Positions 1 to 64,000 of a stretch of 64,000 nt of DNA are shown here, one piece after another. Numbering within the stretch: position 1 is the stretch's first letter; each line of letters begins with the position of its first letter. The notes under the pieces were generated by a model, which had not been told where the DNA came from, searched no databases, and worked only from the letters and a program-made list of their open reading frames with translations. The stretch is from Gammaproteobacteria bacterium (GTDB lineage: Bacteria; Pseudomonadota; Gammaproteobacteria; Steroidobacterales; Foliamicaceae). The DNA lies in the NCBI GenBank assembly GCA_009844425.1, contig VYBN01000045.1, positions 1 through 64,000 of the forward strand, read 5' to 3'. The translations under genes and the position numbers were made by a program.

Positions 1-32
1 GGTCCGGCCAGGGCGTCGAGGGAGGTGACCGC

Positions 33-536
33 TCACAGCCAGCCGCGTTCGGCCATGGAAACGGCCCGGCCGTCGGTGACCACGAGGTGGTCGACCAGGC
101 GGATGTCGACCAATGCCAGCGCCCCGCCGAGCTTCTCGGTCAGCGTGCGGTCCGCGTCGCTGGGCTCGGCCACGCCCGAGGGGTGATTATGGAAGGCGAT
201 GACGGCCGCGGCGTCGCGGTCGAGCGCCTGCTGCACGACCACGCGCGTATAGACCGTCGCCCCGTCGATGGTGCCGTTGAAAAGCTCCGCGACAGCGATC
301 AGGCGCAGACGCGTGTCGAGAAAAATGACCCCGAAGACCTCGTTGCGCCGGCCGGCGAGCTTCAGGCGCAGGAAATCCGCGATGGCCCGCGGCGACTTCA
401 GCAGACGGCCGGGCCGCTGGCGCTGTTTGAGCACGGCCAGCGCGAGCGTGACGACGGAGGACTTCTCGCTCTTCGAGAGCGAGGCCGGGGTGAGCGCGTG
501 GAAGCGGTTGCCGGCGGCGGTTATGGATGCGGTCAT
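33..536 (-). CDS. RadC-family JAMM/MPN-domain protein (short, mobile-element type)
   Basis: A 167-residue RadC-like protein. The JAMM metal motif is visible as HNHPSG at residues 116-121, followed by aspartates at 127 and 129, with the usual block beginning EVFGVIFLDT upstream. Chromosomal RadC is about 220 residues with an N-terminal helix-hairpin-helix part. This one is short, as in copies carried by plasmids and integrated islands, and its role there is not established. I chose the start at 536 because AGGAG lies about 9 bases upstream; the frame stays open to 695, but that stretch is low-complexity. The two integrases just upstream on the same strand support an island context. The family call is firm, the function is not. 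Confidence 0.85.
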   Translation of the reverse strand: MTASITAAGNRFHALTPASLSKSEKSSVVTLALAVLKQRQRPGRLLKSPRAIADFLRLKLAGRRNEVFGVIFLDTRLRLIAVAELFNGTIDGATVYTRVVVQQALDRDAAAVIAFHNHPSGVAEPSDADRTLTEKLGGALALVDIRLVDHLVVTDGRAVSMAERGWL

Positions 537-792
537 GGCGTAACGGCTCCTGAAAGGGTGGGAGGAACGAGGACCGGGGTCCGTCGCGGACTCGGACGGC
601 GCGAACACGCGCCAGCCCCCGGGACTCGCCCGGTCCGGGCCGGCCTCCGGCTCCTCGTGGCGCGCCATGCCGGCCGCTTGGCCCACGGCGGGCAACGCGC
701 GGGCTTCCCCGGTCCTACCAGGAGAGGACGCGGCGGGACTTTCGGTTGGCGGTGCGCGGCTCTCCGGCGGGGCCGTCAGTGCGCGGCGGGGA

Positions 793-1998
793 TCAGCCTG
801 CGGAGCGCGGCGCTTCCTTATCGCCCGCGAGATCGGCCCGCAGGCTCTCGGCGACGCGCGCGGCCGACGCCTTCACCGAATCGAGCGCCAGGTGCGCGTA
901 GCGCGCCGTGGTCTGAACCTTCCTGTGGCCCAGCAGCTTGCCGATCATCGGCAGGCTCTCGCCCAGCGCCAGGGCGCGGGAAGCGAAGCTGTGGCGCAGA
1001 TCGTGTATGCGAACGTCGTTCAGACCGGCGCGGGCGCGGATGAGCAGCCAGGGGCTGTTGATGTTGGTGACGCGCCGGCCCGGCTTCGTGCTGGCGATCA
1101 CCCAGGGATTGCCGGGCACGCGGGGCAGCCCTTCCAGCACTCGCCGCGCCGACGGCGAAATCGCCACGGCCCGCGCGCCTGTCTTGGCGTCGCGCAGCCG
1201 AAGCTCCCCGGCGTCGAGATCCACGTCCTCCCAGCGCAGCGTCAGGATCTCGCTCTTGCGGCAGCCCGTCAGCATCAGCAACCGAAACGCCGCCACGGCG
1301 CTGGGCTGCACCTTGCCCTCGGCCTCGACCTCGGCAAGAACGCGGCCCAGGCGCCGGAACTCGTCGTCGGACAGAAACCGCTCGCGGGGCGGTTCGGCGT
1401 ACTTGCGGACGAACCGGCAGGGATTGCCGCCCTCCGGCGCAATCCCCCACAGTTCGGCCATGTTGAACAGCCGCGACAGCAGATCCACCACCTTGTTCGC
1501 CATGGTGGGCGTCTGGTGCAGGCTGTAGTGCAGGGCCGCGACGCGCTCGCGCCCGATCTGTCCGAGGCGGACGTTGCCCAGCCCGGGCAGCAGGTAGCGG
1601 TCGAGGATGTCGCGGCATTGCCGTTGCGTCGCGGGCTTGCAGCGCACCGCGACATGCTCGGTCATGAACCGTTCGGCCACTTCGGCCACGGTGGGGCCGG
1701 CATCCGCCGGGGACGCGCCGTTGTGCAATACCGGCTCGTTGCCGGCCTTGATGTCGGCGATGACCTGCGCGGCCTTGCGCCGCGCCTGGTCCGCGGTGAT
1801 CAGGCCGTGACGGCCGAGCGTCAGCCGGCGCGACCTGCCGCCCGCGCGGGTCTGGACCAGGTAGACCTTGGAACCCGAGGGATAGACGCGAACGCCGAAC
1901 CCCGGCAGCGACGAGTCCCAGTAGACGGCCTCGCGGCCGCCCACGGGCAGCGCCTCGACCGTTCGCTTGGATATCGTTCGCCGCCGAAGCTTCGCCAT
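793..1998 (-). CDS. Tyrosine recombinase / integrase with N-terminal arm-binding domain (second of a tandem pair)
   Basis: A 401-residue phage/island-type tyrosine integrase. The N-terminus (about residues 5-90) resembles the DUF4102/arm-type DNA-binding domain (WDSSLPGFGVRVYPSG), followed by a core-binding SAM-like region. The C-terminal catalytic domain shows the Arg of TGCRKSE, the HDLRHSF box, the GHRK histidine and the nucleophile Tyr of TTARYAHL. It begins 4 bases after the stop of a paralogous integrase on the same strand, so the two are probably co-transcribed. It should cut and join DNA at an attachment site; no tRNA or clear att repeat was recognised nearby. Confidence 0.93.
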   Translation of the reverse strand: MAKLRRRTISKRTVEALPVGGREAVYWDSSLPGFGVRVYPSGSKVYLVQTRAGGRSRRLTLGRHGLITADQARRKAAQVIADIKAGNEPVLHNGASPADAGPTVAEVAERFMTEHVAVRCKPATQRQCRDILDRYLLPGLGNVRLGQIGRERVAALHYSLHQTPTMANKVVDLLSRLFNMAELWGIAPEGGNPCRFVRKYAEPPRERFLSDDEFRRLGRVLAEVEAEGKVQPSAVAAFRLLMLTGCRKSEILTLRWEDVDLDAGELRLRDAKTGARAVAISPSARRVLEGLPRVPGNPWVIASTKPGRRVTNINSPWLLIRARAGLNDVRIHDLRHSFASRALALGESLPMIGKLLGHRKVQTTARYAHLALDSVKASAARVAESLRADLAGDKEAPRSAG

Positions 1999-2002
1999 CG
2001 CG

Positions 2003-3193
2003 CTATTCCAAAATATCCGCGCCGATGCTGTCGGCGACCTTCGCGGTGGAGACCTGGATGGACTCCCTCGCCAGATGCGCGTAGCGGGCCGTGGTGTTCA
2101 CCTGCCGGTGGCCGAGCAGCTCCCCGATCATGGGCAGACCCTCCCCGATCGCAAGCGCGCGGGAGGCGAAGGTGTGCCGGAGATCGTGCAGGCGCACATC
2201 GCCGAGACCGGCGCGGCGACGCACGCGGTCCCAGGAATCGTTGATGTTGACCTGGTGCGTGCCCTTGCTCTTGCCGGGGAATACCCACGGATTGCCGCCG
2301 ATCCTCGGCAGTTCGGCCAGCACCCCGGCGGCTGCGGGCGGCATCGGGACTACGCGGCCGCCCGTCTTGCTGTCCCGCAGCCGCATCTCACCCGCCTTGA
2401 AGTCGAGGTCGTCCCAGGCCAGGCCCATGATCTCGTTCCTGCGGCAACCGGTCAGCACCAGCAGCCGGATCGCCGCCGCCGCGTGCCGCGAGGCCAGACG
2501 CTCGTCAGGGGCGATCTCAAGAACGCGGCCGAGCCGAGCCAGCTCCTTCGGCGTCAGGAACCGCTCCTTGCGCCGCACGACCTTGTAGCGGCGCACCGAC
2601 TTACAGGGATTGCGGCCCGGTGGACGCATCTCCCAAAGCTCCGCGAGGTTGAACATCTTGACCAGCATGTCCACGCAGCGGTTGGCCACCGTGGGCATGT
2701 CGCTCAATTGGAACTGGAACTTGAGAATGTCGCCGCGCTCCACATCGGCGACTTCCAGTTCCCCGAGGCGCGGCACGATGTGCTTCTTGAGCATCAGGCC
2801 GTAGTGCTTCGCCGTGTTGGGCTTGCAGTGCATCGCGACGTGCTCGCGCTGATAACGCCCGGCAAGATCGGCCACGGTCGGCGGGGCCTCGGGTTCAGTC
2901 TCGACCGGCGGCAGGCCGGCCTTGATGCGCGCGATGATCTTCGCGGCGTCCTTGCGGGCCCGGTCCGGCGCGATGTCGCCGTGACGGCCCACGGTGACGC
3001 GCCGGGACTTGCCGGCCACCCTTGTCTGCACCACGTAAACCTTGCGCCCGCTCGGATAGACCCGGATACCGTAGCCCGGCAGCTCCCGGTCCCAGAACAC
3101 GGTATCCTTGTCGTCGACCGACAGGCGGTCCACAGTGCGCTTGGAGAGGGTGCGGTAGCTTGGCTTGGGCATCGCGTTCGTCGGTGGGTTCAT
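2003..3193 (-). CDS. Tyrosine recombinase / integrase (first of a tandem pair)
   Basis: A paralogue of the downstream integrase, about 396 residues from the chosen start. It has the same architecture: an arm-binding N-terminus (WDRELPGYGIRVYPSG), a core-binding domain, and a catalytic domain with TGCRRNE (Arg), HDLRHTF, GHRQ and TTARYAHL (Tyr). The frame stays open to 3304, but the conserved start of the domain (YRTLSKRTVDRL) favours initiation at 3193 or 3172. Starting at 3304 would also overlap the divergent small open frame at 3256. Paired integrases of this type occur at the edge of integrated islands. Both copies keep all catalytic residues. Confidence 0.92.
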   Translation of the reverse strand: MNPPTNAMPKPSYRTLSKRTVDRLSVDDKDTVFWDRELPGYGIRVYPSGRKVYVVQTRVAGKSRRVTVGRHGDIAPDRARKDAAKIIARIKAGLPPVETEPEAPPTVADLAGRYQREHVAMHCKPNTAKHYGLMLKKHIVPRLGELEVADVERGDILKFQFQLSDMPTVANRCVDMLVKMFNLAELWEMRPPGRNPCKSVRRYKVVRRKERFLTPKELARLGRVLEIAPDERLASRHAAAAIRLLVLTGCRRNEIMGLAWDDLDFKAGEMRLRDSKTGGRVVPMPPAAAGVLAELPRIGGNPWVFPGKSKGTHQVNINDSWDRVRRRAGLGDVRLHDLRHTFASRALAIGEGLPMIGELLGHRQVNTTARYAHLARESIQVSTAKVADSIGADILE

Positions 3194-3255
3194 GTCGAGC
3201 CGGATTCGGCAACGCCGGTTTTCCGTAAGCGTGTCGAAAGCGACCGGCTCGAAAT

Positions 3256-3396
3256 ATGAGCGCATTACATCGCATTTTTGGCGTCGATGCAAGAGGTGAG
3301 GCAATAGAGGAACTAGCTATTTGTAGAGAAATTACAATAGGTTACTTCACATGTGCGCGACTTAGCGCGTCTGTGTCGCCGGTTGGGAAACAGTGA
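3256..3396 (+). CDS. Possible 46-residue antitoxin-position ORF coupled to the PIN gene
   Basis: An ATG-initiated 46-codon frame lying divergently from the integrase pair. Its stop codon overlaps the start of the PIN-domain gene (TGATG at 3394-3398). That position and coupling are typical of the antitoxin of a PIN toxin. The residues (starting MSALHRIFGVDARGEA) match no antitoxin family I recognise, and there is no clear ribosome-binding site. It may be a chance frame or a degenerate antitoxin. Confidence 0.25.
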   Translation: MSALHRIFGVDARGEAIEELAICREITIGYFTCARLSASVSPVGKQ

Positions 3397-3818
3397 TGTT
3401 TCTTCTCGACACAAACGTGGTCGTATCGGGGCTGATCAGCTCCGACAAGGACAGTCCCACGGTTTTCGTGCTGGACGCAATGATTGGCAGCGGCCTGGTG
3501 TACCTCCTGTCGCAGAAACTGCTCAACGAATACTCGACCGTCCTGAGGCGCCCCAAGCTGTTGCGGATGCATGGTTTAAGCAGCGAGGACATCGATCGAC
3601 TGCTGACACACCTTGTCGCCAACGCCATGTGGCGGGAACCTGCCGTCATGGGCGAGGCCCCCGACTCTGCGGATGGGCACCTGTGGGCATTGCTCGCCAC
3701 TTTCCCAAGGGCAGTGCTGATAACGGGAGACCAGCTTCTACTCAAGGAACCTCCCTCTCCGGGGTCCGTGATTTCACCGCGTCGCTTCAGGGATATGTAC
3801 CTGTCCGACAGCAAATGA
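3396..3818 (+). CDS. PIN-domain toxin, COG1569-like
   Basis: A 140-residue PIN-domain protein, a presumed metal-dependent RNase toxin. The first conserved acidic residue is in FLLDTNVVVSG near the N-terminus; the other PIN acidic residues are expected around the AELLNEY-like helix (LLNEYSTVL), the SADGHLW segment and ITGDQLLL. Length and layout fit the 'putative toxin-antitoxin component, PIN family' group (COG1569) rather than classic VapC. A GTG at 3393 could also start it. The only candidate antitoxin is the small overlapping frame upstream. Its position beside the integrases suggests it travels with the island. Confidence 0.8.
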   Translation: MFLLDTNVVVSGLISSDKDSPTVFVLDAMIGSGLVYLLSQKLLNEYSTVLRRPKLLRMHGLSSEDIDRLLTHLVANAMWREPAVMGEAPDSADGHLWALLATFPRAVLITGDQLLLKEPPSPGSVISPRRFRDMYLSDSK

Positions 3819-3936
3819 CGCGGCTGCCCCGAAAAACAGTCAAGACAGGCGAACATTTCAGTTCGAACCGTTAGCCCGCCGCGGCGCCAGTGTTCTGTCC
3901 CATAAGGTCCGGCAAGGAAAGGTGTTTACAGGAAAG

Positions 3937-3948
3937 CATACTAGTATG
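3937..3948. promoter_or_regulatory. Perfect dyad CATACTAGTATG upstream of tdh-kbl (candidate operator)
   Basis: A 12-base perfect palindrome in the 229-base gap between the PIN gene and tdh, about 100 bases before the tdh ATG. The rest of this gap shows no gene. The half-site CATACT/AGTATG recurs at 19771-19790, and a 9-of-10 match to its core lies at 9817-9826, each upstream of genes of the same metabolic region. The FCD-type GntR regulator at 8534-9253 is the obvious local candidate to bind it (inference). Confidence 0.4.
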
Positions 3949-4047
3949 GTAGACTTGAGCGGGAAGCGAGCAACCTGGGCAGTGCATGGTCCGTTTGCAG
4001 ATTAAAGCGGTTGGAGCGGTTTCCAAGCCAGATCACGCGCTCGCGAC

Positions 4048-5076
4048 ATGAAGGCCCTCGTCAAGGCGCGGTCCGAACCGGGGCTCTGGCTGCAGGACGT
4101 TGCGGAACCTGAACTCGGCATCAATGATGTTCTCGTGCGCATCGACCGGACCGGTGTCTGCGGCACGGACCTGAGCATCTTCAACTGGGACGCCTGGGCC
4201 CAGGGAACCATAAAAGTACCCATGGTCGTGGGTCATGAATTCGTCGGCGAAGTCATCGAAACCGGATCGAACGTCAGCGATTTTGAGCCCGGCGCAATCG
4301 TCAGCGGCGAAGGCCACGTGGTGTGCGGCACCTGCCGGAACTGCCTCGCCGGGCGCCGGCACCTGTGCGCGGATACCCAGGGGATCGGCGTCAACCGCCC
4401 CGGCGCGTTTGCCGAGTACCTGGTGCTGCCCATGACTAATGTCTGGCACCACGCGCCGGACGTCGATCGGGACGTGGCGTCAATCTTCGATCCGTTCGGC
4501 AACGCCGTGCATACCGCGCTTTCCGTTCCGGTGCTGGGCGAAGACGTGCTGGTCACCGGCTCGGGACCGATCGGCGCGATGGCGGTGGCCGTCGCCAGAC
4601 ACGCCGGCGCACGCTATGTGGTGGCGACGGACGTCAATCCCTACCGACTGGAGCTGGCCAGGAAGATGGGCGCGACCCTGGTGCTGGACGCGCGAACCGA
4701 GCGCGTCGCGGATGCCCAGAAAAAGCTCGGAATGGTGGAGGGATTCGACGTGGGCCTGGAAATGTCGGGCAATGACAGCGCCTTCGAGGAGATGCTGGAC
4801 AACATGTGCCACGGCGGCAAGGTGGCCATGCTGGGGATTCCGAAGACGAAGATGGCGATCGATTGGAACAAGGTCGTGTTCAATATGCTGACCATCAAGG
4901 GAATCTACGGTCGCGAGATGTACGAGACCTGGTACAAAATGACCGTGATGCTGCAGAGCGGGCTCGACATCACACCGGTCATCACCCACCAGTTCCATTA
5001 TTCGGAATTCGGCAAGGCCTTCGAGATCATGCGATCCGGAGATTGCGGGAAGATCATTCTGCACTGGAATGACTGA
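4048..5076 (+). CDS. tdh: L-threonine 3-dehydrogenase
   Basis: A cytosolic zinc enzyme of 342 residues that oxidises L-threonine with NAD+ to 2-amino-3-ketobutyrate. The catalytic zinc ligands are visible as Cys38, His63 and Glu64. The structural zinc cysteines are 93, 96, 99 and 107. A Rossmann motif GSGPIGAMA follows. Length matches E. coli Tdh. It overlaps the next gene, kbl, by 8 bases, the classic tdh-kbl arrangement, so the product is passed straight to the CoA ligase; if it escapes, it decarboxylates to aminoacetone. No clear Shine-Dalgarno is seen. A palindromic candidate operator lies about 100 bases upstream. Confidence 0.97.
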
Positions 5077-6262
5077 TTCGTACGAAGCCTTATCAAGGCA
5101 ATTCGGCGCGACCCTGGGAGCGATCCGGGACCAGGGCCTGCACAAGGACGAGCGCGTACTGACCACGCCGCAGCGGGCCCACATCGGCGTGGCCGGCGGC
5201 GCGCAGGTAATCAATCTGTGCGCCAACAACTACCTCGGGCTGGCGGATCATCCGGAGGTCATACGCGCGGCCCACGAGGGCCTGGACCGCTGGGGATACG
5301 GCCTTTCGTCGGTACGATTCATCTGCGGAACCCAGGCAATCCACAAGGAACTGGAGGCCAGCCTGTCGAATTTCCTGGGAATGGACGACACGATTCTCTA
5401 TACGTCCTGCTTCGATGCGAATACGGGCCTGTTCGAAACGCTTCTGGGGCCGGACGACGCCATCATTTCGGACGAACTGAATCATGCCAGCATCATCGAC
5501 GGCATCCGGCTCTGCAAGGCGCAGCGTTACCGGTATCGCAACAATGACATGGAGGCGCTTGAGACCAGGCTTCAGGCCGCTTCCGGTGCGCGGACCCGCC
5601 TGATCGCAACCGACGGCGTCTTTTCGATGGACGGCGCCATCGCCGATCTGCTCGGCATATGCGACCTGGCCGACAAATATGGCGCGCTGGTCATGGTGGA
5701 CGACTCGCATGGCGTGGGGTTCATGGGAGACAACGGCCGCGGCACGCCCGAATATCACCGGGTCGTCGATCGGATCGATATCGTCACCGGCACACTGGGC
5801 AAGGCGCTGGGAGGCGCCAGCGGCGGCTATACCGCCGCACGGCAGGAGATCGTGGACCTGCTGCGCCAGCGGTCCCGGCCGTACCTGTTCTCCAATTCAC
5901 TGGCGCCGTCGATCGTGACCGCATCGCTCAAGGCCATCGAACTTCTCGCGGACGACACCGAAATCCGCGAGCGCCTTTGGGCCAACACCCGGTTTTTCAG
6001 AGAGCGGATCGCGGCAGCCGGGTTCGAGATCCTGCCGGGACAGCACCCCATCGTGCCGATCATGCTGGGCGATGCCGCGCTCGCCAACCGGTTCGCCAAC
6101 CGAATGCTCGAGAAAGGGGTCTACGTAATCGGGTTTTCCTATCCGGTCGTGCCAAAAGGCAAGGCCCGCATTCGCACACAGATTTCCGCCGCGCATTCGC
6201 TGGAGGACCTGGAAACCGCCGTGGAGAAATTTGCCGAAACGAAGGCCGAAATACGCGCATAG
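5069..6262 (+). CDS. kbl: 2-amino-3-ketobutyrate CoA ligase (glycine C-acetyltransferase)
   Basis: A PLP-dependent alpha-oxoamine synthase family enzyme of 397 residues. It cleaves 2-amino-3-ketobutyrate with CoA to glycine and acetyl-CoA. Family landmarks are the substrate-pocket segment [12 protein letters not shown], the PLP region [11 protein letters not shown] and the Schiff-base lysine in [14 protein letters not shown]. The start overlaps the end of tdh by 8 bases, implying translational coupling. Together they convert threonine to glycine plus acetyl-CoA. It is convergent with the racemase-like gene, with a 37-base gap holding a weak GCGAGA/TCTCGC hairpin without a T-run. Confidence 0.97.
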
Positions 6263-6299
6263 TCCAGAAGGGACACGCGAGACGATCGCCTTCTCGCAC

Positions 6300-7007
6300 T
6301 CATCGACTCTCCGCCACCGCCGCCGCAACCGTCGCCCTGGCCAGTGCCCGGGTAGAGCTGATGACCGGAACGGGCAGTTCGCCTTCGCTTAGAACAAGCG
6401 GGATCTCGGTGCAGCCGGCGATGATTGCCTCGGCCCCCCGCTCGACCAGCGTCCCGGCGAGAACGCGCATTAACCGCTGGACTTCGGGGCCCTTGTCGCC
6501 TGCCTTGATTCGGGTGATCAGTCGCATGAGCCCGGCCACATCCGGTGCGTCGGGAACAACGGGCGCAATGCCCCGGTCGCGCAGGGCTTGCTGGAAACCT
6601 CCGAACTCGAGGCAGCCGTCCGTTGCGAGAATCCCGACGCTCGAGCAGTCATTGCAGGCGTCGGCGGTCACTTCAATGATCGATATCAGCGGTATGGTCG
6701 TGAGTTCCGCCAGCGGCCCCAGAAAGGCATGCGCGGAGTTGCACGGCATCACGAGGAAGTCGGCGCCGGCGGCCTCGAGCCGCCGTCCCATCTGCCCGAT
6801 GATCGGGCCCGGATCATCGCCGTCTGCCAGGATGGCGGCCTGCCTGTTCGGCACCTTGGTGTTGTTGTCGACCAGCATCGGGATGTGGTCCTGGTCACAG
6901 CCGGCCTTGGTGAGCGAGACAACTTCAGACAGGAAGTCGATGGTCGCGTCCGGACCCATGCCGCCCAGGACGCCGACAGTCTTGAAGCTTGCAGAGAGAC
7001 CGCTCAC
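6300..7007 (-). CDS. Aspartate/glutamate racemase family protein (RacD/YgeA type)
   Basis: A 235-residue cofactor-independent amino-acid racemase. The N-terminus GVLGGMGPDAT is diagnostic of the aspartate racemase group. The two catalytic cysteines are visible as MPCNSAH (Cys89) and AGCTEIP (Cys199). It starts with GTG at 7007, with GAGG about 9 bases upstream. The substrate is probably aspartate or glutamate, but broad-specificity YgeA-like enzymes use other amino acids. It lies divergent from an exported amidohydrolase, and the context of threonine and amine degradation suggests a catabolic role. Confidence 0.9.
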   Translation of the reverse strand: MSGLSASFKTVGVLGGMGPDATIDFLSEVVSLTKAGCDQDHIPMLVDNNTKVPNRQAAILADGDDPGPIIGQMGRRLEAAGADFLVMPCNSAHAFLGPLAELTTIPLISIIEVTADACNDCSSVGILATDGCLEFGGFQQALRDRGIAPVVPDAPDVAGLMRLITRIKAGDKGPEVQRLMRVLAGTLVERGAEAIIAGCTEIPLVLSEGELPVPVISSTRALARATVAAAVAESR

Positions 7008-7130
7008 GCCCGAGGCCTCGAACCGGGTTTTATTGTCATCACGTCTGTCACGCTACCGGACTCGTCCCATGGCTCTGCATTTCACAATAGCAAGGGTGAA
7101 TTAACATAGTATTTCAGAATTGTGGGAATA

Positions 7131-8537
7131 ATGATCTTGAGTCAGCCGGAAGCCAGAATTCTCCTGCATACCCCGTCTCTGGCCGGTAATTCCGTGGCCG
7201 TTCAAGCACGGAGGGCACGGTGTTTGATAGTCGGGTTGGTGTTTCTGCTGGTGGGCAATCCCGTCCCTGCCGAGAATGTCGCCATTATCCATGCGGGCAC
7301 CTTGATAACGCCCGTCGACGGGGCACTGGAATCCACCAAATCCAGGACGATCGTGATCGTCGGGGACAAGGTTGCGCGAGTGGAGGATGGTTTTCCCACC
7401 CCCGGGGAGTTGGGGTTTGAGGATTCGAGCTCCGCGACACTGATTGATCTCAAGGACAGTTACGTCCTTCCGGGGCTGATAGACGGACACGTCCATCTCA
7501 CTGCGCTGCCTGTAGGCAACAGGCGCCTGGGTTTTGTGGTCTTCTCGGACGCGGACCGCGCCATTCTTGGCGCGGCGGCCGCCAAGAGGACTCTTTTGGC
7601 CGGGTTTACCACGGTTCGCGACCTAGGCGCCCGGGGACCCGATTCGATATATGCGCTGCGTGATGGAATCAGCCGCGGCGATGTTGCCGGTCCAAGAATC
7701 CTGGCGTCGGGGCAGACCATTACCCCGACAGGCGGACATATCGACAGGAGTACCGGGTTTCGGCACGGACTTTTCGAATTTTTTACTCCTTCCGGCGTAT
7801 GCGACGGTGCGGCCGAGTGCACCAAGGCCGTGCGCCGGCAAATCAGAGACTCGGCGGAAGCCATCAAGTTGACGTCCACAGGAGGCGTTCTCAGCGCAGC
7901 CACCGCCGGCGTAGGTCAACAGTTCACAAGCGCGGAGCTGGAATCAATAGTCGATACCGCCCATTCCCTGGGGCGAAGGGTTGCGGCCCACGCCCACGGC
8001 CTAGACGGGATCAATGCCGCATTGGACGCGGGCGCCGATTCCATAGAACACGGCACCTTTCTCGACGAAAGCAGCATTCTTCGCTTCAGGGAGAGTGGCG
8101 CCTTTCTGGTCCCGACGCTTCTGGCGGGCGATACCATTTCGCGCTGGGCGGAACTGGAGGATTCTCCCCTTCCCGCAGCTCAAAAGGAAAAGGCCCTTGT
8201 CGTGGGTCCTCAGATGCTCATGGCAACCCGCAAGGCGCACGAAGCGGGAATAAGGATTGCCCTGGGTTCGGATTCCGGCATGGACGGTCACGGCAAGAAC
8301 TGCGGAGAGTTCGGCCTGCTGGTCGAAGCCGGTCTTTCCAACGAGGAGGCCTTGCTGGCCTCTCTGGTCAATGCCGCGGAGAATCTGGGCATGGCGGACC
8401 AAATAGGCAGGATCCAGGAGGGATACTACGCAGACGTCATTGCCACCTCGACGGACCCGACGGAAGACATCGATGCGCTCTGTTCAATCGAAATGGTGAT
8501 CAAGGGCGGGGTGGCCCATCTGTCGCAGCGAGACTAG
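7131..8537 (+). CDS. Exported amidohydrolase, Xaa-Pro dipeptidase/imidazolonepropionase-like (COG1228)
   Basis: A metal-dependent hydrolase of about 468 residues with a (beta/alpha)8 fold. Motifs appear in order: GLIDGHVHL (first metal His pair), IKLTSTGG (lysine expected to be carbamylated), AAHAHG, SIEHGTFLDE and GSDSGM (catalytic Asp). A hydrophobic segment (CLIVGLVFLLVG ... VPAE) looks like a signal peptide but begins about 30 residues in. A GTG at 7194 would give a tidier exported protein; GTG 7122 is also possible. COG1228 members cleave Xaa-Pro or acylated amino acids in the periplasm; the substrate is unknown. The stop overlaps the convergent GntR gene by 4 bases. Confidence 0.88.
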   Translation: MILSQPEARILLHTPSLAGNSVAVQARRARCLIVGLVFLLVGNPVPAENVAIIHAGTLITPVDGALESTKSRTIVIVGDKVARVEDGFPTPGELGFEDSSSATLIDLKDSYVLPGLIDGHVHLTALPVGNRRLGFVVFSDADRAILGAAAAKRTLLAGFTTVRDLGARGPDSIYALRDGISRGDVAGPRILASGQTITPTGGHIDRSTGFRHGLFEFFTPSGVCDGAAECTKAVRRQIRDSAEAIKLTSTGGVLSAATAGVGQQFTSAELESIVDTAHSLGRRVAAHAHGLDGINAALDAGADSIEHGTFLDESSILRFRESGAFLVPTLLAGDTISRWAELEDSPLPAAQKEKALVVGPQMLMATRKAHEAGIRIALGSDSGMDGHGKNCGEFGLLVEAGLSNEEALLASLVNAAENLGMADQIGRIQEGYYADVIATSTDPTEDIDALCSIEMVIKGGVAHLSQRD

Positions 8538-9253
8538 GCGCGCCTGGAACCGCGCGAGCGAATCACCGTGTGACTGTCCCTGGGCTTGTCAAGTCTCTGA
8601 AGGAGCATGGCCTCGACGTTGGCAATATGCTCTTCAATAATCGACTGCGCGCCCTTGATGTCGTTTTGCTTGATGGCCGCGATCAATTGACGATGCTGTT
8701 TCAGCGCGGCATTCAACCGGGTCTTTGTGAACGGCAACAGTTGCCTTAGGGCATGCAATCTGTTGGAAATGCCGTGATAGGACTGAATGAGAAATGGATT
8801 CTCGCTCGCCTCGATCAGTGCGCGGTGAAAAGCGGTGTCCAGTTGATGACACTCTTCGAGATTGACGCTGAGCGCCTTGGCGGCCTGTCTCACGTTGTCG
8901 ACCAATGTCTGAACGAAAATTTCCTTGTGGTCGGATTTCGCCAGAATCTTGAGAGCCGCCGATTCCAACACGAGACGCATCTGGCAGATCGACACGATTT
9001 CATCGGGGTCGGGGCCAAAAACGTAGGTGCCGGACTGGGGCCTTACATCCACGAGCCCCTCGACGGCAAGCGACATGATCGCTTCCCGTACGGGAGTCCG
9101 GCTGATCTGCAGGTCTTCCGCTATGCTTTGCTCGGAAATCTGAGATCCAAGCGGAAGTCGCCCCGAGGTGATCTCCTCACGGAGCATATGCGCCACCTTC
9201 ACCCTCAGCGGCGCCACTTTCATGTCCAGAATGTTTAAATTCGTTCGATTCAC
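8534..9253 (-). CDS. GntR-family transcriptional regulator, FCD (FadR) subfamily
   Basis: A 239-residue regulator. The winged helix-turn-helix covers about residues 15-80 (EEITSGRLPLGSQISEQ, then ISRTPVREAIMSL). An all-helical FCD ligand domain follows to about residue 225, with the expected Asp/His metal-binding pattern (HQLDTAFHRALIEAS). FCD regulators commonly respond to carboxylic acids or amino-acid breakdown products. It sits between the exported amidohydrolase (convergent) and the GlcG-like/amine dehydrogenase genes. It is the only regulator in the 4-25 kb block, so it is the best candidate for controlling the CATACT/AGTATG-type sites (inference). Confidence 0.92.
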   Translation of the reverse strand: MNRTNLNILDMKVAPLRVKVAHMLREEITSGRLPLGSQISEQSIAEDLQISRTPVREAIMSLAVEGLVDVRPQSGTYVFGPDPDEIVSICQMRLVLESAALKILAKSDHKEIFVQTLVDNVRQAAKALSVNLEECHQLDTAFHRALIEASENPFLIQSYHGISNRLHALRQLLPFTKTRLNAALKQHRQLIAAIKQNDIKGAQSIIEEHIANVEAMLLQRLDKPRDSHTVIRSRGSRRA

Positions 9254-9295
9254 ACCCTAAGTTCCGTCGATAACGTCATTCAGCCGACAATTATC

Positions 9296-9790
9296 TCAAT
9301 TTGTCTGGAATTGCAATTCAGCCGCCAGAATACCTGCCTGCGCACAGGCGGCGTCGTTGCTGTCCGACGAACCGGATACACCGACCCCGCCCAGCAACGT
9401 CCCATCGCTCGCAAAAATGGCTTCCCCTCCGCCGAATCCGGGAAAGGCGGGCAGCCCCAGGTAAGCGGGATTCTTCTCCGCGCGCTCGGCCCACAGTTTC
9501 GTCGGCCGGCCATAGCTTGCCGCTGCCTCCGCCTTGAGAAGCGCGATCCTGACGTTGCCGGTCTTGACGCCGTCCATCCTCAGGAAAGCCAGGAGAGTCG
9601 CCCTGTCGTCGTAAATGGCGATCGCCATTTTCCAGTCGTTTTCCAGGGCTTTCCGCTTGCACGCTTCAATGATGGTCTGCGCCGCATCGGAATCCAGCGT
9701 CGGGCGCATGGACTGTGCGTATGAGGGCTGCATCGGAAATAACAGGTGAAGAGCCCCGAGTAAGGTCAGGTATCCTGTTTTCACGTTCAT
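9296..9790 (-). CDS. Secreted GlcG/HbpS-family (DUF336) protein
   Basis: A 164-residue protein with an N-terminal signal peptide ending around SYAQ at residue 26. It is followed by one GlcG/HbpS domain (MAIAIYDDRATLLAFLRMDG; GGGEAIFASDGTLLGGVGVSG; final D..CAQAG helix). The family includes haem-binding HbpS and small proteins found next to quinoprotein or dehydrogenase genes; exact roles are poorly defined. It is divergent from the amine dehydrogenase operon, sharing a 62-base control region with a candidate operator. The start has AAGGGG upstream. Confidence 0.88.
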   Translation of the reverse strand: MNVKTGYLTLLGALHLLFPMQPSYAQSMRPTLDSDAAQTIIEACKRKALENDWKMAIAIYDDRATLLAFLRMDGVKTGNVRIALLKAEAAASYGRPTKLWAERAEKNPAYLGLPAFPGFGGGEAIFASDGTLLGGVGVSGSSDSNDAACAQAGILAAELQFQTN

Positions 9791-9816
9791 GGTGAACTGC
9801 CCCTTCCCGCCCGAGT

Positions 9817-9826
9817 ATATTAGTAT
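9817..9826. promoter_or_regulatory. ATATTAGTAT candidate operator between the GlcG-like gene and mauB
   Basis: Matches the core of the tdh dyad (ATACTAGTAT) at 9 of 10 positions and sits in the 62-base divergent intergenic region. Flanking bases (GT ... AT) make an AT-rich imperfect dyad. It could be an operator, or simply part of a -10 region, since TAGTAT resembles a -10 hexamer. A search with a motif model over the whole genome would decide. Confidence 0.3.
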
Positions 9827-9852
9827 ATCTTTCCTCCAGGCTTTAAGTTCCC

Positions 9853-11007
9853 GTGTTCCCGGCCGTACTGTCCTTCCTGCTGACGCTGTCGATTTTTTCG
9901 GCCGGCGCCTTTGCGCAGGTTCCTCTGGACACCATTCCCAATTCGCGCACGCTCCCCGGGGAATATCCCGAAAGCTGGGTCATCGTTCAGGACTTCAACT
10001 ATCCGACGATGGTGCTGGGCGGCTACATCATCATAGACGTTGCCGCGAAAACCGATCAGGTGAAAGGCCAGTTTCAGGGAGCGCAGTTCGCAGGCCTTGC
10101 CTGGTCGAAAAAACGCGCCGAGCTCTACGTTGCCGAGAGCTACTACGAAAACGTGGGCTACGGTCAGCGCAGCGATCTGGTGACGATATACGAACAGGCA
10201 AACCTGCAGGCAATCGGCAAGGTCCCGCTGCCCGGCAACAAGCGGGCATTCATGAGCCCCCGAACCGCAATGACGCGCCTGACCGGCAATGAGCGATTCC
10301 TGCTGATCTTCAACTTCACGCCTGCGGCATCGGTCACGGTGGTCGACATGGAACAGAGGACCGTTGCAGGCGAAGTCCAGATTCCGGGCTGCACGTTCAT
10401 CTACCCCTATGCGGACCAGAGTTTCTTCACGCTGTGCGGCGACGGATCCCTGGCCCACTTCACCTTGAATGCGTCCGGCGACGTGATTGAAGAGGGGCTG
10501 ACCGATCCGTTCAACGATATCGATAACGATGCCATGTACATGACACCGGGCGTCTTCGATCAGATTTTTTATTTCCCGACTCAGTTCGGCAGGTTGCAAC
10601 CGGTCGATCTGTCAGGCGCCGAGCCGGTAGTTCTTCCGGACTGGAGCCTGATCAGCGAAGAAGAAGAGCAGGACCGCTGGCGGCCCGTAAGGCGTGAAAC
10701 GGTTGATGTCGACCGCTCCGGAACTCTCTACGTGCTGATGCACAGGGTTGAAGAAGACGGCGCGCGCATCGGGGGCACATCCGAAGTCTGGTCGTTCGAT
10801 CCGGCAGCCCGAAAGCGCGTCGGGCGCATCGGGTTACGCAAGGACGCATCCGCGCTTGCAGTCACGGGGGGAGACAGCCCCCACCTGGTATTGCTTTCCG
10901 GAAATGGATTCGGCGTTTATGACGCGAAAACCGGAGAATTCATCCAGGAGATAGGAGGCTGGTGGGAAGATGCGACGACGTTTCAGCTGATCCACACCAA
11001 CAAATGA
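9853..11007 (+). CDS. mauB: Amine dehydrogenase large (alpha) subunit, MauB/AauB family
   Basis: A periplasmic beta-propeller subunit of a tryptophan tryptophylquinone (TTQ) amine dehydrogenase, 384 residues. A signal peptide ends near FAQ (residue 22). The mature part resembles the methylamine dehydrogenase heavy chain family, with repeated blade motifs (YVAESYYENVGYGQRSDLVTIYE; QIPGCTFIYPYADQSFFTLCGDGS). This subunit forms the active-site channel and docks the TTQ subunit. It starts with GTG and is the first gene of a mauB-E-D-A operon, overlapping mauE by 4 bases. Whether the substrate is methylamine, an aromatic amine or something else cannot be read from the sequence. Confidence 0.9.
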   Translation: MFPAVLSFLLTLSIFSAGAFAQVPLDTIPNSRTLPGEYPESWVIVQDFNYPTMVLGGYIIIDVAAKTDQVKGQFQGAQFAGLAWSKKRAELYVAESYYENVGYGQRSDLVTIYEQANLQAIGKVPLPGNKRAFMSPRTAMTRLTGNERFLLIFNFTPAASVTVVDMEQRTVAGEVQIPGCTFIYPYADQSFFTLCGDGSLAHFTLNASGDVIEEGLTDPFNDIDNDAMYMTPGVFDQIFYFPTQFGRLQPVDLSGAEPVVLPDWSLISEEEEQDRWRPVRRETVDVDRSGTLYVLMHRVEEDGARIGGTSEVWSFDPAARKRVGRIGLRKDASALAVTGGDSPHLVLLSGNGFGVYDAKTGEFIQEIGGWWEDATTFQLIHTNK

Positions 11008-11573
11008 GCTGGCACATGATCGATCCGCTGGCACAAATGCTTGTCGCTCTTTTCCTGGCGGGATTTTTCCTGTCCGGCGGGTTCCACAAGTTCAGGGATT
11101 TTGAACGATTTGTTTCGCTGCTGGGGAAATATGACGTCGTTCGTCCGGATCTGCTTGCCCCCGCCGCGGGCCTGGTCGTGGCGGTTGAGACGACTATCGG
11201 ACTCGCGCTCTTGACGTCTCTCCTGTTCCCGCAATTGCGGATTCTCGGAATGGGTGGATTTGCTGTGGGCGCCGCGCTCCTGTTCGCGTACCTGTTGTTG
11301 ATGGCTTACTCTCTTGCAAGAGGAAATCGGGAAATAGACTGCGGTTGCTCCTTTCACAAGCAACGATCGCTGCTCTCGGCCTGGCATCTCTGCCGGAATG
11401 CCGTCCTGATCCTGATTTGTCTGGCCGGCGTGCTGCCCGTCACCGCGCGCGAACTGCAAACCATTGATTGGCTCCATCTGCCGTTGATGGTACTGGCCGC
11501 CGGTATGCTGTATGTCCTGGTCGATACGTTGCTTGCGAACAGAAGTTATCTGACCCCGAACTCAACAGCATGA
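11004..11573 (+). CDS. mauE: MauE-like membrane protein for amine dehydrogenase maturation
   Basis: A 189-residue integral membrane protein with about four to five predicted helices and the MauE/DoxX-type start (ALFLAGFFLSGGFHKFRDF). A central DCGCSF segment carries the conserved cysteine pair. MauE is required, with MauD, for folding and disulfide formation of the TTQ light chain. I chose ATG at 11004, which overlaps the mauB stop as ATGA; the frame continues further upstream inside mauB, but that is not needed. It overlaps mauD by 4 bases. Confidence 0.88.
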   Translation: MSWHMIDPLAQMLVALFLAGFFLSGGFHKFRDFERFVSLLGKYDVVRPDLLAPAAGLVVAVETTIGLALLTSLLFPQLRILGMGGFAVGAALLFAYLLLMAYSLARGNREIDCGCSFHKQRSLLSAWHLCRNAVLILICLAGVLPVTARELQTIDWLHLPLMVLAAGMLYVLVDTLLANRSYLTPNSTA

Positions 11574-12220
11574 CCAATTTTCTCGTAGTTTCCAATCTGA
11601 TCCTCTGGATCCTGGTACTGGTCCTTGGGATCATTGCCTTTGCCCTCGCGCGTCAGGTCGGGGTCCTGTTCGAGCGAATCGCACCGGCGGGCGCGCTCGC
11701 GATGAACAGGAAGCTGGCCGGCGGCGATGTCGCTCCGACGATGCGTCTGGACACGATCGACGGAGGAAAAATCGAAATCGGCAAACCAACCGATGCCGAC
11801 AGCAAAGACAAGGCGCAGCTGATATTTTTCCTCGCTCCCGGGTGTCCGATCTGCAAGACCCTGCTGCCGGCCATCAAGTCAATCGCGGCCAGGGAGCGTG
11901 GCTGGCTTGACCTTGTGTTCGCCAGCGATGGCGAATCGCGCGACGCGCACGTCGAGTTTATCGACAGGCACAGGATCGGCAGTTACCCGTACGTCTTGTC
12001 GCAGTCGCTCGGTATTGAGTTCGGGGTCAGTCAACTGCCGTTCGCGGTACTCATCGATGACGACGGTCGAATCAGCGGACTGGGGCTGACAAATTCGCGC
12101 GAGCACCTGGAGAGTCTGATCGAAACGCAAGTGATGAAGGTCTCGACCATACAGGAACACCTGGAACTGGTCGATTTCGGCATCAAGGCGCCCGATAGCG
12201 CCAACGTGCGGCCTCAATGA
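11570..12220 (+). CDS. mauD: MauD-like membrane-anchored thioredoxin-fold protein
   Basis: 216 residues with one N-terminal membrane anchor (residues about 5-28) and a periplasmic thioredoxin-like domain. The redox motif is CPIC at residues 92-95 within FFLAPGCPICKTL. In the methylamine dehydrogenase pathway, MauD acts with MauE to make or isomerise the many disulfides of the light chain. It starts at ATG 11570, overlapping the mauE stop (ATGA). It is followed 37 bases later by the light-chain gene, which has its own site (GGGAGGGG about 7 bases before the ATG). Confidence 0.9.
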   Translation: MTNFLVVSNLILWILVLVLGIIAFALARQVGVLFERIAPAGALAMNRKLAGGDVAPTMRLDTIDGGKIEIGKPTDADSKDKAQLIFFLAPGCPICKTLLPAIKSIAARERGWLDLVFASDGESRDAHVEFIDRHRIGSYPYVLSQSLGIEFGVSQLPFAVLIDDDGRISGLGLTNSREHLESLIETQVMKVSTIQEHLELVDFGIKAPDSANVRPQ

Positions 12221-12257
12221 CCGGGTCCCGCAATCACTTTCGGCCCGGGAGGGGCAT

Positions 12258-12815
12258 ATGTCGTTTGTAGAGAAGCTGTCGGAAAAAATGACACGGCAAC
12301 TGGCGCAACGCACCTCCCGGCGCAGCCTGCTTGGCGGCCTGGGTTCGCTGCTCGTGGGCGGCGCCGCCCTGCCCCTTTTGCCTGTGGCCAGGGTCCATGC
12401 CGACCAGGAGCCCGGGGGCTATGAAGGGGTTGCCCCCAGGCCGCCGGTGAGTGACGGGGAAGAGGGAAGCCAGACGAGCTGCGACTACTGGCGTTACTGC
12501 GGCATCGGCGGACCGCTATGCGCATGTTGCGGAGGCAGCGCAAATGCCTGCCCGCCGGGGACCGTCATGTCACCGCTCTCCTGGATCGGAACCTGCCTCA
12601 ATCCTGCCGACGACGTCTACTACATCATTTCCTACAACGATTGTTGCGGGAAACCCACGTGCAAGAGATGTTTGTGTTCTCCGCATGATCCCAATGCGAA
12701 GCCCCCGATCAGGTCGCAGTCGAGCCGGGCCTACCTCTGGTGCATGGGCTCCGGGGAAACGACGTTTACCTGCTCGACCTCGAATGTCGTCGGCATAGCC
12801 GTCCAGCAAAAGTAG
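12258..12815 (+). CDS. mauA: TTQ amine dehydrogenase small (beta) subunit precursor, Tat-exported
   Basis: A 185-residue precursor. A twin-arginine signal (TSRRSLLGG, residues 19-27) directs folded export. The mature part keeps the cysteine-rich light-chain core starting CDYWRYC at 75. Trp109 (PLSWIGTC) and Trp161 (LWCMG) align with the two tryptophans that form TTQ. Asp128 (YNDCCG) aligns with the catalytic/biogenesis Asp76 of Paracoccus methylamine dehydrogenase. Two oddities: the position of the other biogenesis Asp (Asp32 in Paracoccus) is Gly84, and there are 14 mature cysteines instead of 12 (extra ones at 91 and 135). The stop overlaps the next gene by one base. Confidence 0.92.
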   Translation: MSFVEKLSEKMTRQLAQRTSRRSLLGGLGSLLVGGAALPLLPVARVHADQEPGGYEGVAPRPPVSDGEEGSQTSCDYWRYCGIGGPLCACCGGSANACPPGTVMSPLSWIGTCLNPADDVYYIISYNDCCGKPTCKRCLCSPHDPNAKPPIRSQSSRAYLWCMGSGETTFTCSTSNVVGIAVQQK

Positions 12816-14374
12816 TGGCGGCGGCCCCGGCTGTGCGCTTTCTCGCGCTATGCGTTTCGCTGCTGCTGTCCGTGGGCGGCAACGCCTCGGAACCTCCCGA
12901 TCCTGAAAACGCACCGGCCCTGTCCGGCGCGGAACTCAACTGGACCATGAGCTGCAGAGGTTGCCACGGTACGAATGCCGAGGGAACCGAAGGTGGCGCG
13001 CCGAACATGGCGGGCCAGGTGTCCCGCTTCCTCAAGGTGGAAGGCGGGCGGCAATACCTGGTTCGCGTGCCCGGCGTCGCCTTTGCCAGTCTCTCCGATG
13101 CCGAGGTGGCGGAACTGATGAACTGGATGCTCTGGAAGTTCGACAAGGAGAACATCCCCGACTCTTTTTCTCCGTATGACGAGAAGGAGGTCGGCCGTCT
13201 GCGTGAGAAACCTCTATTAACCAGCGTCGCGGAAGTTCGGCGGGAACTGATACTCAAGATCGACGACACTCCCGGGCCCGATCACATCGGCAAGGTGCTC
13301 ACGGTCACGGGCGCCATCGAGCCCGACCGGCTGGGTGAAACGTTGATGCATGAGCATCTTTTCATCGACTTCTGGTTGCCCGCCGATGAGCCGGCCCGCT
13401 GGAACCAGCTCTTCGGCCGGACCCCGCCCACTTCGCCCGAGCAGTTGAAGGCATGGAGGCAGCCTTTGACCATGCACAACCGCACCGGGATGGCCGCCCG
13501 TCTGTGGGCCAACAGGGACGCCTTCACTCTGGACAGCCTGCAGGACGCACTGGATGAAGTGTCCGATTTCCGTGAGCTTGGGGGCGGCGCGATTGTTGAC
13601 GTCACGTCCATCGGACTCAACAGGCAACCGGAAAAACTGAAAGAGGTATCGGAGCGCACGGGAGTCCGGATTGTGATGGGCACCGGCTATTACCGAACCG
13701 CCTGGCATCCCGTAACGCTGATGGACATGAGCGTCCGTGATCTGGCCCTGCGGATGTATGAGGACATCACCGTCGGCGTGAATGGCACGACGGTAAAGGC
13801 GGGAATCATCGGCGAAATACCGATCGAGAAAATTACTTCCGCGGAGCCCGTAACGGGTGAATCGAAAGTACTTCGGGCGGCGGCGATGGCAAGTTCATGG
13901 ACGGGCGCGGCCATTTCGATTCACAGCGATTTTTACGATATGTCAAAACTCACGCTGGCACTCGACCTGCTCGAAAGAGATGGCGCGGACCTTTCCCGCG
14001 TCATCCTGGGCCACATATCGAACGCGGCGGTGGCGGACCTTGCATTTCTTGAGGGTCTGTTGCAGCGGGGGGTCTTTCTTCAGTTCGACGTGTTCGGAAA
14101 CCCCTGGCAGTTGAGCATGAATGATCTGCGTGGCGCCGAAGCCATTCTTTCGCTGGTGGAAAAGGGCTACTCGAAGCAGATCCTGGTGTCGCATGACCTG
14201 TGTACGAAATTTCAGCTGACCCGGTTCGGGGGCTTCGGACTGAAATATGTGCATACGGTGCTGTTGCCTTATTTTCGCGACCAGGGGATGACGGAAGCTC
14301 AAATCGACGACATCATGACAGGCAATCCCGCCCGGGTACTCCCGCTTTCGAGGCCCTGGAAAAGCCCTCATTGA
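12815..14374 (+). CDS. Fusion protein: exported monohaem cytochrome c domain + phosphotriesterase-family domain
   Basis: 519 residues from a GTG that shares one base with the mauA stop (TAGTG). A signal peptide (about 1-24) is followed by a small cytochrome c domain with haem motif CRGCH at 47-51, running to about residue 115. A phosphotriesterase-family domain then fills 160-519: HEH at 179-181, a bridging Glu334 in IIGEI (the related PTER branch has Glu in place of the carbamylated Lys), His370, His400 and Asp461 (SHD). The last gene of the mau operon, it should be periplasmic. The cytochrome could accept electrons from the TTQ enzyme, while the hydrolase may act on a lactone or ester. I know of no described protein with this pairing. 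Confidence 0.85.
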   Translation: MAAAPAVRFLALCVSLLLSVGGNASEPPDPENAPALSGAELNWTMSCRGCHGTNAEGTEGGAPNMAGQVSRFLKVEGGRQYLVRVPGVAFASLSDAEVAELMNWMLWKFDKENIPDSFSPYDEKEVGRLREKPLLTSVAEVRRELILKIDDTPGPDHIGKVLTVTGAIEPDRLGETLMHEHLFIDFWLPADEPARWNQLFGRTPPTSPEQLKAWRQPLTMHNRTGMAARLWANRDAFTLDSLQDALDEVSDFRELGGGAIVDVTSIGLNRQPEKLKEVSERTGVRIVMGTGYYRTAWHPVTLMDMSVRDLALRMYEDITVGVNGTTVKAGIIGEIPIEKITSAEPVTGESKVLRAAAMASSWTGAAISIHSDFYDMSKLTLALDLLERDGADLSRVILGHISNAAVADLAFLEGLLQRGVFLQFDVFGNPWQLSMNDLRGAEAILSLVEKGYSKQILVSHDLCTKFQLTRFGGFGLKYVHTVLLPYFRDQGMTEAQIDDIMTGNPARVLPLSRPWKSPH

Positions 14375-14427
14375 TACCGCCCCGATCCGGCCCACGCGGG
14401 CCGTTCGAAGCATTGCCGAACTGAAGA

Positions 14428-16521
14428 TCAATCGTCGGCGCCGGAAGGGGCGCCTTTTCTCAGGTTCGCTCGGTCCTGGACGTAGTACTTGATTGCGTCG
14501 GACTCGTCCTGCGTCAGAACGTCGGCATGCGCGGGCATTCCGTTGGATTCAAGCGTCCCGTCAAGAACGATTTCCGTCCAGATGCCAAAGATTGAAATGT
14601 GCGAATGCCTGAGGTCGGAAACATTGCCGCCACTTGCGGCATTCGGACCGTGGCAATGCATGCAGTGCGCATGGTAGAGCCTGTCGCCAAGTCCAACCAT
14701 GGCTGACTGCTCCACGGTAAGCGTCACCGCTTCATAATTGTCCGCCGGCCAATCAATTCTTGCGGGCAAGGGGCGGTCGCCGCCCAAGCTGAAAGCGAAC
14801 AGGGCCGCGTTTCTAGCCATGTTGTAGCCTGGATGCGCATGGCCCCCAAGAATGGCTATGTATTGCCGACCGTCCACCTCATAGGAAATCGGCCCGCCGA
14901 CGGCGCCCGTGTTGAGGGAGGCCGACCAAAGCCTTTCGCCCGTCCTTGCATGGTAGGCCGCAAACTCACCGGATCGATCGGACTGAAACACCAGTTCTCC
15001 GGCGGTTGAAAGAACGCTGCCGCCGCGCGGCGGATTACGGCTGGCCCGCCAGGCCTCTTTCTGGGCCACCGGGTCCCAGGCGAGCAGGTATTGACCCTCG
15101 AGCGTCACGCCCCTTTCCTCGAGGATCGAAGCCAGATCCTGCCACGGCCTGTATCCCAGGTCCTGCCGGAAACGGCCCTGCACTTCAACGATGTCGTCGG
15201 TCTGGGTAAACAGGAAGGCCGTTTCGTTTACCGCCATGAACATCAGCCCGGAAGGCCGGTGAAAAGACATGCCGTGCCAATTCCGGTGGCCACTCGGTCC
15301 CGGGATGCCCAGGAACGGTTCTTCGATGAATCTTGCATTGGGGTGTTCGACGGGGCGACCGGTCTCCATGTCAACATGCGAGGCCCAGTTCACGGTGGCA
15401 ATCGGGTCCGCCGACAGGAGTTCGCCGGAACGGCGATCCAGCACATAAAAGAAGCCGTTTTTCGGCGACTGCATGATGACCTGGCGCAACTGGCCATCAA
15501 TCTCGATATCGGTCAGGACCATGGGCGAGGTAGCGGTAAAGTCCCAGGAATCGCCTGGCGTGGTCTGGTAGTGCCAGACGTAGTCCCCGGTCGTCGCATT
15601 GAGCGCAACGATGGACGACAGGAAAAGATTGTCGCCCCCACCCGGGCTGCGGGTCTCCCGATTCCATGGGGACCCGTTCCCCACACCGATGTAGACAAGA
15701 TCCAGCTCCGGGTCATAGGACATGGAGTCCCAGACGGTTCCACCGCCGCCGTTTTCCCACCAGGCGCCGTTCCAGGTGCCGGCAGCCATTTCCATGGCGG
15801 CATTCTCGAACCCGTCTCCCGGGTTCCCGGGTACCGTGTAAAAGCGCCAGGCCAGTTCGCCCGTGTCCTTGTTGTAGGCCGACACATAACCCCGGACAGC
15901 GAACTCGGCGCCGGCGTTCCCGATAAGGACGTTTTCTCCGGCAATACGCGGCGCCCCCGAGCTTGAATAGAGCCCTTCGCCGTCTATCGTGTCCACTTTC
16001 CAGATCTCCTCACCGCTCTCCATGTCCAGAGCGAAAAGCTGACCATCGAAAGCGGCCGCGAAGACCTTGCCGTCCGAACTCGTGGGACCCCTGTTCAGGA
16101 CGGTGCAGCAGGCTCCCCGCACCGCACTGTGATCGGGCTCGGGGTCGTATCTCCAGATCAGCTCTCCGGAGGCGCCGTCAACCTTGCTCACGACACCCCA
16201 TCCGTCGGTGACGAAAAGGGATCCGTTCACCGCGATCGGAGTGCCCTTGAGGTTCGTTGCCGTAGCGACCGGCATGCGCCAGGCGAGTCCCAGTTCAGAG
16301 ACATTGGAGTGTGAAATCTGATCCAGCGGGGAAAACCGGTCCTCACTGAAATTTCGTCCGGTATTGGGCCAATTCCCGTCAACCACCGTCGAAAGCCCCG
16401 CGCCATCGGTCGGGGAAGTAGATTCGCCACCTTCGCCGCAGGCTGAGGTAGACAGTGCCGCCGCTGCCGCAAACAGTATCGGCAATGCACTACTGCAAAT
16501 GCCTGATGAAATCTTCACCAT
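14428..16521 (-). CDS. PQQ-dependent quinohaemoprotein alcohol dehydrogenase
   Basis: About 697 residues: an export signal (possibly lipoprotein, Cys28 in STSAC, though the box is atypical), an eight-bladed PQQ propeller with W-motif repeats, and a C-terminal cytochrome c. The vicinal disulfide pair that contacts PQQ is at about 138-139 (GACC). The catalytic Asp region is WDFTATSP. The haem motif CMHCH is near residue 620, with a likely Met ligand about 40 residues later (NGMPA). It starts at ATG 16521 with AAGG about 8 bases upstream. Such type II enzymes oxidise alcohols, aldehydes or polyols in the periplasm and pass electrons through their own haem. It is convergent with the cytochrome-hydrolase gene and lies downstream of the TonB receptor. 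Confidence 0.92.
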   Translation of the reverse strand: MVKISSGICSSALPILFAAAAALSTSACGEGGESTSPTDGAGLSTVVDGNWPNTGRNFSEDRFSPLDQISHSNVSELGLAWRMPVATATNLKGTPIAVNGSLFVTDGWGVVSKVDGASGELIWRYDPEPDHSAVRGACCTVLNRGPTSSDGKVFAAAFDGQLFALDMESGEEIWKVDTIDGEGLYSSSGAPRIAGENVLIGNAGAEFAVRGYVSAYNKDTGELAWRFYTVPGNPGDGFENAAMEMAAGTWNGAWWENGGGGTVWDSMSYDPELDLVYIGVGNGSPWNRETRSPGGGDNLFLSSIVALNATTGDYVWHYQTTPGDSWDFTATSPMVLTDIEIDGQLRQVIMQSPKNGFFYVLDRRSGELLSADPIATVNWASHVDMETGRPVEHPNARFIEEPFLGIPGPSGHRNWHGMSFHRPSGLMFMAVNETAFLFTQTDDIVEVQGRFRQDLGYRPWQDLASILEERGVTLEGQYLLAWDPVAQKEAWRASRNPPRGGSVLSTAGELVFQSDRSGEFAAYHARTGERLWSASLNTGAVGGPISYEVDGRQYIAILGGHAHPGYNMARNAALFAFSLGGDRPLPARIDWPADNYEAVTLTVEQSAMVGLGDRLYHAHCMHCHGPNAASGGNVSDLRHSHISIFGIWTEIVLDGTLESNGMPAHADVLTQDESDAIKYYVQDRANLRKGAPSGADD

Positions 16522-16593
16522 CAAAGTACCTTATCCGAATGGAGCCCCGCACCGATTAAGAGAGGCTCCAGCCAAGCATCTGGCCTGTAGATG

Positions 16594-16630
16594 GCTGTGC
16601 GCTCACCGAACGGGTCGGTGAGCGCACAGC
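16594..16630 (-). terminator. Strong 16-bp perfect hairpin between the TonB receptor and PQQ dehydrogenase genes
   Basis: A perfect 16-base-pair stem with a 5-base loop (ACGGG), lying 52 bases past the TonB receptor stop and 73 bases before the dehydrogenase start, both on the minus strand. No T-run follows on either strand, so it is not a classic intrinsic terminator. It may instead be an mRNA-stabilising or partial-attenuation structure separating the expression of the two genes. Confidence 0.6.
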
Positions 16631-16681
16631 GTTAGTCATGGACGTTCAGACTGTTCGCCCATGAACATGGGGACCCCGGAA

Positions 16682-19678
16682 TTAGAACTGAACCCTGGCG
16701 CCGAGCACGTAGTTGCGGCCGTATTGATCAAAGTTGGCAGCCTCGTTCCGCGCGGTGAGTTCCAGCGCCGCTATGGGGGGTTCCTCATCGAACAGATTGT
16801 TGATTCCTGCATAAACCATGGTTTCCGACCCAAACCAGTCCAGAGTCTTCGAAACGAACACATCGTTGTAAAGGGTCGTGCCCGTGTCATCCGGCGACAC
16901 AATGTCGGGCTCGTCGAAGGAAATGTTCCTCGCTACCTGATTGCCGATATAGAGCAATTCCCACCGAACATCGAACAGGCCTCCGCTGTATGCGAGAGCT
17001 GCCTTGAATTGATGCTTCGGACGGCCAATCTCACTGGCCTTGACGTCTTCCCTGGACGGATCGTTCTGGAACGGGAACTCCGACAGCTCGTCCACATTGG
17101 TGTATACGATGTTGAAGGACATCGTGCCCGTCTTGAGCATCCCGAAAGTCAGATCGCTCGCGTCCCCGAAAAACGAACCCGCGACATCGAAACCGCTGGT
17201 CTCGAGCGCTGCGACATTCACGAAGCCGGAAGCGATGTCGATAATGCCGCCGACAGGAACGCCGCGCGGCGTATCGCCCGGTCCCGGGTTCCGTGCAATA
17301 CGGTCACAGAACTGGTTGTTGATTCCGGTCTCGTCGCGCAGACAAAGATTGACGATGTCCTGCCCGCCAATGGAAGCGATCGCGTCGGTAATCTCGATCG
17401 AGTAGTAGTCAATGGAGAATTCCCAGCGATCGAATGGCCTGAAGACAACGCCGAAGGTGTAGCTTTCCGACTCCTCGGGCGTCAGATTCTCGTTCCCGCT
17501 GACCGATCCGAAAATCGTCAAGCCGTCAAAGGCATCGAAGTCGGGGCCCAGACCCAGGGCGGCGCAGTTGTTGGCAACGGTCTGCGTTTCGTTTGCCAGG
17601 AACTCGAAGTCGCACAAGTCGTCGGGCAGGAAGTTCATCTGTGACGCGGGCGAGAAGGCCTCCGTCAGGTTCGGCGCTCTCACGGCCTCGGAGTACGTGC
17701 CGCGGATACCGAATCTCTCTACGGGCGCGAAATTGCCGCTGACCTTCCAGGCCGTCGCTCCGCCGGCATGACTGTAGTCCGCGTAGCGGACCGCTCCATC
17801 GAGCGTCAGAGTATCCAGCACCGGCACACTCACCTCGGCGAAAACCTCGGATACATCGAACGAGGCCGATGAATCCGAAGCGGGGCCTCCAAAAGCCCCG
17901 AGTTCCTCGAGCGTATCCCAGTCAAAGGCGGCCGATTCGTCCCGATACTCGACGCCGCCCGCAAAATAGACCGGCCCGCCGGGAAGATTGGCAAAGCGAT
18001 TGGTGTCGCCCGTGAACGTAAGACCCAGGACGGCCTGGTCGACCTCCTGGAGGTTGGTCGCCGGCTTGAACACGAAGTCGAGCGCTTCCTGCGATACCAG
18101 GCCAATGCCGAACGGATTCAGGGGCGCGCAATTGCCGGCATCGACACTCGCCGGACTGCGATAGCCGGCAGGCTGCGCGGACGGCACATGGCTGCGGCAC
18201 GCGGGCCTGCCCGTGGCCGGATCGATTACGGCATCGATGGCCGCGCCCAGGTTGGGTGTGATTCGTTGCGGCGCCCGGCGAATCTCATTACGGGTTGAAC
18301 CGTATTGCGCATAGGCGTCAAGCGTCAGTGCGGAGAATCCTGCATCGAAGTCGCCGCGAAGACCTGCAACGATGGTTGAAGACTGGCGGTCATACCACTC
18401 CCCGGAAGTTTCAAGCTCAAGTACGTTGTCCAGAATTCGAACCTCCCCAACCCCGCCGGCCAGGAACCGGGCGCGAACCGATTCCGGAAGGTAGGGATTG
18501 TCCGCAACATTGATCCGCGCAAAAATGATTTGCCGGGGAAAATCGACATCGCGGCCGGAAGTCTTGGAGTACTTGGTGTCGGCATAAGCTTCAAAACTGG
18601 CGCCCACGTCAAACTTTACGCTTGCAGTACTGACGAATCGCTCGGCCGAGGGAATAATGGTCAGGTACGGATCACGCGGCCCAAGCGCGGGAGTGATTTC
18701 GGCGAAGTCACCCAGAATGAGGTTCTGGGGACGCGGATACCGCCCGGCGACAATAGGTTCAGGCAATCTGAAGATGTCGCGGCCGTCTTCGGTAAAGCTC
18801 CAGCGCCCGGTATCACCCAATGCCGCGGCATATTCACCGAACACGTTGAAAACACTGAAGGGGCCTATGATGTCTTCGGCCACATTCGGCAATATCACGT
18901 GATCGGGATTGCCATCGCCCCTGACGTTATTGGCGTCGGTGACGTTCACTCTCTGATAGTTGTTCGAGAATGGCTGATCGGGCGCCAACATGAGGCTTTG
19001 CCGGTCGTACTGCACGGACGCGGTGATATGCCCGCGCCCGTCCGCCAACTCCGAACCGCCCGCAATGGCGAACCGGTAGTTTTCGCCGGCGGAATTCTCG
19101 AATCGGCGGTTGTAGTTGGTGTCGAAGACAACGCCTTCCAGTTCGTCGTCGAGGATGATGCTCACCACACCGGTTACCGCATCAGATCCGTAAACCGCGG
19201 ATGCGCCACCGGTGATGACCTCCACCGACCGGATCAGGATGGGAGGGATGGTCGACAGGTCGATTGCCTGGGTGCCGGCAGCCCCGGAAACATGCCGCTT
19301 GCCATTCACCAGAACCAGAGTCCGGGACGTGCCCAGACCGCGCAGATTGGCCCGGCTCAATCCTGTACTGCTGGTTGACCCGTTGCGTTCGTCCGCCGAA
19401 ATGGACTGACGCCCGCCGAAGCTCGAAAGCTGGGGCAATTCCTGTAAAAATTGACCCAGATCCGGTGTGTTGGAATAAAGCACGTCGTCCGAACCGACAG
19501 AGACCAGCGGCGCCGCGACGTCGGCCGGATTTCTGGCAATACGTGAACCCGTAACGACCACCTCCTCCACGATCGCATCACTTCCGTCGACATCATCCGA
19601 TGCAGCATCCTGAGCGATCGCGGGATTGGCCACCAATAGCGCGAGCATTGGCAGGGCGAATCTCAGTTGATTTTTCAT
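16682..19678 (-). CDS. TonB-dependent outer-membrane receptor
   Basis: About 998 residues. A signal peptide (MKNQLRFALPMLALL...) ends at IAQ, followed by a TonB-box-like region (EEVVVTGSRI). A plug domain with RGLGTSRTLVLVNGKR and SVEVITGGASAVYGSDAVTGVV comes next, then a long beta-barrel ending in ...VLGARVQF with a terminal Phe. The start at 19678 has AAGGAG 8 bases upstream; the frame opens further, to 19735, without a better start. It resembles the large receptors of gammaproteobacteria for carbohydrates, peptides or other complex substrates. The substrate is unknown, but its placement suggests uptake of the compound handled by the quinoproteins. Confidence 0.95.
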   Translation of the reverse strand: MKNQLRFALPMLALLVANPAIAQDAASDDVDGSDAIVEEVVVTGSRIARNPADVAAPLVSVGSDDVLYSNTPDLGQFLQELPQLSSFGGRQSISADERNGSTSSTGLSRANLRGLGTSRTLVLVNGKRHVSGAAGTQAIDLSTIPPILIRSVEVITGGASAVYGSDAVTGVVSIILDDELEGVVFDTNYNRRFENSAGENYRFAIAGGSELADGRGHITASVQYDRQSLMLAPDQPFSNNYQRVNVTDANNVRGDGNPDHVILPNVAEDIIGPFSVFNVFGEYAAALGDTGRWSFTEDGRDIFRLPEPIVAGRYPRPQNLILGDFAEITPALGPRDPYLTIIPSAERFVSTASVKFDVGASFEAYADTKYSKTSGRDVDFPRQIIFARINVADNPYLPESVRARFLAGGVGEVRILDNVLELETSGEWYDRQSSTIVAGLRGDFDAGFSALTLDAYAQYGSTRNEIRRAPQRITPNLGAAIDAVIDPATGRPACRSHVPSAQPAGYRSPASVDAGNCAPLNPFGIGLVSQEALDFVFKPATNLQEVDQAVLGLTFTGDTNRFANLPGGPVYFAGGVEYRDESAAFDWDTLEELGAFGGPASDSSASFDVSEVFAEVSVPVLDTLTLDGAVRYADYSHAGGATAWKVSGNFAPVERFGIRGTYSEAVRAPNLTEAFSPASQMNFLPDDLCDFEFLANETQTVANNCAALGLGPDFDAFDGLTIFGSVSGNENLTPEESESYTFGVVFRPFDRWEFSIDYYSIEITDAIASIGGQDIVNLCLRDETGINNQFCDRIARNPGPGDTPRGVPVGGIIDIASGFVNVAALETSGFDVAGSFFGDASDLTFGMLKTGTMSFNIVYTNVDELSEFPFQNDPSREDVKASEIGRPKHQFKAALAYSGGLFDVRWELLYIGNQVARNISFDEPDIVSPDDTGTTLYNDVFVSKTLDWFGSETMVYAGINNLFDEEPPIAALELTARNEAANFDQYGRNYVLGARVQF

Positions 19679-19770
19679 GTGGATTTCTCCTTCGGACCTG
19701 CGGCTGGTCCATTGTTCGGTTTTCCCTCTACACAACCAAGAGTCGCCACTCGCTCATGTAGACATCAGGG

Positions 19771-19799
19771 AGTATGCCATTTACCATACTACCATTCAA
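19771..19799 (-). promoter_or_regulatory. Promoter of the TonB receptor gene with embedded AGTATG/CATACT inverted repeat
   Basis: On the minus strand a -35 TTGAAT (19794-19799) and a -10 CATACT (19771-19776) are separated by exactly 17 bases. The leader to the ATG would be about 85-90 bases. The -10 is one arm of a perfect 6-base inverted repeat (AGTATG 19771-19776, CATACT 19785-19790). The minus strand also shares TAGTATGGTA with the tdh-upstream site. Binding of a regulator here would block the polymerase (inference). Confidence 0.5.
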
Positions 19800-19822
19800 G
19801 TATTTTTTGAAGGCCCTTGCAA

Positions 19823-21268
19823 ATGAGCGATGCCTCGCAAATTTCGCACCTCCTGTTCGTCAAGGCGGAGTGCGAGACCTGCCAGCTGATCGAGCCGGTC
19901 ATCGGAGAAGCAATCGATGCCGGCAAGGCGATCAGAATCCTGGTGCAGGACGATCCGGCATTTCTCGGCGCGCATTCGCCCGGCGACGATACGTTGCTGG
20001 AAGAGTCGTACCGTTGGAACGTCGAGACCACGCCGACGCTGATCGCGCTCGACCACGACAGGGAAACGAGTCGCGTCGATGGCTGGGACCGGGCCGGCTG
20101 GCGTGAAATGCTGGACTTGCCGACGCTGGCGGAGGACCTGCCCGAGTTTCGCCCCGGGTGCGGTTCCAGGAGCATCGAGCCGGGCATTTACGAGAATCTG
20201 GTCGCAAGGTATGGAGACCCGGGACTGTCCGCACGGGTCGTTCGCCTGGAGGACTGGGACGACGAAATGGAGTCCTGCTTCGATCACGGCTGGACCGATG
20301 GACTGCCGGTCACGCCGCCGACCGATGCGCGCATTCTTCGCATGCTCAGTGGAACGAGCCGCGCAGCCGACGAAGTCATCGGCAGGGTACCGCCCAACCT
20401 GGCGTCGATCACGGTCGAGAAAGCCGCGGTCAACGCGGTCATGGCAGGCTGCAAACCGGAGTACTTCCCGGTCGTTCTGACCGCGCTGGAGGCCGCGCTC
20501 GAGCCCGTCTTCACGCTTCACGGGCTGCTCTGCACAACGTGCTTCTCGTCGCCGATCATCGTCGTCAACGGGCCGATCGCCAAAAGGATCGGGATGAACT
20601 GGGGAATCAACGCGCTCGGCCAGGGCAATCGGGCGAATTCGACGATCGGCCGCGCACTGCAGTTGATCGTGCGCAATGTCGGCGGCGGCATACCGGGCGA
20701 TCTGGATCGCTCGACGCTGGGCGGCCCGGGAAAACACACGTTCTGTTTCGCCGAGGACGAGTACACGGATCCCGATTGGGAACCGCTGTCGGTATCGCGT
20801 GGGTTTGCGCGGGGGCAGAACACCGTCACCTTGTTCCAGGGCGACGGGGTGCAGGGGATCATCGACTGGCGCTCCAATACGCCTGAAGAACTCAGCAAGT
20901 CGCTGGCCATGTCGTTGCTGGCGGTCGGCCACGTAAAGCTCGCCGAGTTCACGAACGCGATGCTCGTGCTGTCGCCGGAGCATCACGCCATCTTTCGCGA
21001 TGCGGGATGGAACCGCGCCGACATCACGGCGTCGCTGCACGACAACCTGAAGAGACCCGGGGCCGAGATCATGCAGGGCGCCCAGGGCGTCGGAGAGGGT
21101 ATCGATCCCGCCCGCGCCGAAGAGACTGTCAATAAGTTCTGGCCCGAAGGTCTGCTGATCGTGCGCGCCGGCGGACAGGCTGGCTTGTACTCGGCGATTC
21201 TTTGTGGCTGGACCGGTGGCCGTTTTCGGGAGGAATCTCAGCCCGTCACGAGGGAAATCGTGTTGTGA
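19823..21268 (+). CDS. UGSC-partner protein with N-terminal thioredoxin-like domain
   Basis: About 481 residues with two parts. Residues 1-90 look like a thioredoxin fold with a CETC motif at the active-site position (FVKAECETCQLI) and a cis-Pro-like ETTPTLI. After a linker, a large domain of unknown function begins GWTDGLPVTPPT and contains cysteine clusters (HGLLCTTCFSSP). I recognise it as the usual neighbour of UGSC-family proteins but do not know its reaction. The start ATG 19823 has GAAGG about 9 bases upstream. It is coupled to the UGSC gene by a GTGA overlap and divergent from the TonB receptor. No signal peptide, so probably cytosolic. Confidence 0.65.
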   Translation: MSDASQISHLLFVKAECETCQLIEPVIGEAIDAGKAIRILVQDDPAFLGAHSPGDDTLLEESYRWNVETTPTLIALDHDRETSRVDGWDRAGWREMLDLPTLAEDLPEFRPGCGSRSIEPGIYENLVARYGDPGLSARVVRLEDWDDEMESCFDHGWTDGLPVTPPTDARILRMLSGTSRAADEVIGRVPPNLASITVEKAAVNAVMAGCKPEYFPVVLTALEAALEPVFTLHGLLCTTCFSSPIIVVNGPIAKRIGMNWGINALGQGNRANSTIGRALQLIVRNVGGGIPGDLDRSTLGGPGKHTFCFAEDEYTDPDWEPLSVSRGFARGQNTVTLFQGDGVQGIIDWRSNTPEELSKSLAMSLLAVGHVKLAEFTNAMLVLSPEHHAIFRDAGWNRADITASLHDNLKRPGAEIMQGAQGVGEGIDPARAEETVNKFWPEGLLIVRAGGQAGLYSAILCGWTGGRFREESQPVTREIVL

Positions 21269-21801
21269 GCGCGATTACCCTGCGAGACCCCACGGCGGAA
21301 TCGGCTGCCGTGAACAGGCCGCGGCAGCCGCCACCCGCGTCACTGGATGGCAAGACCGTGGCCCTGCTCGATATCGGCAAGATGCGGGGAGACGAATTCG
21401 TCGATCGCCTCGAACAATTGTTCACCGAGTCGAAAGTTTCCACCAAACGGTACAAGAAACCGACGAATACGCGCACGGCCCCCACCGAGATCATCCAGGA
21501 CATCGTCACCGAAACCGATGTGGTCGTATTGGCTCTCTCCGACTGCGGGTCATGCACATCGTGTTCGACCCATGACCTGAACGATCTCGACAACCTGGGT
21601 ATTCCCGGCGTCAGCGTTCTGACGACCGCATTCAAGCAGGCGTTCGAGCAACAGTGCTCGAAGATAGGTTTTGACGGCGCGTCCGTGTATACGCCTCACC
21701 CGGTACTGAATCGGACCACCGAGCAGATCCACCAGTTTGCCGACTCGGTTTTTGACGAGATCCGGGCGGCGATCGTGTTGAGTCCCGCGGGGGGAACCTG
21801 A
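21265..21801 (+). CDS. UGSC-family (seleno)protein, cysteine form
   Basis: A 178-residue protein of the UGSC family, named for a Sec-Gly-Ser-Cys redox motif. Here the motif is CGSC (VLALSDCGSCTSCS), so the selenocysteine position is occupied by an ordinary cysteine and no in-frame TGA recoding is needed. A nucleotide-binding-like start (KTVALLDIGKMRGDEF) and the conserved HPVLNRT stretch near the end fit the family. The start is GTG 21265 overlapping the upstream stop (GTGA). The function of the family is not established; a redox or reductase role is plausible. Confidence 0.7.
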   Translation: MSAITLRDPTAESAAVNRPRQPPPASLDGKTVALLDIGKMRGDEFVDRLEQLFTESKVSTKRYKKPTNTRTAPTEIIQDIVTETDVVVLALSDCGSCTSCSTHDLNDLDNLGIPGVSVLTTAFKQAFEQQCSKIGFDGASVYTPHPVLNRTTEQIHQFADSVFDEIRAAIVLSPAGGT

Positions 21802-21823
21802 CCAAGGCCGTTGTCCGGGGCGG

Positions 21824-22705
21824 TCAGCCGCGCTCCTTGTTCAGCATCTCGACGAATTCGCGGTCGACCTCGGTGACGCCGCGCTCCTTCGCCTGCTTGA
21901 TGATTCCCTTGAGCGCCGTCTTGATGAAGGGCTTGGGTATGCCGGTCAGTTGCTTGCAGGCTTCGCGCGTGAACCTCACTTCCGGGTCGATGCGGTTGGC
22001 TTCGTAGAGCACCGATTCCTCCTTGGCTCCCTTGTCGGTGGGCGTCGGGAACCAGAAGGCCTTTTTTCTTTCGGCGAACCAGAACTTCTCGCCGTCCCGG
22101 AACCCGAACGTGATGGGCATGTTGGGCATGCGCCGGGTGCCGTTCTCGATATTCTTCGCCCAGGTTTCCTTCAGCAGGATGTTCTCAAGCCGGAGCACCA
22201 GGTATTCGGGCGTCCTGCCGTCGTCCTTGATCCGAAACGTCTCGTCCCAGTGGGCTTCGTGCACCTGAAACGCTTCCTTGATGATCAGCGGGCAGCCGTC
22301 CGCCGTTCCGCGTCCGGGCGTGGGGCTCTCGATCAGCGTGTACGGGTTGTCCGCCATCTTTTCCTCGGTGGTCTGGCCCGGATAGCCCAGACCGACGATC
22401 TTCTTGAGCTTCTTCCGGTCGAACTCGACGAAGTTCACGGCACACTTCGGATTGCGGTGAAGGTTCGTCTCGGTGTTCGATCCCTTGCGGCTGCAGACCA
22501 GGAAAGACCGCTCCTTGATCACCTCGAATGGAAGGGTCAGCTGATACGGGCCGATATTGGTCGAACCGTCCTCGCTGACCGTCGTGATCAACGAGAAGGA
22601 CGACGGCCAGTACGAACTGGCCTGGTACCAGTTGTCGCGCATCGGACTGTTGACGAACTCCTCGTCGATCGTCTTCGGGCCGAATACGCGGTCCAGCAAA
22701 CCCAT
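21824..22705 (-). CDS. Flavin reductase-like protein with C-terminal PCP_red-like domain (copy 1)
   Basis: 293 residues. The N-terminal two thirds is a split-barrel flavin reductase-like (FMN-binding) domain (SSFSLITTVSEDGSTNIGPYQL; CAVNFVEFD). The last ~45 residues (VRFTREACKQLTGIPKPF ... ERGVTEV) resemble the small domain at the end of light-independent protochlorophyllide reductase B subunits (PCP_red). The rest of a photosynthesis system is not seen, so this is a transferred domain. It is divergent from a second protein of the same architecture 127 bases away. Likely an FMN-dependent oxidoreductase of unknown substrate. Confidence 0.75.
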   Translation of the reverse strand: MGLLDRVFGPKTIDEEFVNSPMRDNWYQASSYWPSSFSLITTVSEDGSTNIGPYQLTLPFEVIKERSFLVCSRKGSNTETNLHRNPKCAVNFVEFDRKKLKKIVGLGYPGQTTEEKMADNPYTLIESPTPGRGTADGCPLIIKEAFQVHEAHWDETFRIKDDGRTPEYLVLRLENILLKETWAKNIENGTRRMPNMPITFGFRDGEKFWFAERKKAFWFPTPTDKGAKEESVLYEANRIDPEVRFTREACKQLTGIPKPFIKTALKGIIKQAKERGVTEVDREFVEMLNKERG

Positions 22706-22831
22706 TGAATCTTTCCGCCTGTTGGTATCGATGTGGCGCCGGCCGGCCGGTCGACCTACGCGACGCGGCGCGAGTCTAGCAGATCGAATAATTACGCGCC
22801 GGAGGCGGGATGACAGCTATACTTCCGCAGC

Positions 22832-23722
22832 ATGGACGCACAAGTTAAGACACTGCCCGAGAAGGAGGAAGTGCGGATCCGGCCGTTCTGGTATTCGGAT
22901 TACTGGATCTTCCCCAAGCTCATCACCATCGTCACCACGCTGGACAAGCACGGCCGCGTGAACGCCGGCGCCTTTTCGCACATCATGCAGTACGACGTGA
23001 TGCACAAGAAACCGCGCATATTGCTGGGCGGCCGCAACACCGCGCACACGATGATCAACATAAGGGACACGGGGGAGTTCGTCATCAACTGCCCGAAGTA
23101 CGAGACCCTCGACGACATGATGGAGACCGGCCGTTTCTATCCCGAGGGCGCCAACGAACTGGATTACACCGGCTACACGATGATCCCTTCGCGCAAGGTC
23201 AAACCGCCCAGCATCGCCGAGTGCCCGCAGATCATGGAGTGCACGGTTGACAAGTTCTATGAACTCGACCGCACCCAGGCCCACGTGATCGGCAACATCG
23301 AGGCCATCGTGATGGACAAGGGCCTGGCCGCCCTGCCCCGCGCCGAGCGCCTGCCGGCCATGGCCCTGCCGGTGGGGCTGGGCGACGAGAAACGCAGGGA
23401 CTACTTTCATACGTCCACGCGCGACGTGGTCATGCACGTGCTGGGCGACCCGCCGGAAGTGGACGTCCCGCCCGTGGAGACCGTAGAGGCGGAGGAAACC
23501 GCGGAAACGGACGCGATGGAGTGGGACGCCCAGGCGCTGGAAATGCTCGACGGAGTGCCCAAGGCCCTGCAGAAGATGGTCAGGGGCCAGGTCGAAGGCA
23601 CGCTGCTCGACCGGGGCGAGAAAGCCGTAACCGGCGCTCTGTTCAAGGGACTGGCCCGGGAATTCGGCCTCAGCGAGGAACTGCTGGACAGATATCGCAC
23701 CGATGCGGACACGCCGGCTTAG
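22832..23722 (+). CDS. Flavin reductase-like protein with C-terminal PCP_red-like domain (copy 2)
   Basis: 296 residues with the same layout as the divergent neighbour. A flavin reductase-like barrel (LITIVTTLDKHGRVNAGAFS; GEFVINCPKYETLDDM) spans about 20-205. An acidic linker (about 205-230) follows, then a C-terminal helical domain (MEWDAQALEMLDGVPKAL ... REFGL) similar to PCP_red. The two copies are diverged in sequence, so they may form a heterodimer or act on different substrates. Its last 20 bases overlap the following enoyl reductase-like gene, which implies coupled translation. Confidence 0.75.
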   Translation: MDAQVKTLPEKEEVRIRPFWYSDYWIFPKLITIVTTLDKHGRVNAGAFSHIMQYDVMHKKPRILLGGRNTAHTMINIRDTGEFVINCPKYETLDDMMETGRFYPEGANELDYTGYTMIPSRKVKPPSIAECPQIMECTVDKFYELDRTQAHVIGNIEAIVMDKGLAALPRAERLPAMALPVGLGDEKRRDYFHTSTRDVVMHVLGDPPEVDVPPVETVEAEETAETDAMEWDAQALEMLDGVPKALQKMVRGQVEGTLLDRGEKAVTGALFKGLAREFGLSEELLDRYRTDADTPA

Positions 23723-24698
23723 GTTCGACGAAAACGGCGAACCGGCCGACGTGGTGCGGCTGGAGGAGGTTGAACTCGGCGATCCGGGACCGGGCGAGGT
23801 CATCGCCAGGCTGGAAGCCAGCGCGATGCACATCGCCGACATCAAGCTGGTGCAGGGCATCGACGCGTTGCGCCGTCCCCTGCCCGTCACGCCGGGCTTC
23901 GAGGGCGTGGGAACCGTCGTGGAGACCGGCGCCGATTCGGGCTACCAGGTCGGCGACCGTGTGTTTCTTCCGCTGGGCTGCGGCACTTTCTCCGAATACG
24001 TGCGGGTCCACAGGAACGCCATGGGCATGCGGCGCGCGCCGGCCGGCGATGCGGAGCAGCTCGTGCTTTCGAACATCAACGGCGCAACCGCCTGGACGCT
24101 GCTGCAGGACTTCGTGGACCTCGAGCAGGGCGAATGGGTGCTGCAGGACGCAGCCAATTCCAACGTCGGGCGGTACCTGATCGCCCTGGCGGCCAGGTGG
24201 GGCTATCGCACGGTCAATCTCGTGCGGCGCGAGGAGGTCGTTCAGGAACTGAAGGACCTGGGCGCCGACGCCGTGGTCCTGGACGGACCGGACCTGCCGC
24301 AGCGAATACGCGAAGCCACCGGCGGGGCCGATATCCGCCTCGGAATCGACGCCATCGCCGGCGAAGGCGTGATGCGCATGGCCGACTGCCTGGCCGACGG
24401 CGGCCTGATCGTCAATTACGGGACGCTGACCGACGAACCCTGCCGGATCGATTTCTGGCAGATGTTCCTGCACGACATCCGCCTGTGCGGCATGTCGACG
24501 ACGCGCTGCTTCGCGACCCGCACCGAAGAGGAAGTCGACGAGTTACAGGAGGAGATCGCGCTGATGGCCGCCGACGGGCGCCTGAGCGCAAAGATCGCCG
24601 CCCGCTACACCCTCGATGAATGGCGCGAAGCCTTCGCCCACGCCGCGCGCACCGGCTCGGCCCGCGACGGCAAGATCATCGTCCTGCCCAACGCCTAG
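23703..24698 (+). CDS. MECR-like zinc-free medium-chain reductase (2-enoyl thioester reductase family)
   Basis: A 331-residue MDR-superfamily oxidoreductase. The N-terminal GroES-like half has PGFEGVGTVVETG. The catalytic Tyr expected in enoyl reductases is replaced by the segment SAMHIADIKL. The NADPH-binding half contains QDAANSNVGRYLIALA, the A.NS.VG pattern typical of mitochondrial-type trans-2-enoyl thioester reductases. No zinc ligands are seen. It overlaps the upstream flavin reductase-like gene by 20 bases. Substrate unknown; a reductive step on an unsaturated thioester or quinone is plausible. Confidence 0.8.
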   Translation: MRTRRLRFDENGEPADVVRLEEVELGDPGPGEVIARLEASAMHIADIKLVQGIDALRRPLPVTPGFEGVGTVVETGADSGYQVGDRVFLPLGCGTFSEYVRVHRNAMGMRRAPAGDAEQLVLSNINGATAWTLLQDFVDLEQGEWVLQDAANSNVGRYLIALAARWGYRTVNLVRREEVVQELKDLGADAVVLDGPDLPQRIREATGGADIRLGIDAIAGEGVMRMADCLADGGLIVNYGTLTDEPCRIDFWQMFLHDIRLCGMSTTRCFATRTEEEVDELQEEIALMAADGRLSAKIAARYTLDEWREAFAHAARTGSARDGKIIVLPNA

Positions 24699-24752
24699 CC
24701 TGGGAGCGAGGGCGTCCCGCCCTCCGGAGGCCGGGACGGCCTCCCGCCCAGG
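24699..24752. repeat. REP-like palindromic intergenic repeat, copy A
   Basis: The whole gap between two convergent oxidoreductase genes is an imperfect palindrome with arms of about 29 bases and about four mismatches. Its first 25 bases (24699-24723) recur exactly, in reverse complement, at 38588-38612, and a degenerate copy lies at 37065-37100. It may double as a bidirectional terminator hairpin. Confidence 0.7.
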
Positions 24753-24753
24753 C

Positions 24754-25725
24754 TTAAGGAAGCAGAATCGTCGAGCCGGTAGTGCGCCGGCCCTCGGCGT
24801 CGCGGTGCGCCTGGGCCACGTCCTGCAGGGAATAGCGCTGACCGATCTTGATCGACAGCGCGCCGGAACCAACCTGCTCGAACAACGCTGCGGCGGCGCC
24901 GCGCAGTTGCTCCTCGGTTGATACGAAATCGAACAGGATCGGCCGGGTGAGCTTCAGTGAGCCGCGCCGCGCCAGGTCGATGGGCGCGATCGGCTCGACC
25001 AGTCCGGTCGCGTTGCCGAAGGTCACCATCGTGCCGAGCGGACGCAGGCAGTCCAGCGACTGCATGAACGTGTCCTTCCCAAGGGAGTCATAGACCGCCG
25101 CCACGCCGCCGCCACTCAACTCCTTCACCCTGGCCACCAGGTCCGGATCGTCGGCCAGCAGGACGTCGGCGCAACCGGCCTCAAGCGCCTCGTCCACCTT
25201 TCCGCTGCTGCCTACGATGCCGATGACGCGCGCTCCCAGAAGCGTCGCCCACTGCGCGGCGATCTGCCCCACGCCCCCGGCGGCCGCATAGAGCAGCACG
25301 TCGTCGCCTTGCCGCACCGGGTAGCTGTGGTGCAGCAGGTACCAGCTCGTCAGACCCTTCAGCATCATGGCGGCCGCCTGCTCGTAACTGACGGAATCCG
25401 GAAGAGGCACGGTACGGTCCGCGGGATAAATTCTCTCCTCCGAATAGGCTCCGATCGGAGGCGTGCAATAGGCCACCCGGTCCCCCGGGGCGAACCCTTC
25501 AACGCCCTCGCCCACCGCCAGCACTTCGCCGGCGCCTTCGGAGCCCAGTCCGCTCGGATATTCGAGCGGATAGACCCCTGTGCGGAAGTAGGTGTCAATG
25601 AAGTTGAACCCGATGGCCCGGTTGCTGATAAGCAGTTCGCCGGGCCCGGGAGCGCCCACCTCGACGGCGCGCCACTCCATCACTTCCGGGCCGCCGGCCC
25701 GGTCCACCTGAATCGCATGGCTCAT
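24754..25725 (-). CDS. qorA: NADPH:quinone oxidoreductase (QorA-type)
   Basis: A 323-residue zinc-independent MDR enzyme. Diagnostic segments are NRAIGFNFIDTYFRTGVYP near residue 33-51, GSEGAGEVLAVG, and the NADPH-binding AAAGGVGQIAAQWA. Length and order match QorA, which reduces quinones by one electron with NADPH. It is convergent with the MECR-like gene across a palindromic repeat. It is an isolated gene apart from that, with the Vap-type module upstream on the same strand. Confidence 0.9.
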   Translation of the reverse strand: MSHAIQVDRAGGPEVMEWRAVEVGAPGPGELLISNRAIGFNFIDTYFRTGVYPLEYPSGLGSEGAGEVLAVGEGVEGFAPGDRVAYCTPPIGAYSEERIYPADRTVPLPDSVSYEQAAAMMLKGLTSWYLLHHSYPVRQGDDVLLYAAAGGVGQIAAQWATLLGARVIGIVGSSGKVDEALEAGCADVLLADDPDLVARVKELSGGGVAAVYDSLGKDTFMQSLDCLRPLGTMVTFGNATGLVEPIAPIDLARRGSLKLTRPILFDFVSTEEQLRGAAAALFEQVGSGALSIKIGQRYSLQDVAQAHRDAEGRRTTGSTILLP

Positions 25726-25763
25726 GCCCGAATTTTATCCGCAGAGCCAGCGGCGACAGAGTC

Positions 25764-26165
25764 TCAAGCCAGAGTCGGAACCAGCCCGGCATCGGCGATT
25801 CGGCGGTCCTGAGTGAGCAGCGTGGCGCCAAGCACCCGGGCCGTGGCAACAATGATTCTGTCTGCCGGATCCCGATGGAACGATTCCGGAAAGCGGTCTA
25901 TTTCCGCAGCAACAGCGGGAGAAATGCCGATTCGGCGAACCAGCGGCGGGGCAGCGGCCTTTTGCAGCCAGTCACGCAACGGAATCATGAGCCGGACCCG
26001 GCCCAGGCTGTAAAGCATGGCCACTTCCCAGAGGGAAATATCCGAAATCAGGAGAGGATTCCCAGGTCCGGCAGACTCCAGAATAGTCTTCTGTGACGCG
26101 GACAGCCTGTCGTTATTTCCGTTGACCCACCAGATCAAGACATGCGTATCAAGAAGGGGATTCAC
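25764..26165 (-). CDS. PIN-domain toxin (VapC-like)
   Basis: A 133-residue PIN RNase toxin. The acidic residues are visible in LLDTHVLIWW, the SDISLWEVAML segment, and the FHRDPADRIIVATA helix (Asp pair); LLTQDRRI ends the fold. LLDTHVLIWW with ISLWEVA is the group usually paired with Phd-type antitoxins. The start is taken as GTG 26165, which overlaps the antitoxin stop (GTGA); the frame also extends to 26183. Confidence 0.9.
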   Translation of the reverse strand: MNPLLDTHVLIWWVNGNNDRLSASQKTILESAGPGNPLLISDISLWEVAMLYSLGRVRLMIPLRDWLQKAAAPPLVRRIGISPAVAAEIDRFPESFHRDPADRIIVATARVLGATLLTQDRRIADAGLVPTLA

Positions 26166-26401
26166 TCTGCCAGACTTTCCCAATCAGCCGCCGGCAATGC
26201 GGGGGCAAGCAGATCGCCCGGCACCGTAACCGTGCCTCTCAGGTCGCGTTGCGGGAATTCTCCCTCCGCATGACTGGCAGGACCGAGTTCGGCCACGGGT
26301 GAGCCTCGCTTTGAGATCGCTATGCGCTCTCCGGTTCGCTGAACGTGGTCCAGAATGGCAAGGCAGCGCGCCTTGAAGTCGGATGCTGTAATCGTTTCCA
26401 T
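26162..26401 (-). CDS. Phd/YefM-family antitoxin
   Basis: A 79-residue antitoxin. The N-terminal fold METITASDFKARCLAILDHV is the DNA-binding Phd/YefM domain, ending with the strand pair ERIAISKRGSPVAEL. A flexible tail follows that would block the PIN toxin. Its stop overlaps the toxin start (GTGA), the usual layout with the antitoxin first. The promoter region carries a 7-base direct repeat expected to be its own operator. Confidence 0.9.
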   Translation of the reverse strand: METITASDFKARCLAILDHVQRTGERIAISKRGSPVAELGPASHAEGEFPQRDLRGTVTVPGDLLAPALPAADWESLAE

Positions 26402-26403
26402 TT

Positions 26404-26423
26404 GACCAGTATGAACGACCAGT
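26404..26423 (-). promoter_or_regulatory. Direct repeat GACCAGT x2 upstream of the antitoxin (candidate autoregulatory operator)
   Basis: GACCAGT occurs at 26404-26410 and 26417-26423, with similar flanks (ATG / CATATG), in the 31 bases between the antitoxin start and the MFS gene stop. Type II antitoxins bind repeats of this kind at their own promoter. Support is positional only. Confidence 0.4.
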
Positions 26424-26432
26424 CATATGAAA

Positions 26433-27650
26433 TCAACGCACGGCCTCCGCACTTCGGTCCGGGGCCGCCCAAACAATGGCCGCGGCAGCCACAGCAATAG
26501 GCGCGAGCGAGGCGTAGAGCACCGCGTCCCAGCCGAGCGCCTGCATCACTACGCCAGCACCAAGCGATCCGATGGCGGCAATCCCGAAAATGGTGAAATC
26601 GTTAAGCGCCTGGACGCGGAACCGCTCGACCGGGCGGTGGGCGCGCGCCAGCAGGGCCGTGCCGCCTACGTAAAGGAAGTTCCAGCCGACTCCCAGCAGC
26701 ACCATTGCCGCGCCGTAATGGAGAATGTGCCGGCCCGCCAGACCGGCCGCAAGCGTCGCGCCCAGCAGCGCAGCGCCGGCCAGCATGACCCGTCCGACGC
26801 CGAACCGCGTCATCAGGTAACCGCTGATCAGCGACGGGAGATACATCGCCAGCACATGGGTCTGGATGATGTTCGCGGTCACCTCAAGCGAGTACTGATC
26901 CACCAGGTGCATGGCCAGCGGCGCAGCAGTCATCACGAACGACATCACGCCCTGTCCGATCGCGGCGCCCATGACCGCCGCGATAAAGAGCCGGCTGCGC
27001 GCAATGGCGGGCAAGGAGCGCGCCACTTCGGGCCTGCCATCATCGGTCGCATATGGCATCGGCCGCAATGCCATCAGAACGCTGGCGGCAAGCAGGTAGC
27101 AGCCAGCGATAACCGCGAATGCGCCTCCGAACTGTATGTTCGGCATCCATGACTCGCCGCGAGCCACGAGTCCCGGCCCGGCCACGAGTCCCGGCCCGGC
27201 CACGGCTCCCAGCATGGACCCCACCAGCACCACCGAAACGGCCTTGGGTGCAGCCGCCGCGCTGACGCTCTCCATCGCGGCAAAGCGGTATTGCTGCGAG
27301 AAGGCCGCCGCGCATCCAATCAATACCGAGGCGGCGCAGAACAAGGCAAAGCTCCGGGTTGCGATGGCCACTATTGCCAGACCCGAGCCCAGCGCTCCCG
27401 CGCCTGCGCCCAGCGCAAAGCCCCGGCCCCGGCCAATGCGGGCCATGGTCCACGAGGCAAGGACCGTGCATAGCGCCGTGCCCACGATCAGCAGCGAGAC
27501 CGGCAAAGTAGCCAGCGCCGGATTGCCCGCCAACTCCCGCCCGGCAATGCCGCCAATCGTGACCACAGCCACCGTCCCGCTCACGGCGGCGGCCTGGGCC
27601 AGAACCAGAATCGCCAGATTGCGGTTCACCAGCTCGGAACGAATCACCAA
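26433..27650 (-). CDS. MFS transporter
   Basis: 405 residues with about 12 hydrophobic helices in two halves. The loop motif WTMARIGRGRGFALGA after helix 2 fits the major facilitator A-motif region. The length and composition suggest a small-molecule exporter or importer; I cannot assign a substrate. An exact 18-base tandem duplication (27163-27198) repeats the residues GPGLVA in a central helix or loop. It stands upstream of the Phd/PIN pair on the same strand. Confidence 0.88.
   Translation of the reverse strand: MVIRSELVNRNLAILVLAQAAAVSGTVAVVTIGGIAGRELAGNPALATLPVSLLIVGTALCTVLASWTMARIGRGRGFALGAGAGALGSGLAIVAIATRSFALFCAASVLIGCAAAFSQQYRFAAMESVSAAAAPKAVSVVLVGSMLGAVAGPGLVAGPGLVARGESWMPNIQFGGAFAVIAGCYLLAASVLMALRPMPYATDDGRPEVARSLPAIARSRLFIAAVMGAAIGQGVMSFVMTAAPLAMHLVDQYSLEVTANIIQTHVLAMYLPSLISGYLMTRFGVGRVMLAGAALLGATLAAGLAGRHILHYGAAMVLLGVGWNFLYVGGTALLARAHRPVERFRVQALNDFTIFGIAAIGSLGAGVVMQALGWDAVLYASLAPIAVAAAAIVWAAPDRSAEAVR
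27163..27198. repeat. Exact 18-bp tandem duplication inside the MFS gene
   Basis: Two back-to-back copies of an 18-base unit (27163-27180 and 27181-27198), followed by the first six bases of a third. In the protein it duplicates six residues (GPGLVA) without a frameshift. Probably replication slippage. Confidence 0.9.
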
Positions 27651-27766
27651 CTCGCTGCTTCCTGATCGACGTTAGCGGCGCCAGCGGATCAACAATAAAC
27701 GCCTACGGATTCCTGCAAATCTGCGATGCGCGATGCATCCCTTCCCGGGCAGCCGGGCCGCATCCG

Positions 27767-28039
27767 TCACCATTCGTTGCGCAACCTCGTGATATATCGT
27801 GCAGCATCCCCAAAACAGCCCTTGGCGGAACCCCGCAAACTGCTGAGCGCAGGGCCCTTAGCTTGCCTGCGCGGCGCCGGCGCAACAGCTGCGTAGGGCA
27901 CGCCACGCTTGGTAATAACCGTTACCACGCCGTCTCGGTTGGCCGTTCGCAATATCGAGGAAAACTGGGTCCGCGCTTCCTGCACTCCCACTGTCTGCAT
28001 TTTGTCCGGCGGCATGAGATTTTCCAGGTTGGCAAGCAT
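27767..28039 (-). CDS. Orphan Phd/YefM-type antitoxin
   Basis: About 90 residues. The recognisable part starts at MQTVGVQEARTQFSSIL and continues VVTVITKRGVPYAAVAP, the Phd/YefM fold. Possible starts are 28039, 28015 and 28000; the frame opens at 28102. No toxin gene follows: the 116 bases downstream hold no open frame of toxin type. It is therefore an orphan, left next to rpsT. It might still regulate another module in trans. Confidence 0.65.
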   Translation of the reverse strand: MLANLENLMPPDKMQTVGVQEARTQFSSILRTANRDGVVTVITKRGVPYAAVAPAPRRQAKGPALSSLRGSAKGCFGDAARYITRLRNEW

Positions 28040-28213
28040 CGCAACTTTACTCTCTCGTGCAGCAATCTGCCAAAAAATCACGGTCGTCTTGCGTGCCGGC
28101 ATGTATCGGGCACCATAGGTTCAAAGCTTATCGCTGGGCACACCGATCAAATCCACGCAAACTGCATACCAACAGGCGCACAGGAGCGGGCGCTTCGGCT
28201 ACAATGCGCGCCC

Positions 28214-28483
28214 ATGGCGAATTCAGCACAAGCCGCCAAACGCGCCCGCCAGGCCGTGGAGCGGCGCGCGCGCAACATGTCGGCGCGCTCGGAGCTGCGC
28301 ACCGCCATCTCAAGGACCGTCCGCGCCCTCGACTCCGGCGACGCCGAAAAGGCCGCGGCCGCCTACGAGCAAGCCAGACCTGTCATCGACTCGATGGTCG
28401 GCAAAGGCATCATCCACGCCAACAAGGCCTCCCGCCACAAGAGCCGCCTGAACAAACGCCTGAAATCGCTCTCGACGGAATAA
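28214..28483 (+). CDS. rpsT: 30S ribosomal protein S20
   Basis: An 89-residue basic helical protein, starting MANSAQAAKRARQA with ...ASRHKSRLNKRL near the end, the standard S20 signature and length. It binds the 5' domain of 16S rRNA. The start ATG 28214 lacks a clear Shine-Dalgarno, which is common for rpsT. A -10-like TACAAT lies at 28200-28205. In Pseudomonas, rpsT lies close to the obg-rpmA-rplU-ispB block; here 9 kb of defence genes separate them. Confidence 0.96.
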   Translation: MANSAQAAKRARQAVERRARNMSARSELRTAISRTVRALDSGDAEKAAAAYEQARPVIDSMVGKGIIHANKASRHKSRLNKRLKSLSTE

Positions 28484-28544
28484 GCTCTGCCGTGTTGGGC
28501 GGGCATCCGCGACGCTCCACATCACTCCTGCTTGGCAGACGCGC

Positions 28545-30542
28545 ATGAAGGAAATCTACGACTGGGTCCCCTGGTTTAAGGAGTTGGCCCAAAATATCGC
28601 CGACGGCGGCCCGGAATATCTCTCTAATCGCGCGAAAAAGGTCGAGTGGCGTCACGACCAGAACTTGCAAGGGCTATTGAAGTATGGAGACGAGAACATC
28701 GATCCTTTCTCGTTCTTCTACACGGTGGCCTCAAAGGGAGCGCACTACGCGAGCCGAAAAACAACCTATCCCAGTATCAGCAAGGCATTTGAGCTGCCGG
28801 AGCTGGTAGATCATGATTCCGAATACACATTCATTTTTCCCACCCCAAATCCCATAAACCTGCTTTTCCATTACAAAGGAGCAGGCAACCCGGAACTATT
28901 GTGGCGACTGTTTCGCCAAGCGGTGAATGGAGTTGAATCCGTAATCGACCACGATTTCGACTCAGCGCTCAATATGAAGAGCATCGCGATAGTCAAGTTG
29001 ACGCAAGTGCTTTTCTTGGTAAATCCTCATGAATTCTTGCCGCTGGACGAGAAGCTGCATCCTCTCAAAGTTACTGAATGGGCGAAAAAATCGCGATGGG
29101 CCGAATTTCGAACCACACTTGCGAAATTCCGCCAGTCCTTTCCCCGCTGCGCTCCCTACGAAATCAACCTGTTTGCATGGCTTGTCTTTGATAAGGAACT
29201 GAAACCTGGAAGACCCAAGTTCTTCCAGATTGGCACCAGAACCAGTTGGGAGGCCGGTACCGATAGTCTGCACGAAGACGAAGTATGGGAAGATTTCCGC
29301 GCCAGCAATTGGGTGTACACCGCGCCGCATGATGATGAGGATCGAGCGATCTTTGCTGACCGCCTTCAGGAGGCTGAACCCGGCGATGTCGTACTGGTGC
29401 GATCTGGCCGCACTTACGGACGTGGCATCGGCGTTGTCCAGAAAAACGACTATCGCGATGACCCGAATGGCAAGATTCATATCTTGTGGCTGAACACTGA
29501 GTCTGCCCGATTGCCTGGCAACGCGCACGGATACGCCTTCTCACGTGCTGGAGAAAAGACACTTAGCGCTTTTCGGGCAGCAGAGGAATATGCTCCAACA
29601 TTCAAGCTACTTGAGAATCTGCGCCGAGATAGCCGAAACGGAAATGGCCCACCTGACGAGTACGAACTTACGGGTGAGGCGGTGCTTCGCGCTATCGAAG
29701 AATTTGACAAGATCGGACGCAACGCATTCCTGAGGAAGTATGGACGACGCGGTAGTGACTCCTACTGGATCAAGCACAAGGGAAACCACTACGACTTGAA
29801 GGCGACTTGGGGAGCAGCTCATGTGCACGCAGGAATGGTGCAACCGCACAGGAGCCTTGGCACCGGCCAGAACTCAATTCAAGTAAAGGCTCAGCTTGAG
29901 CGCCTTGGATTCGCCGTAGTTCACAAGCGCGAACCTGACGACACAAGCGCGACTCATGCAAAGAACCTGATTCTCTTTGGGCCGCCGGGGACAGGGAAGA
30001 CCTGGAAAGCTACGCGGCTGGCGTTGGCGATTGTGCGCGGCGTGGGGTTTGAGAGGGTCGAAGGAGACGAAGGCGCCCAGCGCGAAGCTCAAAGCCTACG
30101 TTTCAATCCCGTTAACTCTGATGGCTGCATCGACATGGTTACGTTTCATCAGAATTATTCTTACGAAGATTTCGTTGAGGGCATCCGGCCGAGGCTCAAA
30201 GACGAAGGCATCGCCTACGAATTGCGCCCAGGGACATTTCGCCGCATGGCGGACGCAGCGGCCAACGATCCTGATGGCCGCTACGTTCTGATTATCGACG
30301 AGATCAACCGAGGCAATATCGCCAAGATTCTCGGCGAACTCATTACACTTATCGAGCCTTCGCGACGCGCCGGCGCGGATGAAGCAGCTTACGTTTCGCT
30401 GCCCTATTCGGGCGACACTTTTTCGGTGCCCGGCAATCTCTACATCATAGGAACGATGAACACGGCGGATCGCTCCATCCAGTTGCTGGACACGGCGCTG
30501 AGAAGGCGGTTCCGATTTGAAGAACTGATGCCGAATCCGTAA
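28545..30542 (+). CDS. mcrB: McrB-like AAA+ GTPase, ended early by an in-frame TAA
   Basis: The motor subunit of a modified-cytosine-dependent restriction system. Residues 1-470 hold target-recognition parts, including an EVE/PUA-like stretch around FFQIGTRTSW. The McrB AAA+ domain follows: Walker A GPPGTGKT at 479-486, HQNYSYEDFVEGIRP, Walker B LIIDEINRGNI near 580 and the McrB signature TMNTADRS near 637. The frame stops at TAA 30540-30542 right after ELMPNP. The same frame then continues for 131 codons of unmistakable McrB C-terminus. As drawn, the product lacks the sensor/lid helices, so the system is probably inactive unless the stop is read through or is a sequencing error. Confidence 0.88.
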   Translation: MKEIYDWVPWFKELAQNIADGGPEYLSNRAKKVEWRHDQNLQGLLKYGDENIDPFSFFYTVASKGAHYASRKTTYPSISKAFELPELVDHDSEYTFIFPTPNPINLLFHYKGAGNPELLWRLFRQAVNGVESVIDHDFDSALNMKSIAIVKLTQVLFLVNPHEFLPLDEKLHPLKVTEWAKKSRWAEFRTTLAKFRQSFPRCAPYEINLFAWLVFDKELKPGRPKFFQIGTRTSWEAGTDSLHEDEVWEDFRASNWVYTAPHDDEDRAIFADRLQEAEPGDVVLVRSGRTYGRGIGVVQKNDYRDDPNGKIHILWLNTESARLPGNAHGYAFSRAGEKTLSAFRAAEEYAPTFKLLENLRRDSRNGNGPPDEYELTGEAVLRAIEEFDKIGRNAFLRKYGRRGSDSYWIKHKGNHYDLKATWGAAHVHAGMVQPHRSLGTGQNSIQVKAQLERLGFAVVHKREPDDTSATHAKNLILFGPPGTGKTWKATRLALAIVRGVGFERVEGDEGAQREAQSLRFNPVNSDGCIDMVTFHQNYSYEDFVEGIRPRLKDEGIAYELRPGTFRRMADAAANDPDGRYVLIIDEINRGNIAKILGELITLIEPSRRAGADEAAYVSLPYSGDTFSVPGNLYIIGTMNTADRSIQLLDTALRRRFRFEELMPNP

Positions 30543-30938
30543 CACAAACTAGTTCCCGATAACGTCAAGGGCGTCAACTGCCGAAAACTGATGCGAGCGA
30601 TGAACGAACGCATCACCGCCCTCCTCGACCGAGAGCACCAGATTGGCCATACCAACTTCTTCGACATAAAGAGCATGGAAGAACTCGCGGACAGATTTCA
30701 GCACAAGATCTTCCCGCTGCTACAGGAGTACTTCTTCGATGACTGGGGGAAGATTCGCCGCGTTTTGAACAACAATGCATTCGTCAGCCACCGCAAAGTG
30801 AGCAACCTGCCTGCCGACGAAGAGCAAGTGGAAGAGGAAAGGGTAATGTACGAGCGGCTGCGCCATGATGATGAAAAATGGAGCGACCCAGAGGAATACA
30901 AGGCAATCTGCGCCAGTCCTGATCATACTGACCGGTAA
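30543..30938 (+). pseudogene. mcrB: C-terminal part of mcrB, downstream of the in-frame stop
   Basis: It continues in the same reading frame as the upstream mcrB part, with no frameshift. Residues such as INCRKLMRAMNERI-like (CRKLMRAMNERI), DREHQIGHTNFF and FPLLQEYFFDDWGKI are the standard McrB end. A separate start (ATG 30591 or 30600) could allow re-initiation as a 115-residue polypeptide. mcrC begins 8 bases later. Confidence 0.85.
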
Positions 30939-30946
30939 CACTCTCG

Positions 30947-32221
30947 ATGCGCCTGCCGCACACCATAAGGGAGCATGAACCGTTTGAGACCGACGGGGAG
31001 CTGAGCGAAGAAGATCTCAGATCATTGGAGGACATCTGGCGAGAGTCCGCCACGCCAGGCACGGATGGCGCCGTCAGCCCTGTTTTCTCGCGCAGACGCG
31101 ATGGCAAGCTGACGGCCAGCAACTATGTTGGCGTCCTCACCACGCCGCACCAGACGGTGATCGAGATACTGCCCAAAATCGATTTAGGCGATCAAGACGA
31201 TACGAAGCACGAGGAGACAAAGACGCACTTCCTGAAGATGCTGCGTAGTTATCGTGGTCTGCGCCGCGCGGCGCAACTGCCCGAAAGCAGTATTCAGGAA
31301 ATGAAGCGGTTCCCGATGCTGGAGGTCTTCATTCGCCAGTTTCTTGGAAACCTGCAACTCCTCGTGCGTGGCGGCCTCGCCCGCCGCTACGTGTCGCTCG
31401 AAGAAACCCTGCCTTACTTGCGGGGGCGCCTCCAGTTTCGTGAGCACATCCGCAACAACGTCACCAATCAGGCGCGGTTCTTCGTGGCTCACGATGAATT
31501 GAGTGTAGACCGCCCGGCCAATCGGCTGATCCAAAAAGCGCTGACGATGTTGAAGCCACAAATTCAAAGTGGGGAGAATCGGCAATTGCTACGCGAGCTA
31601 ACGGCAGCGTTCGCTGATGTGCCGCAAACGGAGAACCCGTATTCCGACTGGCGAAAGCATCGCGTGGATCGCTCCATGCGTCACTACGGTCCGGTCATGC
31701 AATGGGTAGGCATGTTTCTGTTTCGCCACGGGCTGACCACATTCGCCGGACGTCATGCGAATCTTTCGCTTCTTTTCCCCATGGAAAAAGTCTTTGAAGA
31801 CTTCGTCACGCACAGCTTTCTTCGCCATCAGGATGAGTTCAAGCTGGCCCGCCAGGGACCGGAACGTTATCTGGCCATGCATAACGGCAAAGGAGCATTC
31901 AAAACAAAGCCTGACATTTCGCTCACGGACGGCAGCGGCCGAGTTGTGTTCATACTGGACGCCAAGTGGAAGGAAATTGACGCTTCAAAACCGGAAAACA
32001 ATTACGGCATAGCGCAATCCGACCTCTACCAGCTATACGCCTATGGCAAGCGCTACAAATGCCGGAAACTGGCTCTCGTCTACCCGCAAACGCGGAAGTT
32101 CAATGCCCCGCTCACTTACCGGCTTGTGAGTGAACTCACGCTGCTATGCCTTCCCTTCGACGTGACCTCGCCGAAAAATAGCGTTCAGCAATCAATGCAA
32201 CGATTGGCGGAGAACATCTGA
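30947..32221 (+). CDS. mcrC: McrC-like nuclease subunit of the McrBC system
   Basis: 424 residues. The N-terminal part resembles the McrB-contact region (YVGVLTTPHQTVIEILPKI). The C-terminal PD-(D/E)xK nuclease shows Asp323 (KPDISL), Asp338 and Lys340 (ILDAKWK). McrC cuts DNA when McrB motors stall at methylated sites. Eight bases separate it from the mcrB end, so they form one operon. This gene looks intact, unlike its partner. Confidence 0.93.
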   Translation: MRLPHTIREHEPFETDGELSEEDLRSLEDIWRESATPGTDGAVSPVFSRRRDGKLTASNYVGVLTTPHQTVIEILPKIDLGDQDDTKHEETKTHFLKMLRSYRGLRRAAQLPESSIQEMKRFPMLEVFIRQFLGNLQLLVRGGLARRYVSLEETLPYLRGRLQFREHIRNNVTNQARFFVAHDELSVDRPANRLIQKALTMLKPQIQSGENRQLLRELTAAFADVPQTENPYSDWRKHRVDRSMRHYGPVMQWVGMFLFRHGLTTFAGRHANLSLLFPMEKVFEDFVTHSFLRHQDEFKLARQGPERYLAMHNGKGAFKTKPDISLTDGSGRVVFILDAKWKEIDASKPENNYGIAQSDLYQLYAYGKRYKCRKLALVYPQTRKFNAPLTYRLVSELTLLCLPFDVTSPKNSVQQSMQRLAENI

Positions 32222-32341
32222 AGGCCACTCAGTCTGGCTGCATACTTCGCCCTAGCGTAGGTGAAAAAAGCACTCCGCCAAGGCGCGGGAATTGTTGGCT
32301 TCCGAGTGGCAAGAAGCTACTATAAAAGGGACCATAAATAT

Positions 32342-32370
32342 TTGATTACGATGGCATTTCATGCTATAGT
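32342..32370 (+). promoter_or_regulatory. Promoter of HNH/DUF222 gene copy 1
   Basis: TTGATT (32342-32347), 17 bases, then TATAGT (32365-32370). From 32358 to the ATG at 32406, this upstream stretch is almost identical to that of the second HNH copy at 63035-63083. There the same -35/-10 pair is kept at the same distance. The 184-base gap after mcrC holds nothing else. Confidence 0.65.
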
Positions 32371-32405
32371 TCCGATACTGTCAACGGACTGAACGGAGTC
32401 TCGAA

Positions 32406-33848
32406 ATGGACCTTCACTGCAATGCTTCCCACGCCCCTGTTCGCGACGCCGAACATCGTTCTTACAACGCCTCCGATCCGATCCCAGGCAGTGAAGTCTG
32501 GTTGGCCGAGCGGCAGAAGGAAGAGCGAACCCTCAACGCCCTGGAGGCGCAGATCACGGAGTTGTGGGGAAACATCAACGCGGCAACGGCGCACTTCCTG
32601 GCTCTGCTGGCGGAGTTCGACCGTCGGGAAGGCTGGGCCCAGCACGGCGTGGCGAACTGCGCCCACTGGCTGAGCTGGCAGTGCGGCATCGGAGCGGTGG
32701 CGGCGAGAGAGAAGGTGCGCACGGCAAGGGCGCTGGAATCGCTGCCGAAAATCGCGGAAGCTTTCGGCGAAGGCCGGCTGTCGTATTCAAAGGTGCGCGC
32801 GCTCACGCGGGTGGCGACAGCGGAGACGGAAGAGGAATTGCTGCACATTGCCCTCAAAGGCACGGTCGCCCATGTGGAGCGAACGGTGAGGGGTTTCAGG
32901 CGGGTGGTGCGTCGCCTGGAGCGCGACGAGGCAGGGGCCATTCACGAGCGGCGCTACCTGAATTGCCGGCGTGACAGCGACGGCAGCGTCAGGCTGGACG
33001 CCCGCCTCGCGCCAGAAGTTGGCGAGATGCTACTCAAGGCGCTGGAAGCGGCCCACGCGGAACTCGAGACGCGGGACGGAGAAAAGGAGACCGGCGGCGC
33101 CGCGGATGTTTCAGCGGAAACACCCGCCCGGAGTGTGAGCCAGCGGCGAGCGGATGCGCTGGAGCACATCTTGGGTCGGTTTCTGGCCGGGAAGTGCTCG
33201 ACCTCCGCCGCAGGCGCTCACGAAGTGACGGTGCACATTGCCCACGACGCGTTGCGCGACGTGCCGGAGAGCAGCGGTGCGGAATTTGACAACGGCCGGA
33301 GCGTGGCCGTGGAAACGGCGCGTCGTCTGGGCTGCGGCGGAGCATTGGTTGGGGTGGTCGAAGGCGCGCAGGGTGAGCCGTTGGCAGTCGGACGGCGGAC
33401 CCGGACCGTACCTCCGGCCATCCGGCGCGCGCTGCGCGTTCGCGACGGCGGCTGTCGCTTTCCGGGCTGCGACCGATCCCGCTTTACGCACGCCCACCAT
33501 ATCAAGCATTGGGCTGATGGCGGCGAGACCGCCCTGGGCAACCTGGTCACTTTGTGTTCGTTTCATCATCGGCAGGTGCACGAAGGGGGTTTTGGCGTTC
33601 GCATAAACGAGAGCGATATCGAGTTCCTGCACCCGGACGGCCGGGTGATCCCGCCGGACGGAAAGGCGCAGGAAGATTGTTTCCGCGGAAACAATCCGGG
33701 AGTGTGCGGGTCGCGACGGCTGGCGGTGTCCAACGCGGAGCGCGGCCTGAATATCGACGCCCAAACCGCCCGCTGCAAATGGGGTGGCGAGTGCATGGAC
33801 TACGACATCGCGATCGACGGGCTGTGCTGGAAGGCGGGGTATCGATAG
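32406..33848 (+). CDS. HNH endonuclease with DUF222 (13E12-repeat family), copy 1
   Basis: 480 residues. The N-terminal ~250 residues are the DUF222 helical domain (WLSWQCGIGAVAAREKVRTA...). The C-terminal HNH nuclease lies at about 330-390: CRFPGCDRSRFTHAHHIKHW, then NLVTLCSFHHRQVHEGG, with zinc-binding cysteines and catalytic HH. The family is common as repeated genes and is often viewed as selfish or mobile; the function is unknown. A GGAG site lies 9 bases before the ATG. Two copies of a palindrome are embedded in the reading frame (33107-33122 imperfect, 33675-33696 perfect). A second, internally shortened copy with the same promoter is at 63083. Confidence 0.9.
   Translation: MDLHCNASHAPVRDAEHRSYNASDPIPGSEVWLAERQKEERTLNALEAQITELWGNINAATAHFLALLAEFDRREGWAQHGVANCAHWLSWQCGIGAVAAREKVRTARALESLPKIAEAFGEGRLSYSKVRALTRVATAETEEELLHIALKGTVAHVERTVRGFRRVVRRLERDEAGAIHERRYLNCRRDSDGSVRLDARLAPEVGEMLLKALEAAHAELETRDGEKETGGAADVSAETPARSVSQRRADALEHILGRFLAGKCSTSAAGAHEVTVHIAHDALRDVPESSGAEFDNGRSVAVETARRLGCGGALVGVVEGAQGEPLAVGRRTRTVPPAIRRALRVRDGGCRFPGCDRSRFTHAHHIKHWADGGETALGNLVTLCSFHHRQVHEGGFGVRINESDIEFLHPDGRVIPPDGKAQEDCFRGNNPGVCGSRRLAVSNAERGLNIDAQTARCKWGGECMDYDIAIDGLCWKAGYR
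33107..33122. repeat. Imperfect palindrome TGTTTCAGCGGAAACA inside HNH copy 1
   Basis: One base off the perfect TGTTTCCGCGGAAACA form. It aligns exactly with the perfect copy at 63466-63481 in the second HNH gene; both encode VSAETP. Confidence 0.7.
33675..33696. repeat. 22-bp perfect palindrome centred on TGTTTCCGCGGAAACA inside HNH copy 1
   Basis: A perfect palindrome near the 3' end of the gene, beyond the HNH domain. The 16-base core is shared with two sites in the second HNH gene. It resembles the layout of ParB parS (TGTTTCACGTGAAACA) with a changed centre. Confidence 0.85.
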
Positions 33849-34086
33849 GCGGGTCAAATTCAATCGGTGGAAAGAGTCCCAGTGAACCGACTCTCATCTT
33901 TGCGTCGAAGCCGCCGCCCGGCGCCGGTGTAAATGACGACGTTTCCGCGCGGCGCCGGTACCGTAGCGAAGCGCCGGCCCGATCACTTCGCCCGCGACCG
34001 TCGGGCAGACATGTACGAAGATACAAACCCGCGAGCGCGGCCCAGGGCCGGCCCGGCGCAGTAAGCCTATCGCATGGAAGTTTGCG

Positions 34087-34108
34087 GGAAGTCTGCCGGC
34101 AGACTTCC
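34087..34108. repeat. 22-bp perfect palindrome (loopless GGAAGTCTGCC arms)
   Basis: Eleven-base arms meet without a spacer, 22 bases beyond the stop of the small minus-strand frame. It could be a terminator stem for that frame (no T-run) or a protein-binding site. Confidence 0.6.
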
Positions 34109-34130
34109 ACGCCGCCGAGGCCGAACAGGA

Positions 34131-34316
34131 TCAGGCCAGCGCCAGGAACGCCACCGCGGCGGCCCACAGGACCGCCATTGCGACTACATACGATAGGACT
34201 TTCAGGGCCGCGCCAGCGCGCATTACGCCGGCGGCCAGCAGTAGGGCATGCACACCGGCGGCCGTCTCGGCCAGCAGCCAACCGAATAGGACCCAGACCG
34301 CGAAAACCCAAATCAC
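34131..34316 (-). CDS. Possible 61-residue two-helix membrane protein
   Basis: A GTG-initiated frame, almost entirely hydrophobic, with two stretches long enough to cross the membrane (IWVFAVWVLFGWLLAE and VLSYVVAMAVLWAAAVAFLA). A few charged residues lie between them. No ribosome-binding site or family match is recognised. A palindrome follows the stop. Small hydrophobic frames arise by chance in GC-rich DNA, so confidence is low. Confidence 0.3.
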   Translation of the reverse strand: MIWVFAVWVLFGWLLAETAAGVHALLLAAGVMRAGAALKVLSYVVAMAVLWAAAVAFLALA

Positions 34317-34568
34317 GCTGCCAGGACCGCTCTGATCCCAGCCGGGTCACCGTCCGGGATACTAATTGTGATCAATTTATTCTTATGATGGCCATTGTTC
34401 ATGGTGTGCTTTCCCCCACGGGTAGACCAGCAGGAATTTTACCTACGCAAGGACAATACTTAAGATTGGGCATGAAGTGATGCAGGGGCTATAGGAGCCG
34501 ATCAGGCGAAAAGGACAGGCCGTATAATCCGCTGTTGAGCGATAGGAACGCGCTGGTTAGGGGTCGTT

Positions 34569-36053
34569 ATGCCCTCTTTGTCCGTACTAACCGAAAGGGC
34601 CACCAAGGAACGAGGTGGGTACTACACGCCTCGCGCCATAGCAGCACACTTGGTTCAGTGGGCTGCTCGGAAAGACACGGATCTCTTGCTGGATCCATCC
34701 TGCGGCGACGGGCGGTTTATCGCCTGCCATCCCAAGAGCATCGGCGTAGAGCGCAACCCGGAGGCTGCACGGGAGGCGAAGCAACAAGCTCCCGATGCAA
34801 CAGTGCATCAAGGCGACTTCTTCGAATGGGCTGATCAGACTACGGAACGCTTCGATTGCGCCGCGGGCAACCCACCGTTCATTCGATACCAGACATTCAA
34901 CGGCGCAGTACGCAAACGCGCCCTGAGCCTGTGTTCGAGAATTGGCGTTTCCTTTTCGGGACTGACGACGTCCTGGGCGCCCTTTCTGGTGGTTACGGCG
35001 AGCCTGCTTAGGCGCGGTGGCCGAATGGCGTTCGTCGTGCCAGCGTCCATCGGCCACGCGCCCCACGCTGCTCCTTTGATGGAGTATCTCGTTTCCAACT
35101 TCGACGTTGTGCGGATCGTCCCCATTCGCCGCAAGCTCTTTCCGCATCTGTCGGAAGATTGCTGGCTATTGTTCGCAGAAGGCTTTGGGGGGGTAACCAG
35201 GCACATCACGATCGCACCGACTGACCGCTTCCAATCCACCCACATAGTCACTCAATCCGTCGAATCAGTGCCGGTGGAAGAGTGGCGCAGCATGTGGAAC
35301 CGCAGATTACGCCCGTACCTGCTCAGCGAGGTGGATCGCTCGATTTACCAGGAAATCGCGGATCTACCGGATTCCGTGCGTCTGGGCGACATGGCCTCCG
35401 TGGGCATCGGCTACGTAAGCGGCGCCAACGAGTTCTTCCATCTACGCCCATCGGAAGCGGATCGTTGGCGCATCCCCAAGGATTTCCTGTATCCCACTGT
35501 TCGAAATAGCCGGGCACTTCCGGCCCGCAACCTTTCGGACAATACGATTCGCGAGTGGTACCGCTCCGACAAGCCCATTCTGTTACTACGCATCCCGAAG
35601 AACAAGTCGGTACCCCGGCCCGTCAGGAACTACCTGGACTCGCCGCAGGGGCAGGAGGCGCGGCGAAGCTACAAATGCCGCAATCGCAAACCTTGGTATT
35701 CCGTGCCGGATGTTCGCGTGCCAGGTTTTTTCCTGACGTATATGTCCGGCGTGGCGCCTAGTCTGGTACGGAACTCCGCCGGAGCGACCTGCACGAACGC
35801 GCTGCACGCCGTGCATCTCCACAACGATCGCGAGGAGAGACGGCTGCTGGAATCCTGGAACTCGACTTACGTCCAACTCAGTTGCGAGCTGGAAGGACAT
35901 GCGCTTGGTGGCGGGATGCTCAAACTTGAACCCGGGGAAGCCGCGCGAGTGGTGCTGCCGCCGTCCAGCGCACTTTCCCGCCTGACTCCAACACACCTCG
36001 AAGATGCCCTGTGGACGTTACGCAAGTGGAGACACTATGACAACAGGCGCTGA
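34569..36053 (+). CDS. N6-adenine DNA methyltransferase of the Eco57I/TaqI-type (gamma class)
   Basis: 494 residues. The N-terminus GGYYTPRAIAAHLVQWA precedes SAM-binding motif I LLLDPSCGDGRFI and catalytic motif IV GNPPFIRYQTF. A long C-terminal target-recognition region runs from about 250 to the end. It should methylate adenine in a short sequence to protect host DNA. AGGGG lies 7 bases before the ATG. The last 17 bases overlap the next gene, the presumed nuclease, so they form a Type II restriction-modification pair. The recognition sequence cannot be inferred. Confidence 0.88.
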   Translation: MPSLSVLTERATKERGGYYTPRAIAAHLVQWAARKDTDLLLDPSCGDGRFIACHPKSIGVERNPEAAREAKQQAPDATVHQGDFFEWADQTTERFDCAAGNPPFIRYQTFNGAVRKRALSLCSRIGVSFSGLTTSWAPFLVVTASLLRRGGRMAFVVPASIGHAPHAAPLMEYLVSNFDVVRIVPIRRKLFPHLSEDCWLLFAEGFGGVTRHITIAPTDRFQSTHIVTQSVESVPVEEWRSMWNRRLRPYLLSEVDRSIYQEIADLPDSVRLGDMASVGIGYVSGANEFFHLRPSEADRWRIPKDFLYPTVRNSRALPARNLSDNTIREWYRSDKPILLLRIPKNKSVPRPVRNYLDSPQGQEARRSYKCRNRKPWYSVPDVRVPGFFLTYMSGVAPSLVRNSAGATCTNALHAVHLHNDREERRLLESWNSTYVQLSCELEGHALGGGMLKLEPGEAARVVLPPSSALSRLTPTHLEDALWTLRKWRHYDNRR

Positions 36054-36903
36054 CCTGGAGAACGGTGTTGTCTTTGTGAACAGGCTGGACGCATTCCGTC
36101 ACTTCGCGGAATTTAGCGGGCCAACGCAGAGCCAGTTGCACATCCGACCCTTGCATGAGTACGTCACGTCACGCCTGGTGCTGGAAGGCGGATTTCGCCC
36201 GAGCGAACTGAGCCCGCGGCCGCCGCTTAGGACCGAGAAAACCGGTAACTTGCGTCGCGTCATATTTGCGCCACAAGAGCGAACGCGAACTGAAGCTACG
36301 ATCCTCGGCGGGCTAAAAACGAAGAAAGTTGACATCGTCGTAAGCAAGGACGGGATCGGTCCCGTGCTTGCAATTTCATGCAAGGGGATGACAGGAGCGG
36401 TTCGCAACCTTACGAACCGACTCGAGGAGACTATTGGTGAATGCACAAACGTTCACCTGAGCTATCCCACATTGGTGTTTGGCTATCTCTTCCTGATGCG
36501 CGCCAATCGAGAAGGAGAAGACACGTTGCTGACCGATGCAGTGCTCGACAGCCAGGGTCGACCACTTGAGGGTATCGTTCGCTTTCATCAGGCCCTGAGC
36601 GGCATGATCGGGCGGCTGAGTGCGCGGAACGACGCCAGCCGCTACGAAGCAATCGCAATGACGCTCGTGGAGGTATCGCCAGCGCGTGCCGGCGAAATCA
36701 ATGAGGACTATCCACCTCGTGGTAGCGCCATTCATTTTGATCAGTTCGTCGACACGATATATCGGCGCTACGACGAGCGGTATGTGGTTAGCGCCCCTCT
36801 ACTGGCGCGCAGGACCCGCAGGTTGGAATGGTCTGGCGACTCTCCGGCGTTCGATGCGGAGCCTCTGCAAAGGCTTGACTATCGCCCCAGAGTTGCTGCT
36901 TAG
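36037..36903 (+). CDS. Putative Type II restriction endonuclease, PD-(D/E)xK-like
   Basis: 288 residues, not recognised by name. The likely catalytic centre is KKVDIVV (Asp99) followed after a turn by LAISCKG (Lys116), where Ser-Cys-Lys replaces the usual Glu-x-Lys; variants of this kind are known in restriction enzymes. The start is chosen at ATG 36037 (GGAG about 7 bases upstream), 17 bases inside the methyltransferase gene. The tight coupling to an adenine methyltransferase is the main reason for the call. Confidence 0.65.
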   Translation: MTTGADLENGVVFVNRLDAFRHFAEFSGPTQSQLHIRPLHEYVTSRLVLEGGFRPSELSPRPPLRTEKTGNLRRVIFAPQERTRTEATILGGLKTKKVDIVVSKDGIGPVLAISCKGMTGAVRNLTNRLEETIGECTNVHLSYPTLVFGYLFLMRANREGEDTLLTDAVLDSQGRPLEGIVRFHQALSGMIGRLSARNDASRYEAIAMTLVEVSPARAGEINEDYPPRGSAIHFDQFVDTIYRRYDERYVVSAPLLARRTRRLEWSGDSPAFDAEPLQRLDYRPRVAA

Positions 36904-36957
36904 CTCTCGTTTCTGATTGGGCCCAAGAACTCTGGACAAGATATGCCGGTTTATATG

Positions 36958-37000
36958 GAAATTAGGAAGTTTATCTCCGGCTTATAAACTCGCTAATTTC
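36958..37000. promoter_or_regulatory. AT-rich nested inverted repeat after the nuclease gene
   Basis: GAAATTAG (36958-36965) pairs with CTAATTTC (36993-37000). Inside it, AGTTTAT (36968-36974) pairs with ATAAACT (36984-36990), leaving a 9-base loop. It lies 55 bases past the nuclease stop in unusually AT-rich DNA for this window. Possible roles are terminator or element boundary. Confidence 0.45.
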
Positions 37001-37064
37001 ACTCAAATTGGCGGGGCGAGTGCGTGGCGCACGGCATTTGACGCGACCGGCATGGTCGACCAGT

Positions 37065-37100
37065 GAGGGCGGGTCGCCGCGAGGGACATGCCCTCTTTCC
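37065..37100. repeat. REP-like intergenic repeat, degenerate copy C
   Basis: Closely resembles the 38544-38586 part of copy B: GAGGGCGGG.CGCCGCGAGGG is kept with scattered changes after it. It lies just past the stop of the YbjQ-like gene. Confidence 0.55.
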
Positions 37101-37105
37101 CTTGG

Positions 37106-38483
<1,378 letters not shown>

Positions 38484-38540
38484 CTACCACGGGTGGGAGC
38501 GGCTTGGGATGCGAGACCGGAGGGAAGGCGTCTCGCCTTC

Positions 38541-38612
38541 CCGGAGGGCGGGACGCCGCGAGGGTCGTGCCCTCGCTCCCAGGGTTGAGGGCGGGACGCC
38601 CTCGCTCCCAGG
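38541..38612. repeat. REP-like intergenic repeat, copy B (two units)
   Basis: Between rpmA and obg. The unit at 38588-38612 is an exact reverse complement of 24699-24723 (25 bases). The unit at 38544-38585 is the same sequence split by about 13 extra bases. A hairpin made of GGGAAGGCG/CGCCTTCCC lies just before it, at about 38522-38542. Confidence 0.75.
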
Positions 38613-38613
38613 G

Positions 38614-38871
38614 TCAGGAGGGGATTACGGAGACGAAGCGGCGGTTTTCCGGGCCCTTGCGCTCGTAGCGGACGACGCCGTCGCTGGTGGCGAACAGCGT
38701 GTGATCCCGGCCCAGCCCCACGTTGGCGCCGGCATGAAAGGCGGTCCCGCGCTGGCGCACGAGGATATTGCCGGCCAGCACCTGCTCGCCGCCGTACTTC
38801 TTGATCCCCAGCCGTTTGGACTCGGAATCGCGGCCGTTGCGGGAACTGCCCGCAGCTTTCTTATGCGCCAT
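38614..38871 (-). CDS. rpmA: 50S ribosomal protein L27
   Basis: 85 residues, starting [20 protein letters not shown] with GVKKYGGE-type continuation ([21 protein letters not shown]), the invariant L27 N-terminus reaching the peptidyl transferase centre. Full length. Three bases separate it from rplU upstream, so both are one transcript. Confidence 0.97.
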
Positions 38872-38874
38872 AGG

Positions 38875-39315
38875 TCAACTCTCCTCGCCCGCCTTGTCCG
38901 CCGCGGCTTTCTTTGCCGGGGCCTTCTTTGCAGCGGTTTTCTTCGCCGGGGCTTTCTTTTCGGCAGCCTTCTTCGCGGGCGCCTTTTCCGCAGGAGCCTT
39001 CGGCAGCTCGATGCCGGCAATCTCCACGGTCGTGAATTGCTGGCGATGCCCCAGCGTGCGGCGATAGTCCTTGCGCCGCTTGAACTTGATCACTTCGATC
39101 TTCTTCGCCCGGCCGTGCTCACAGACGGTGGCCCGAACCTGGCCCACCGGCTTGCCCGATGTCCCGATGCGCGTCTCCGAGCCTTCCTGCCCGCCGATCA
39201 GCAAGGCTTCGAAACTCAATTCGTCGCCGACGTCGGCGCTGAGGCGCTCAACGCGCACCCGCTGACCTTCGGAAACGCAATACTGCTTGCCGCCGGTGGC
39301 GATCACCGCAAACAT
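38875..39315 (-). CDS. rplU: 50S ribosomal protein L21 with a Lys/Ala/Pro-rich C-terminal tail
   Basis: 146 residues. The first ~103 form a normal L21 ([14 protein letters not shown] ... [16 protein letters not shown]). They are followed by about 43 extra residues of KAPAKKA-type repeats, like a histone H1 tail. L21 in Escherichia ends near 103. The tail is in frame and ends in acidic residues (GEES). GGAGAG lies before the ATG. It is the first gene of the rplU-rpmA operon. Confidence 0.96.
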
Positions 39316-39350
39316 CTGGACTCTCCGGGAACCTGACTGGCCGGGGCGCG

Positions 39351-39356
39351 ATTATA
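39351..39356 (-). promoter_or_regulatory. Perfect -10 TATAAT upstream of rplU
   Basis: TATAAT on the minus strand, 36 bases before the rplU ATG, in the gap to the prolyl oligopeptidase gene. No convincing -35 is visible at 16-18 bases. The position suits a short-leader ribosomal protein promoter. Confidence 0.4.
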
Positions 39357-39383
39357 TCCGCTCACGTCCCCCGGCGGGACAAT

Positions 39384-41507
<2,124 letters not shown>

Positions 41508-41564
41508 GTCGGGCAACTCCACTCCGGAGAGGCTGAATTCTAGCGTCGTTTCACGCTCATATGA

Positions 41565-42371
41565 TCGCATTATTACTGGTGCAAGCCGTATCGCAAACAC
41601 TTCACTTTGAAAACCATAACCTGTATGCATTCGGGGCGTAAAAGACTCCGGGAATGGATTTATCTGCTGCATAGCGTAATGACCGCCCGCAATAGCGTGA
41701 GCGCCAGGCGGTTGAGCAAGGAGTTGTCTGTGCAGTATCGGTCAGCTTGGTATATGATGCATCGCATTCGTGAGGCTTGCGGACGCGAGGATTTCAGGCT
41801 TGCCAACACGGTGGAGGTTGATGAAACCTACGTAGATGGTAAGGAAAGAAACAAGCACGCCGCCGAGCGCCTGAATGCGGGACGAGTAACTGTGGGCAAG
41901 ACCGCCGTTGTAGTTCGCGAAAGAGGCGGTAAGGTCAAAGCCGCTCCGGTAGAGCGCATCAATGGAAATGCGCTGCTGGGCTTCGTTGAGGAGTCCTTGG
42001 AACCCGGCTCACAGTACTATACGGACATTACGGACATTGCCACAACTTACCCTGCCCCAAATGCCCAATGCAAGCAGGAGGCTGTTGCTCACAGTGCCAG
42101 TGAGTATGTGCGTGGCCTAGTTCATACGAATGGGATTGAGAACGCGTGGCGCCTGATGATGCGTGCGATTATAGGCACTTGGCATCATGACTCTCCCAAG
42201 CACTTAGGGCGGTGTGAGAGTCAGGTTGCTATACGGTTGAGCGAAGGCAATCTTGAAAGAGATATCCCGGGCAGAAAGGCATCCTTGATGCAACAGATCG
42301 GCGGGATGCGGATCAGTTATGAGGCACTGGTAGCGGGCAATTGGCTATCCAGCGAGGTGCGGTCGGTTTGA
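41565..42371 (+). pseudogene. IS1595-family (ISXO2-like) transposase, 5'-truncated
   Basis: The frame is open from just after a TGA at 41562. Residues YWCKPYRKHFTLKT are the second half of the N-terminal zinc ribbon; the first half and the start codon are missing, so about 40-50 residues are lost. The DDE-type core follows: VEVDETYVDGKERNKH (first Asp), QYYTDITD (second) and VHTNGIENAW (Asn/Glu). An internal ATG at 41607 or 41625 could start a shortened protein. No left inverted repeat was identified. The right end runs straight into the EcoRV-like methyltransferase. Confidence 0.8.
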
Positions 42372-43198
42372 GTGCAGTTCGAGTTCCCCCAATCAAAACT
42401 CAGGGGATTAAGACTAAGATCGTTCCGTTCATCATGGAGAGTGTTGCTTGGGATAGATCAGGAAGATGGATTGAGCCTTTTGTCGGTTCCGCAGTGGTTC
42501 TTCTCAATGTCAATACTGACCGTGCGCTTGTCGGAGACACCAATCAGCACATAATCGGCTTCTACAAAGCAGTACAGCAAGGCAAACTTACTGCTGATAG
42601 CGTTCGTGAATTCTTGGAACGAGAGGGAAGTATTCTCTTGCGTGACGGGCAAGAACACTATTATCGAATACGAGAACGTTTCAACGCATATCACGATCCT
42701 CACGATTTTCTCTTCCTGAATCGCTCATGCTTCAACGGCTTGATGCGATTTAACAAAAAAGGACGCTTCAACACACCGTTTTGCCGAAAACCGGAACGAT
42801 TTCGTCCCGCTTACATCACGAAGATTTGTAATCAAGTTGGATGGGTTGCCAAGAGAATGCAGGGCAAAGCATGGGAATTTGTATGTGCTGATTGGACCGA
42901 AGTCCTTGGCGATGCGCGCCGTGGTGATTTCGTATACGCGGATCCTCCCTATGCTGGACGATTTACTGACTATTTCAACTCATGGGACGAAGATGATGCG
43001 GCTAAATTGGAAAAACAGCTAAAGGCCCTTCCCTGTTCTTTTCTCTATTCAATGTGGTCTGAGAACAAGTACAGGAAGAACGAGAGGTTGCATCAATCTT
43101 TTCGGGAATACGAGATTAGAACCTTTTCACATTTCTACCATTTAGGCGCGACCGAGAATCTACGAAATAGGATGACGGAGGCATTGATTGTTGGATGA
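42368..43198 (+). CDS. EcoRV-like adenine DNA methyltransferase (D12 class)
   Basis: 276 residues, close to M.EcoRV throughout: VPPIKTQGIKTKIVPFI at the start, motif I WIEPFVGSAVV, LNRSCFNGLMRFN, and catalytic motif IV ADPPYAGRF followed by DYFNSW. It should methylate adenine in GATATC, the EcoRV site; this specificity is inferred from similarity. The start is taken as TTG 42368, which overlaps the transposase stop (TTGA) and gives an N-terminus aligning with M.EcoRV. The stop overlaps the nuclease gene (ATGA). The DNA here is visibly more AT-rich than the surroundings, a sign of transfer. Confidence 0.92.
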   Translation: MSAVRVPPIKTQGIKTKIVPFIMESVAWDRSGRWIEPFVGSAVVLLNVNTDRALVGDTNQHIIGFYKAVQQGKLTADSVREFLEREGSILLRDGQEHYYRIRERFNAYHDPHDFLFLNRSCFNGLMRFNKKGRFNTPFCRKPERFRPAYITKICNQVGWVAKRMQGKAWEFVCADWTEVLGDARRGDFVYADPPYAGRFTDYFNSWDEDDAAKLEKQLKALPCSFLYSMWSENKYRKNERLHQSFREYEIRTFSHFYHLGATENLRNRMTEALIVG

Positions 43199-43923
43199 GA
43201 GAGTTCATCCTAACGGCTTTGGCAGAAGTGCAGAATGGCTATTCCCTCTGCGGTGTTGTGGACCGAAGGGGGCGCGTTTATCCGTTGGGTTCGGATACGA
43301 AGGTCATTAGCGCGTTGTTTGAGATCGTTACTCGACAGGCTGTGGCGGCCTATGCCAGAAGCGCAGGGCTTCTTTTGGTGGAACCGACAAAGCAAAATCA
43401 CTACCCAGATTTCACGTTGATGCGAGATGAGAACGATAGAAATAAGATTGCTCTCGATGTAAAAACCACATATCGGAAAGAGGGACAATCCGGATTTAGT
43501 TATACCTTGGGGAGTTATACCAGTTACATCCGCCCAGAAACGGAAAGCAAGAATATCCATTTCCCGTACAGCCATTATCGGGAACATTGGATCATCGGAT
43601 TTGTCTATACGCGAATAGAGAACAAACGCGATGCGAGCGGGCGCATCTACTCCTTTGATACATTGGATCAAATACCTATTCCTTTTGACGATGTGGAAGT
43701 TTTTGTGCAGGAGAAGTGGCGTATAGCGGGAGATCGTGCCGGAAGCGGAAATACGACCAATATCGGAAGCATTACCGGCACGCTGTCAGACTTCGTTGCC
43801 GGAAATGGTGTCTTTGGTTCAGAGACAGAGTTTCTTGATTACTGGCGAGGCTACAGGCGTACCGTGCGTGAGCGCCGAATGTCATACATGAACATTCGAG
43901 AATTTCGAGGGAGAACATCGTGA
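43195..43923 (+). CDS. EcoRV-like Type II restriction endonuclease
   Basis: 242 residues, a clear R.EcoRV homologue with the same length and order of motifs. Catalytic residues are Asp72 (NHYPDFTL), Asp88 and Lys90 (ALDVKTTY), with the supporting Glu43 (LFEIV). The recognition loop GSGNTTN at 183-189 is the same as the EcoRV R-loop that reads GATATC in the major groove. The Q-loop region near 68 (TKQNHY) is also kept. Blunt cleavage at GATATC is therefore predicted. It starts at ATG 43195 inside the methyltransferase stop (ATGA). No controller gene is present. Confidence 0.93.
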   Translation: MREFILTALAEVQNGYSLCGVVDRRGRVYPLGSDTKVISALFEIVTRQAVAAYARSAGLLLVEPTKQNHYPDFTLMRDENDRNKIALDVKTTYRKEGQSGFSYTLGSYTSYIRPETESKNIHFPYSHYREHWIIGFVYTRIENKRDASGRIYSFDTLDQIPIPFDDVEVFVQEKWRIAGDRAGSGNTTNIGSITGTLSDFVAGNGVFGSETEFLDYWRGYRRTVRERRMSYMNIREFRGRTS

Positions 43924-44106
43924 AACTACAACCCTTCCTCCGCCACTTCAAGCGCGTGGAACGCAGCGACGGTTAGAAACAGTGCTTTTAAGGAAGCTGT
44001 GGAGCAGATATTGCTATCGCCAAAGGGCAAAGTTCGCAGCGAGAACCGCAAGACTACGAAAGCGGAAATTCAGCAAGGCCGGCGGCTGGACAGGCGGCGC
44101 ACATGA
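43924..44106 (+). other. Gene remnant between the EcoRV-like nuclease and ispB
   Basis: Directly after the nuclease stop the same frame stays open for about 60 codons without a start, ending SPKGKVRSENRKTTKAEIQQ... at TGA 44104-44106. In another frame a GTG overlapping the nuclease stop (GTGA) begins an 18-residue peptide (MKLQPFLRHFKRVERSDG). Together they look like a decayed third gene of the element, split by a frameshift. The rest of the gap to ispB holds a single GATATC but no gene. Confidence 0.35.
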
Positions 44107-44157
44107 AACGCCTTGCTGATTTAACTACATTAATCCCAAATTGATATCATTGGCGCG

Positions 44158-45144
44158 GTGTCCAATTCGGACGTATTCCGGCAGGCCTTGCGGTTGGTGG
44201 GGAAGGACTTCAACCTCCTCAACCGCCTCATCTACAGCCACTTGCGCAGCGACGTTCCGCTGGTAGGGCGGGTGGCGCAATACCTCCTGAACTCGGGCGG
44301 CAAGCGCATACGCCCCCTGTTGCTGATGATCGTGGCGCGCGCGCTGGGCTGCGCTCCGGGCGGCCCCCAGGTTCGCGCCGGCGTCATCGTGGAATACATC
44401 CACTCGGCCACGCTGCTGCACGACGATGTCGTGGACGAGGCGGAAATGCGCCGCGGCAAATCGGCGGCCAACGTGCTGCACGGACCGGCGGCCAGCGTCC
44501 TGGTGGGCGATTTCCTCTACTCGCGCGCGTTCCAGTTGATCGTCGAACTGCTCGAGCAGCGGCGGGCCGTCGAGGTCCTCGCGTCCACCACCAACCAGAT
44601 CGCCGAAGGCGAAGTCATGCAGTTGATGAATCTGAACGAGCTGGCCGTGACCGAAGAGCAGTACCTCGAGGTCATTCGGCGCAAGACCGCCTCGCTGTTC
44701 GAAGCTTGCGCGCGGATCGGCGCCATCCTCGCGCACAGCGACAGGGAAGTCGAAGATGCCGCCGCCCGCTACGGGCTCGAACTCGGCATGGCCTACCAGA
44801 TCACCGACGATGTGCTGGACTACTCGGGCGGCGAGGAAGCGTTCGGCAAGAACGTCGGCACCGACCTGAAGGAGGGGAAGACGACCCTGCCCCTGCTTCA
44901 TGCCATGCGGGTCGGGTCCCCCGCACAGCAGAGCGTGCTGCGCGATGCCCTGCGTACCGGCGGCCTGGGCAACCTTTCCGGCGTCATGGAAGCCATCGAA
45001 TCCACGGGGGCGCTAAAATACGCCGCCGGGCGCGCGCGTGAAGCTTCCGAGCGCGCCGCGGATGCCCTGTCCGCTCTGCCCGAAAACCGCTTTTGCGAGG
45101 TGTTGACATCGCTGGCGCGGTTCGCGGCGGAGCGCAGTTATTAG
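44158..45144 (+). CDS. ispB: Polyprenyl (octaprenyl) diphosphate synthase
   Basis: A 328-residue trans-prenyltransferase for the ubiquinone side chain. It has GGKRIRPLLL, the first Asp-rich motif LLHDDVVDEAEMRRG and the second ITDDVLDYSG. It starts with GTG. In Escherichia ispB is divergent from rplU; here the same orientation is kept, but 4.8 kb (oligopeptidase, IS remnant, EcoRV-like system) separates them. tRNA-Pro follows 45 bases later. Confidence 0.94.
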   Translation: MSNSDVFRQALRLVGKDFNLLNRLIYSHLRSDVPLVGRVAQYLLNSGGKRIRPLLLMIVARALGCAPGGPQVRAGVIVEYIHSATLLHDDVVDEAEMRRGKSAANVLHGPAASVLVGDFLYSRAFQLIVELLEQRRAVEVLASTTNQIAEGEVMQLMNLNELAVTEEQYLEVIRRKTASLFEACARIGAILAHSDREVEDAAARYGLELGMAYQITDDVLDYSGGEEAFGKNVGTDLKEGKTTLPLLHAMRVGSPAQQSVLRDALRTGGLGNLSGVMEAIESTGALKYAAGRAREASERAADALSALPENRFCEVLTSLARFAAERSY

Positions 45145-45189
45145 TGACGTTTCTCACGACACTAGCATCCGGGCATTCAGCCTTACGGT

Positions 45190-45266
45190 CGGGGTGTAGC
45201 TCAGCCTGGTAGAGCACTGTCTTCGGGTGGCAGGAGTCGCTGGTTCAAATCCAGTCACCCCGACCA
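45190..45266 (+). tRNA. tRNA-Pro (anticodon CGG)
   Basis: 77 bases, CCA encoded. The acceptor stem CGGGGTG pairs with CACCCCG. The D arm is GCTCAGCCTGGTAGAGC. The anticodon stem CTGTC/GGCAG encloses the loop TTCGGGT, which gives anticodon CGG for CCG codons. The T arm is CTGG-TTCAAAT-CCAG. Confidence 0.97.
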
Positions 45267-45297
45267 TTAAATTGCTTGACCAGTGATATAAAAATCA

Positions 45298-45325
45298 TTG
45301 ACAAGCCCATGAAATAATGTATATT
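45298..45325 (+). promoter_or_regulatory. Sigma70-type promoter of the SYLF gene
   Basis: TTGACA (45298-45303), 16 bases, TATATT (45320-45325), 34 bases before the ATG. It is a near-consensus pair in the AT-rich gap after the tRNA. Confidence 0.65.
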
Positions 45326-45358
45326 TGCTGAACCAACAACGCCACCATTAGGGCAACG

Positions 45359-46798
45359 ATGATGCGCAAAGCAGTTGTTGGAATCACTCTCTTCCTGCTC
45401 GCGGCGCCACTGGCCGCCAACGAGAAGCTCAATGACAGGATGATGCACTCCGCATCAATCCTGCAGGAAATCCGCGGTCCCCTTGAAGAAGAGCCCCCCG
45501 GCGTATTCGAAGACGCCTATGCGGTGGCGATATTTCCGGAATTCGTGAAGGTGGGCCTTTTGGGCGGCGTGAAACACGGCCGCGGCGTGTTGTCCACGCG
45601 GCTTGAGTCGGGTGGCTGGAGCAGGCCGGCCTTCGTTCGCATCACCAGCGGCAGCTTCGGCCTGCAATTCGGCGTCTCGATGTCGCAACTGCTGATCGTG
45701 TTCAAGGACCCCAAGGCCGTTGAGGCGATTTCCGGCGGGCAGTTCACGATCGGCGCCGACGCCGGCTACGCGGCGGGAGAACTGGGCGGCAGCGCGACTG
45801 CCGGCACGGACAACAAGCTGGAAAACCGGATCGTCATGATGGCCCGCTCCAAGGGCCTGTTCGCGGGCGTTTCACTGGAGGGCGGCGTTCTCAGGACCGA
45901 GAAGGACTCCAATGTCGAGTTCTACAACGACGCCATCGGGCTGGACGGCCGGACCCTGCTGGAGGACGAGATAGTGGAGTTGCCGCCGGTCGCACAGCAT
46001 TTCCTCATCGTTCTCGACGAGTCCGTGCCGCCTGTTTCTTCGGAAGCGACCCAGGCAAGCGGCGACTTGGAATCGGATGTCGATCTGCGCTTCGCCGGTG
46101 ACGAGGCTGCGGAAACCGTGGCGGAGTCCGCGAGCGGCAAACCTGCAGAGGAAAACACCCGCGTCAGCGCACGCCGCTCCTACACGGATTCCGAAAAGCC
46201 GCGTTCCCGGGCAATGGCCAATGCACCGGCTCCGGCCTCCGGAGGTCAACATGGTCTTGGCCTGAACGCAGCGCCCGAGTCCGGGACATGGGTAACGCCC
46301 GCGCCCCGAAGCGCGCAGCCGGGTGACGTTCAATCACAAGGCTCGGGACTGGGCGGCAGGATTGCCGGAAAGATCACCGATGCGGCGATCGATGGCGCCA
46401 AGGACCTGGCGGTAGATTCCATACGCGACAGGCGTGAAGTGCAGGGTGCCCGAGTGGCCGCACGCGTGGGCGGCGAACTTGCACGCTCTGTCCGGCCGGC
46501 TCCCTATGCTTCGGCGCCTACGCAAACGAGGCGGGCGCTCCCGAAACCGAGAGCGGCCATTGCCTCCACCGACGGTGCATGGATAACGCCCGATGCACCG
46601 GCGCCGGCTTACCAGATGGCCAGCCGGGCGCCCGATCCACTGCCGTCGATGTCCGGCGTGCCGGATTCGGAACTTGCCGGGGCGTCGATGTCCGGCGTGC
46701 CGGGCGCGGAACTTACCGGGCCGCCGGCGCCCTCGGAGTGGCCCGCTGAATGGCGGGATGCGCAAATTCTGGGCGGAGTCTGCGAACCGGAGTCCTGA
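45359..46798 (+). CDS. SYLF/Ysc84-domain protein with long disordered C-terminus
   Basis: 479 residues. A signal peptide ends near LAA (residue 20). The SYLF (Ysc84, DUF500) domain fills about 25-225 (FPEFVKVGLLGGVKHGRGVL; SFGLQFGVSMSQLLIVF; EFYNDAIG). Bacterial SYLF proteins are exported and may bind lipids. After 225 the protein becomes Pro/Ala/Ser-rich. It contains two near-repeats of TWVTPAP / AWITPDAPAP type and a tandem SMSGVPxxELxG repeat near the end. Homologues usually stop after the SYLF domain, so the extra 250 residues are unusual. Confidence 0.88.
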   Translation: MMRKAVVGITLFLLAAPLAANEKLNDRMMHSASILQEIRGPLEEEPPGVFEDAYAVAIFPEFVKVGLLGGVKHGRGVLSTRLESGGWSRPAFVRITSGSFGLQFGVSMSQLLIVFKDPKAVEAISGGQFTIGADAGYAAGELGGSATAGTDNKLENRIVMMARSKGLFAGVSLEGGVLRTEKDSNVEFYNDAIGLDGRTLLEDEIVELPPVAQHFLIVLDESVPPVSSEATQASGDLESDVDLRFAGDEAAETVAESASGKPAEENTRVSARRSYTDSEKPRSRAMANAPAPASGGQHGLGLNAAPESGTWVTPAPRSAQPGDVQSQGSGLGGRIAGKITDAAIDGAKDLAVDSIRDRREVQGARVAARVGGELARSVRPAPYASAPTQTRRALPKPRAAIASTDGAWITPDAPAPAYQMASRAPDPLPSMSGVPDSELAGASMSGVPGAELTGPPAPSEWPAEWRDAQILGGVCEPES

Positions 46799-46805
46799 AC
46801 CCGCG

Positions 46806-47486
46806 CTAACCTGGCCGAAAATAGCGCCGCGCCAGGTCGTCGGGGGAACGGCGCAGGATATACGCCAGGGCCAGCGCCCGATTTCTGACGCTACGCCTGA
46901 ACCAGCCGTCACGCTTCCACCGCCGTGCCGACACGCCCAGCGCAGCCGTCACGGGCGCGAACCGGCCCGATTTCCGCAGACGCTTTACGAGCGGAGGTTC
47001 TTCGAACAGCGCGCGAGGGGGAAAGCCCCCGGCTTGCCGGTAGGCATCGCGGCGCATGAACAGTCCCTGATCGCCGTAGGGCGTACCGATTCGCGCACGC
47101 AGGTTGATCAGAAAGGCCAACAGCCGCGCCTGCCAGCAACGCTCGCGTTCGAAAACGAATCGGAACCAGCCGCCTACGGTCCCCGTGCCCATGTGTGCGC
47201 GAATAACGGCAATGGAGTCCGGCCGCGGCGTGTTGTCGGCATGCAGAAACCACAAAAGTTCATTCGACGCCGCGCGCGCGCCGCGGTCCATCTGATCGCC
47301 CCGGCATGCGCGGGACGCGAGATAGCGGCAGCCCGACCCGGCGCACAGAGCCTCGATGTCCGGTTCGCTTCCGCCGTCCACGACGACGACCTCCGAGGGC
47401 TGCGGATCGAGCGCCGCAAGCGCCGTGAGCATGCGTTCCAGCGCCTGCCGGTCACGGTATACGGGGATGACGACGGAGACGTCCAT
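46806..47486 (-). CDS. Family 2 glycosyltransferase, rSAM/selenodomain-associated transferase 2
   Basis: 226 residues, starting MDVSVVIPVYRDRQALERML with the nucleotide-sugar motif VVVDGGSEPD and the FLHADNTPRP metal-binding DxD-like segment. The length and GTPYGDQGLFMRRDAY fit the TIGR04283 group. It follows a transferase-1 type gene with a one-base overlap (TGATG), the usual pairing. The start is the internal ATG 47486 rather than 47528. The product of this pair in vivo is unknown. Confidence 0.85.
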   Translation of the reverse strand: MDVSVVIPVYRDRQALERMLTALAALDPQPSEVVVVDGGSEPDIEALCAGSGCRYLASRACRGDQMDRGARAASNELLWFLHADNTPRPDSIAVIRAHMGTGTVGGWFRFVFERERCWQARLLAFLINLRARIGTPYGDQGLFMRRDAYRQAGGFPPRALFEEPPLVKRLRKSGRFAPVTAALGVSARRWKRDGWFRRSVRNRALALAYILRRSPDDLARRYFRPG

Positions 47487-48202
47487 CAGGCCAGTCGGTT
47501 CCGCACGAGCCAGCGATGCAGCTCGCACCGCGCGGGCCTCGGATCGCCGCGCAGCGCCCGGGCCAAGGGCGCCAGATCCGACTGGCGATCGACGTCGAAT
47601 CCGCCGGGAATCGTCAGCACCTTGTCGCCAGCCGTGCGGCAGGCGGCGCTCAATGCATGGGCCAGGCCCGGCGTGCCCCAGGGAAGCCCCGCCAGTTGAG
47701 GCCAGCCTCGGCGCGTGGCCATCATCGTTACGCCGCCGTCGCGGGCCGCGGCCAGCACCGCGTCATGCGTGCCAAGGCCTGCAATCACGCGCCGGTAGTG
47801 CCTGGGCTTCAGCGCCGGCGCATCGCTGCCGATATAGATCCGGCGCTTGAATTGCATCGCGTGGAGCGCCCGATCCAGCCTTTCCAGGCGCCTGCCCAGG
47901 TTGCCGGCGCCCTGCGCAAACACTGTGACCGGCGCCCGGCGGTCCGATCGGCTCGCGGGCAACGAACGCGCCCAGTCAAGATCGTCGCGATCTTCCGGGA
48001 CCAGCACGACCGGTCCGCGCCAGGCCCGCAGGTCCTCCAGCGCGCAGCCCAGCATCAGCCGGCAGAGTTCCACGAGGGCCCGTTCGTCCAGGGATGCCGC
48101 CAGACGGCGTTTGCCGTGACGCTCGCGCGGCCGGCGAAACACCAGCGCGAGCGCGCAAACACGCCGCTGTGCTATGCTCGAATTCAGCCTGAATAGACTC
48201 AT
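47486..48202 (-). CDS. DUF2064 / rSAM/selenodomain-associated transferase 1
   Basis: 238 residues, a nucleotidyltransferase-like fold: ALVFRRPRERHGKRRLAASL (signature of TIGR04282/DUF2064), then VVLVPEDRDD and IYIGSDAPALKPRHYRR (IGSDxP is diagnostic). The start ATG at 48202 begins MSLFRLNSSIAQ; the frame is open far upstream, but only as the antisense of avtA. It is coupled to transferase 2 by a one-base overlap. Confidence 0.8.
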   Translation of the reverse strand: MSLFRLNSSIAQRRVCALALVFRRPRERHGKRRLAASLDERALVELCRLMLGCALEDLRAWRGPVVLVPEDRDDLDWARSLPASRSDRRAPVTVFAQGAGNLGRRLERLDRALHAMQFKRRIYIGSDAPALKPRHYRRVIAGLGTHDAVLAAARDGGVTMMATRRGWPQLAGLPWGTPGLAHALSAACRTAGDKVLTIPGGFDVDRQSDLAPLARALRGDPRPARCELHRWLVRNRLA

Positions 48203-48271
48203 ATCAATTGGTAGATCAGTACACTTTCTAGTCCATAATCCGCACGCGAGCGCACCGGCCAGGGTAATTTG

Positions 48272-49528
48272 ATGCAGTACTCCAATTTTGTCAGGACCTT
48301 CAACGCCCACAGCGGCGCGAAGGAGTTGATGGAAGACATGTCGTGCGCCATTCCCGGAGTCGACAAGGTGTATCGGCTGGGCGGCGGCAACCCGGCCATT
48401 ATTCCCGAAGTCAGGGAAATCTTCCGCGCCGAGCTGGCGAAAATCGCCGCCGACCCCGACCGTTTCGACAACATGGCGTCGATCTACTCGGAGCCGCTGG
48501 GAGACACCCGCTTCCGCGAGGCGCTGGCCGATATGCTGCGCGAGGAATACGGCTGGCCCCTCACCGCGAAGAATATTGCCCTGGCGCCGGGCAGCCAGCT
48601 TTGCTTCTATTACCTCTTCAACCTCTTCGGCGGCGTGGGCCCGGGCGGCAAACGGCGCCGGATCATCATTCCGCTGTGCCCGGAATACATCGGCTACAAG
48701 GGATTGCTTTCCGACGATGCGGACGTCGCCTCGCGCCGCTCGATCATCCGCAAGCTTCCGAATCGTCAGTTCAAGTACGGCCTGCGCATGGAAGGGCTGG
48801 ATGAAGTCGCGGACGTCGGCGCGATCGTCGTGTCCAGGCCCACCAATCCCACCGGCAACGTGATTCGTCAGTCGGAACTTGCCCGGCTTGATGAAGTGGC
48901 GCGGGAACGTGAGGTGCCGCTGATCGTGGACAACGCCTACGGCTTCCCCTTCCCCGGCATGATCTACGTGAACGAGCGCCCCGAGTGGAACGACAACACC
49001 ATCCTGACGATGAGCCTGTCCAAGATCGGTCTTCCGGCGCTGCGCACGGGGATCGTCGTGGCCAACGAGGAAGTCACCGAAATCATGGGGCGCGTGAACG
49101 CGCTTACGCAGCTGGCGGTGGGGGCCGCGGGCGCCGCACTGGTCGCGCCGCTGGTGGAGAACCGCGAACTGCTGCGGATCAGCCGGGAACTGATCATGCC
49201 GTTCTACCAGCGCAAGATCCGCGACGCGGTGGGCTTCTGCCATGAAACGCTGACGAACTGCGACTACTACATCCACAAGCCGGAAGGCTCGATGTTCCTG
49301 TGGCTGTGGTTCCCGGGACTGAACGACAACCAGGTCCTCTACCGGCGCCTGCGAACCCGCGGCGTGATGATACTGTCCGGCCACGAATTCTTCCCCGGCC
49401 TGCAAGAGCCCTGGACGCACGAGCGCGAATGCATCCGCGTCAACGTCTGCGGCGATGCGGACACGGTCTTCGAAGGGCTGAGCATCATCGGCGAGGAAGC
49501 TTCCCGCCTGCAGGCCAAGGCCGCCTGA
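48272..49528 (+). CDS. avtA: Valine-pyruvate aminotransferase
   Basis: A 418-residue PLP enzyme. RLGGGNPAIIPEV near the start, SRPTNPTGNVI, IVDNAYGFPFPGM and the Schiff-base lysine in TMSLSKIGLPALRTG match AvtA, which transaminates between valine/alanine and the matching keto acids. The start is ATG 48272 with AGGG 8 bases upstream; a TTG precedes it. Ten bases separate it from the acyltransferase gene, so they are likely co-transcribed. Confidence 0.92.
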   Translation: MQYSNFVRTFNAHSGAKELMEDMSCAIPGVDKVYRLGGGNPAIIPEVREIFRAELAKIAADPDRFDNMASIYSEPLGDTRFREALADMLREEYGWPLTAKNIALAPGSQLCFYYLFNLFGGVGPGGKRRRIIIPLCPEYIGYKGLLSDDADVASRRSIIRKLPNRQFKYGLRMEGLDEVADVGAIVVSRPTNPTGNVIRQSELARLDEVAREREVPLIVDNAYGFPFPGMIYVNERPEWNDNTILTMSLSKIGLPALRTGIVVANEEVTEIMGRVNALTQLAVGAAGAALVAPLVENRELLRISRELIMPFYQRKIRDAVGFCHETLTNCDYYIHKPEGSMFLWLWFPGLNDNQVLYRRLRTRGVMILSGHEFFPGLQEPWTHERECIRVNVCGDADTVFEGLSIIGEEASRLQAKAA

Positions 49529-49538
49529 GACCTCACTG

Positions 49539-50501
49539 ATGGACACGGGAATGCTGGTATTCCCCGGCCAGGGCGCCCAGTACGCCGGCATGGGAAGCGA
49601 TCTCTACGAGGCCTTCGACGCCGCCCGCAAGGTCTACGACGAGGCCGGCGAGGCGCTCGGCTACGACATGCGGGAGCTCAGCTTCAGCGACCCCGAAGGG
49701 CAAATCGGGCTGACCCGGTATACGCAACCCGCGCTGCTGACCCATTCGATCGCCTGCCTGCGGGTGGCCAAAGCACAGTCGGGCGGCGATTTGGCGCCGC
49801 TGGCGGCGGCCGGACACAGCCTGGGCGAGTACAGCGCGCTGGTTGCCGCCGGGGCACTGGCATTCGACGACGCGCTGCGCCTGGTCGGCGAGCGCGGCCG
49901 GCTGATGGGCGAATACGGCGAAGGCGGCATGCTGGCGCTTGCCATGGACGCCGAGGAAGCGCGCCAGCTCGCCGACCGGCACTGCTGCCAGGTCGCGGGA
50001 CTGAACCTGCCGACCCAGACGGTCGTGGGCGGAACGCACGCCGACCTGGAGCGACTTGCCGCCGACCTGGCGGAGAACTATCCGCGCAAGCGGGGTACGC
50101 CCCTGGCCACGGAGGGCGCATTTCACACCTATCTCATGGTGACGGCGGCGCGGGAGTTCCGCGACGTGCTCAAGCGCACGGAGTTCCGCGCTCCCCGTTT
50201 CCCGGTGCTGTCCAACTACACGGCCCGGCCGCACGATCCGGCGCCGGACGCCGTTCGCACCCGGCTCTTCTTTCAGCTCATCAACCCGGTGAACTGGGTC
50301 GGCTGCATGCAGTGGGCGGTGGAGAACGGCGTGTCGTCATTCCTGGAACTGGGCGGCGGCATCGGGCGGGGCGAATCCCCGGCGGAAAAGCGGCCGAACC
50401 TGCAGGGTATCCTGCGCAAATACTGCCGCGTCGCCGGCCACGAAGCCGAAATCAGCGCCGTCATCAACGCCGACGACGCCCTCGCGCTGAAAACGGACTA
50501 G
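49539..50501 (+). CDS. FabD-like malonyl-CoA:ACP acyltransferase family protein
   Basis: A 320-residue acyltransferase. FPGQGAQYAGMG at the N-terminus, catalytic Ser94 in GHSLGEYSA, the LNLPTQTVVGG segment and the His in GAFHTYLM follow the FabD fold. Housekeeping fabD normally lies with fabH/fabG/acpP. This isolated copy after avtA may be a second acyltransferase with another role, such as a polyketide- or lipid-related one. The stop overlaps the convergent DUF423 gene by 4 bases. Confidence 0.85.
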   Translation: MDTGMLVFPGQGAQYAGMGSDLYEAFDAARKVYDEAGEALGYDMRELSFSDPEGQIGLTRYTQPALLTHSIACLRVAKAQSGGDLAPLAAAGHSLGEYSALVAAGALAFDDALRLVGERGRLMGEYGEGGMLALAMDAEEARQLADRHCCQVAGLNLPTQTVVGGTHADLERLAADLAENYPRKRGTPLATEGAFHTYLMVTAAREFRDVLKRTEFRAPRFPVLSNYTARPHDPAPDAVRTRLFFQLINPVNWVGCMQWAVENGVSSFLELGGGIGRGESPAEKRPNLQGILRKYCRVAGHEAEISAVINADDALALKTD

Positions 50502-50875
50502 CGGAGGTCGCGCCAGGCGCCGGCGGCGGCGCTGATCCAGGCGACTGCGAGCGCCATCCCGCCATAGGGAGTGAGCGGCGCGAAGTCGGGTCCGCCCAGC
50601 AGTTTCATGTAGATCGTGCCCGAAAACACCGCGATGCCCGCGATCAGCAGCCAGCCAGCCACCTTGTAGAAGAGGATGTCCGGGCTGCGGCGCAGCATCA
50701 GCCCCACGGCCAGCAGCCCCAGGGAGTGGGCCACGTGAATCTGGTTCGCCCAGTCCCAGGCGCGCACCTCCGCCATGGCGGCGCCCGCCTCGTAGAGACC
50801 GTGCGTTCCGTAGGCGCCCAGAAAGACGGATGACGCCAGCAGCAGCGTCGCCAACAACACAAATACCAATGGCAT
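50498..50875 (-). CDS. DUF423 membrane protein (YgdD family)
   Basis: 125 residues, four predicted membrane helices. The family pattern FLGAYGTHGL near residue 18-27 and the HSLGLLAVGL helix are present, as is FSGTIYMKLL. Function unknown. Convergent with the FabD-like gene. Confidence 0.88.
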   Translation of the reverse strand: MPLVFVLLATLLLASSVFLGAYGTHGLYEAGAAMAEVRAWDWANQIHVAHSLGLLAVGLMLRRSPDILFYKVAGWLLIAGIAVFSGTIYMKLLGGPDFAPLTPYGGMALAVAWISAAAGAWRDLR

Positions 50876-50905
50876 CAGGACCTCCTCGTTCTCGCTGGTC
50901 CCGGC

Positions 50906-52135
50906 TTACTCACCGGACTCAACACTAGCACGTTCCTCGAGCTCGATCAGCACGCCGAAACAGTCCTTGGGATGCAGGAACAGCACGGGCAGGCCATGCG
51001 CGCCGATGCTGGGTTCGCCGTCCCCCAGTATGCGCACGCCCTGCTCGCGCACCCGGTCGCGCGCCGCCAGTATGTCATCGACCTCGCAGCAGATATGGTG
51101 CATCCCGCCCGACGTCGCGCGCTTGAGAAATCCGCCGATCGGCGACTTCTCGCCCAGTGGTTCAAGCAGTTCCAGCGCGGTGTTGGGCAACCGGACAAAG
51201 ACGGTCGTGACGCCATGCTCGGGCAGCGGCTTCGGTTCCGAAACCTTGGCGCCCAGGACATCGCGATAAAAGGCGGTGGCCTTTTCAACGTCGGCCGTGG
51301 CCAGCGCCACGTGGTTCAGCCGGCCGATGGCGCCGGATGCATCGCGATCCGGCGTGCTTTCCGCCGCCTGCCTGTCCGGCGCCGAGTCGGCCAGATCGGC
51401 GATCCGTCCGGCGAGTTCGTCCAGGCCGGTCCCCTCCAGCGCCGAGCAACTGACCACTGCATCGCGCCCCGCCGCGGGGACGGAACGCGCGTAGTCGGAC
51501 GCCGTGGAGCGGGCCAGTTGGCGCGTGTCGCCGTCGGCCTTGTTGACGACGATCAGGTCGGCCAGCTCCCGGATCCCGCGCTTCATGCCCTGCAACTCGT
51601 CGCCCCCGCCTGGCGCCAGAACCAGCACGAGCACGTCCACCATCCCGGCGACATCCGTGTCGGCCTGCCCCGAGCCGGCCGTTTCCAGCACCAGGTAGTC
51701 GAAGGGGCCGCTGCCCAGCACGTCAAGGGCTTCGCGCGTTCGGGCGCCGAGTGCGCCGCTGCCGTCGCCGGTCGGCGATGGCCGGATGAATACGCCCACC
51801 TTTCGCGCGAGTTCGGCCATCCGGGTCTTGTCGCCCAGTATCGAGCCGCCGGTGCGTGACGACGTGGGATCGACGGCCAGCACGCACACGCGCTTGCCGG
51901 CCTCGACGAAGCGCAGGCCCAGTTGCTCGATCAGCGTGGACTTGCCGGCCCCGGGCGGGCCCGTGATCCCGATTCGCCGGGCCGGACCGGACCCCGCCTG
52001 CAGCCGCTCGACAAGCTCGCGCGCCGCATTGCGGTCAACGTCCCGCTCCGACTCCACCAGGGTCAACGCCCGCGCCAGGCTGCGGCGATCGCCGGCCAGC
52101 ACGCCGTCCGCCAGAGTTTCGATCCTTCCGCTCAT
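50906..52135 (-). CDS. Fusion: MeaB-type GTPase chaperone + methylmalonyl-CoA epimerase
   Basis: 409 residues. The first ~250 are the MeaB/ArgK G domain (P-loop GPPGAGKS at 59-66, AVDPTSSRTGGSILGDKTRM, ETAGSGQAD at the G3 region, NKAD at 198-201) that protects methylmalonyl-CoA mutase. After a ~20-residue linker, residues 270-402 form a methylmalonyl-CoA epimerase of the VOC fold (LNHVALATADVEKATAFYRDVLG; GGMHHICCEV; FLHPKDCFGVLIELEE; metal ligands His275, one His of 346/347, Glu400). The C-terminal helical dimer part of normal MeaB appears replaced by the epimerase. The gene starts inside the pccA stop (ATGA) and is the last of the propionate operon. Confidence 0.9.
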   Translation of the reverse strand: MSGRIETLADGVLAGDRRSLARALTLVESERDVDRNAARELVERLQAGSGPARRIGITGPPGAGKSTLIEQLGLRFVEAGKRVCVLAVDPTSSRTGGSILGDKTRMAELARKVGVFIRPSPTGDGSGALGARTREALDVLGSGPFDYLVLETAGSGQADTDVAGMVDVLVLVLAPGGGDELQGMKRGIRELADLIVVNKADGDTRQLARSTASDYARSVPAAGRDAVVSCSALEGTGLDELAGRIADLADSAPDRQAAESTPDRDASGAIGRLNHVALATADVEKATAFYRDVLGAKVSEPKPLPEHGVTTVFVRLPNTALELLEPLGEKSPIGGFLKRATSGGMHHICCEVDDILAARDRVREQGVRILGDGEPSIGAHGLPVLFLHPKDCFGVLIELEERASVESGE

Positions 52136-54108
52136 TCGTAGCGCAGGATGAGCTGGTCGGACTCCAGGTTATCGCCGGGACTCACGGCGATTTGCCGGAT
52201 GCGGCCGTCGCGGGGAGAGCGCAGGCTGTTTTCCATCTTCATCGCTTCGATGACCCCGATTTCCTGGCCGGTCTTCACTTCCTCGCCCTCCTCCACGCGC
52301 AGCTGGGTAAGCACGCCGGGCATCGGCGCGTTCAGAACGGTGACGCCCAGGTGCGCCGGCCGGGCCGCCATGCGGCCCTTCAGCCGGGCCGAACGCGGCG
52401 GCAGGTACACGAAATCACGCTTGGCGCCCGCATGCGAGACCGTGACGCGCAGTCCCTCGCGCTGGATGACGAAAAACAATTCGCCTCCCGTCAATCCGGA
52501 GCCCCTGGGCACGCGGACAGTGCACCGGACAATGGGCTCGAACGGGCGCCAGCCGCTCTCCAGCCGATACACCCGTCGTCCGAACCGGACGCTTGCACAC
52601 CCGTTCTCCCACTTCCTTTTTAGCGGCATCTCCTCGCCATCGGAAAGGAGCACGGCCGGCGTCCACTCCCCGGGCATCAGGCGCGCGGCGCGATCCTGGG
52701 CCAGGACCGTCACGGCGCCCAGCAGTTGCGCCAGCGCAGCCGGACCATCGGCGCCCGGCCGGAAGCCTTCGGGATATTCCTCGGCGATGAAGGCCGTGGT
52801 CAGATCGCCCGCCGCGAACCGGGGATGGTGAGCCAGGGAAGCCAGGAAAAGAACATTCGTAGCCGGTCCTTCCACGGCGAAATTATCGAGCGCGGCGGCC
52901 AGCCTGGAGGCCGCCTGGCCCCGGTCGCGTCCGTAGACCACCAGCTTCGCGACCAGCGAATCGTAGTAGACCGAAGCCTCGTCGCCCTCTTCCACACCGG
53001 CATCCAGCCGCAACGCGGGCCCGGCCGACGGAGGCTGCCAGCGGACGAGCCGGCCAGCGGCGGGCAAAAAGTCCCGCTCGGGATCTTCGGCGCAAATCCG
53101 GGCTTCCATGGACCAGCCGTTGAGTTCGACATCGTCCTGGGTGAAATCCAGTTCTTCCCCGGCGGCAATCCGCAGCATCCACTGAACCAGGTCGATGCCG
53201 GCGATCCACTCGGTGATCGGATGCTCCACCTGCAGCCGGGTGTTCATTTCCAGCAGGTGAAAGCTGCCCAACGCATCAACGACAAATTCGACGGTTCCAG
53301 CGGAGCGGTAGCCGATCGCCTTCGCCAGCGAAACGGCGGCCTGGCCCATCTCGGTGCGCATTTCCGGCGTCACGAAGGGCGAAGGCGCCTCCTCGATGAC
53401 CTTCTGGTAGCGGCGCTGAATCGAGCATTCGCGTTCTCCCAGATGCACGACCGAACCGTGGCCGTCGGCCAGAATCTGAACTTCGATATGGCGCGGGCGC
53501 TCCAGGTATTTCTCGACGAAAACGCGCCCGTCGGCGAATGCCGCCTCGGCTTCCCGCACGGCCTGCTCGTAGCCTGCGCGGCACTCGGCTTCGTCGCGCG
53601 CGATCCGCATGCCGCGCCCGCCGCCGCCGGCCTGGGCCTTCAGCAACACCGGATAGCCGATGTCGGCGGCAGCTTCGGCGGCGGCATCGGCGCTTTCCAT
53701 AGCCTCGGGGCGGCCGGGAATTACGGGAACGCCGGCTGCGGCGGCGATGCGCTTGGCCTCCAGCTTGTCCCCCATAAGCCGGATCGCTTCCGCCGGAGGT
53801 CCGACGAAGGCAATGCCGGCTTCCTCCACCGCCGCGGCGAAACCGGAATTCTCAGACAGGAATCCGTAGCCGGGGTGCAGGGCGTCCGCGCCCGACTGTT
53901 TGCAGGCCGCGATGATTTTTTCCACGTCGAGATAGCTCTCGGCCGCGGTCAGGCCCCCGATGCGGACGGCCTCGTCGGCCGTGCGCATGTGGAGGGCCTC
54001 GGAATCGGCGTCGGAACAGACGGCCACGGTTCGGATGCCGAGTGCCTGCGCGCCCCGCATGATGCGGCAGGCGATCTCACCGCGGTTGGCGATCAGCAGC
54101 TTCTTCAA
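52132..54108 (-). CDS. pccA: Propionyl/acetyl-CoA carboxylase alpha subunit (biotin carboxylase + BCCP)
   Basis: 658 residues. The biotin carboxylase domain spans about 1-445 ([43 protein letters not shown]). A bridging region follows, then a C-terminal biotinyl domain with the target lysine in EAMKMENS (Lys624). The start is TTG 54108, overlapping the pccB stop (TTGA), which gives the canonical N-terminus; the frame extends to 54180 without homology. With PccB it carboxylates propionyl-CoA to methylmalonyl-CoA, judged from the mutase operon context. Confidence 0.93.
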
Positions 54109-55646
54109 AGCGGGATGTTGCCGTGCTTGCGCCAGGGGTCCCTGATGCGCTTGTTGCGCAGCATGGCGAAAGAGCGGCACAGGTGCGCACGGGTCACGCT
54201 GGGCTCGATCACATCGTCGATGTAGCCGTGTCCCGCGGCGACGTAAGGGTGGGCGAACTTGCGCCGGTATTCCTCGGTGCGGGCGGCGATCTTCTCCGCG
54301 TCGCCGATATCCTGGCGGAAGATGATCTCCACCGCGCCCTGCGGGCCCATCACGGCGATCTCGGCGCTGGGCCAGGCGAAATTGACGTCGCCGCGCAGGT
54401 GCTTGGATGACATCACGTCGTAGGCGCCGCCGTATGCCTTGCGCGTGATCACGGTGACCTTGGGCACGGTGGCCTCGGCGTAGGCGTAAAGCAGCTTGGC
54501 GCCGTGGCGGATGATGCCGCCGTATTCCTGCTGCGATCCCGGCATGAAGCCCGGGACGTCCACCAGCGTCAGCAGCGGAATCGAAAAAGCGTCGCAGAAG
54601 CGAACGAATCGCGCGCCCTTTACTGAGGCTTCGATGTCGAGGCAGCCGGCCAGGACCGAGGGCTGATTGGCCACAACGCCCACCGTTTCTCCGGCAATGC
54701 GCACGAAGCCGGTCACGATGTTGCGCGCGTAGTCGGGCTGCATCTCCAAGAACTCGCTCTCGTCCGCCACCTTGTAGATCAGCTCCTTGATGTCGTACGG
54801 CTTGGCCGGATCGGTGGGCACCAGGCTGTTGAGCGAAGGCTCGGCCCGGTCATCGGGATCGTCGGTGGGCCGTGCGGGGGCGCGTTCGCGGTTGCTGGAC
54901 GGCAGGTAACCCATCAGCAGGCGCGCCATGCGCAGCGTCTCCACGTCGTCGTCGAAAGCCCGGTCGGCGACGCCGGAGCGGGAATTGTGGGTGTCCGCCC
55001 CGCCCAGTTCCTCGGCGGTGATTTCCTCGGCCGTGACCGTCTTCACGACGTCCGGCCCGGTCACGAACATGTACGAAGTGCCGCGCACCATGAAGATGAA
55101 ATCGGTGATGGCCGGCGAATACACGGCGCCGCCGGCGCAGGGGCCCATCACCAGCGAGACTTGCGGAACCACGCCGGACGCCAGCACGTTTCGCTGGAAG
55201 ACGTCGGCATAGCCGCCCAGCGAGGCCACGCCTTCCTGGATCCGCGCGCCGCCGGAGTCGTTCAGGCCGATGATGGGCGCCCCCACCTTGATGGCCTGCT
55301 CCATCACCTTGCAAATCTTGCGGGCGTTGGTCTCCGACAGCGAGCCGCCGAAGACGGTGAAATCCTGGCTGAACACGAACACGAGGCGGCCGTTGATGCG
55401 CCCGTGCCCGGATATCACCCCGTCGCCGGGGATACGTTGCTTGTCCATGCCGAAATCGCTGCTGCGGTGCTCGACGAAGGCGTCCCACTCCTCGAAGCTG
55501 TCGGCGTCGAGCAGCACCTCCAGGCGTTCGCGCGCCGTCAGCTTGCCGCGTTCGTGCTGCCGCTTGACCCGCGCCTCGCCGCCGCCGGCGCGCGAGGCCG
55601 CGCGCATCTCCTCCAGCCGCTCGAGCATTCGGGCGCGCTCGCTCAC
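54105..55646 (-). CDS. pccB: Propionyl-CoA carboxylase beta subunit (carboxyltransferase)
   Basis: 513 residues. It has the two crotonase-like halves of an acyl-CoA carboxyltransferase: [50 protein letters not shown], then [19 protein letters not shown] and [13 protein letters not shown]. The start GTG 55646 overlaps the mutase stop (GTGA), and the end overlaps pccA (TTGA). Length and segments match PccB closely. Confidence 0.95.
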
Positions 55647-57805
55647 TTCCCGCCTCCTTCCAGCAGCGCCAGCATGTCCGTTGCGGCGGCCGTAATGTTG
55701 GCGCCGGGCTCGAATATCAACGCCACCCCCGCGTCCTCCAGCAGCTTGCGGTCCTGCCTGGGAATGATCCCGCCGATCACCACCCGCACGTCCCCCGCTC
55801 CCTCGGCGCGCAGCGCCTCGATCATGCGCGGCGCCAGCTCCCGGTGCCCCGCCGCCTGCGAGGAAATGCCCACCAAGTGCACGTCGTTCTCGACCGCCTG
55901 GCGCGCGACCTCCTCGGGCGTCTGAAACAGCGGTCCGATGTCTACGTCAAAGCCCAGGTCGGCCAGCGCCGATGCGACGACCCGGGCGCCGCGGTCATGC
56001 CCGTCCTGGCCTAGCTTGGCCACGAGGATCCTGGGCCGGCGCCCTTCGCGTTTTCCGAACTCGGCCACCCGCTGCTGTAGGGCGGCGAATTCCTCATCGC
56101 CTTCGTAGGCCTGCGAATACACGCCGCTCACCGTCTGTGACACGGCACGGTGCCGGCCGAACACCTCTTCCATCGCGAGTGAGATCTCCCCGACGGTGGC
56201 GCGACGGCGGGTCGCTTCCAACGCAGGAGCAATGAGTTCGGTCCCTTCCCGCGAAGCGGCCTCCCGCAACTCTGCAAGCGCGCTCCGGCAGGCCTGCTCG
56301 TCGCGCTGCGAACGGACCTCGGCGATCCGCCGCAACTGGCTTTCCCGCACCTTGCGATTATCGATATCAAGCAGTTCAACCTCGGCTTCATCGGCAAGCT
56401 GGTACCGATTAACCCCCACCACCACGTCCTCGCCGCGCTCCATTCGCGCCTGGCGGCGCGCGGCCGCCTCCTCGATGCGCAGCTTGGGAACCCCGGCCTC
56501 GATCGCGCGCGTCATGCCGCCTAAGTCCTCCACTTCGCGGATCAGCTCGCGGGCTCCCGCAGCCAAGGAGGCGGTAAGGCTCTCCACATAGTACGAACCT
56601 CCCAGCGGGTCCGCAACGCGGGTCACGCCGGTTTCCTCGCGCAGGACGAGTTGCGTGTTGCGCGCGATATGCGCCGAATGGTCGCTCGGCAACGCCAGGG
56701 CCTCGTCGAAACTGTTGGTGTGCAGCGACTGCGTGCCGCCCAGCACCGCCGCCATCGCCTCGACCGTCGTGCGAATCACGTTGTTGTACGGGTCCTGGCT
56801 GGTCAGGCTTACGCCGGAAGTCTGACAGTGCGTACGCAGCATCAGCGAGCGGGGGTTGCCCGGGGCGAACCGCTCCTGCATCAGCTCCGCCCAAAGCAAC
56901 CGCGCGGCCCGCAACTTGGCCGCCTCCATGAAGAAGTTCATGCCGATGCCGAAGAAGAAGCTCAGCCTCGGAGCGAACTCGTCCACGTCGAGACCGGCGT
57001 TCAGGGCCGAGCGGACGTACTCGAGGCCGTCGGCCAGCGTATAGCCCAGTTCCTGAACCGCCGTGGCGCCCGCTTCCAGCATGTGGTACCCGGAAATCGA
57101 TATGGGATTGAAACGCGGCATGTTGCGGGCGCTGAAGGCGATGATGTCGCCCACGATCCGCATGGAGGGGTCCGGCGGATAGATGTAGGTATTGCGGACC
57201 ATGAACTCCTTGAGAATGTCGTTCTGCATGGTGCCCGAAAGGTCCTCAAGACGGGCTCCCTGCTCTTCCGCCGCCACGATGTACATGGCCATGACCGGCA
57301 GTACCGCCCCGTTCATGGTCATGGACACCGACATCTCCTTGAGCGAAATGCCGTCGAACAGGCGCTTCATGTCCTCGACGGTATCGATGGCCACCCCGGC
57401 CTTGCCCACATCGCCCAGCGCGCGCGGATGGTCCGAGTCGTAGCCGCGGTGCGTGGGCAGGTCGAAGGCGACGCTCAGGCCCGTCTGACCGGCGGCGATA
57501 TTGCGCCGGTAGAACGCATTGGATTCCTCGGCGGTGGAAAACCCCGCGTACTGGCGAACGGTCCAGGGCCGGCCGGCATACATGGTGGCGCGCGGCCCGC
57601 GCACGTACGGCGGCGCGCCGGGCAGGCTGCGGATATGTTGCAGGCCCTCAAGGTCCTTGATCGTGTACAGCGGCTTGACCGGGATCCCTTCCGGCGTGTC
57701 CCAGATCAGGCCCGCGGCGTCGGCGCCCTTGAGCTCCTTTTTGGCCCGGGCCGCCCAATCCGGCGGCAAATTGGAGAGTGATCCGTTCGCTTCGCCCTTT
57801 TTCAT
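55643..57805 (-). CDS. Methylmalonyl-CoA mutase (single-chain, B12-dependent)
   Basis: A 720-residue enzyme that interconverts (R)-methylmalonyl-CoA and succinyl-CoA. The TIM-barrel substrate domain contains [17 protein letters not shown] and the [11 protein letters not shown] block. The cobalamin domain at the end has the histidine ligand in [13 protein letters not shown] (His603) and VVIGGIIP. It is full-length for the ScpA/Sbm-like single-chain form. It heads a four-gene operon in which each junction overlaps by 4 bases, giving a complete propionyl-CoA to succinyl-CoA route. It is divergent from panE by 50 bases. Confidence 0.95.
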
Positions 57806-57855
57806 CGGGAATTACGGAGTTTTGAATCTGCGGAAAAACGGGCAGTATAGCCCGC

Positions 57856-58803
57856 ATGCGCCTTGCAATCATCGGAGTGGGCGGCGTCGGCGGCAGCCTC
57901 GGAGCGGCTCTTTTGCACGCCGGCCACGATGTTCTGTTCATCGCCCGCGGCGACAACGCCCGGGCCCTTGCGGACCGCGGACTGACCGTGAAACACGAGC
58001 GTTCGCCCTTTCGCGCCGAGAGGATCAACGTGACCTCGAATCCCGATGGACAGGCTCCCGCCGAAGCGGTCCTGCTTTGCGTGAAACGCTACGACCTGAT
58101 CGACGCGATCGAGACTCATGCCGAATGGCTGGCTACCTGCGGCAGCGTCGTCACGCTGCAGAACGGGCTGGACGCGCAGGAAACCGCCGCGGCGCTGTTG
58201 CCCCCGGACAGGGTGTTGGGCGGGACCGTGCAGGTGGTCGCCAAGCTGCTGGAACCCGGCGTCATCCTGCGCGAAGGCGAAACGCTTGAGCTCAATCTCG
58301 CCGAACCCGCGGGCGGGGTGAGCGAACGGCTACGCAGCCTGGCGGACGCGCTGGCGCCGACGGGCATCGCGGCCGAAATTCACCGCAACATGAAAACCAT
58401 GCTGTGGCTCAAATTCCTGATGGTCGCGTGCTCAAGTTCGATCAACGTGGCCATGCGCAGCGGTTTCGATGCGATGGCCGACAATCCGGCCATGCCGTGG
58501 CTTCTGGAGATCGCCCTGCAGGAGGCGCTGGCCGTGGCGCGCACGCTTGAGGTTCCCCTGCCCGGCGGCATCGAGGCGCAGACCCGCGCCACGCTGCGAA
58601 ACGTGTTCGCTCACGGCGGCAAGGCCTCGCTGCTGACCGACCTCGAGCGCGGCCGCCCGCTGGAGATCGAGTGGCTGTCCGGCGCCATCCACCGCATGGG
58701 CGAGCAAACCGGCGTTCCCACCCCCCTCCACACCGCCATCTACAACGAGCTGCTCCCGCTTGCCAATGGCGTGACCTCCCCGCCGACTTGCCCGAAAGCC
58801 TGA
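57856..58803 (+). CDS. panE: 2-dehydropantoate 2-reductase (ketopantoate reductase family)
   Basis: 315 residues. The N-terminal Rossmann fold IGVGGVGGSLGAALLHAG, LCVKRYDL with its conserved lysine, and LQNGLDAQET fit the family. The C-terminal helical domain has the catalytic-lysine region MLWLKFLMVACSSSINV. It reduces ketopantoate with NADPH in pantothenate (CoA) synthesis; family members may use other keto acids. A second TATACT-like box in the 50-base gap could serve the divergent mutase operon. Confidence 0.88.
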   Translation: MRLAIIGVGGVGGSLGAALLHAGHDVLFIARGDNARALADRGLTVKHERSPFRAERINVTSNPDGQAPAEAVLLCVKRYDLIDAIETHAEWLATCGSVVTLQNGLDAQETAAALLPPDRVLGGTVQVVAKLLEPGVILREGETLELNLAEPAGGVSERLRSLADALAPTGIAAEIHRNMKTMLWLKFLMVACSSSINVAMRSGFDAMADNPAMPWLLEIALQEALAVARTLEVPLPGGIEAQTRATLRNVFAHGGKASLLTDLERGRPLEIEWLSGAIHRMGEQTGVPTPLHTAIYNELLPLANGVTSPPTCPKA

Positions 58804-58804
58804 A

Positions 58805-58999
58805 TCAGGACGCGATTGAGTGATCCTTTTCCGGAGTCGTATGGCGCGCAGGATAGGTCAAGTACTCGCGATTAGACCTTTTCTGACGGATCCGAATGTC
58901 CCGAAATATCGCTGCCACGTCATAGTTAAAGCGGGCGGCATACTCGTCTCGATTGGCCCAAACTTCCGAGATAATCGAATCAGGCTTTTTCTTGTGCAT
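58805..58999 (-). CDS. Small partner protein of the PIN gene (putative antitoxin)
   Basis: 64 residues, starting MHKKKPDSIISEVWANRDEYAARFNYDVAAIFRDIR. Short proteins of this look are regularly found overlapping PIN-domain genes. It starts 20 bases inside the end of the PIN gene, so here the putative antitoxin follows the toxin. It is convergent with panE, with one base between the stops. Confidence 0.65.
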   Translation of the reverse strand: MHKKKPDSIISEVWANRDEYAARFNYDVAAIFRDIRIRQKRSNREYLTYPARHTTPEKDHSIAS

Positions 59000-59477
59000 G
59001 ACCAGACTCCATCAGTTCGTTGGGCGTGCAAATCACCGGCGGTTCGTAACCCGCCCCACGGCAAACCTGCTCGATCCGGGATCGCATAGCCGCATTGGCA
59101 ATGTGCCGGAAGTTCCACGTTACCAGATAATCAACCCCATTCGTAACCGCAATGGCGATGTGAGCAGCATCCGCGGCGGCCTGCCGCGGCACGGCGCCTT
59201 GGTCCAGCAAACGCCTGGTGAGATACTCGGCATCTTCAGTTATGTCGAGTAGCTTTACCGGCTCAAGCGCCTTTAGCCTCCCCCGGGCTGCACGCTCATC
59301 GCCTGCCTCTGCCTCCGTTTTCACGAGTTCGGATGCGACAAGCTCAAATGCCGCAAAGGCTGTGCCCCACCATTCACGCGTAACTTCCTGGTAGGCCGTG
59401 ACGATCACGTCCCTGGGTTGCTTTGCCGTCAGATAACTGACGACAGATGTCTCTATGTACGCGACAGGCTTCGACAT
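58980..59477 (-). CDS. PIN-domain protein (putative toxin)
   Basis: 165 residues. The acidic PIN positions are visible in AYIETSVVSYLTA (Glu/Thr start typical of this group), FELVASELVKTEAEAG, and AADAAHIAIAVTNGVDYLVTWNFRHIAN. The latter is the C-terminal block of PIN families in which Asp-His and Trp-Asn-Phe replace the usual motif. The last 20 bases overlap the small partner gene. A Type IIG restriction gene begins divergently 88 bases upstream. Confidence 0.82.
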   Translation of the reverse strand: MSKPVAYIETSVVSYLTAKQPRDVIVTAYQEVTREWWGTAFAAFELVASELVKTEAEAGDERAARGRLKALEPVKLLDITEDAEYLTRRLLDQGAVPRQAAADAAHIAIAVTNGVDYLVTWNFRHIANAAMRSRIEQVCRGAGYEPPVICTPNELMESGHAQEKA

Positions 59478-59564
59478 TCCCGCCTCATCTTGTAGGCTAC
59501 GTTGCGGGTTACCAGACAGGCGGCCCGGACAGCGGTGATTATTCTACGGGGCCAGAAGAACACT

Positions 59565-62500
59565 ATGAGGGCAACTGCGCGCAATGCGCTCCGCACGTAC
59601 CGGCGCGAGGTATCGAGGACACGCGAATCGGGACATGGGACTGAGCACAGTTACCGGTCGGATCTGGGAACGCTCATCAACACGTTGGGGGATGGCGGAG
59701 TGCGGGCCATCAATGAGCCGACGCACGTGGACTGCGGTGCGCCGGATTTCATTGTTCATAATGACGGCGTCCCGATTGGTCATATCGAGTGCAAAGATAT
59801 CGGGACATCGCTCGACCGCGTTGAGGACAGCGAACAACTCCAGCGCTACCGGGCGGGTTTGCCGAACCTTATCCTTACGGACTATCTGGAATTCCGCTGG
59901 TACGTTGACGGCGAGAGACGACAGACGGCGTATGCGGGGCGCATCAAACCCACGGGAAAAATCGCTGGAAAAAAGGAAAGCGATGAGGCAGTCACCCAGT
60001 TGCTTGACGCTTTTCTTTTCGCCGATCCGCAACCGGTGGCGAGCGCCCGCGAACTCGCCCGGCAAATGGCCGCCAAAGCGCGCCTGCTGCGCGACGGCAT
60101 CGAACGAATCCTCGGCAAGGAAGGGCGCTCCGGACTCTTGGGCGAACTGCTGGTTGCCTATCGAAACGTATTGATCGCGGACTTGTCCGAAGAGGCCTTC
60201 GCCGACTTGCAGGCCCAGACGGCCGCCTACGGGCTGTTCGCGGCGCGATGCCTGCAGCAAGGGGGCAGTCAGCCGTTCACCCGCCAATCCGCTGTGTTTG
60301 CCGAAACGACCCCATTTCTCCGCGATGTATTCGGACGAATCGCCGGCCCTGGCATCGACCCTCAGATCGCCTGGATCGTGGACGACCTCGCCTTGCTGCT
60401 GGAAAGAACGGAAATGGAGCAGGTTTTGGCCGATTTTGGGCGGCGCACCCGGGGAGAAGATCCGGTGGTCCACTTCTACGAGGACTTTCTGGAAGCGTAC
60501 GACCCAGCGTTGCGCGAAGTTCGCGGGGTGTATTACACCCCGTGGCCCATCGTCTCCTATATCGTGCACAGCATAGACAAGCTGTTGCGCGACCGCTTCG
60601 ATCTCCCCGATGGTCTGGCCACAACCGAGGCAGCGCAAGGCGAGGGCCGTCCTGTAGTGATTCTCGACCCGGCGGCCGGCACCGGCGCTTTTCTGCGGGA
60701 AACCATTGCTCAGATCAGGAACACACTGGAGTCCAAGGGGCTTGGCGGAGCATGGCCCGACTATGTTCGCGACCACCTGCTGCCCCGCCTGTTCGGTTTC
60801 GAACTGCTGATGGCGCCCTATGTGATTTGCCATCTCAAACTCGCACTCGAACTTGGCGGACTGGAAGGCGGTTTCCACATGCCGTCGGGGCAGCGCCTGG
60901 GCGTGTTCCTAACCAATACGCTCGAAGAACCGCACGAGTCGACGACCGGTGCATTGTTCGCTCACGACATTGCTCGCGAAGCGGACAGCGCCAACGAAGT
61001 AAAGCGGGACAAGCCCGTTATGGTGATGCTCGGCAACCCACCGTACTCCGGCCACTCCGCCAACAAGGGCGCGTGGATTGTCGACTTGATCGACACTTAT
61101 AAGCAAGGATTCCCTGAACTGAAGAAACCTGGTCAGGCCAAATGGCTAAGCGACGACTACGTTAAATTCATCCGGTTTGCCCAGTGGCGAATCGAGAGAA
61201 CCGGCCAAGGCATCGTCGGCTTTATCACCAATCATGCTTACCTTGACAACCCTACATTCCGGGGCATGCGCCACAGCCTTTTGGAAACCTTTGACGCTAT
61301 CTTCGTGCTGAACTTACATGGCAACGCAAAGAAAAAGGAACGCGCTCCAGACGGCGGCAAGGACGAAAACGTGTTCGACATCCAGCAAGGTGTCGCCATA
61401 AGCCTTTTTGTCAAGCATGCGAATAACGACAAAGTCCCTGCACGTGTTTACCATTCCGGCCTCTGGGGCCAACGGCAAGAGGAAAGCGGCGGCGGCAAGG
61501 ACGTATGGCTGGCTTCCAACGATGTGGAGACCACAAAATGGGAAGAACTTGTGCCGAAGCCTCCTCGCTACCTGTTTGTGCCGCGCGACGAAACCAATGC
61601 CGAGGAGTATGAGAACGCATGGGCGATCCCAGAGATTTTCTCGCAAAATGGGAGACCAGCGCCTGGCATCGTAACGACGCATGACCAGTTCGCGATTTCA
61701 TGGTCCCCAGAAGAGGCGGCCGCTAAGGTGGAACGGTTGCTTGCTACGCAATCGGAAGAAGCGGCACGGCGACTGTGGCGTTTGTGCACACAAGATCAAT
61801 GGAAGTATGAGCGCGCCAAGCAGGAACTTGCGGATGGATCATGGAAGGATCAAATTCAATCAATTCTCTACCGCCCCTTCGATATGAGAACCACGGTACT
61901 TAATCGTAACGTGGCTGTGCATAGGCGTGAGCGTGTGATGCGCCACATGCAAAGTAGATCGAACTTGGCTCTTTCCACGACTAGATCCACCGAGATTGCC
62001 ACGGGCTGGGAGCACGCGTTTGTTGCACGAAGCCCCATTACGCATCACTCCGTTTCCGTAAAGGAAGTCAACTATCTTTTTCCGCTGTACGTGTGGCCCG
62101 AAGGCACGCCTGCCGAAATCGAAAGCAACCGCGTTCCGAACCTCGACCCCGCTTTCATTAAAGCAGTGTGCGAGGAAATTGGCATCGAGTATGCCGCCCA
62201 AAGCGCTGGCGATTTAACCGAGGTGTTCGGGCCGGAAGATGTCTTCCACTACATCTACGCTGTGCTCCATAGCCCGGAGTACCGTCAGCGTTACGCGGAC
62301 TTTCTCAAGTCCGACTTCCCCCGCATTCCGCTTACCGGCAACCGAGACCTGTTTGCCTCGCTGGTAAAACTGGGCCAGCGCGCAGCCGCGCTGCACCTGA
62401 TGGAAGCCGAAGGCGCGAATCCGCCTGCTTTCCCGCACACGGGAGGGAATCGGGTGGACAAACTGCGCTACGCGCCGCCTTCATCCCACGAGGAGCCGGG

Positions 62501-62738
62501 GCGTGTGTGGATCAACCGAGATCAGTGCTTCGAGGGCGTGGCAACGGCGACTTGGGAATTTACCATCGGCGGCTACCGTCCGGCGGAGAAATGGCTTAAG
62601 GACCGAAAGAACCGCGTGCTTTCATACAATGACATCACACACTACCGCCGCATCTGCGCCGCACTTGCGGAAACTCGCCAAATCATGCAGCGAATTGACC
62701 AGGAGATTGATTCGCACGGCGGCTGGCCGCTGCAATAG
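59565..62738 (+). CDS. Large fused restriction-modification enzyme (Type IIG / Type ISP-like, without helicase)
   Basis: 1057 residues from ATG 59565; the frame opens at 59502. The N-terminal nuclease is PD-(D/E)xK type: Asp61 (PDFIVHND), Glu75 and Lys77 (HIECKDIG). A helical linker (about 130-320) leads to the adenine methyltransferase: GVYYTPWPIVSYIVHSI, motif I ILDPAAGTGAFL, motif IV MLGNPPYSG. The remaining ~450 residues form a target-recognition and C-terminal domain resembling the end of LlaBIII-type ISP enzymes (LYVWPEG; FHYIYAVLHSPEYRQRYADFLK). No helicase motifs are present. A single polypeptide should both methylate and cut. Confidence 0.9.
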   Translation: MRATARNALRTYRREVSRTRESGHGTEHSYRSDLGTLINTLGDGGVRAINEPTHVDCGAPDFIVHNDGVPIGHIECKDIGTSLDRVEDSEQLQRYRAGLPNLILTDYLEFRWYVDGERRQTAYAGRIKPTGKIAGKKESDEAVTQLLDAFLFADPQPVASARELARQMAAKARLLRDGIERILGKEGRSGLLGELLVAYRNVLIADLSEEAFADLQAQTAAYGLFAARCLQQGGSQPFTRQSAVFAETTPFLRDVFGRIAGPGIDPQIAWIVDDLALLLERTEMEQVLADFGRRTRGEDPVVHFYEDFLEAYDPALREVRGVYYTPWPIVSYIVHSIDKLLRDRFDLPDGLATTEAAQGEGRPVVILDPAAGTGAFLRETIAQIRNTLESKGLGGAWPDYVRDHLLPRLFGFELLMAPYVICHLKLALELGGLEGGFHMPSGQRLGVFLTNTLEEPHESTTGALFAHDIAREADSANEVKRDKPVMVMLGNPPYSGHSANKGAWIVDLIDTYKQGFPELKKPGQAKWLSDDYVKFIRFAQWRIERTGQGIVGFITNHAYLDNPTFRGMRHSLLETFDAIFVLNLHGNAKKKERAPDGGKDENVFDIQQGVAISLFVKHANNDKVPARVYHSGLWGQRQEESGGGKDVWLASNDVETTKWEELVPKPPRYLFVPRDETNAEEYENAWAIPEIFSQNGRPAPGIVTTHDQFAISWSPEEAAAKVERLLATQSEEAARRLWRLCTQDQWKYERAKQELADGSWKDQIQSILYRPFDMRTTVLNRNVAVHRRERVMRHMQSRSNLALSTTRSTEIATGWEHAFVARSPITHHSVSVKEVNYLFPLYVWPEGTPAEIESNRVPNLDPAFIKAVCEEIGIEYAAQSAGDLTEVFGPEDVFHYIYAVLHSPEYRQRYADFLKSDFPRIPLTGNRDLFASLVKLGQRAAALHLMEAEGANPPAFPHTGGNRVDKLRYAPPSSHEEPGRVWINRDQCFEGVATATWEFTIGGYRPAEKWLKDRKNRVLSYNDITHYRRICAALAETRQIMQRIDQEIDSHGGWPLQ

Positions 62739-62756
62739 TCAGCGCTGGAGGATTCC

Positions 62757-62981
62757 ATGCTTATCAGACTGAAATCGAGGAACCGCGTGACTCTGCCGAA
62801 GGCGGTGACCGATGCGGTAGAGGCCACAGGCTATTTCGATGTCACGACAGAGAACGGCCGCATCGTGCTGACGCCCGTCCAGCTCAGCCGCGCCGACCGC
62901 GTGCGCGCAAGACTTGCCGAATCCGGGCTGGCGGAAAGCGATGTATGCGATGCAACCGCATGGGCCCGATCCGACGGATAA
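62757..62981 (+). CDS. AbrB/SpoVT-type DNA-binding protein (putative antitoxin)
   Basis: 74 residues. The swapped-hairpin AbrB start MLIRLKSRNRVTLPKAVTDAV is clear, with GRIVLTPV closing the fold. Such proteins are usually antitoxins of PIN or other toxins. Here no toxin gene follows before the HNH copy, so it is an orphan, or it regulates the restriction gene 18 bases upstream. A strong GGAGG lies 7 bases before the ATG. Confidence 0.75.
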   Translation: MLIRLKSRNRVTLPKAVTDAVEATGYFDVTTENGRIVLTPVQLSRADRVRARLAESGLAESDVCDATAWARSDG

Positions 62982-63018
62982 ACGGGCCGGAAAGACTCAG
63001 AAAAGTCCACATAAAATA

Positions 63019-63047
63019 TTGATTCTATTGATTATTCATGCTATAGT
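63019..63047 (+). promoter_or_regulatory. Promoter of HNH/DUF222 gene copy 2
   Basis: TTGATT (63019-63024), 17 bases, TATAGT (63042-63047), at the same distance from the ATG as in copy 1. About 48 bases before the ATG are nearly identical between copies. Confidence 0.65.
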
Positions 63048-63082
63048 TCCGATACTGTCAACGGACTGAAAGGAGCCTCGAA

Positions 63083-64000
63083 ATGGACCTTCACAGCAAT
63101 GCTTCCCACACCCCTGTTCGCGGCGCCGAACTTCGTTCCCACAACGCCTCCGATCCGATTCCAGGCAGTGATGCCTGGTTGGCCGAGCGGAAGCGCGAAG
63201 AGCAGACCCTCAACGCCCTGGAGACGCAGATTACCGAGCTGTGGGGAAACATCAACGCGGCCACCGCGCACTTCCTGGCTCTGCTGGCGGAGTTCGACCG
63301 CCGGGAGGGGTGGGCCCAGCACGGCGTGGCGAACTGCGCCCACTGGCTGAGCTGGCAATGCGGCATCGGCGCGGTGGCGGCGCGCCCGATGCACGGCGAT
63401 GTTTCCGCGGAAACATCCAGGGCGCAATCCGCACGTTGGCACCATCTTTGCAGGGCTCCCGAAAATGTTTCCGCGGAAACACCCACTCGGAGCGTGAGCC
63501 AGCGGCGCGCGGATGCGCTGGAGCATATTCTTGGGCGGTTTTTGGCCGGGAAGTGCTCGGCCGCAAGCGCTCACGAGGTGGTGGTGCATATTGCTCACGA
63601 CGCGTTGCGCGATGTGCCGGAGAGCAGCGGTGCGGAATTTGATAACGGCCGCAGCGTGGCCGTGGAGACGGCGCGGCGGCTGGGCTGCGACGGGGCATTG
63701 GTTGGGGTGGTCGAAGGCGCCAAGGGCGAACCGCTGGCCGTCGGGCGGCGGACCCGCGCCGTGCCGCCCGCCATCCGGCGGGCTTTGCGTGTGCGTGACG
63801 GTGGCTGCCGCTTTCCGGGCTGCGACCGTTCCCGCTTTACGCATGCCCATCACATCAAGCATTGGGCCGATGGCGGCGAGACCGCCCTGCACAACCTGGT
63901 CACCTTGTGTTCGTTTCATCATCGGCAGGTGCATGAAGGGGGCTTTGGCGTTCGCATGAACGAGGGCGAAATCGAGTTCACGCACCCGGACGGCCGGGTG
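63083..64000 (+). CDS. HNH endonuclease with DUF222, copy 2, internally deleted and cut by the window end
   Basis: 306 codons are open to the window edge with no stop. The first ~102 residues match copy 1 closely (MDLHSNASHTPVRGAELR...; WLSWQCGIGAVAAR). Then about 130 residues of the DUF222 domain are missing, replaced in frame by about 25 unrelated residues lying between two palindromes (63398-63417 and 63466-63481). From TRSVSQRRADALEH onward it again follows copy 1, including the HNH block (CRFPGCDRSRFTHAHHIKHW; FHHRQVHEGG). The loss of the core of DUF222 makes function doubtful, though the nuclease motif is intact. Confidence 0.85.
   Translation, partial: MDLHSNASHTPVRGAELRSHNASDPIPGSDAWLAERKREEQTLNALETQITELWGNINAATAHFLALLAEFDRREGWAQHGVANCAHWLSWQCGIGAVAARPMHGDVSAETSRAQSARWHHLCRAPENVSAETPTRSVSQRRADALEHILGRFLAGKCSAASAHEVVVHIAHDALRDVPESSGAEFDNGRSVAVETARRLGCDGALVGVVEGAKGEPLAVGRRTRAVPPAIRRALRVRDGGCRFPGCDRSRFTHAHHIKHWADGGETALHNLVTLCSFHHRQVHEGGFGVRMNEGEIEFTHPDGRV
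63398..63417. repeat. 20-bp perfect palindrome with TGTTTCCGCGGAAACA core (left edge of the deletion in HNH copy 2)
   Basis: Perfect over 20 bases. It encodes DVSAETS in the frame of the HNH gene. It has no counterpart at this position in copy 1. Confidence 0.85.
63466..63481. repeat. 16-bp perfect palindrome TGTTTCCGCGGAAACA (right edge of the deletion in HNH copy 2)
   Basis: Aligned with 33107-33122 of copy 1, which differs by one base. Homology with copy 1 resumes at this point. Confidence 0.85.

Follow-up and report, generated by a model that had tools for sequence, protein, structure and literature searches.

A cytochrome c fused to a PTER-like hydrolase in a TTQ amine dehydrogenase operon of aromatic-amine type

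Results

A fusion gene directly behind mauA

The stretch of DNA analysed here (the window, 64,000 nucleotides of genome G000) carries a TTQ amine dehydrogenase operon with the gene order mauB, mauE, mauD, mauA, followed by a gene in which a monohaem cytochrome c domain is joined to a hydrolase of the phosphotriesterase family (Table 1). The safest inference is that an enzyme of the aromatic amine dehydrogenase (AADH) type has a partner cytochrome to which the hydrolase is tethered. Going further, we tentatively favour the reading that this operon is an AADH-type one whose companion cytochrome, by its fusion to a PTER-like hydrolase, would have a primary amine set free beside the dehydrogenase.

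Table 1. Coordinates of the operon genes and of the parts of the fusion protein in the window
Feature	Position	Strand	Basis and remarks
TTQ amine dehydrogenase heavy chain (mauB/aauB-like)	9853..11007	+	Pfam Me-amine-dh_H 7.7e-32
mauE, membrane maturation protein	11007..11573	+	Pfam MauE 1.4e-20
mauD, thioredoxin-like maturation protein	11567..12220	+	TIGR02661 MauD 2.9e-48, below curated cut-off
TTQ light chain (mauA/aauA-like)	12258..12815	+	Pfam Me-amine-dh_L 8.1e-38; column comparison
Fusion gene	12815..14374	+	leader (by eye), monohaem cytochrome c domain, phosphotriesterase/PTER-like domain; 519 aa
Cytochrome domain	12923..13264	+	residues ~37-150; end approximately that of stand-alone relatives
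Haem motif CRGCH	12953..12967	+	residues 47-51 of the fusion protein
VPG	13067..13075	+	residues 85-87; longer loop at the same place in Met-bearing paralogues
Phosphotriesterase-family barrel	13283..14350	+	residues 157-512; ligands H179, H181, E334, H370, H400, D461

The reading frame of the fusion gene is uninterrupted from the GTG at 12815 to the stop codon ending at 14374. As the first-pass annotation of this DNA had pointed out, base 12815 is common to the start codon (GTG, 12815-12817) and the stop codon of mauA (TAG, 12813-12815). Residues 1-25 resemble a signal peptide by eye, and Pfam recognises Cytochrom_C at residues 38-75 (1.9e-5) and PTE at 168-509 (1.1e-62), in agreement with the two-domain protein described in that annotation, which the leader suggests to be exported. 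In the predicted structure of the fusion protein, pLDDT by block is 70-97 from residue 161 onward and mostly below 50 in the cytochrome region. For the six pairs among the fused genomes, dN/dS was 0.06-0.19 for the hydrolase and 0.12-0.41 for the cytochrome (leaving out the leader of one genome, which was shifted by one codon); purifying selection acts on both domains. Cytochrome and hydrolase were aligned separately, as a joint MAFFT alignment of single-domain rows misaligned the hydrolase N-termini. An assembly join or a frameshift between the domains, raised earlier as a possible objection, is unlikely in view of these selection data and of the same post-mauA fusion in three other genomes (G060, G080 and G086).

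A full-length match (residues 2-519) was obtained in four of the 147 genomes of the order, namely the window genome and these three, which all belong to one genus of uncultured gammaproteobacteria and whose fusions are 96-98% identical to the window copy. In all four carriers mauA lies immediately upstream, which bears out the proposed coupling to a TTQ amine dehydrogenase and answers, for one genus and within what was searched, the question whether this architecture always follows mauA. Close relatives do share the fusion (four of the nine genomes of the genus), contrary to the total absence that had been named as evidence against it. The other five comprise four genomes in which no mauA match exceeds the family cut-off and one, G068, with mauB, mauA and an unfused cytochrome; the mauA family thus exceeds its cut-off in five of nine genus genomes, and weaker matches span the leader region only. 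In a class sample of 369 genomes, a match to both domains at E 1e-20 was found in G000 alone, and among the plasmid records, 207 of which gave a match, none reached 80% query coverage. A scan of genome contigs gave 26 loci, two of which contain both domains (L002 and L003, taken to be those of genomes G086 and G080). As far as searched, the fusion is confined to one genus, and its occurrence in four genomes 96-98% alike probably reflects one event. Literature searches on TTQ clusters, the aau cytochrome and MauG-less TTQ returned neither the fusion nor the cytochrome among the matches listed (titles and abstract openings, few subscription journals).

Several neighbouring genes deserve mention. 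A PQQ-dependent alcohol dehydrogenase with a C-terminal haem domain (14428-16524) is convergent with the fusion gene and adjoins it in all four genomes, and an amidohydrolase upstream of the operon (7122-8537; best NCBIfam match Xaa-Pro dipeptidase, below cut-off) is likewise kept in all four. Farther away, a UGSC-family protein (PF24696; 21202-21801) adjoins an ORF of 483 residues that has no Pfam match, and the gene at 34569-36053 is DNA methylase-like by eye.

The amine dehydrogenase

Heavy and light chain together with MauE and MauD make up the gene set of an aromatic-amine-type TTQ dehydrogenase, for which TTQ formation and amine oxidation are predicted. Matches to the NCBIfam MADH and MauD models fall below the cut-offs. 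Among solved chains, the heavy chain scores 114 bits with AADH and 93 bits with the best MADH chain, and the mature light chain also scores higher with AADH than with MADH; for the full-length light chain, the top single match is 3c75, a MADH chain whose structure includes the leader.

The light chains of the fused genomes retain both TTQ tryptophans and the Asp76-type Asp. The same holds for 51 of the 52 other distinct chains, all but the fragment L090, and the window light chain has 14 Cys, as in three relatives. At three positions the fused-genome chains carry Gly, Arg and Leu, as against Asp, Asn and Asn in 49, 50 and 49 of the 52 other distinct chains. The Gly replaces the second active-site Asp, which we take to be Asp32 in MADH and Asp84 in AADH (from the alignment and the numbering of these enzymes). 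The fused clade is not alone in such changes, since Gly, Asp and Leu occupy the three positions in the unfused locus L064. Lying at near-invariant residues, the changes may indicate a shifted substrate or mechanism. The fused branch of the light-chain tree is long (1.7 changes per column, with a warning of long-branch joining from the tree tool), and dN/dS of mauA among the four fused genomes is 0.04-0.10 in five pairs and 0.32 in one pair with two changes. For mauE (window 11007-11573), dN/dS within the fused clade reaches 0.50-0.64 in three pairs, above mauB, most mauA pairs and the fusion gene. An Asp near the cofactor is described as conserved in tryptophylquinone enzymes in PMC7876137.

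The hydrolase domain

Judged by the alignment, the metal-ligand residues of the phosphotriesterase-family (PF02126) barrel are complete, and those listed in Table 1 do not vary across an alignment of 22 proteins chosen from the loci, which upholds the earlier description of a complete PTE-like domain. Foldseek placed 3k2g, a PTER-like protein of Rhodobacter sphaeroides (33-35% identity), first among solved structures, followed by PTER (9efb/9efa). The solved chain of 3k2g has no cytochrome, unlike the window protein. With PTER, an N-acetyltaurine amidohydrolase and the closest relative whose reaction is known, the window hydrolase shares the fold, the metal-ligand residues including the Glu, and 31% identity (Foldseek); it differs from PTER in its leader (by eye) and in the fusion to a cytochrome. 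The docked substrate of PTER is associated with R204, R233 and H300 in PMC11374699. By hand count on the alignment, F373, N403 and C463 stand at these positions in the window hydrolase; C463 is invariant in the 22 aligned rows, 3k2g likewise has Asn at the R233 position, and the arginines are retained in some bacterial relatives (e.g. L012, L014). Because of these replacements the preference of PTER does not carry over. We regard a taurine-directed function as unlikely, since the substrate arginines are missing, and their loss would point to an amine without sulfonate or carboxylate. The families matched by the hydrolase include lactonases and organophosphate hydrolases. A stand-alone relative with a leader (by eye; L048, 44% identity) was found in the order; the other TTQ stretches read contained no hydrolase of the phosphotriesterase family.

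Amidases of another family do occur in TTQ clusters. In L065 (9285-12307) and L066 (5168-6661), PF01425 amidases with lipoprotein-like leaders (by eye) follow the TTQ cytochromes on the strand of the cluster, with a sodium-solute symporter in between in L065. The amidase-family gene after the cytochrome in L059 has neither leader nor GGSSGG motif, so that two of three pairings are clean. Three such genes were observed in 16 stretches against 0.31 expected from genome-wide counts (Poisson P ~0.004, in a post hoc test, the amidases having been noticed first). Aldehyde dehydrogenases are also present in TTQ clusters of the order. In L054 (7288-17130) and L052 (2819-10349), genes for a TPP/4Fe-4S oxidoreductase (POR_N, TPP_enzyme_C, Fer4) and for an AMP-binding ligase come after the TTQ cluster. 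They are presumably akin to indolepyruvate oxidoreductase and to phenylacetate-CoA ligase, and would point to aromatic amines as the substrate there.

The companion cytochrome

With MADH clusters set aside, 62 of the 66 distinct loci found through mauA have the cytochrome at most 1.5 kb downstream on the same strand. The remaining four are L116, L141 (whose genome has a second mauA copy, with cytochrome), L171 from Thermomicrobium and the fragment L090. Overall, the cytochrome lies beside 77 of 83 distinct loci, some of them found through the cytochrome itself, and two of the six loci without it belong to genomes that carry it elsewhere (L136, L137). Within the order, all 33 mauA genomes have a match (E < 1e-14) as against none of the 114 others, in a tally of 147 genomes in which the loop was not inspected match by match, some alignments cross stop codons, five further genomes with matches at 1e-5 to 1e-3 were left out, and all 147 are taken to be in the mauA sample. 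In another class the figures are 10 of 10 mauA genomes over the cut-off versus 0 of 288 others (E 1e-6), G786 having just a broken light chain that scores below threshold. MauG-less TTQ clusters usually have the cytochrome as a companion, and the link between it and mauA is general rather than peculiar to the window locus. As a separate gene product, it is 90-129 residues long when counted from the first residue of CxxCH, in 77 distinct sequences that are not truncated. In Novosphingobium aromaticivorans DSM 12444 the unfused gene, SARO_RS19985 (L129 9369-9854), carries the annotation hypothetical.

The window cytochrome belongs to a family that, on alignment, is without the conserved axial Met of a class I His/Met electron-transfer cytochrome c. 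The best Met column reaches 41% in 81 distinct family members versus 100% in 35 distinct c552-like paralogues, the two sets being divided not by Met but by score to the family profile, which itself has no Met loop; the window protein has some Met residues, none of them at a conserved position. The best match of the profile is Thermus c552 (1dt1, 1c52; 3.7e-20), in two pieces that skip ~20 c552 residues. These additional residues of c552, located at the VPG place, are presumably the holders of the axial Met. A second, weaker-matching cytochrome is present in 31 of the 62 distinct cytochrome-bearing loci, and in the two-cytochrome clusters inspected the first is of the Met-bearing and the second of the loopless type.

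MauG and known TTQ clusters

On plasmids (18 records examined of 31 with a match), the six clusters with mauF and mauJ all have MauG and lack the loopless cytochrome, whereas the eleven without mauF/mauJ all have the cytochrome and lack MauG; L171 has neither. In the stretch of L171 that was read (1720-9137, from a Thermomicrobium plasmid), light-chain and MauE-type genes are annotated. A search for MauG elsewhere in the window genome with PF03150 found none, nor did the three other fused genomes give a match (completeness of the four 94.4, 95, 93 and 66%). PF03150 is absent from 10 of 30 TTQ genomes, including the four fused and two single-contig ones; the remaining 20 have it on contigs other than that of mauA or more than 50 kb away. 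A cupredoxin/amicyanin match (PF00127) was likewise not obtained in the window genome. In G088, mauE, mauD and the loopless cytochrome lie together at 1.2 Mb from mauB-mauA (L062 7087-8625 and L136 5824-7445 for the two loci), so that the cytochrome travels with the maturation genes, and one PF03150 match lies ~6-7 kb from this separate locus. In L047, L063, L065 and L066, the cytochrome is beside mauB-mauA with neither mauE nor mauD nearby.

The window operon is closest to the aau clusters. That of a Pseudomonas plasmid (LT969519, L128: aauB-mauE-mauD-aauA and two cytochromes) has the same gene order, a loopless cytochrome after the light chain and no MauG, and AADH is the closest enzyme by score to the heavy chain and mature light chain of the window. 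The aau cluster of Alcaligenes faecalis is said to contain a small monohaem cytochrome (orf-2) and no mauG. The window departs from L128 in having its cytochrome fused to a hydrolase, one cytochrome instead of two, and three near-invariant light-chain residues changed. With the mau cluster of Paracoccus denitrificans (NC_008688, L127) it has homologues of mauB, E, D and A in common, but neither MauG nor a cupredoxin was found in the window genome, and mauF and mauJ were not seen beside the fused operon (L049-L051). MauG is described as the TTQ enzyme of MADH in PMC7876137, whose main text does not contain the term 'aromatic amine'.

Discussion

In the mechanism that we propose, the leader would direct export of the fusion protein, in which a short linker joins the cytochrome end to end with a PTER-like binuclear-metal hydrolase. 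The cytochrome part would keep its family role at the dehydrogenase, be it redox service or cofactor maturation, and would thereby hold the hydrolase beside the dehydrogenase in the periplasm. There, the hydrolase would cut an N-acyl amine (amide) to a primary amine, and the TTQ enzyme would oxidise the released amine to aldehyde and ammonia. We favour amine release because the fusion directly follows mauA in all four carriers, the same cytochrome is a separate protein elsewhere, and both domains are under selection. Amide hydrolysis is suggested by the known reaction of PTER, and its use to feed the dehydrogenase by the presumably exported amidases in the sister clusters L065 and L066, a convergent pairing. 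Liberation of an amine from a protected form, as put forward in the first-pass annotation, would accordingly be the most likely role of the hydrolase. On the other hand, members of the phosphotriesterase family also cut lactones, esters and phosphotriesters, and the fusion could be accidental. The replaced PTER residues, the leaderless gene of L059, the lack of a family hydrolase in the other TTQ stretches read and the altered light chain of unfused L064 count against this reading as well.

The possibility of accident, with co-expression of former neighbours as the only gain and an unrelated hydrolase substrate such as a lactone, would fit the restriction to one genus and the lactonases and organophosphate hydrolases among the matched families. 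We nevertheless consider it distinctly unlikely, as both parts and their junction are retained in four genomes with selection on both, and amidases recur in TTQ clusters.

For the role of the cytochrome, acceptor and maturation factor both fit. That it is a plain electron acceptor of the TTQ enzyme, the hydrolase being a tethered helper, seems rather unlikely to us. An acceptor other than a PF00127 blue-copper protein would be needed in the window genome, window mauA is followed by one cytochrome only, and the family is related to Thermus c552; yet the family lacks the axial-Met loop, so that electron acceptor is not the obvious role, and where two cytochromes were inspected in a cluster it is the first that keeps the loop. 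The electron-acceptor role proposed earlier hence stands as one possibility, weakened by the absent loop, which tilts against a plain acceptor. The alternative that the loopless cytochrome serves MauG-less clusters as the haem protein of TTQ maturation, and that the fusion adds a hydrolase to it, draws on the mutual exclusion with MauG on the plasmids, the TTQ genomes without PF03150, the co-occurrence with mauA and the arrangement in G088; O2 or peroxide chemistry would be in keeping with an open haem site. Against this, a dedicated redox partner would show the same distribution, MauG is a di-haem protein and a mono-haem one would need another mechanism, mauE and mauD are not near the cytochrome in four loci, four of 66 mauA-found loci do without it, and in 20 of 30 genomes some PF03150 protein could serve from elsewhere. 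On balance, we judge maturation unlikely; and a little less likely again is the combined proposal that the loopless cytochrome matures TTQ in aromatic-amine-type dehydrogenases and is fused here to a substrate-making amidohydrolase, next to a light chain without the second active-site Asp.

Under the reading that we tentatively prefer, with the amine set free beside the dehydrogenase, the fusion provides a TTQ amine dehydrogenase with a hydrolase partner and leads to a testable route from amide via amine to aldehyde outside the cytoplasm. The survey also makes testable how aromatic-amine-type enzymes obtain TTQ in the absence of MauG: a single small haem gene that occurs at 62 of 66 mauA-found loci and in none of the six MauG-bearing clusters is a clear candidate for the TTQ maturation question.
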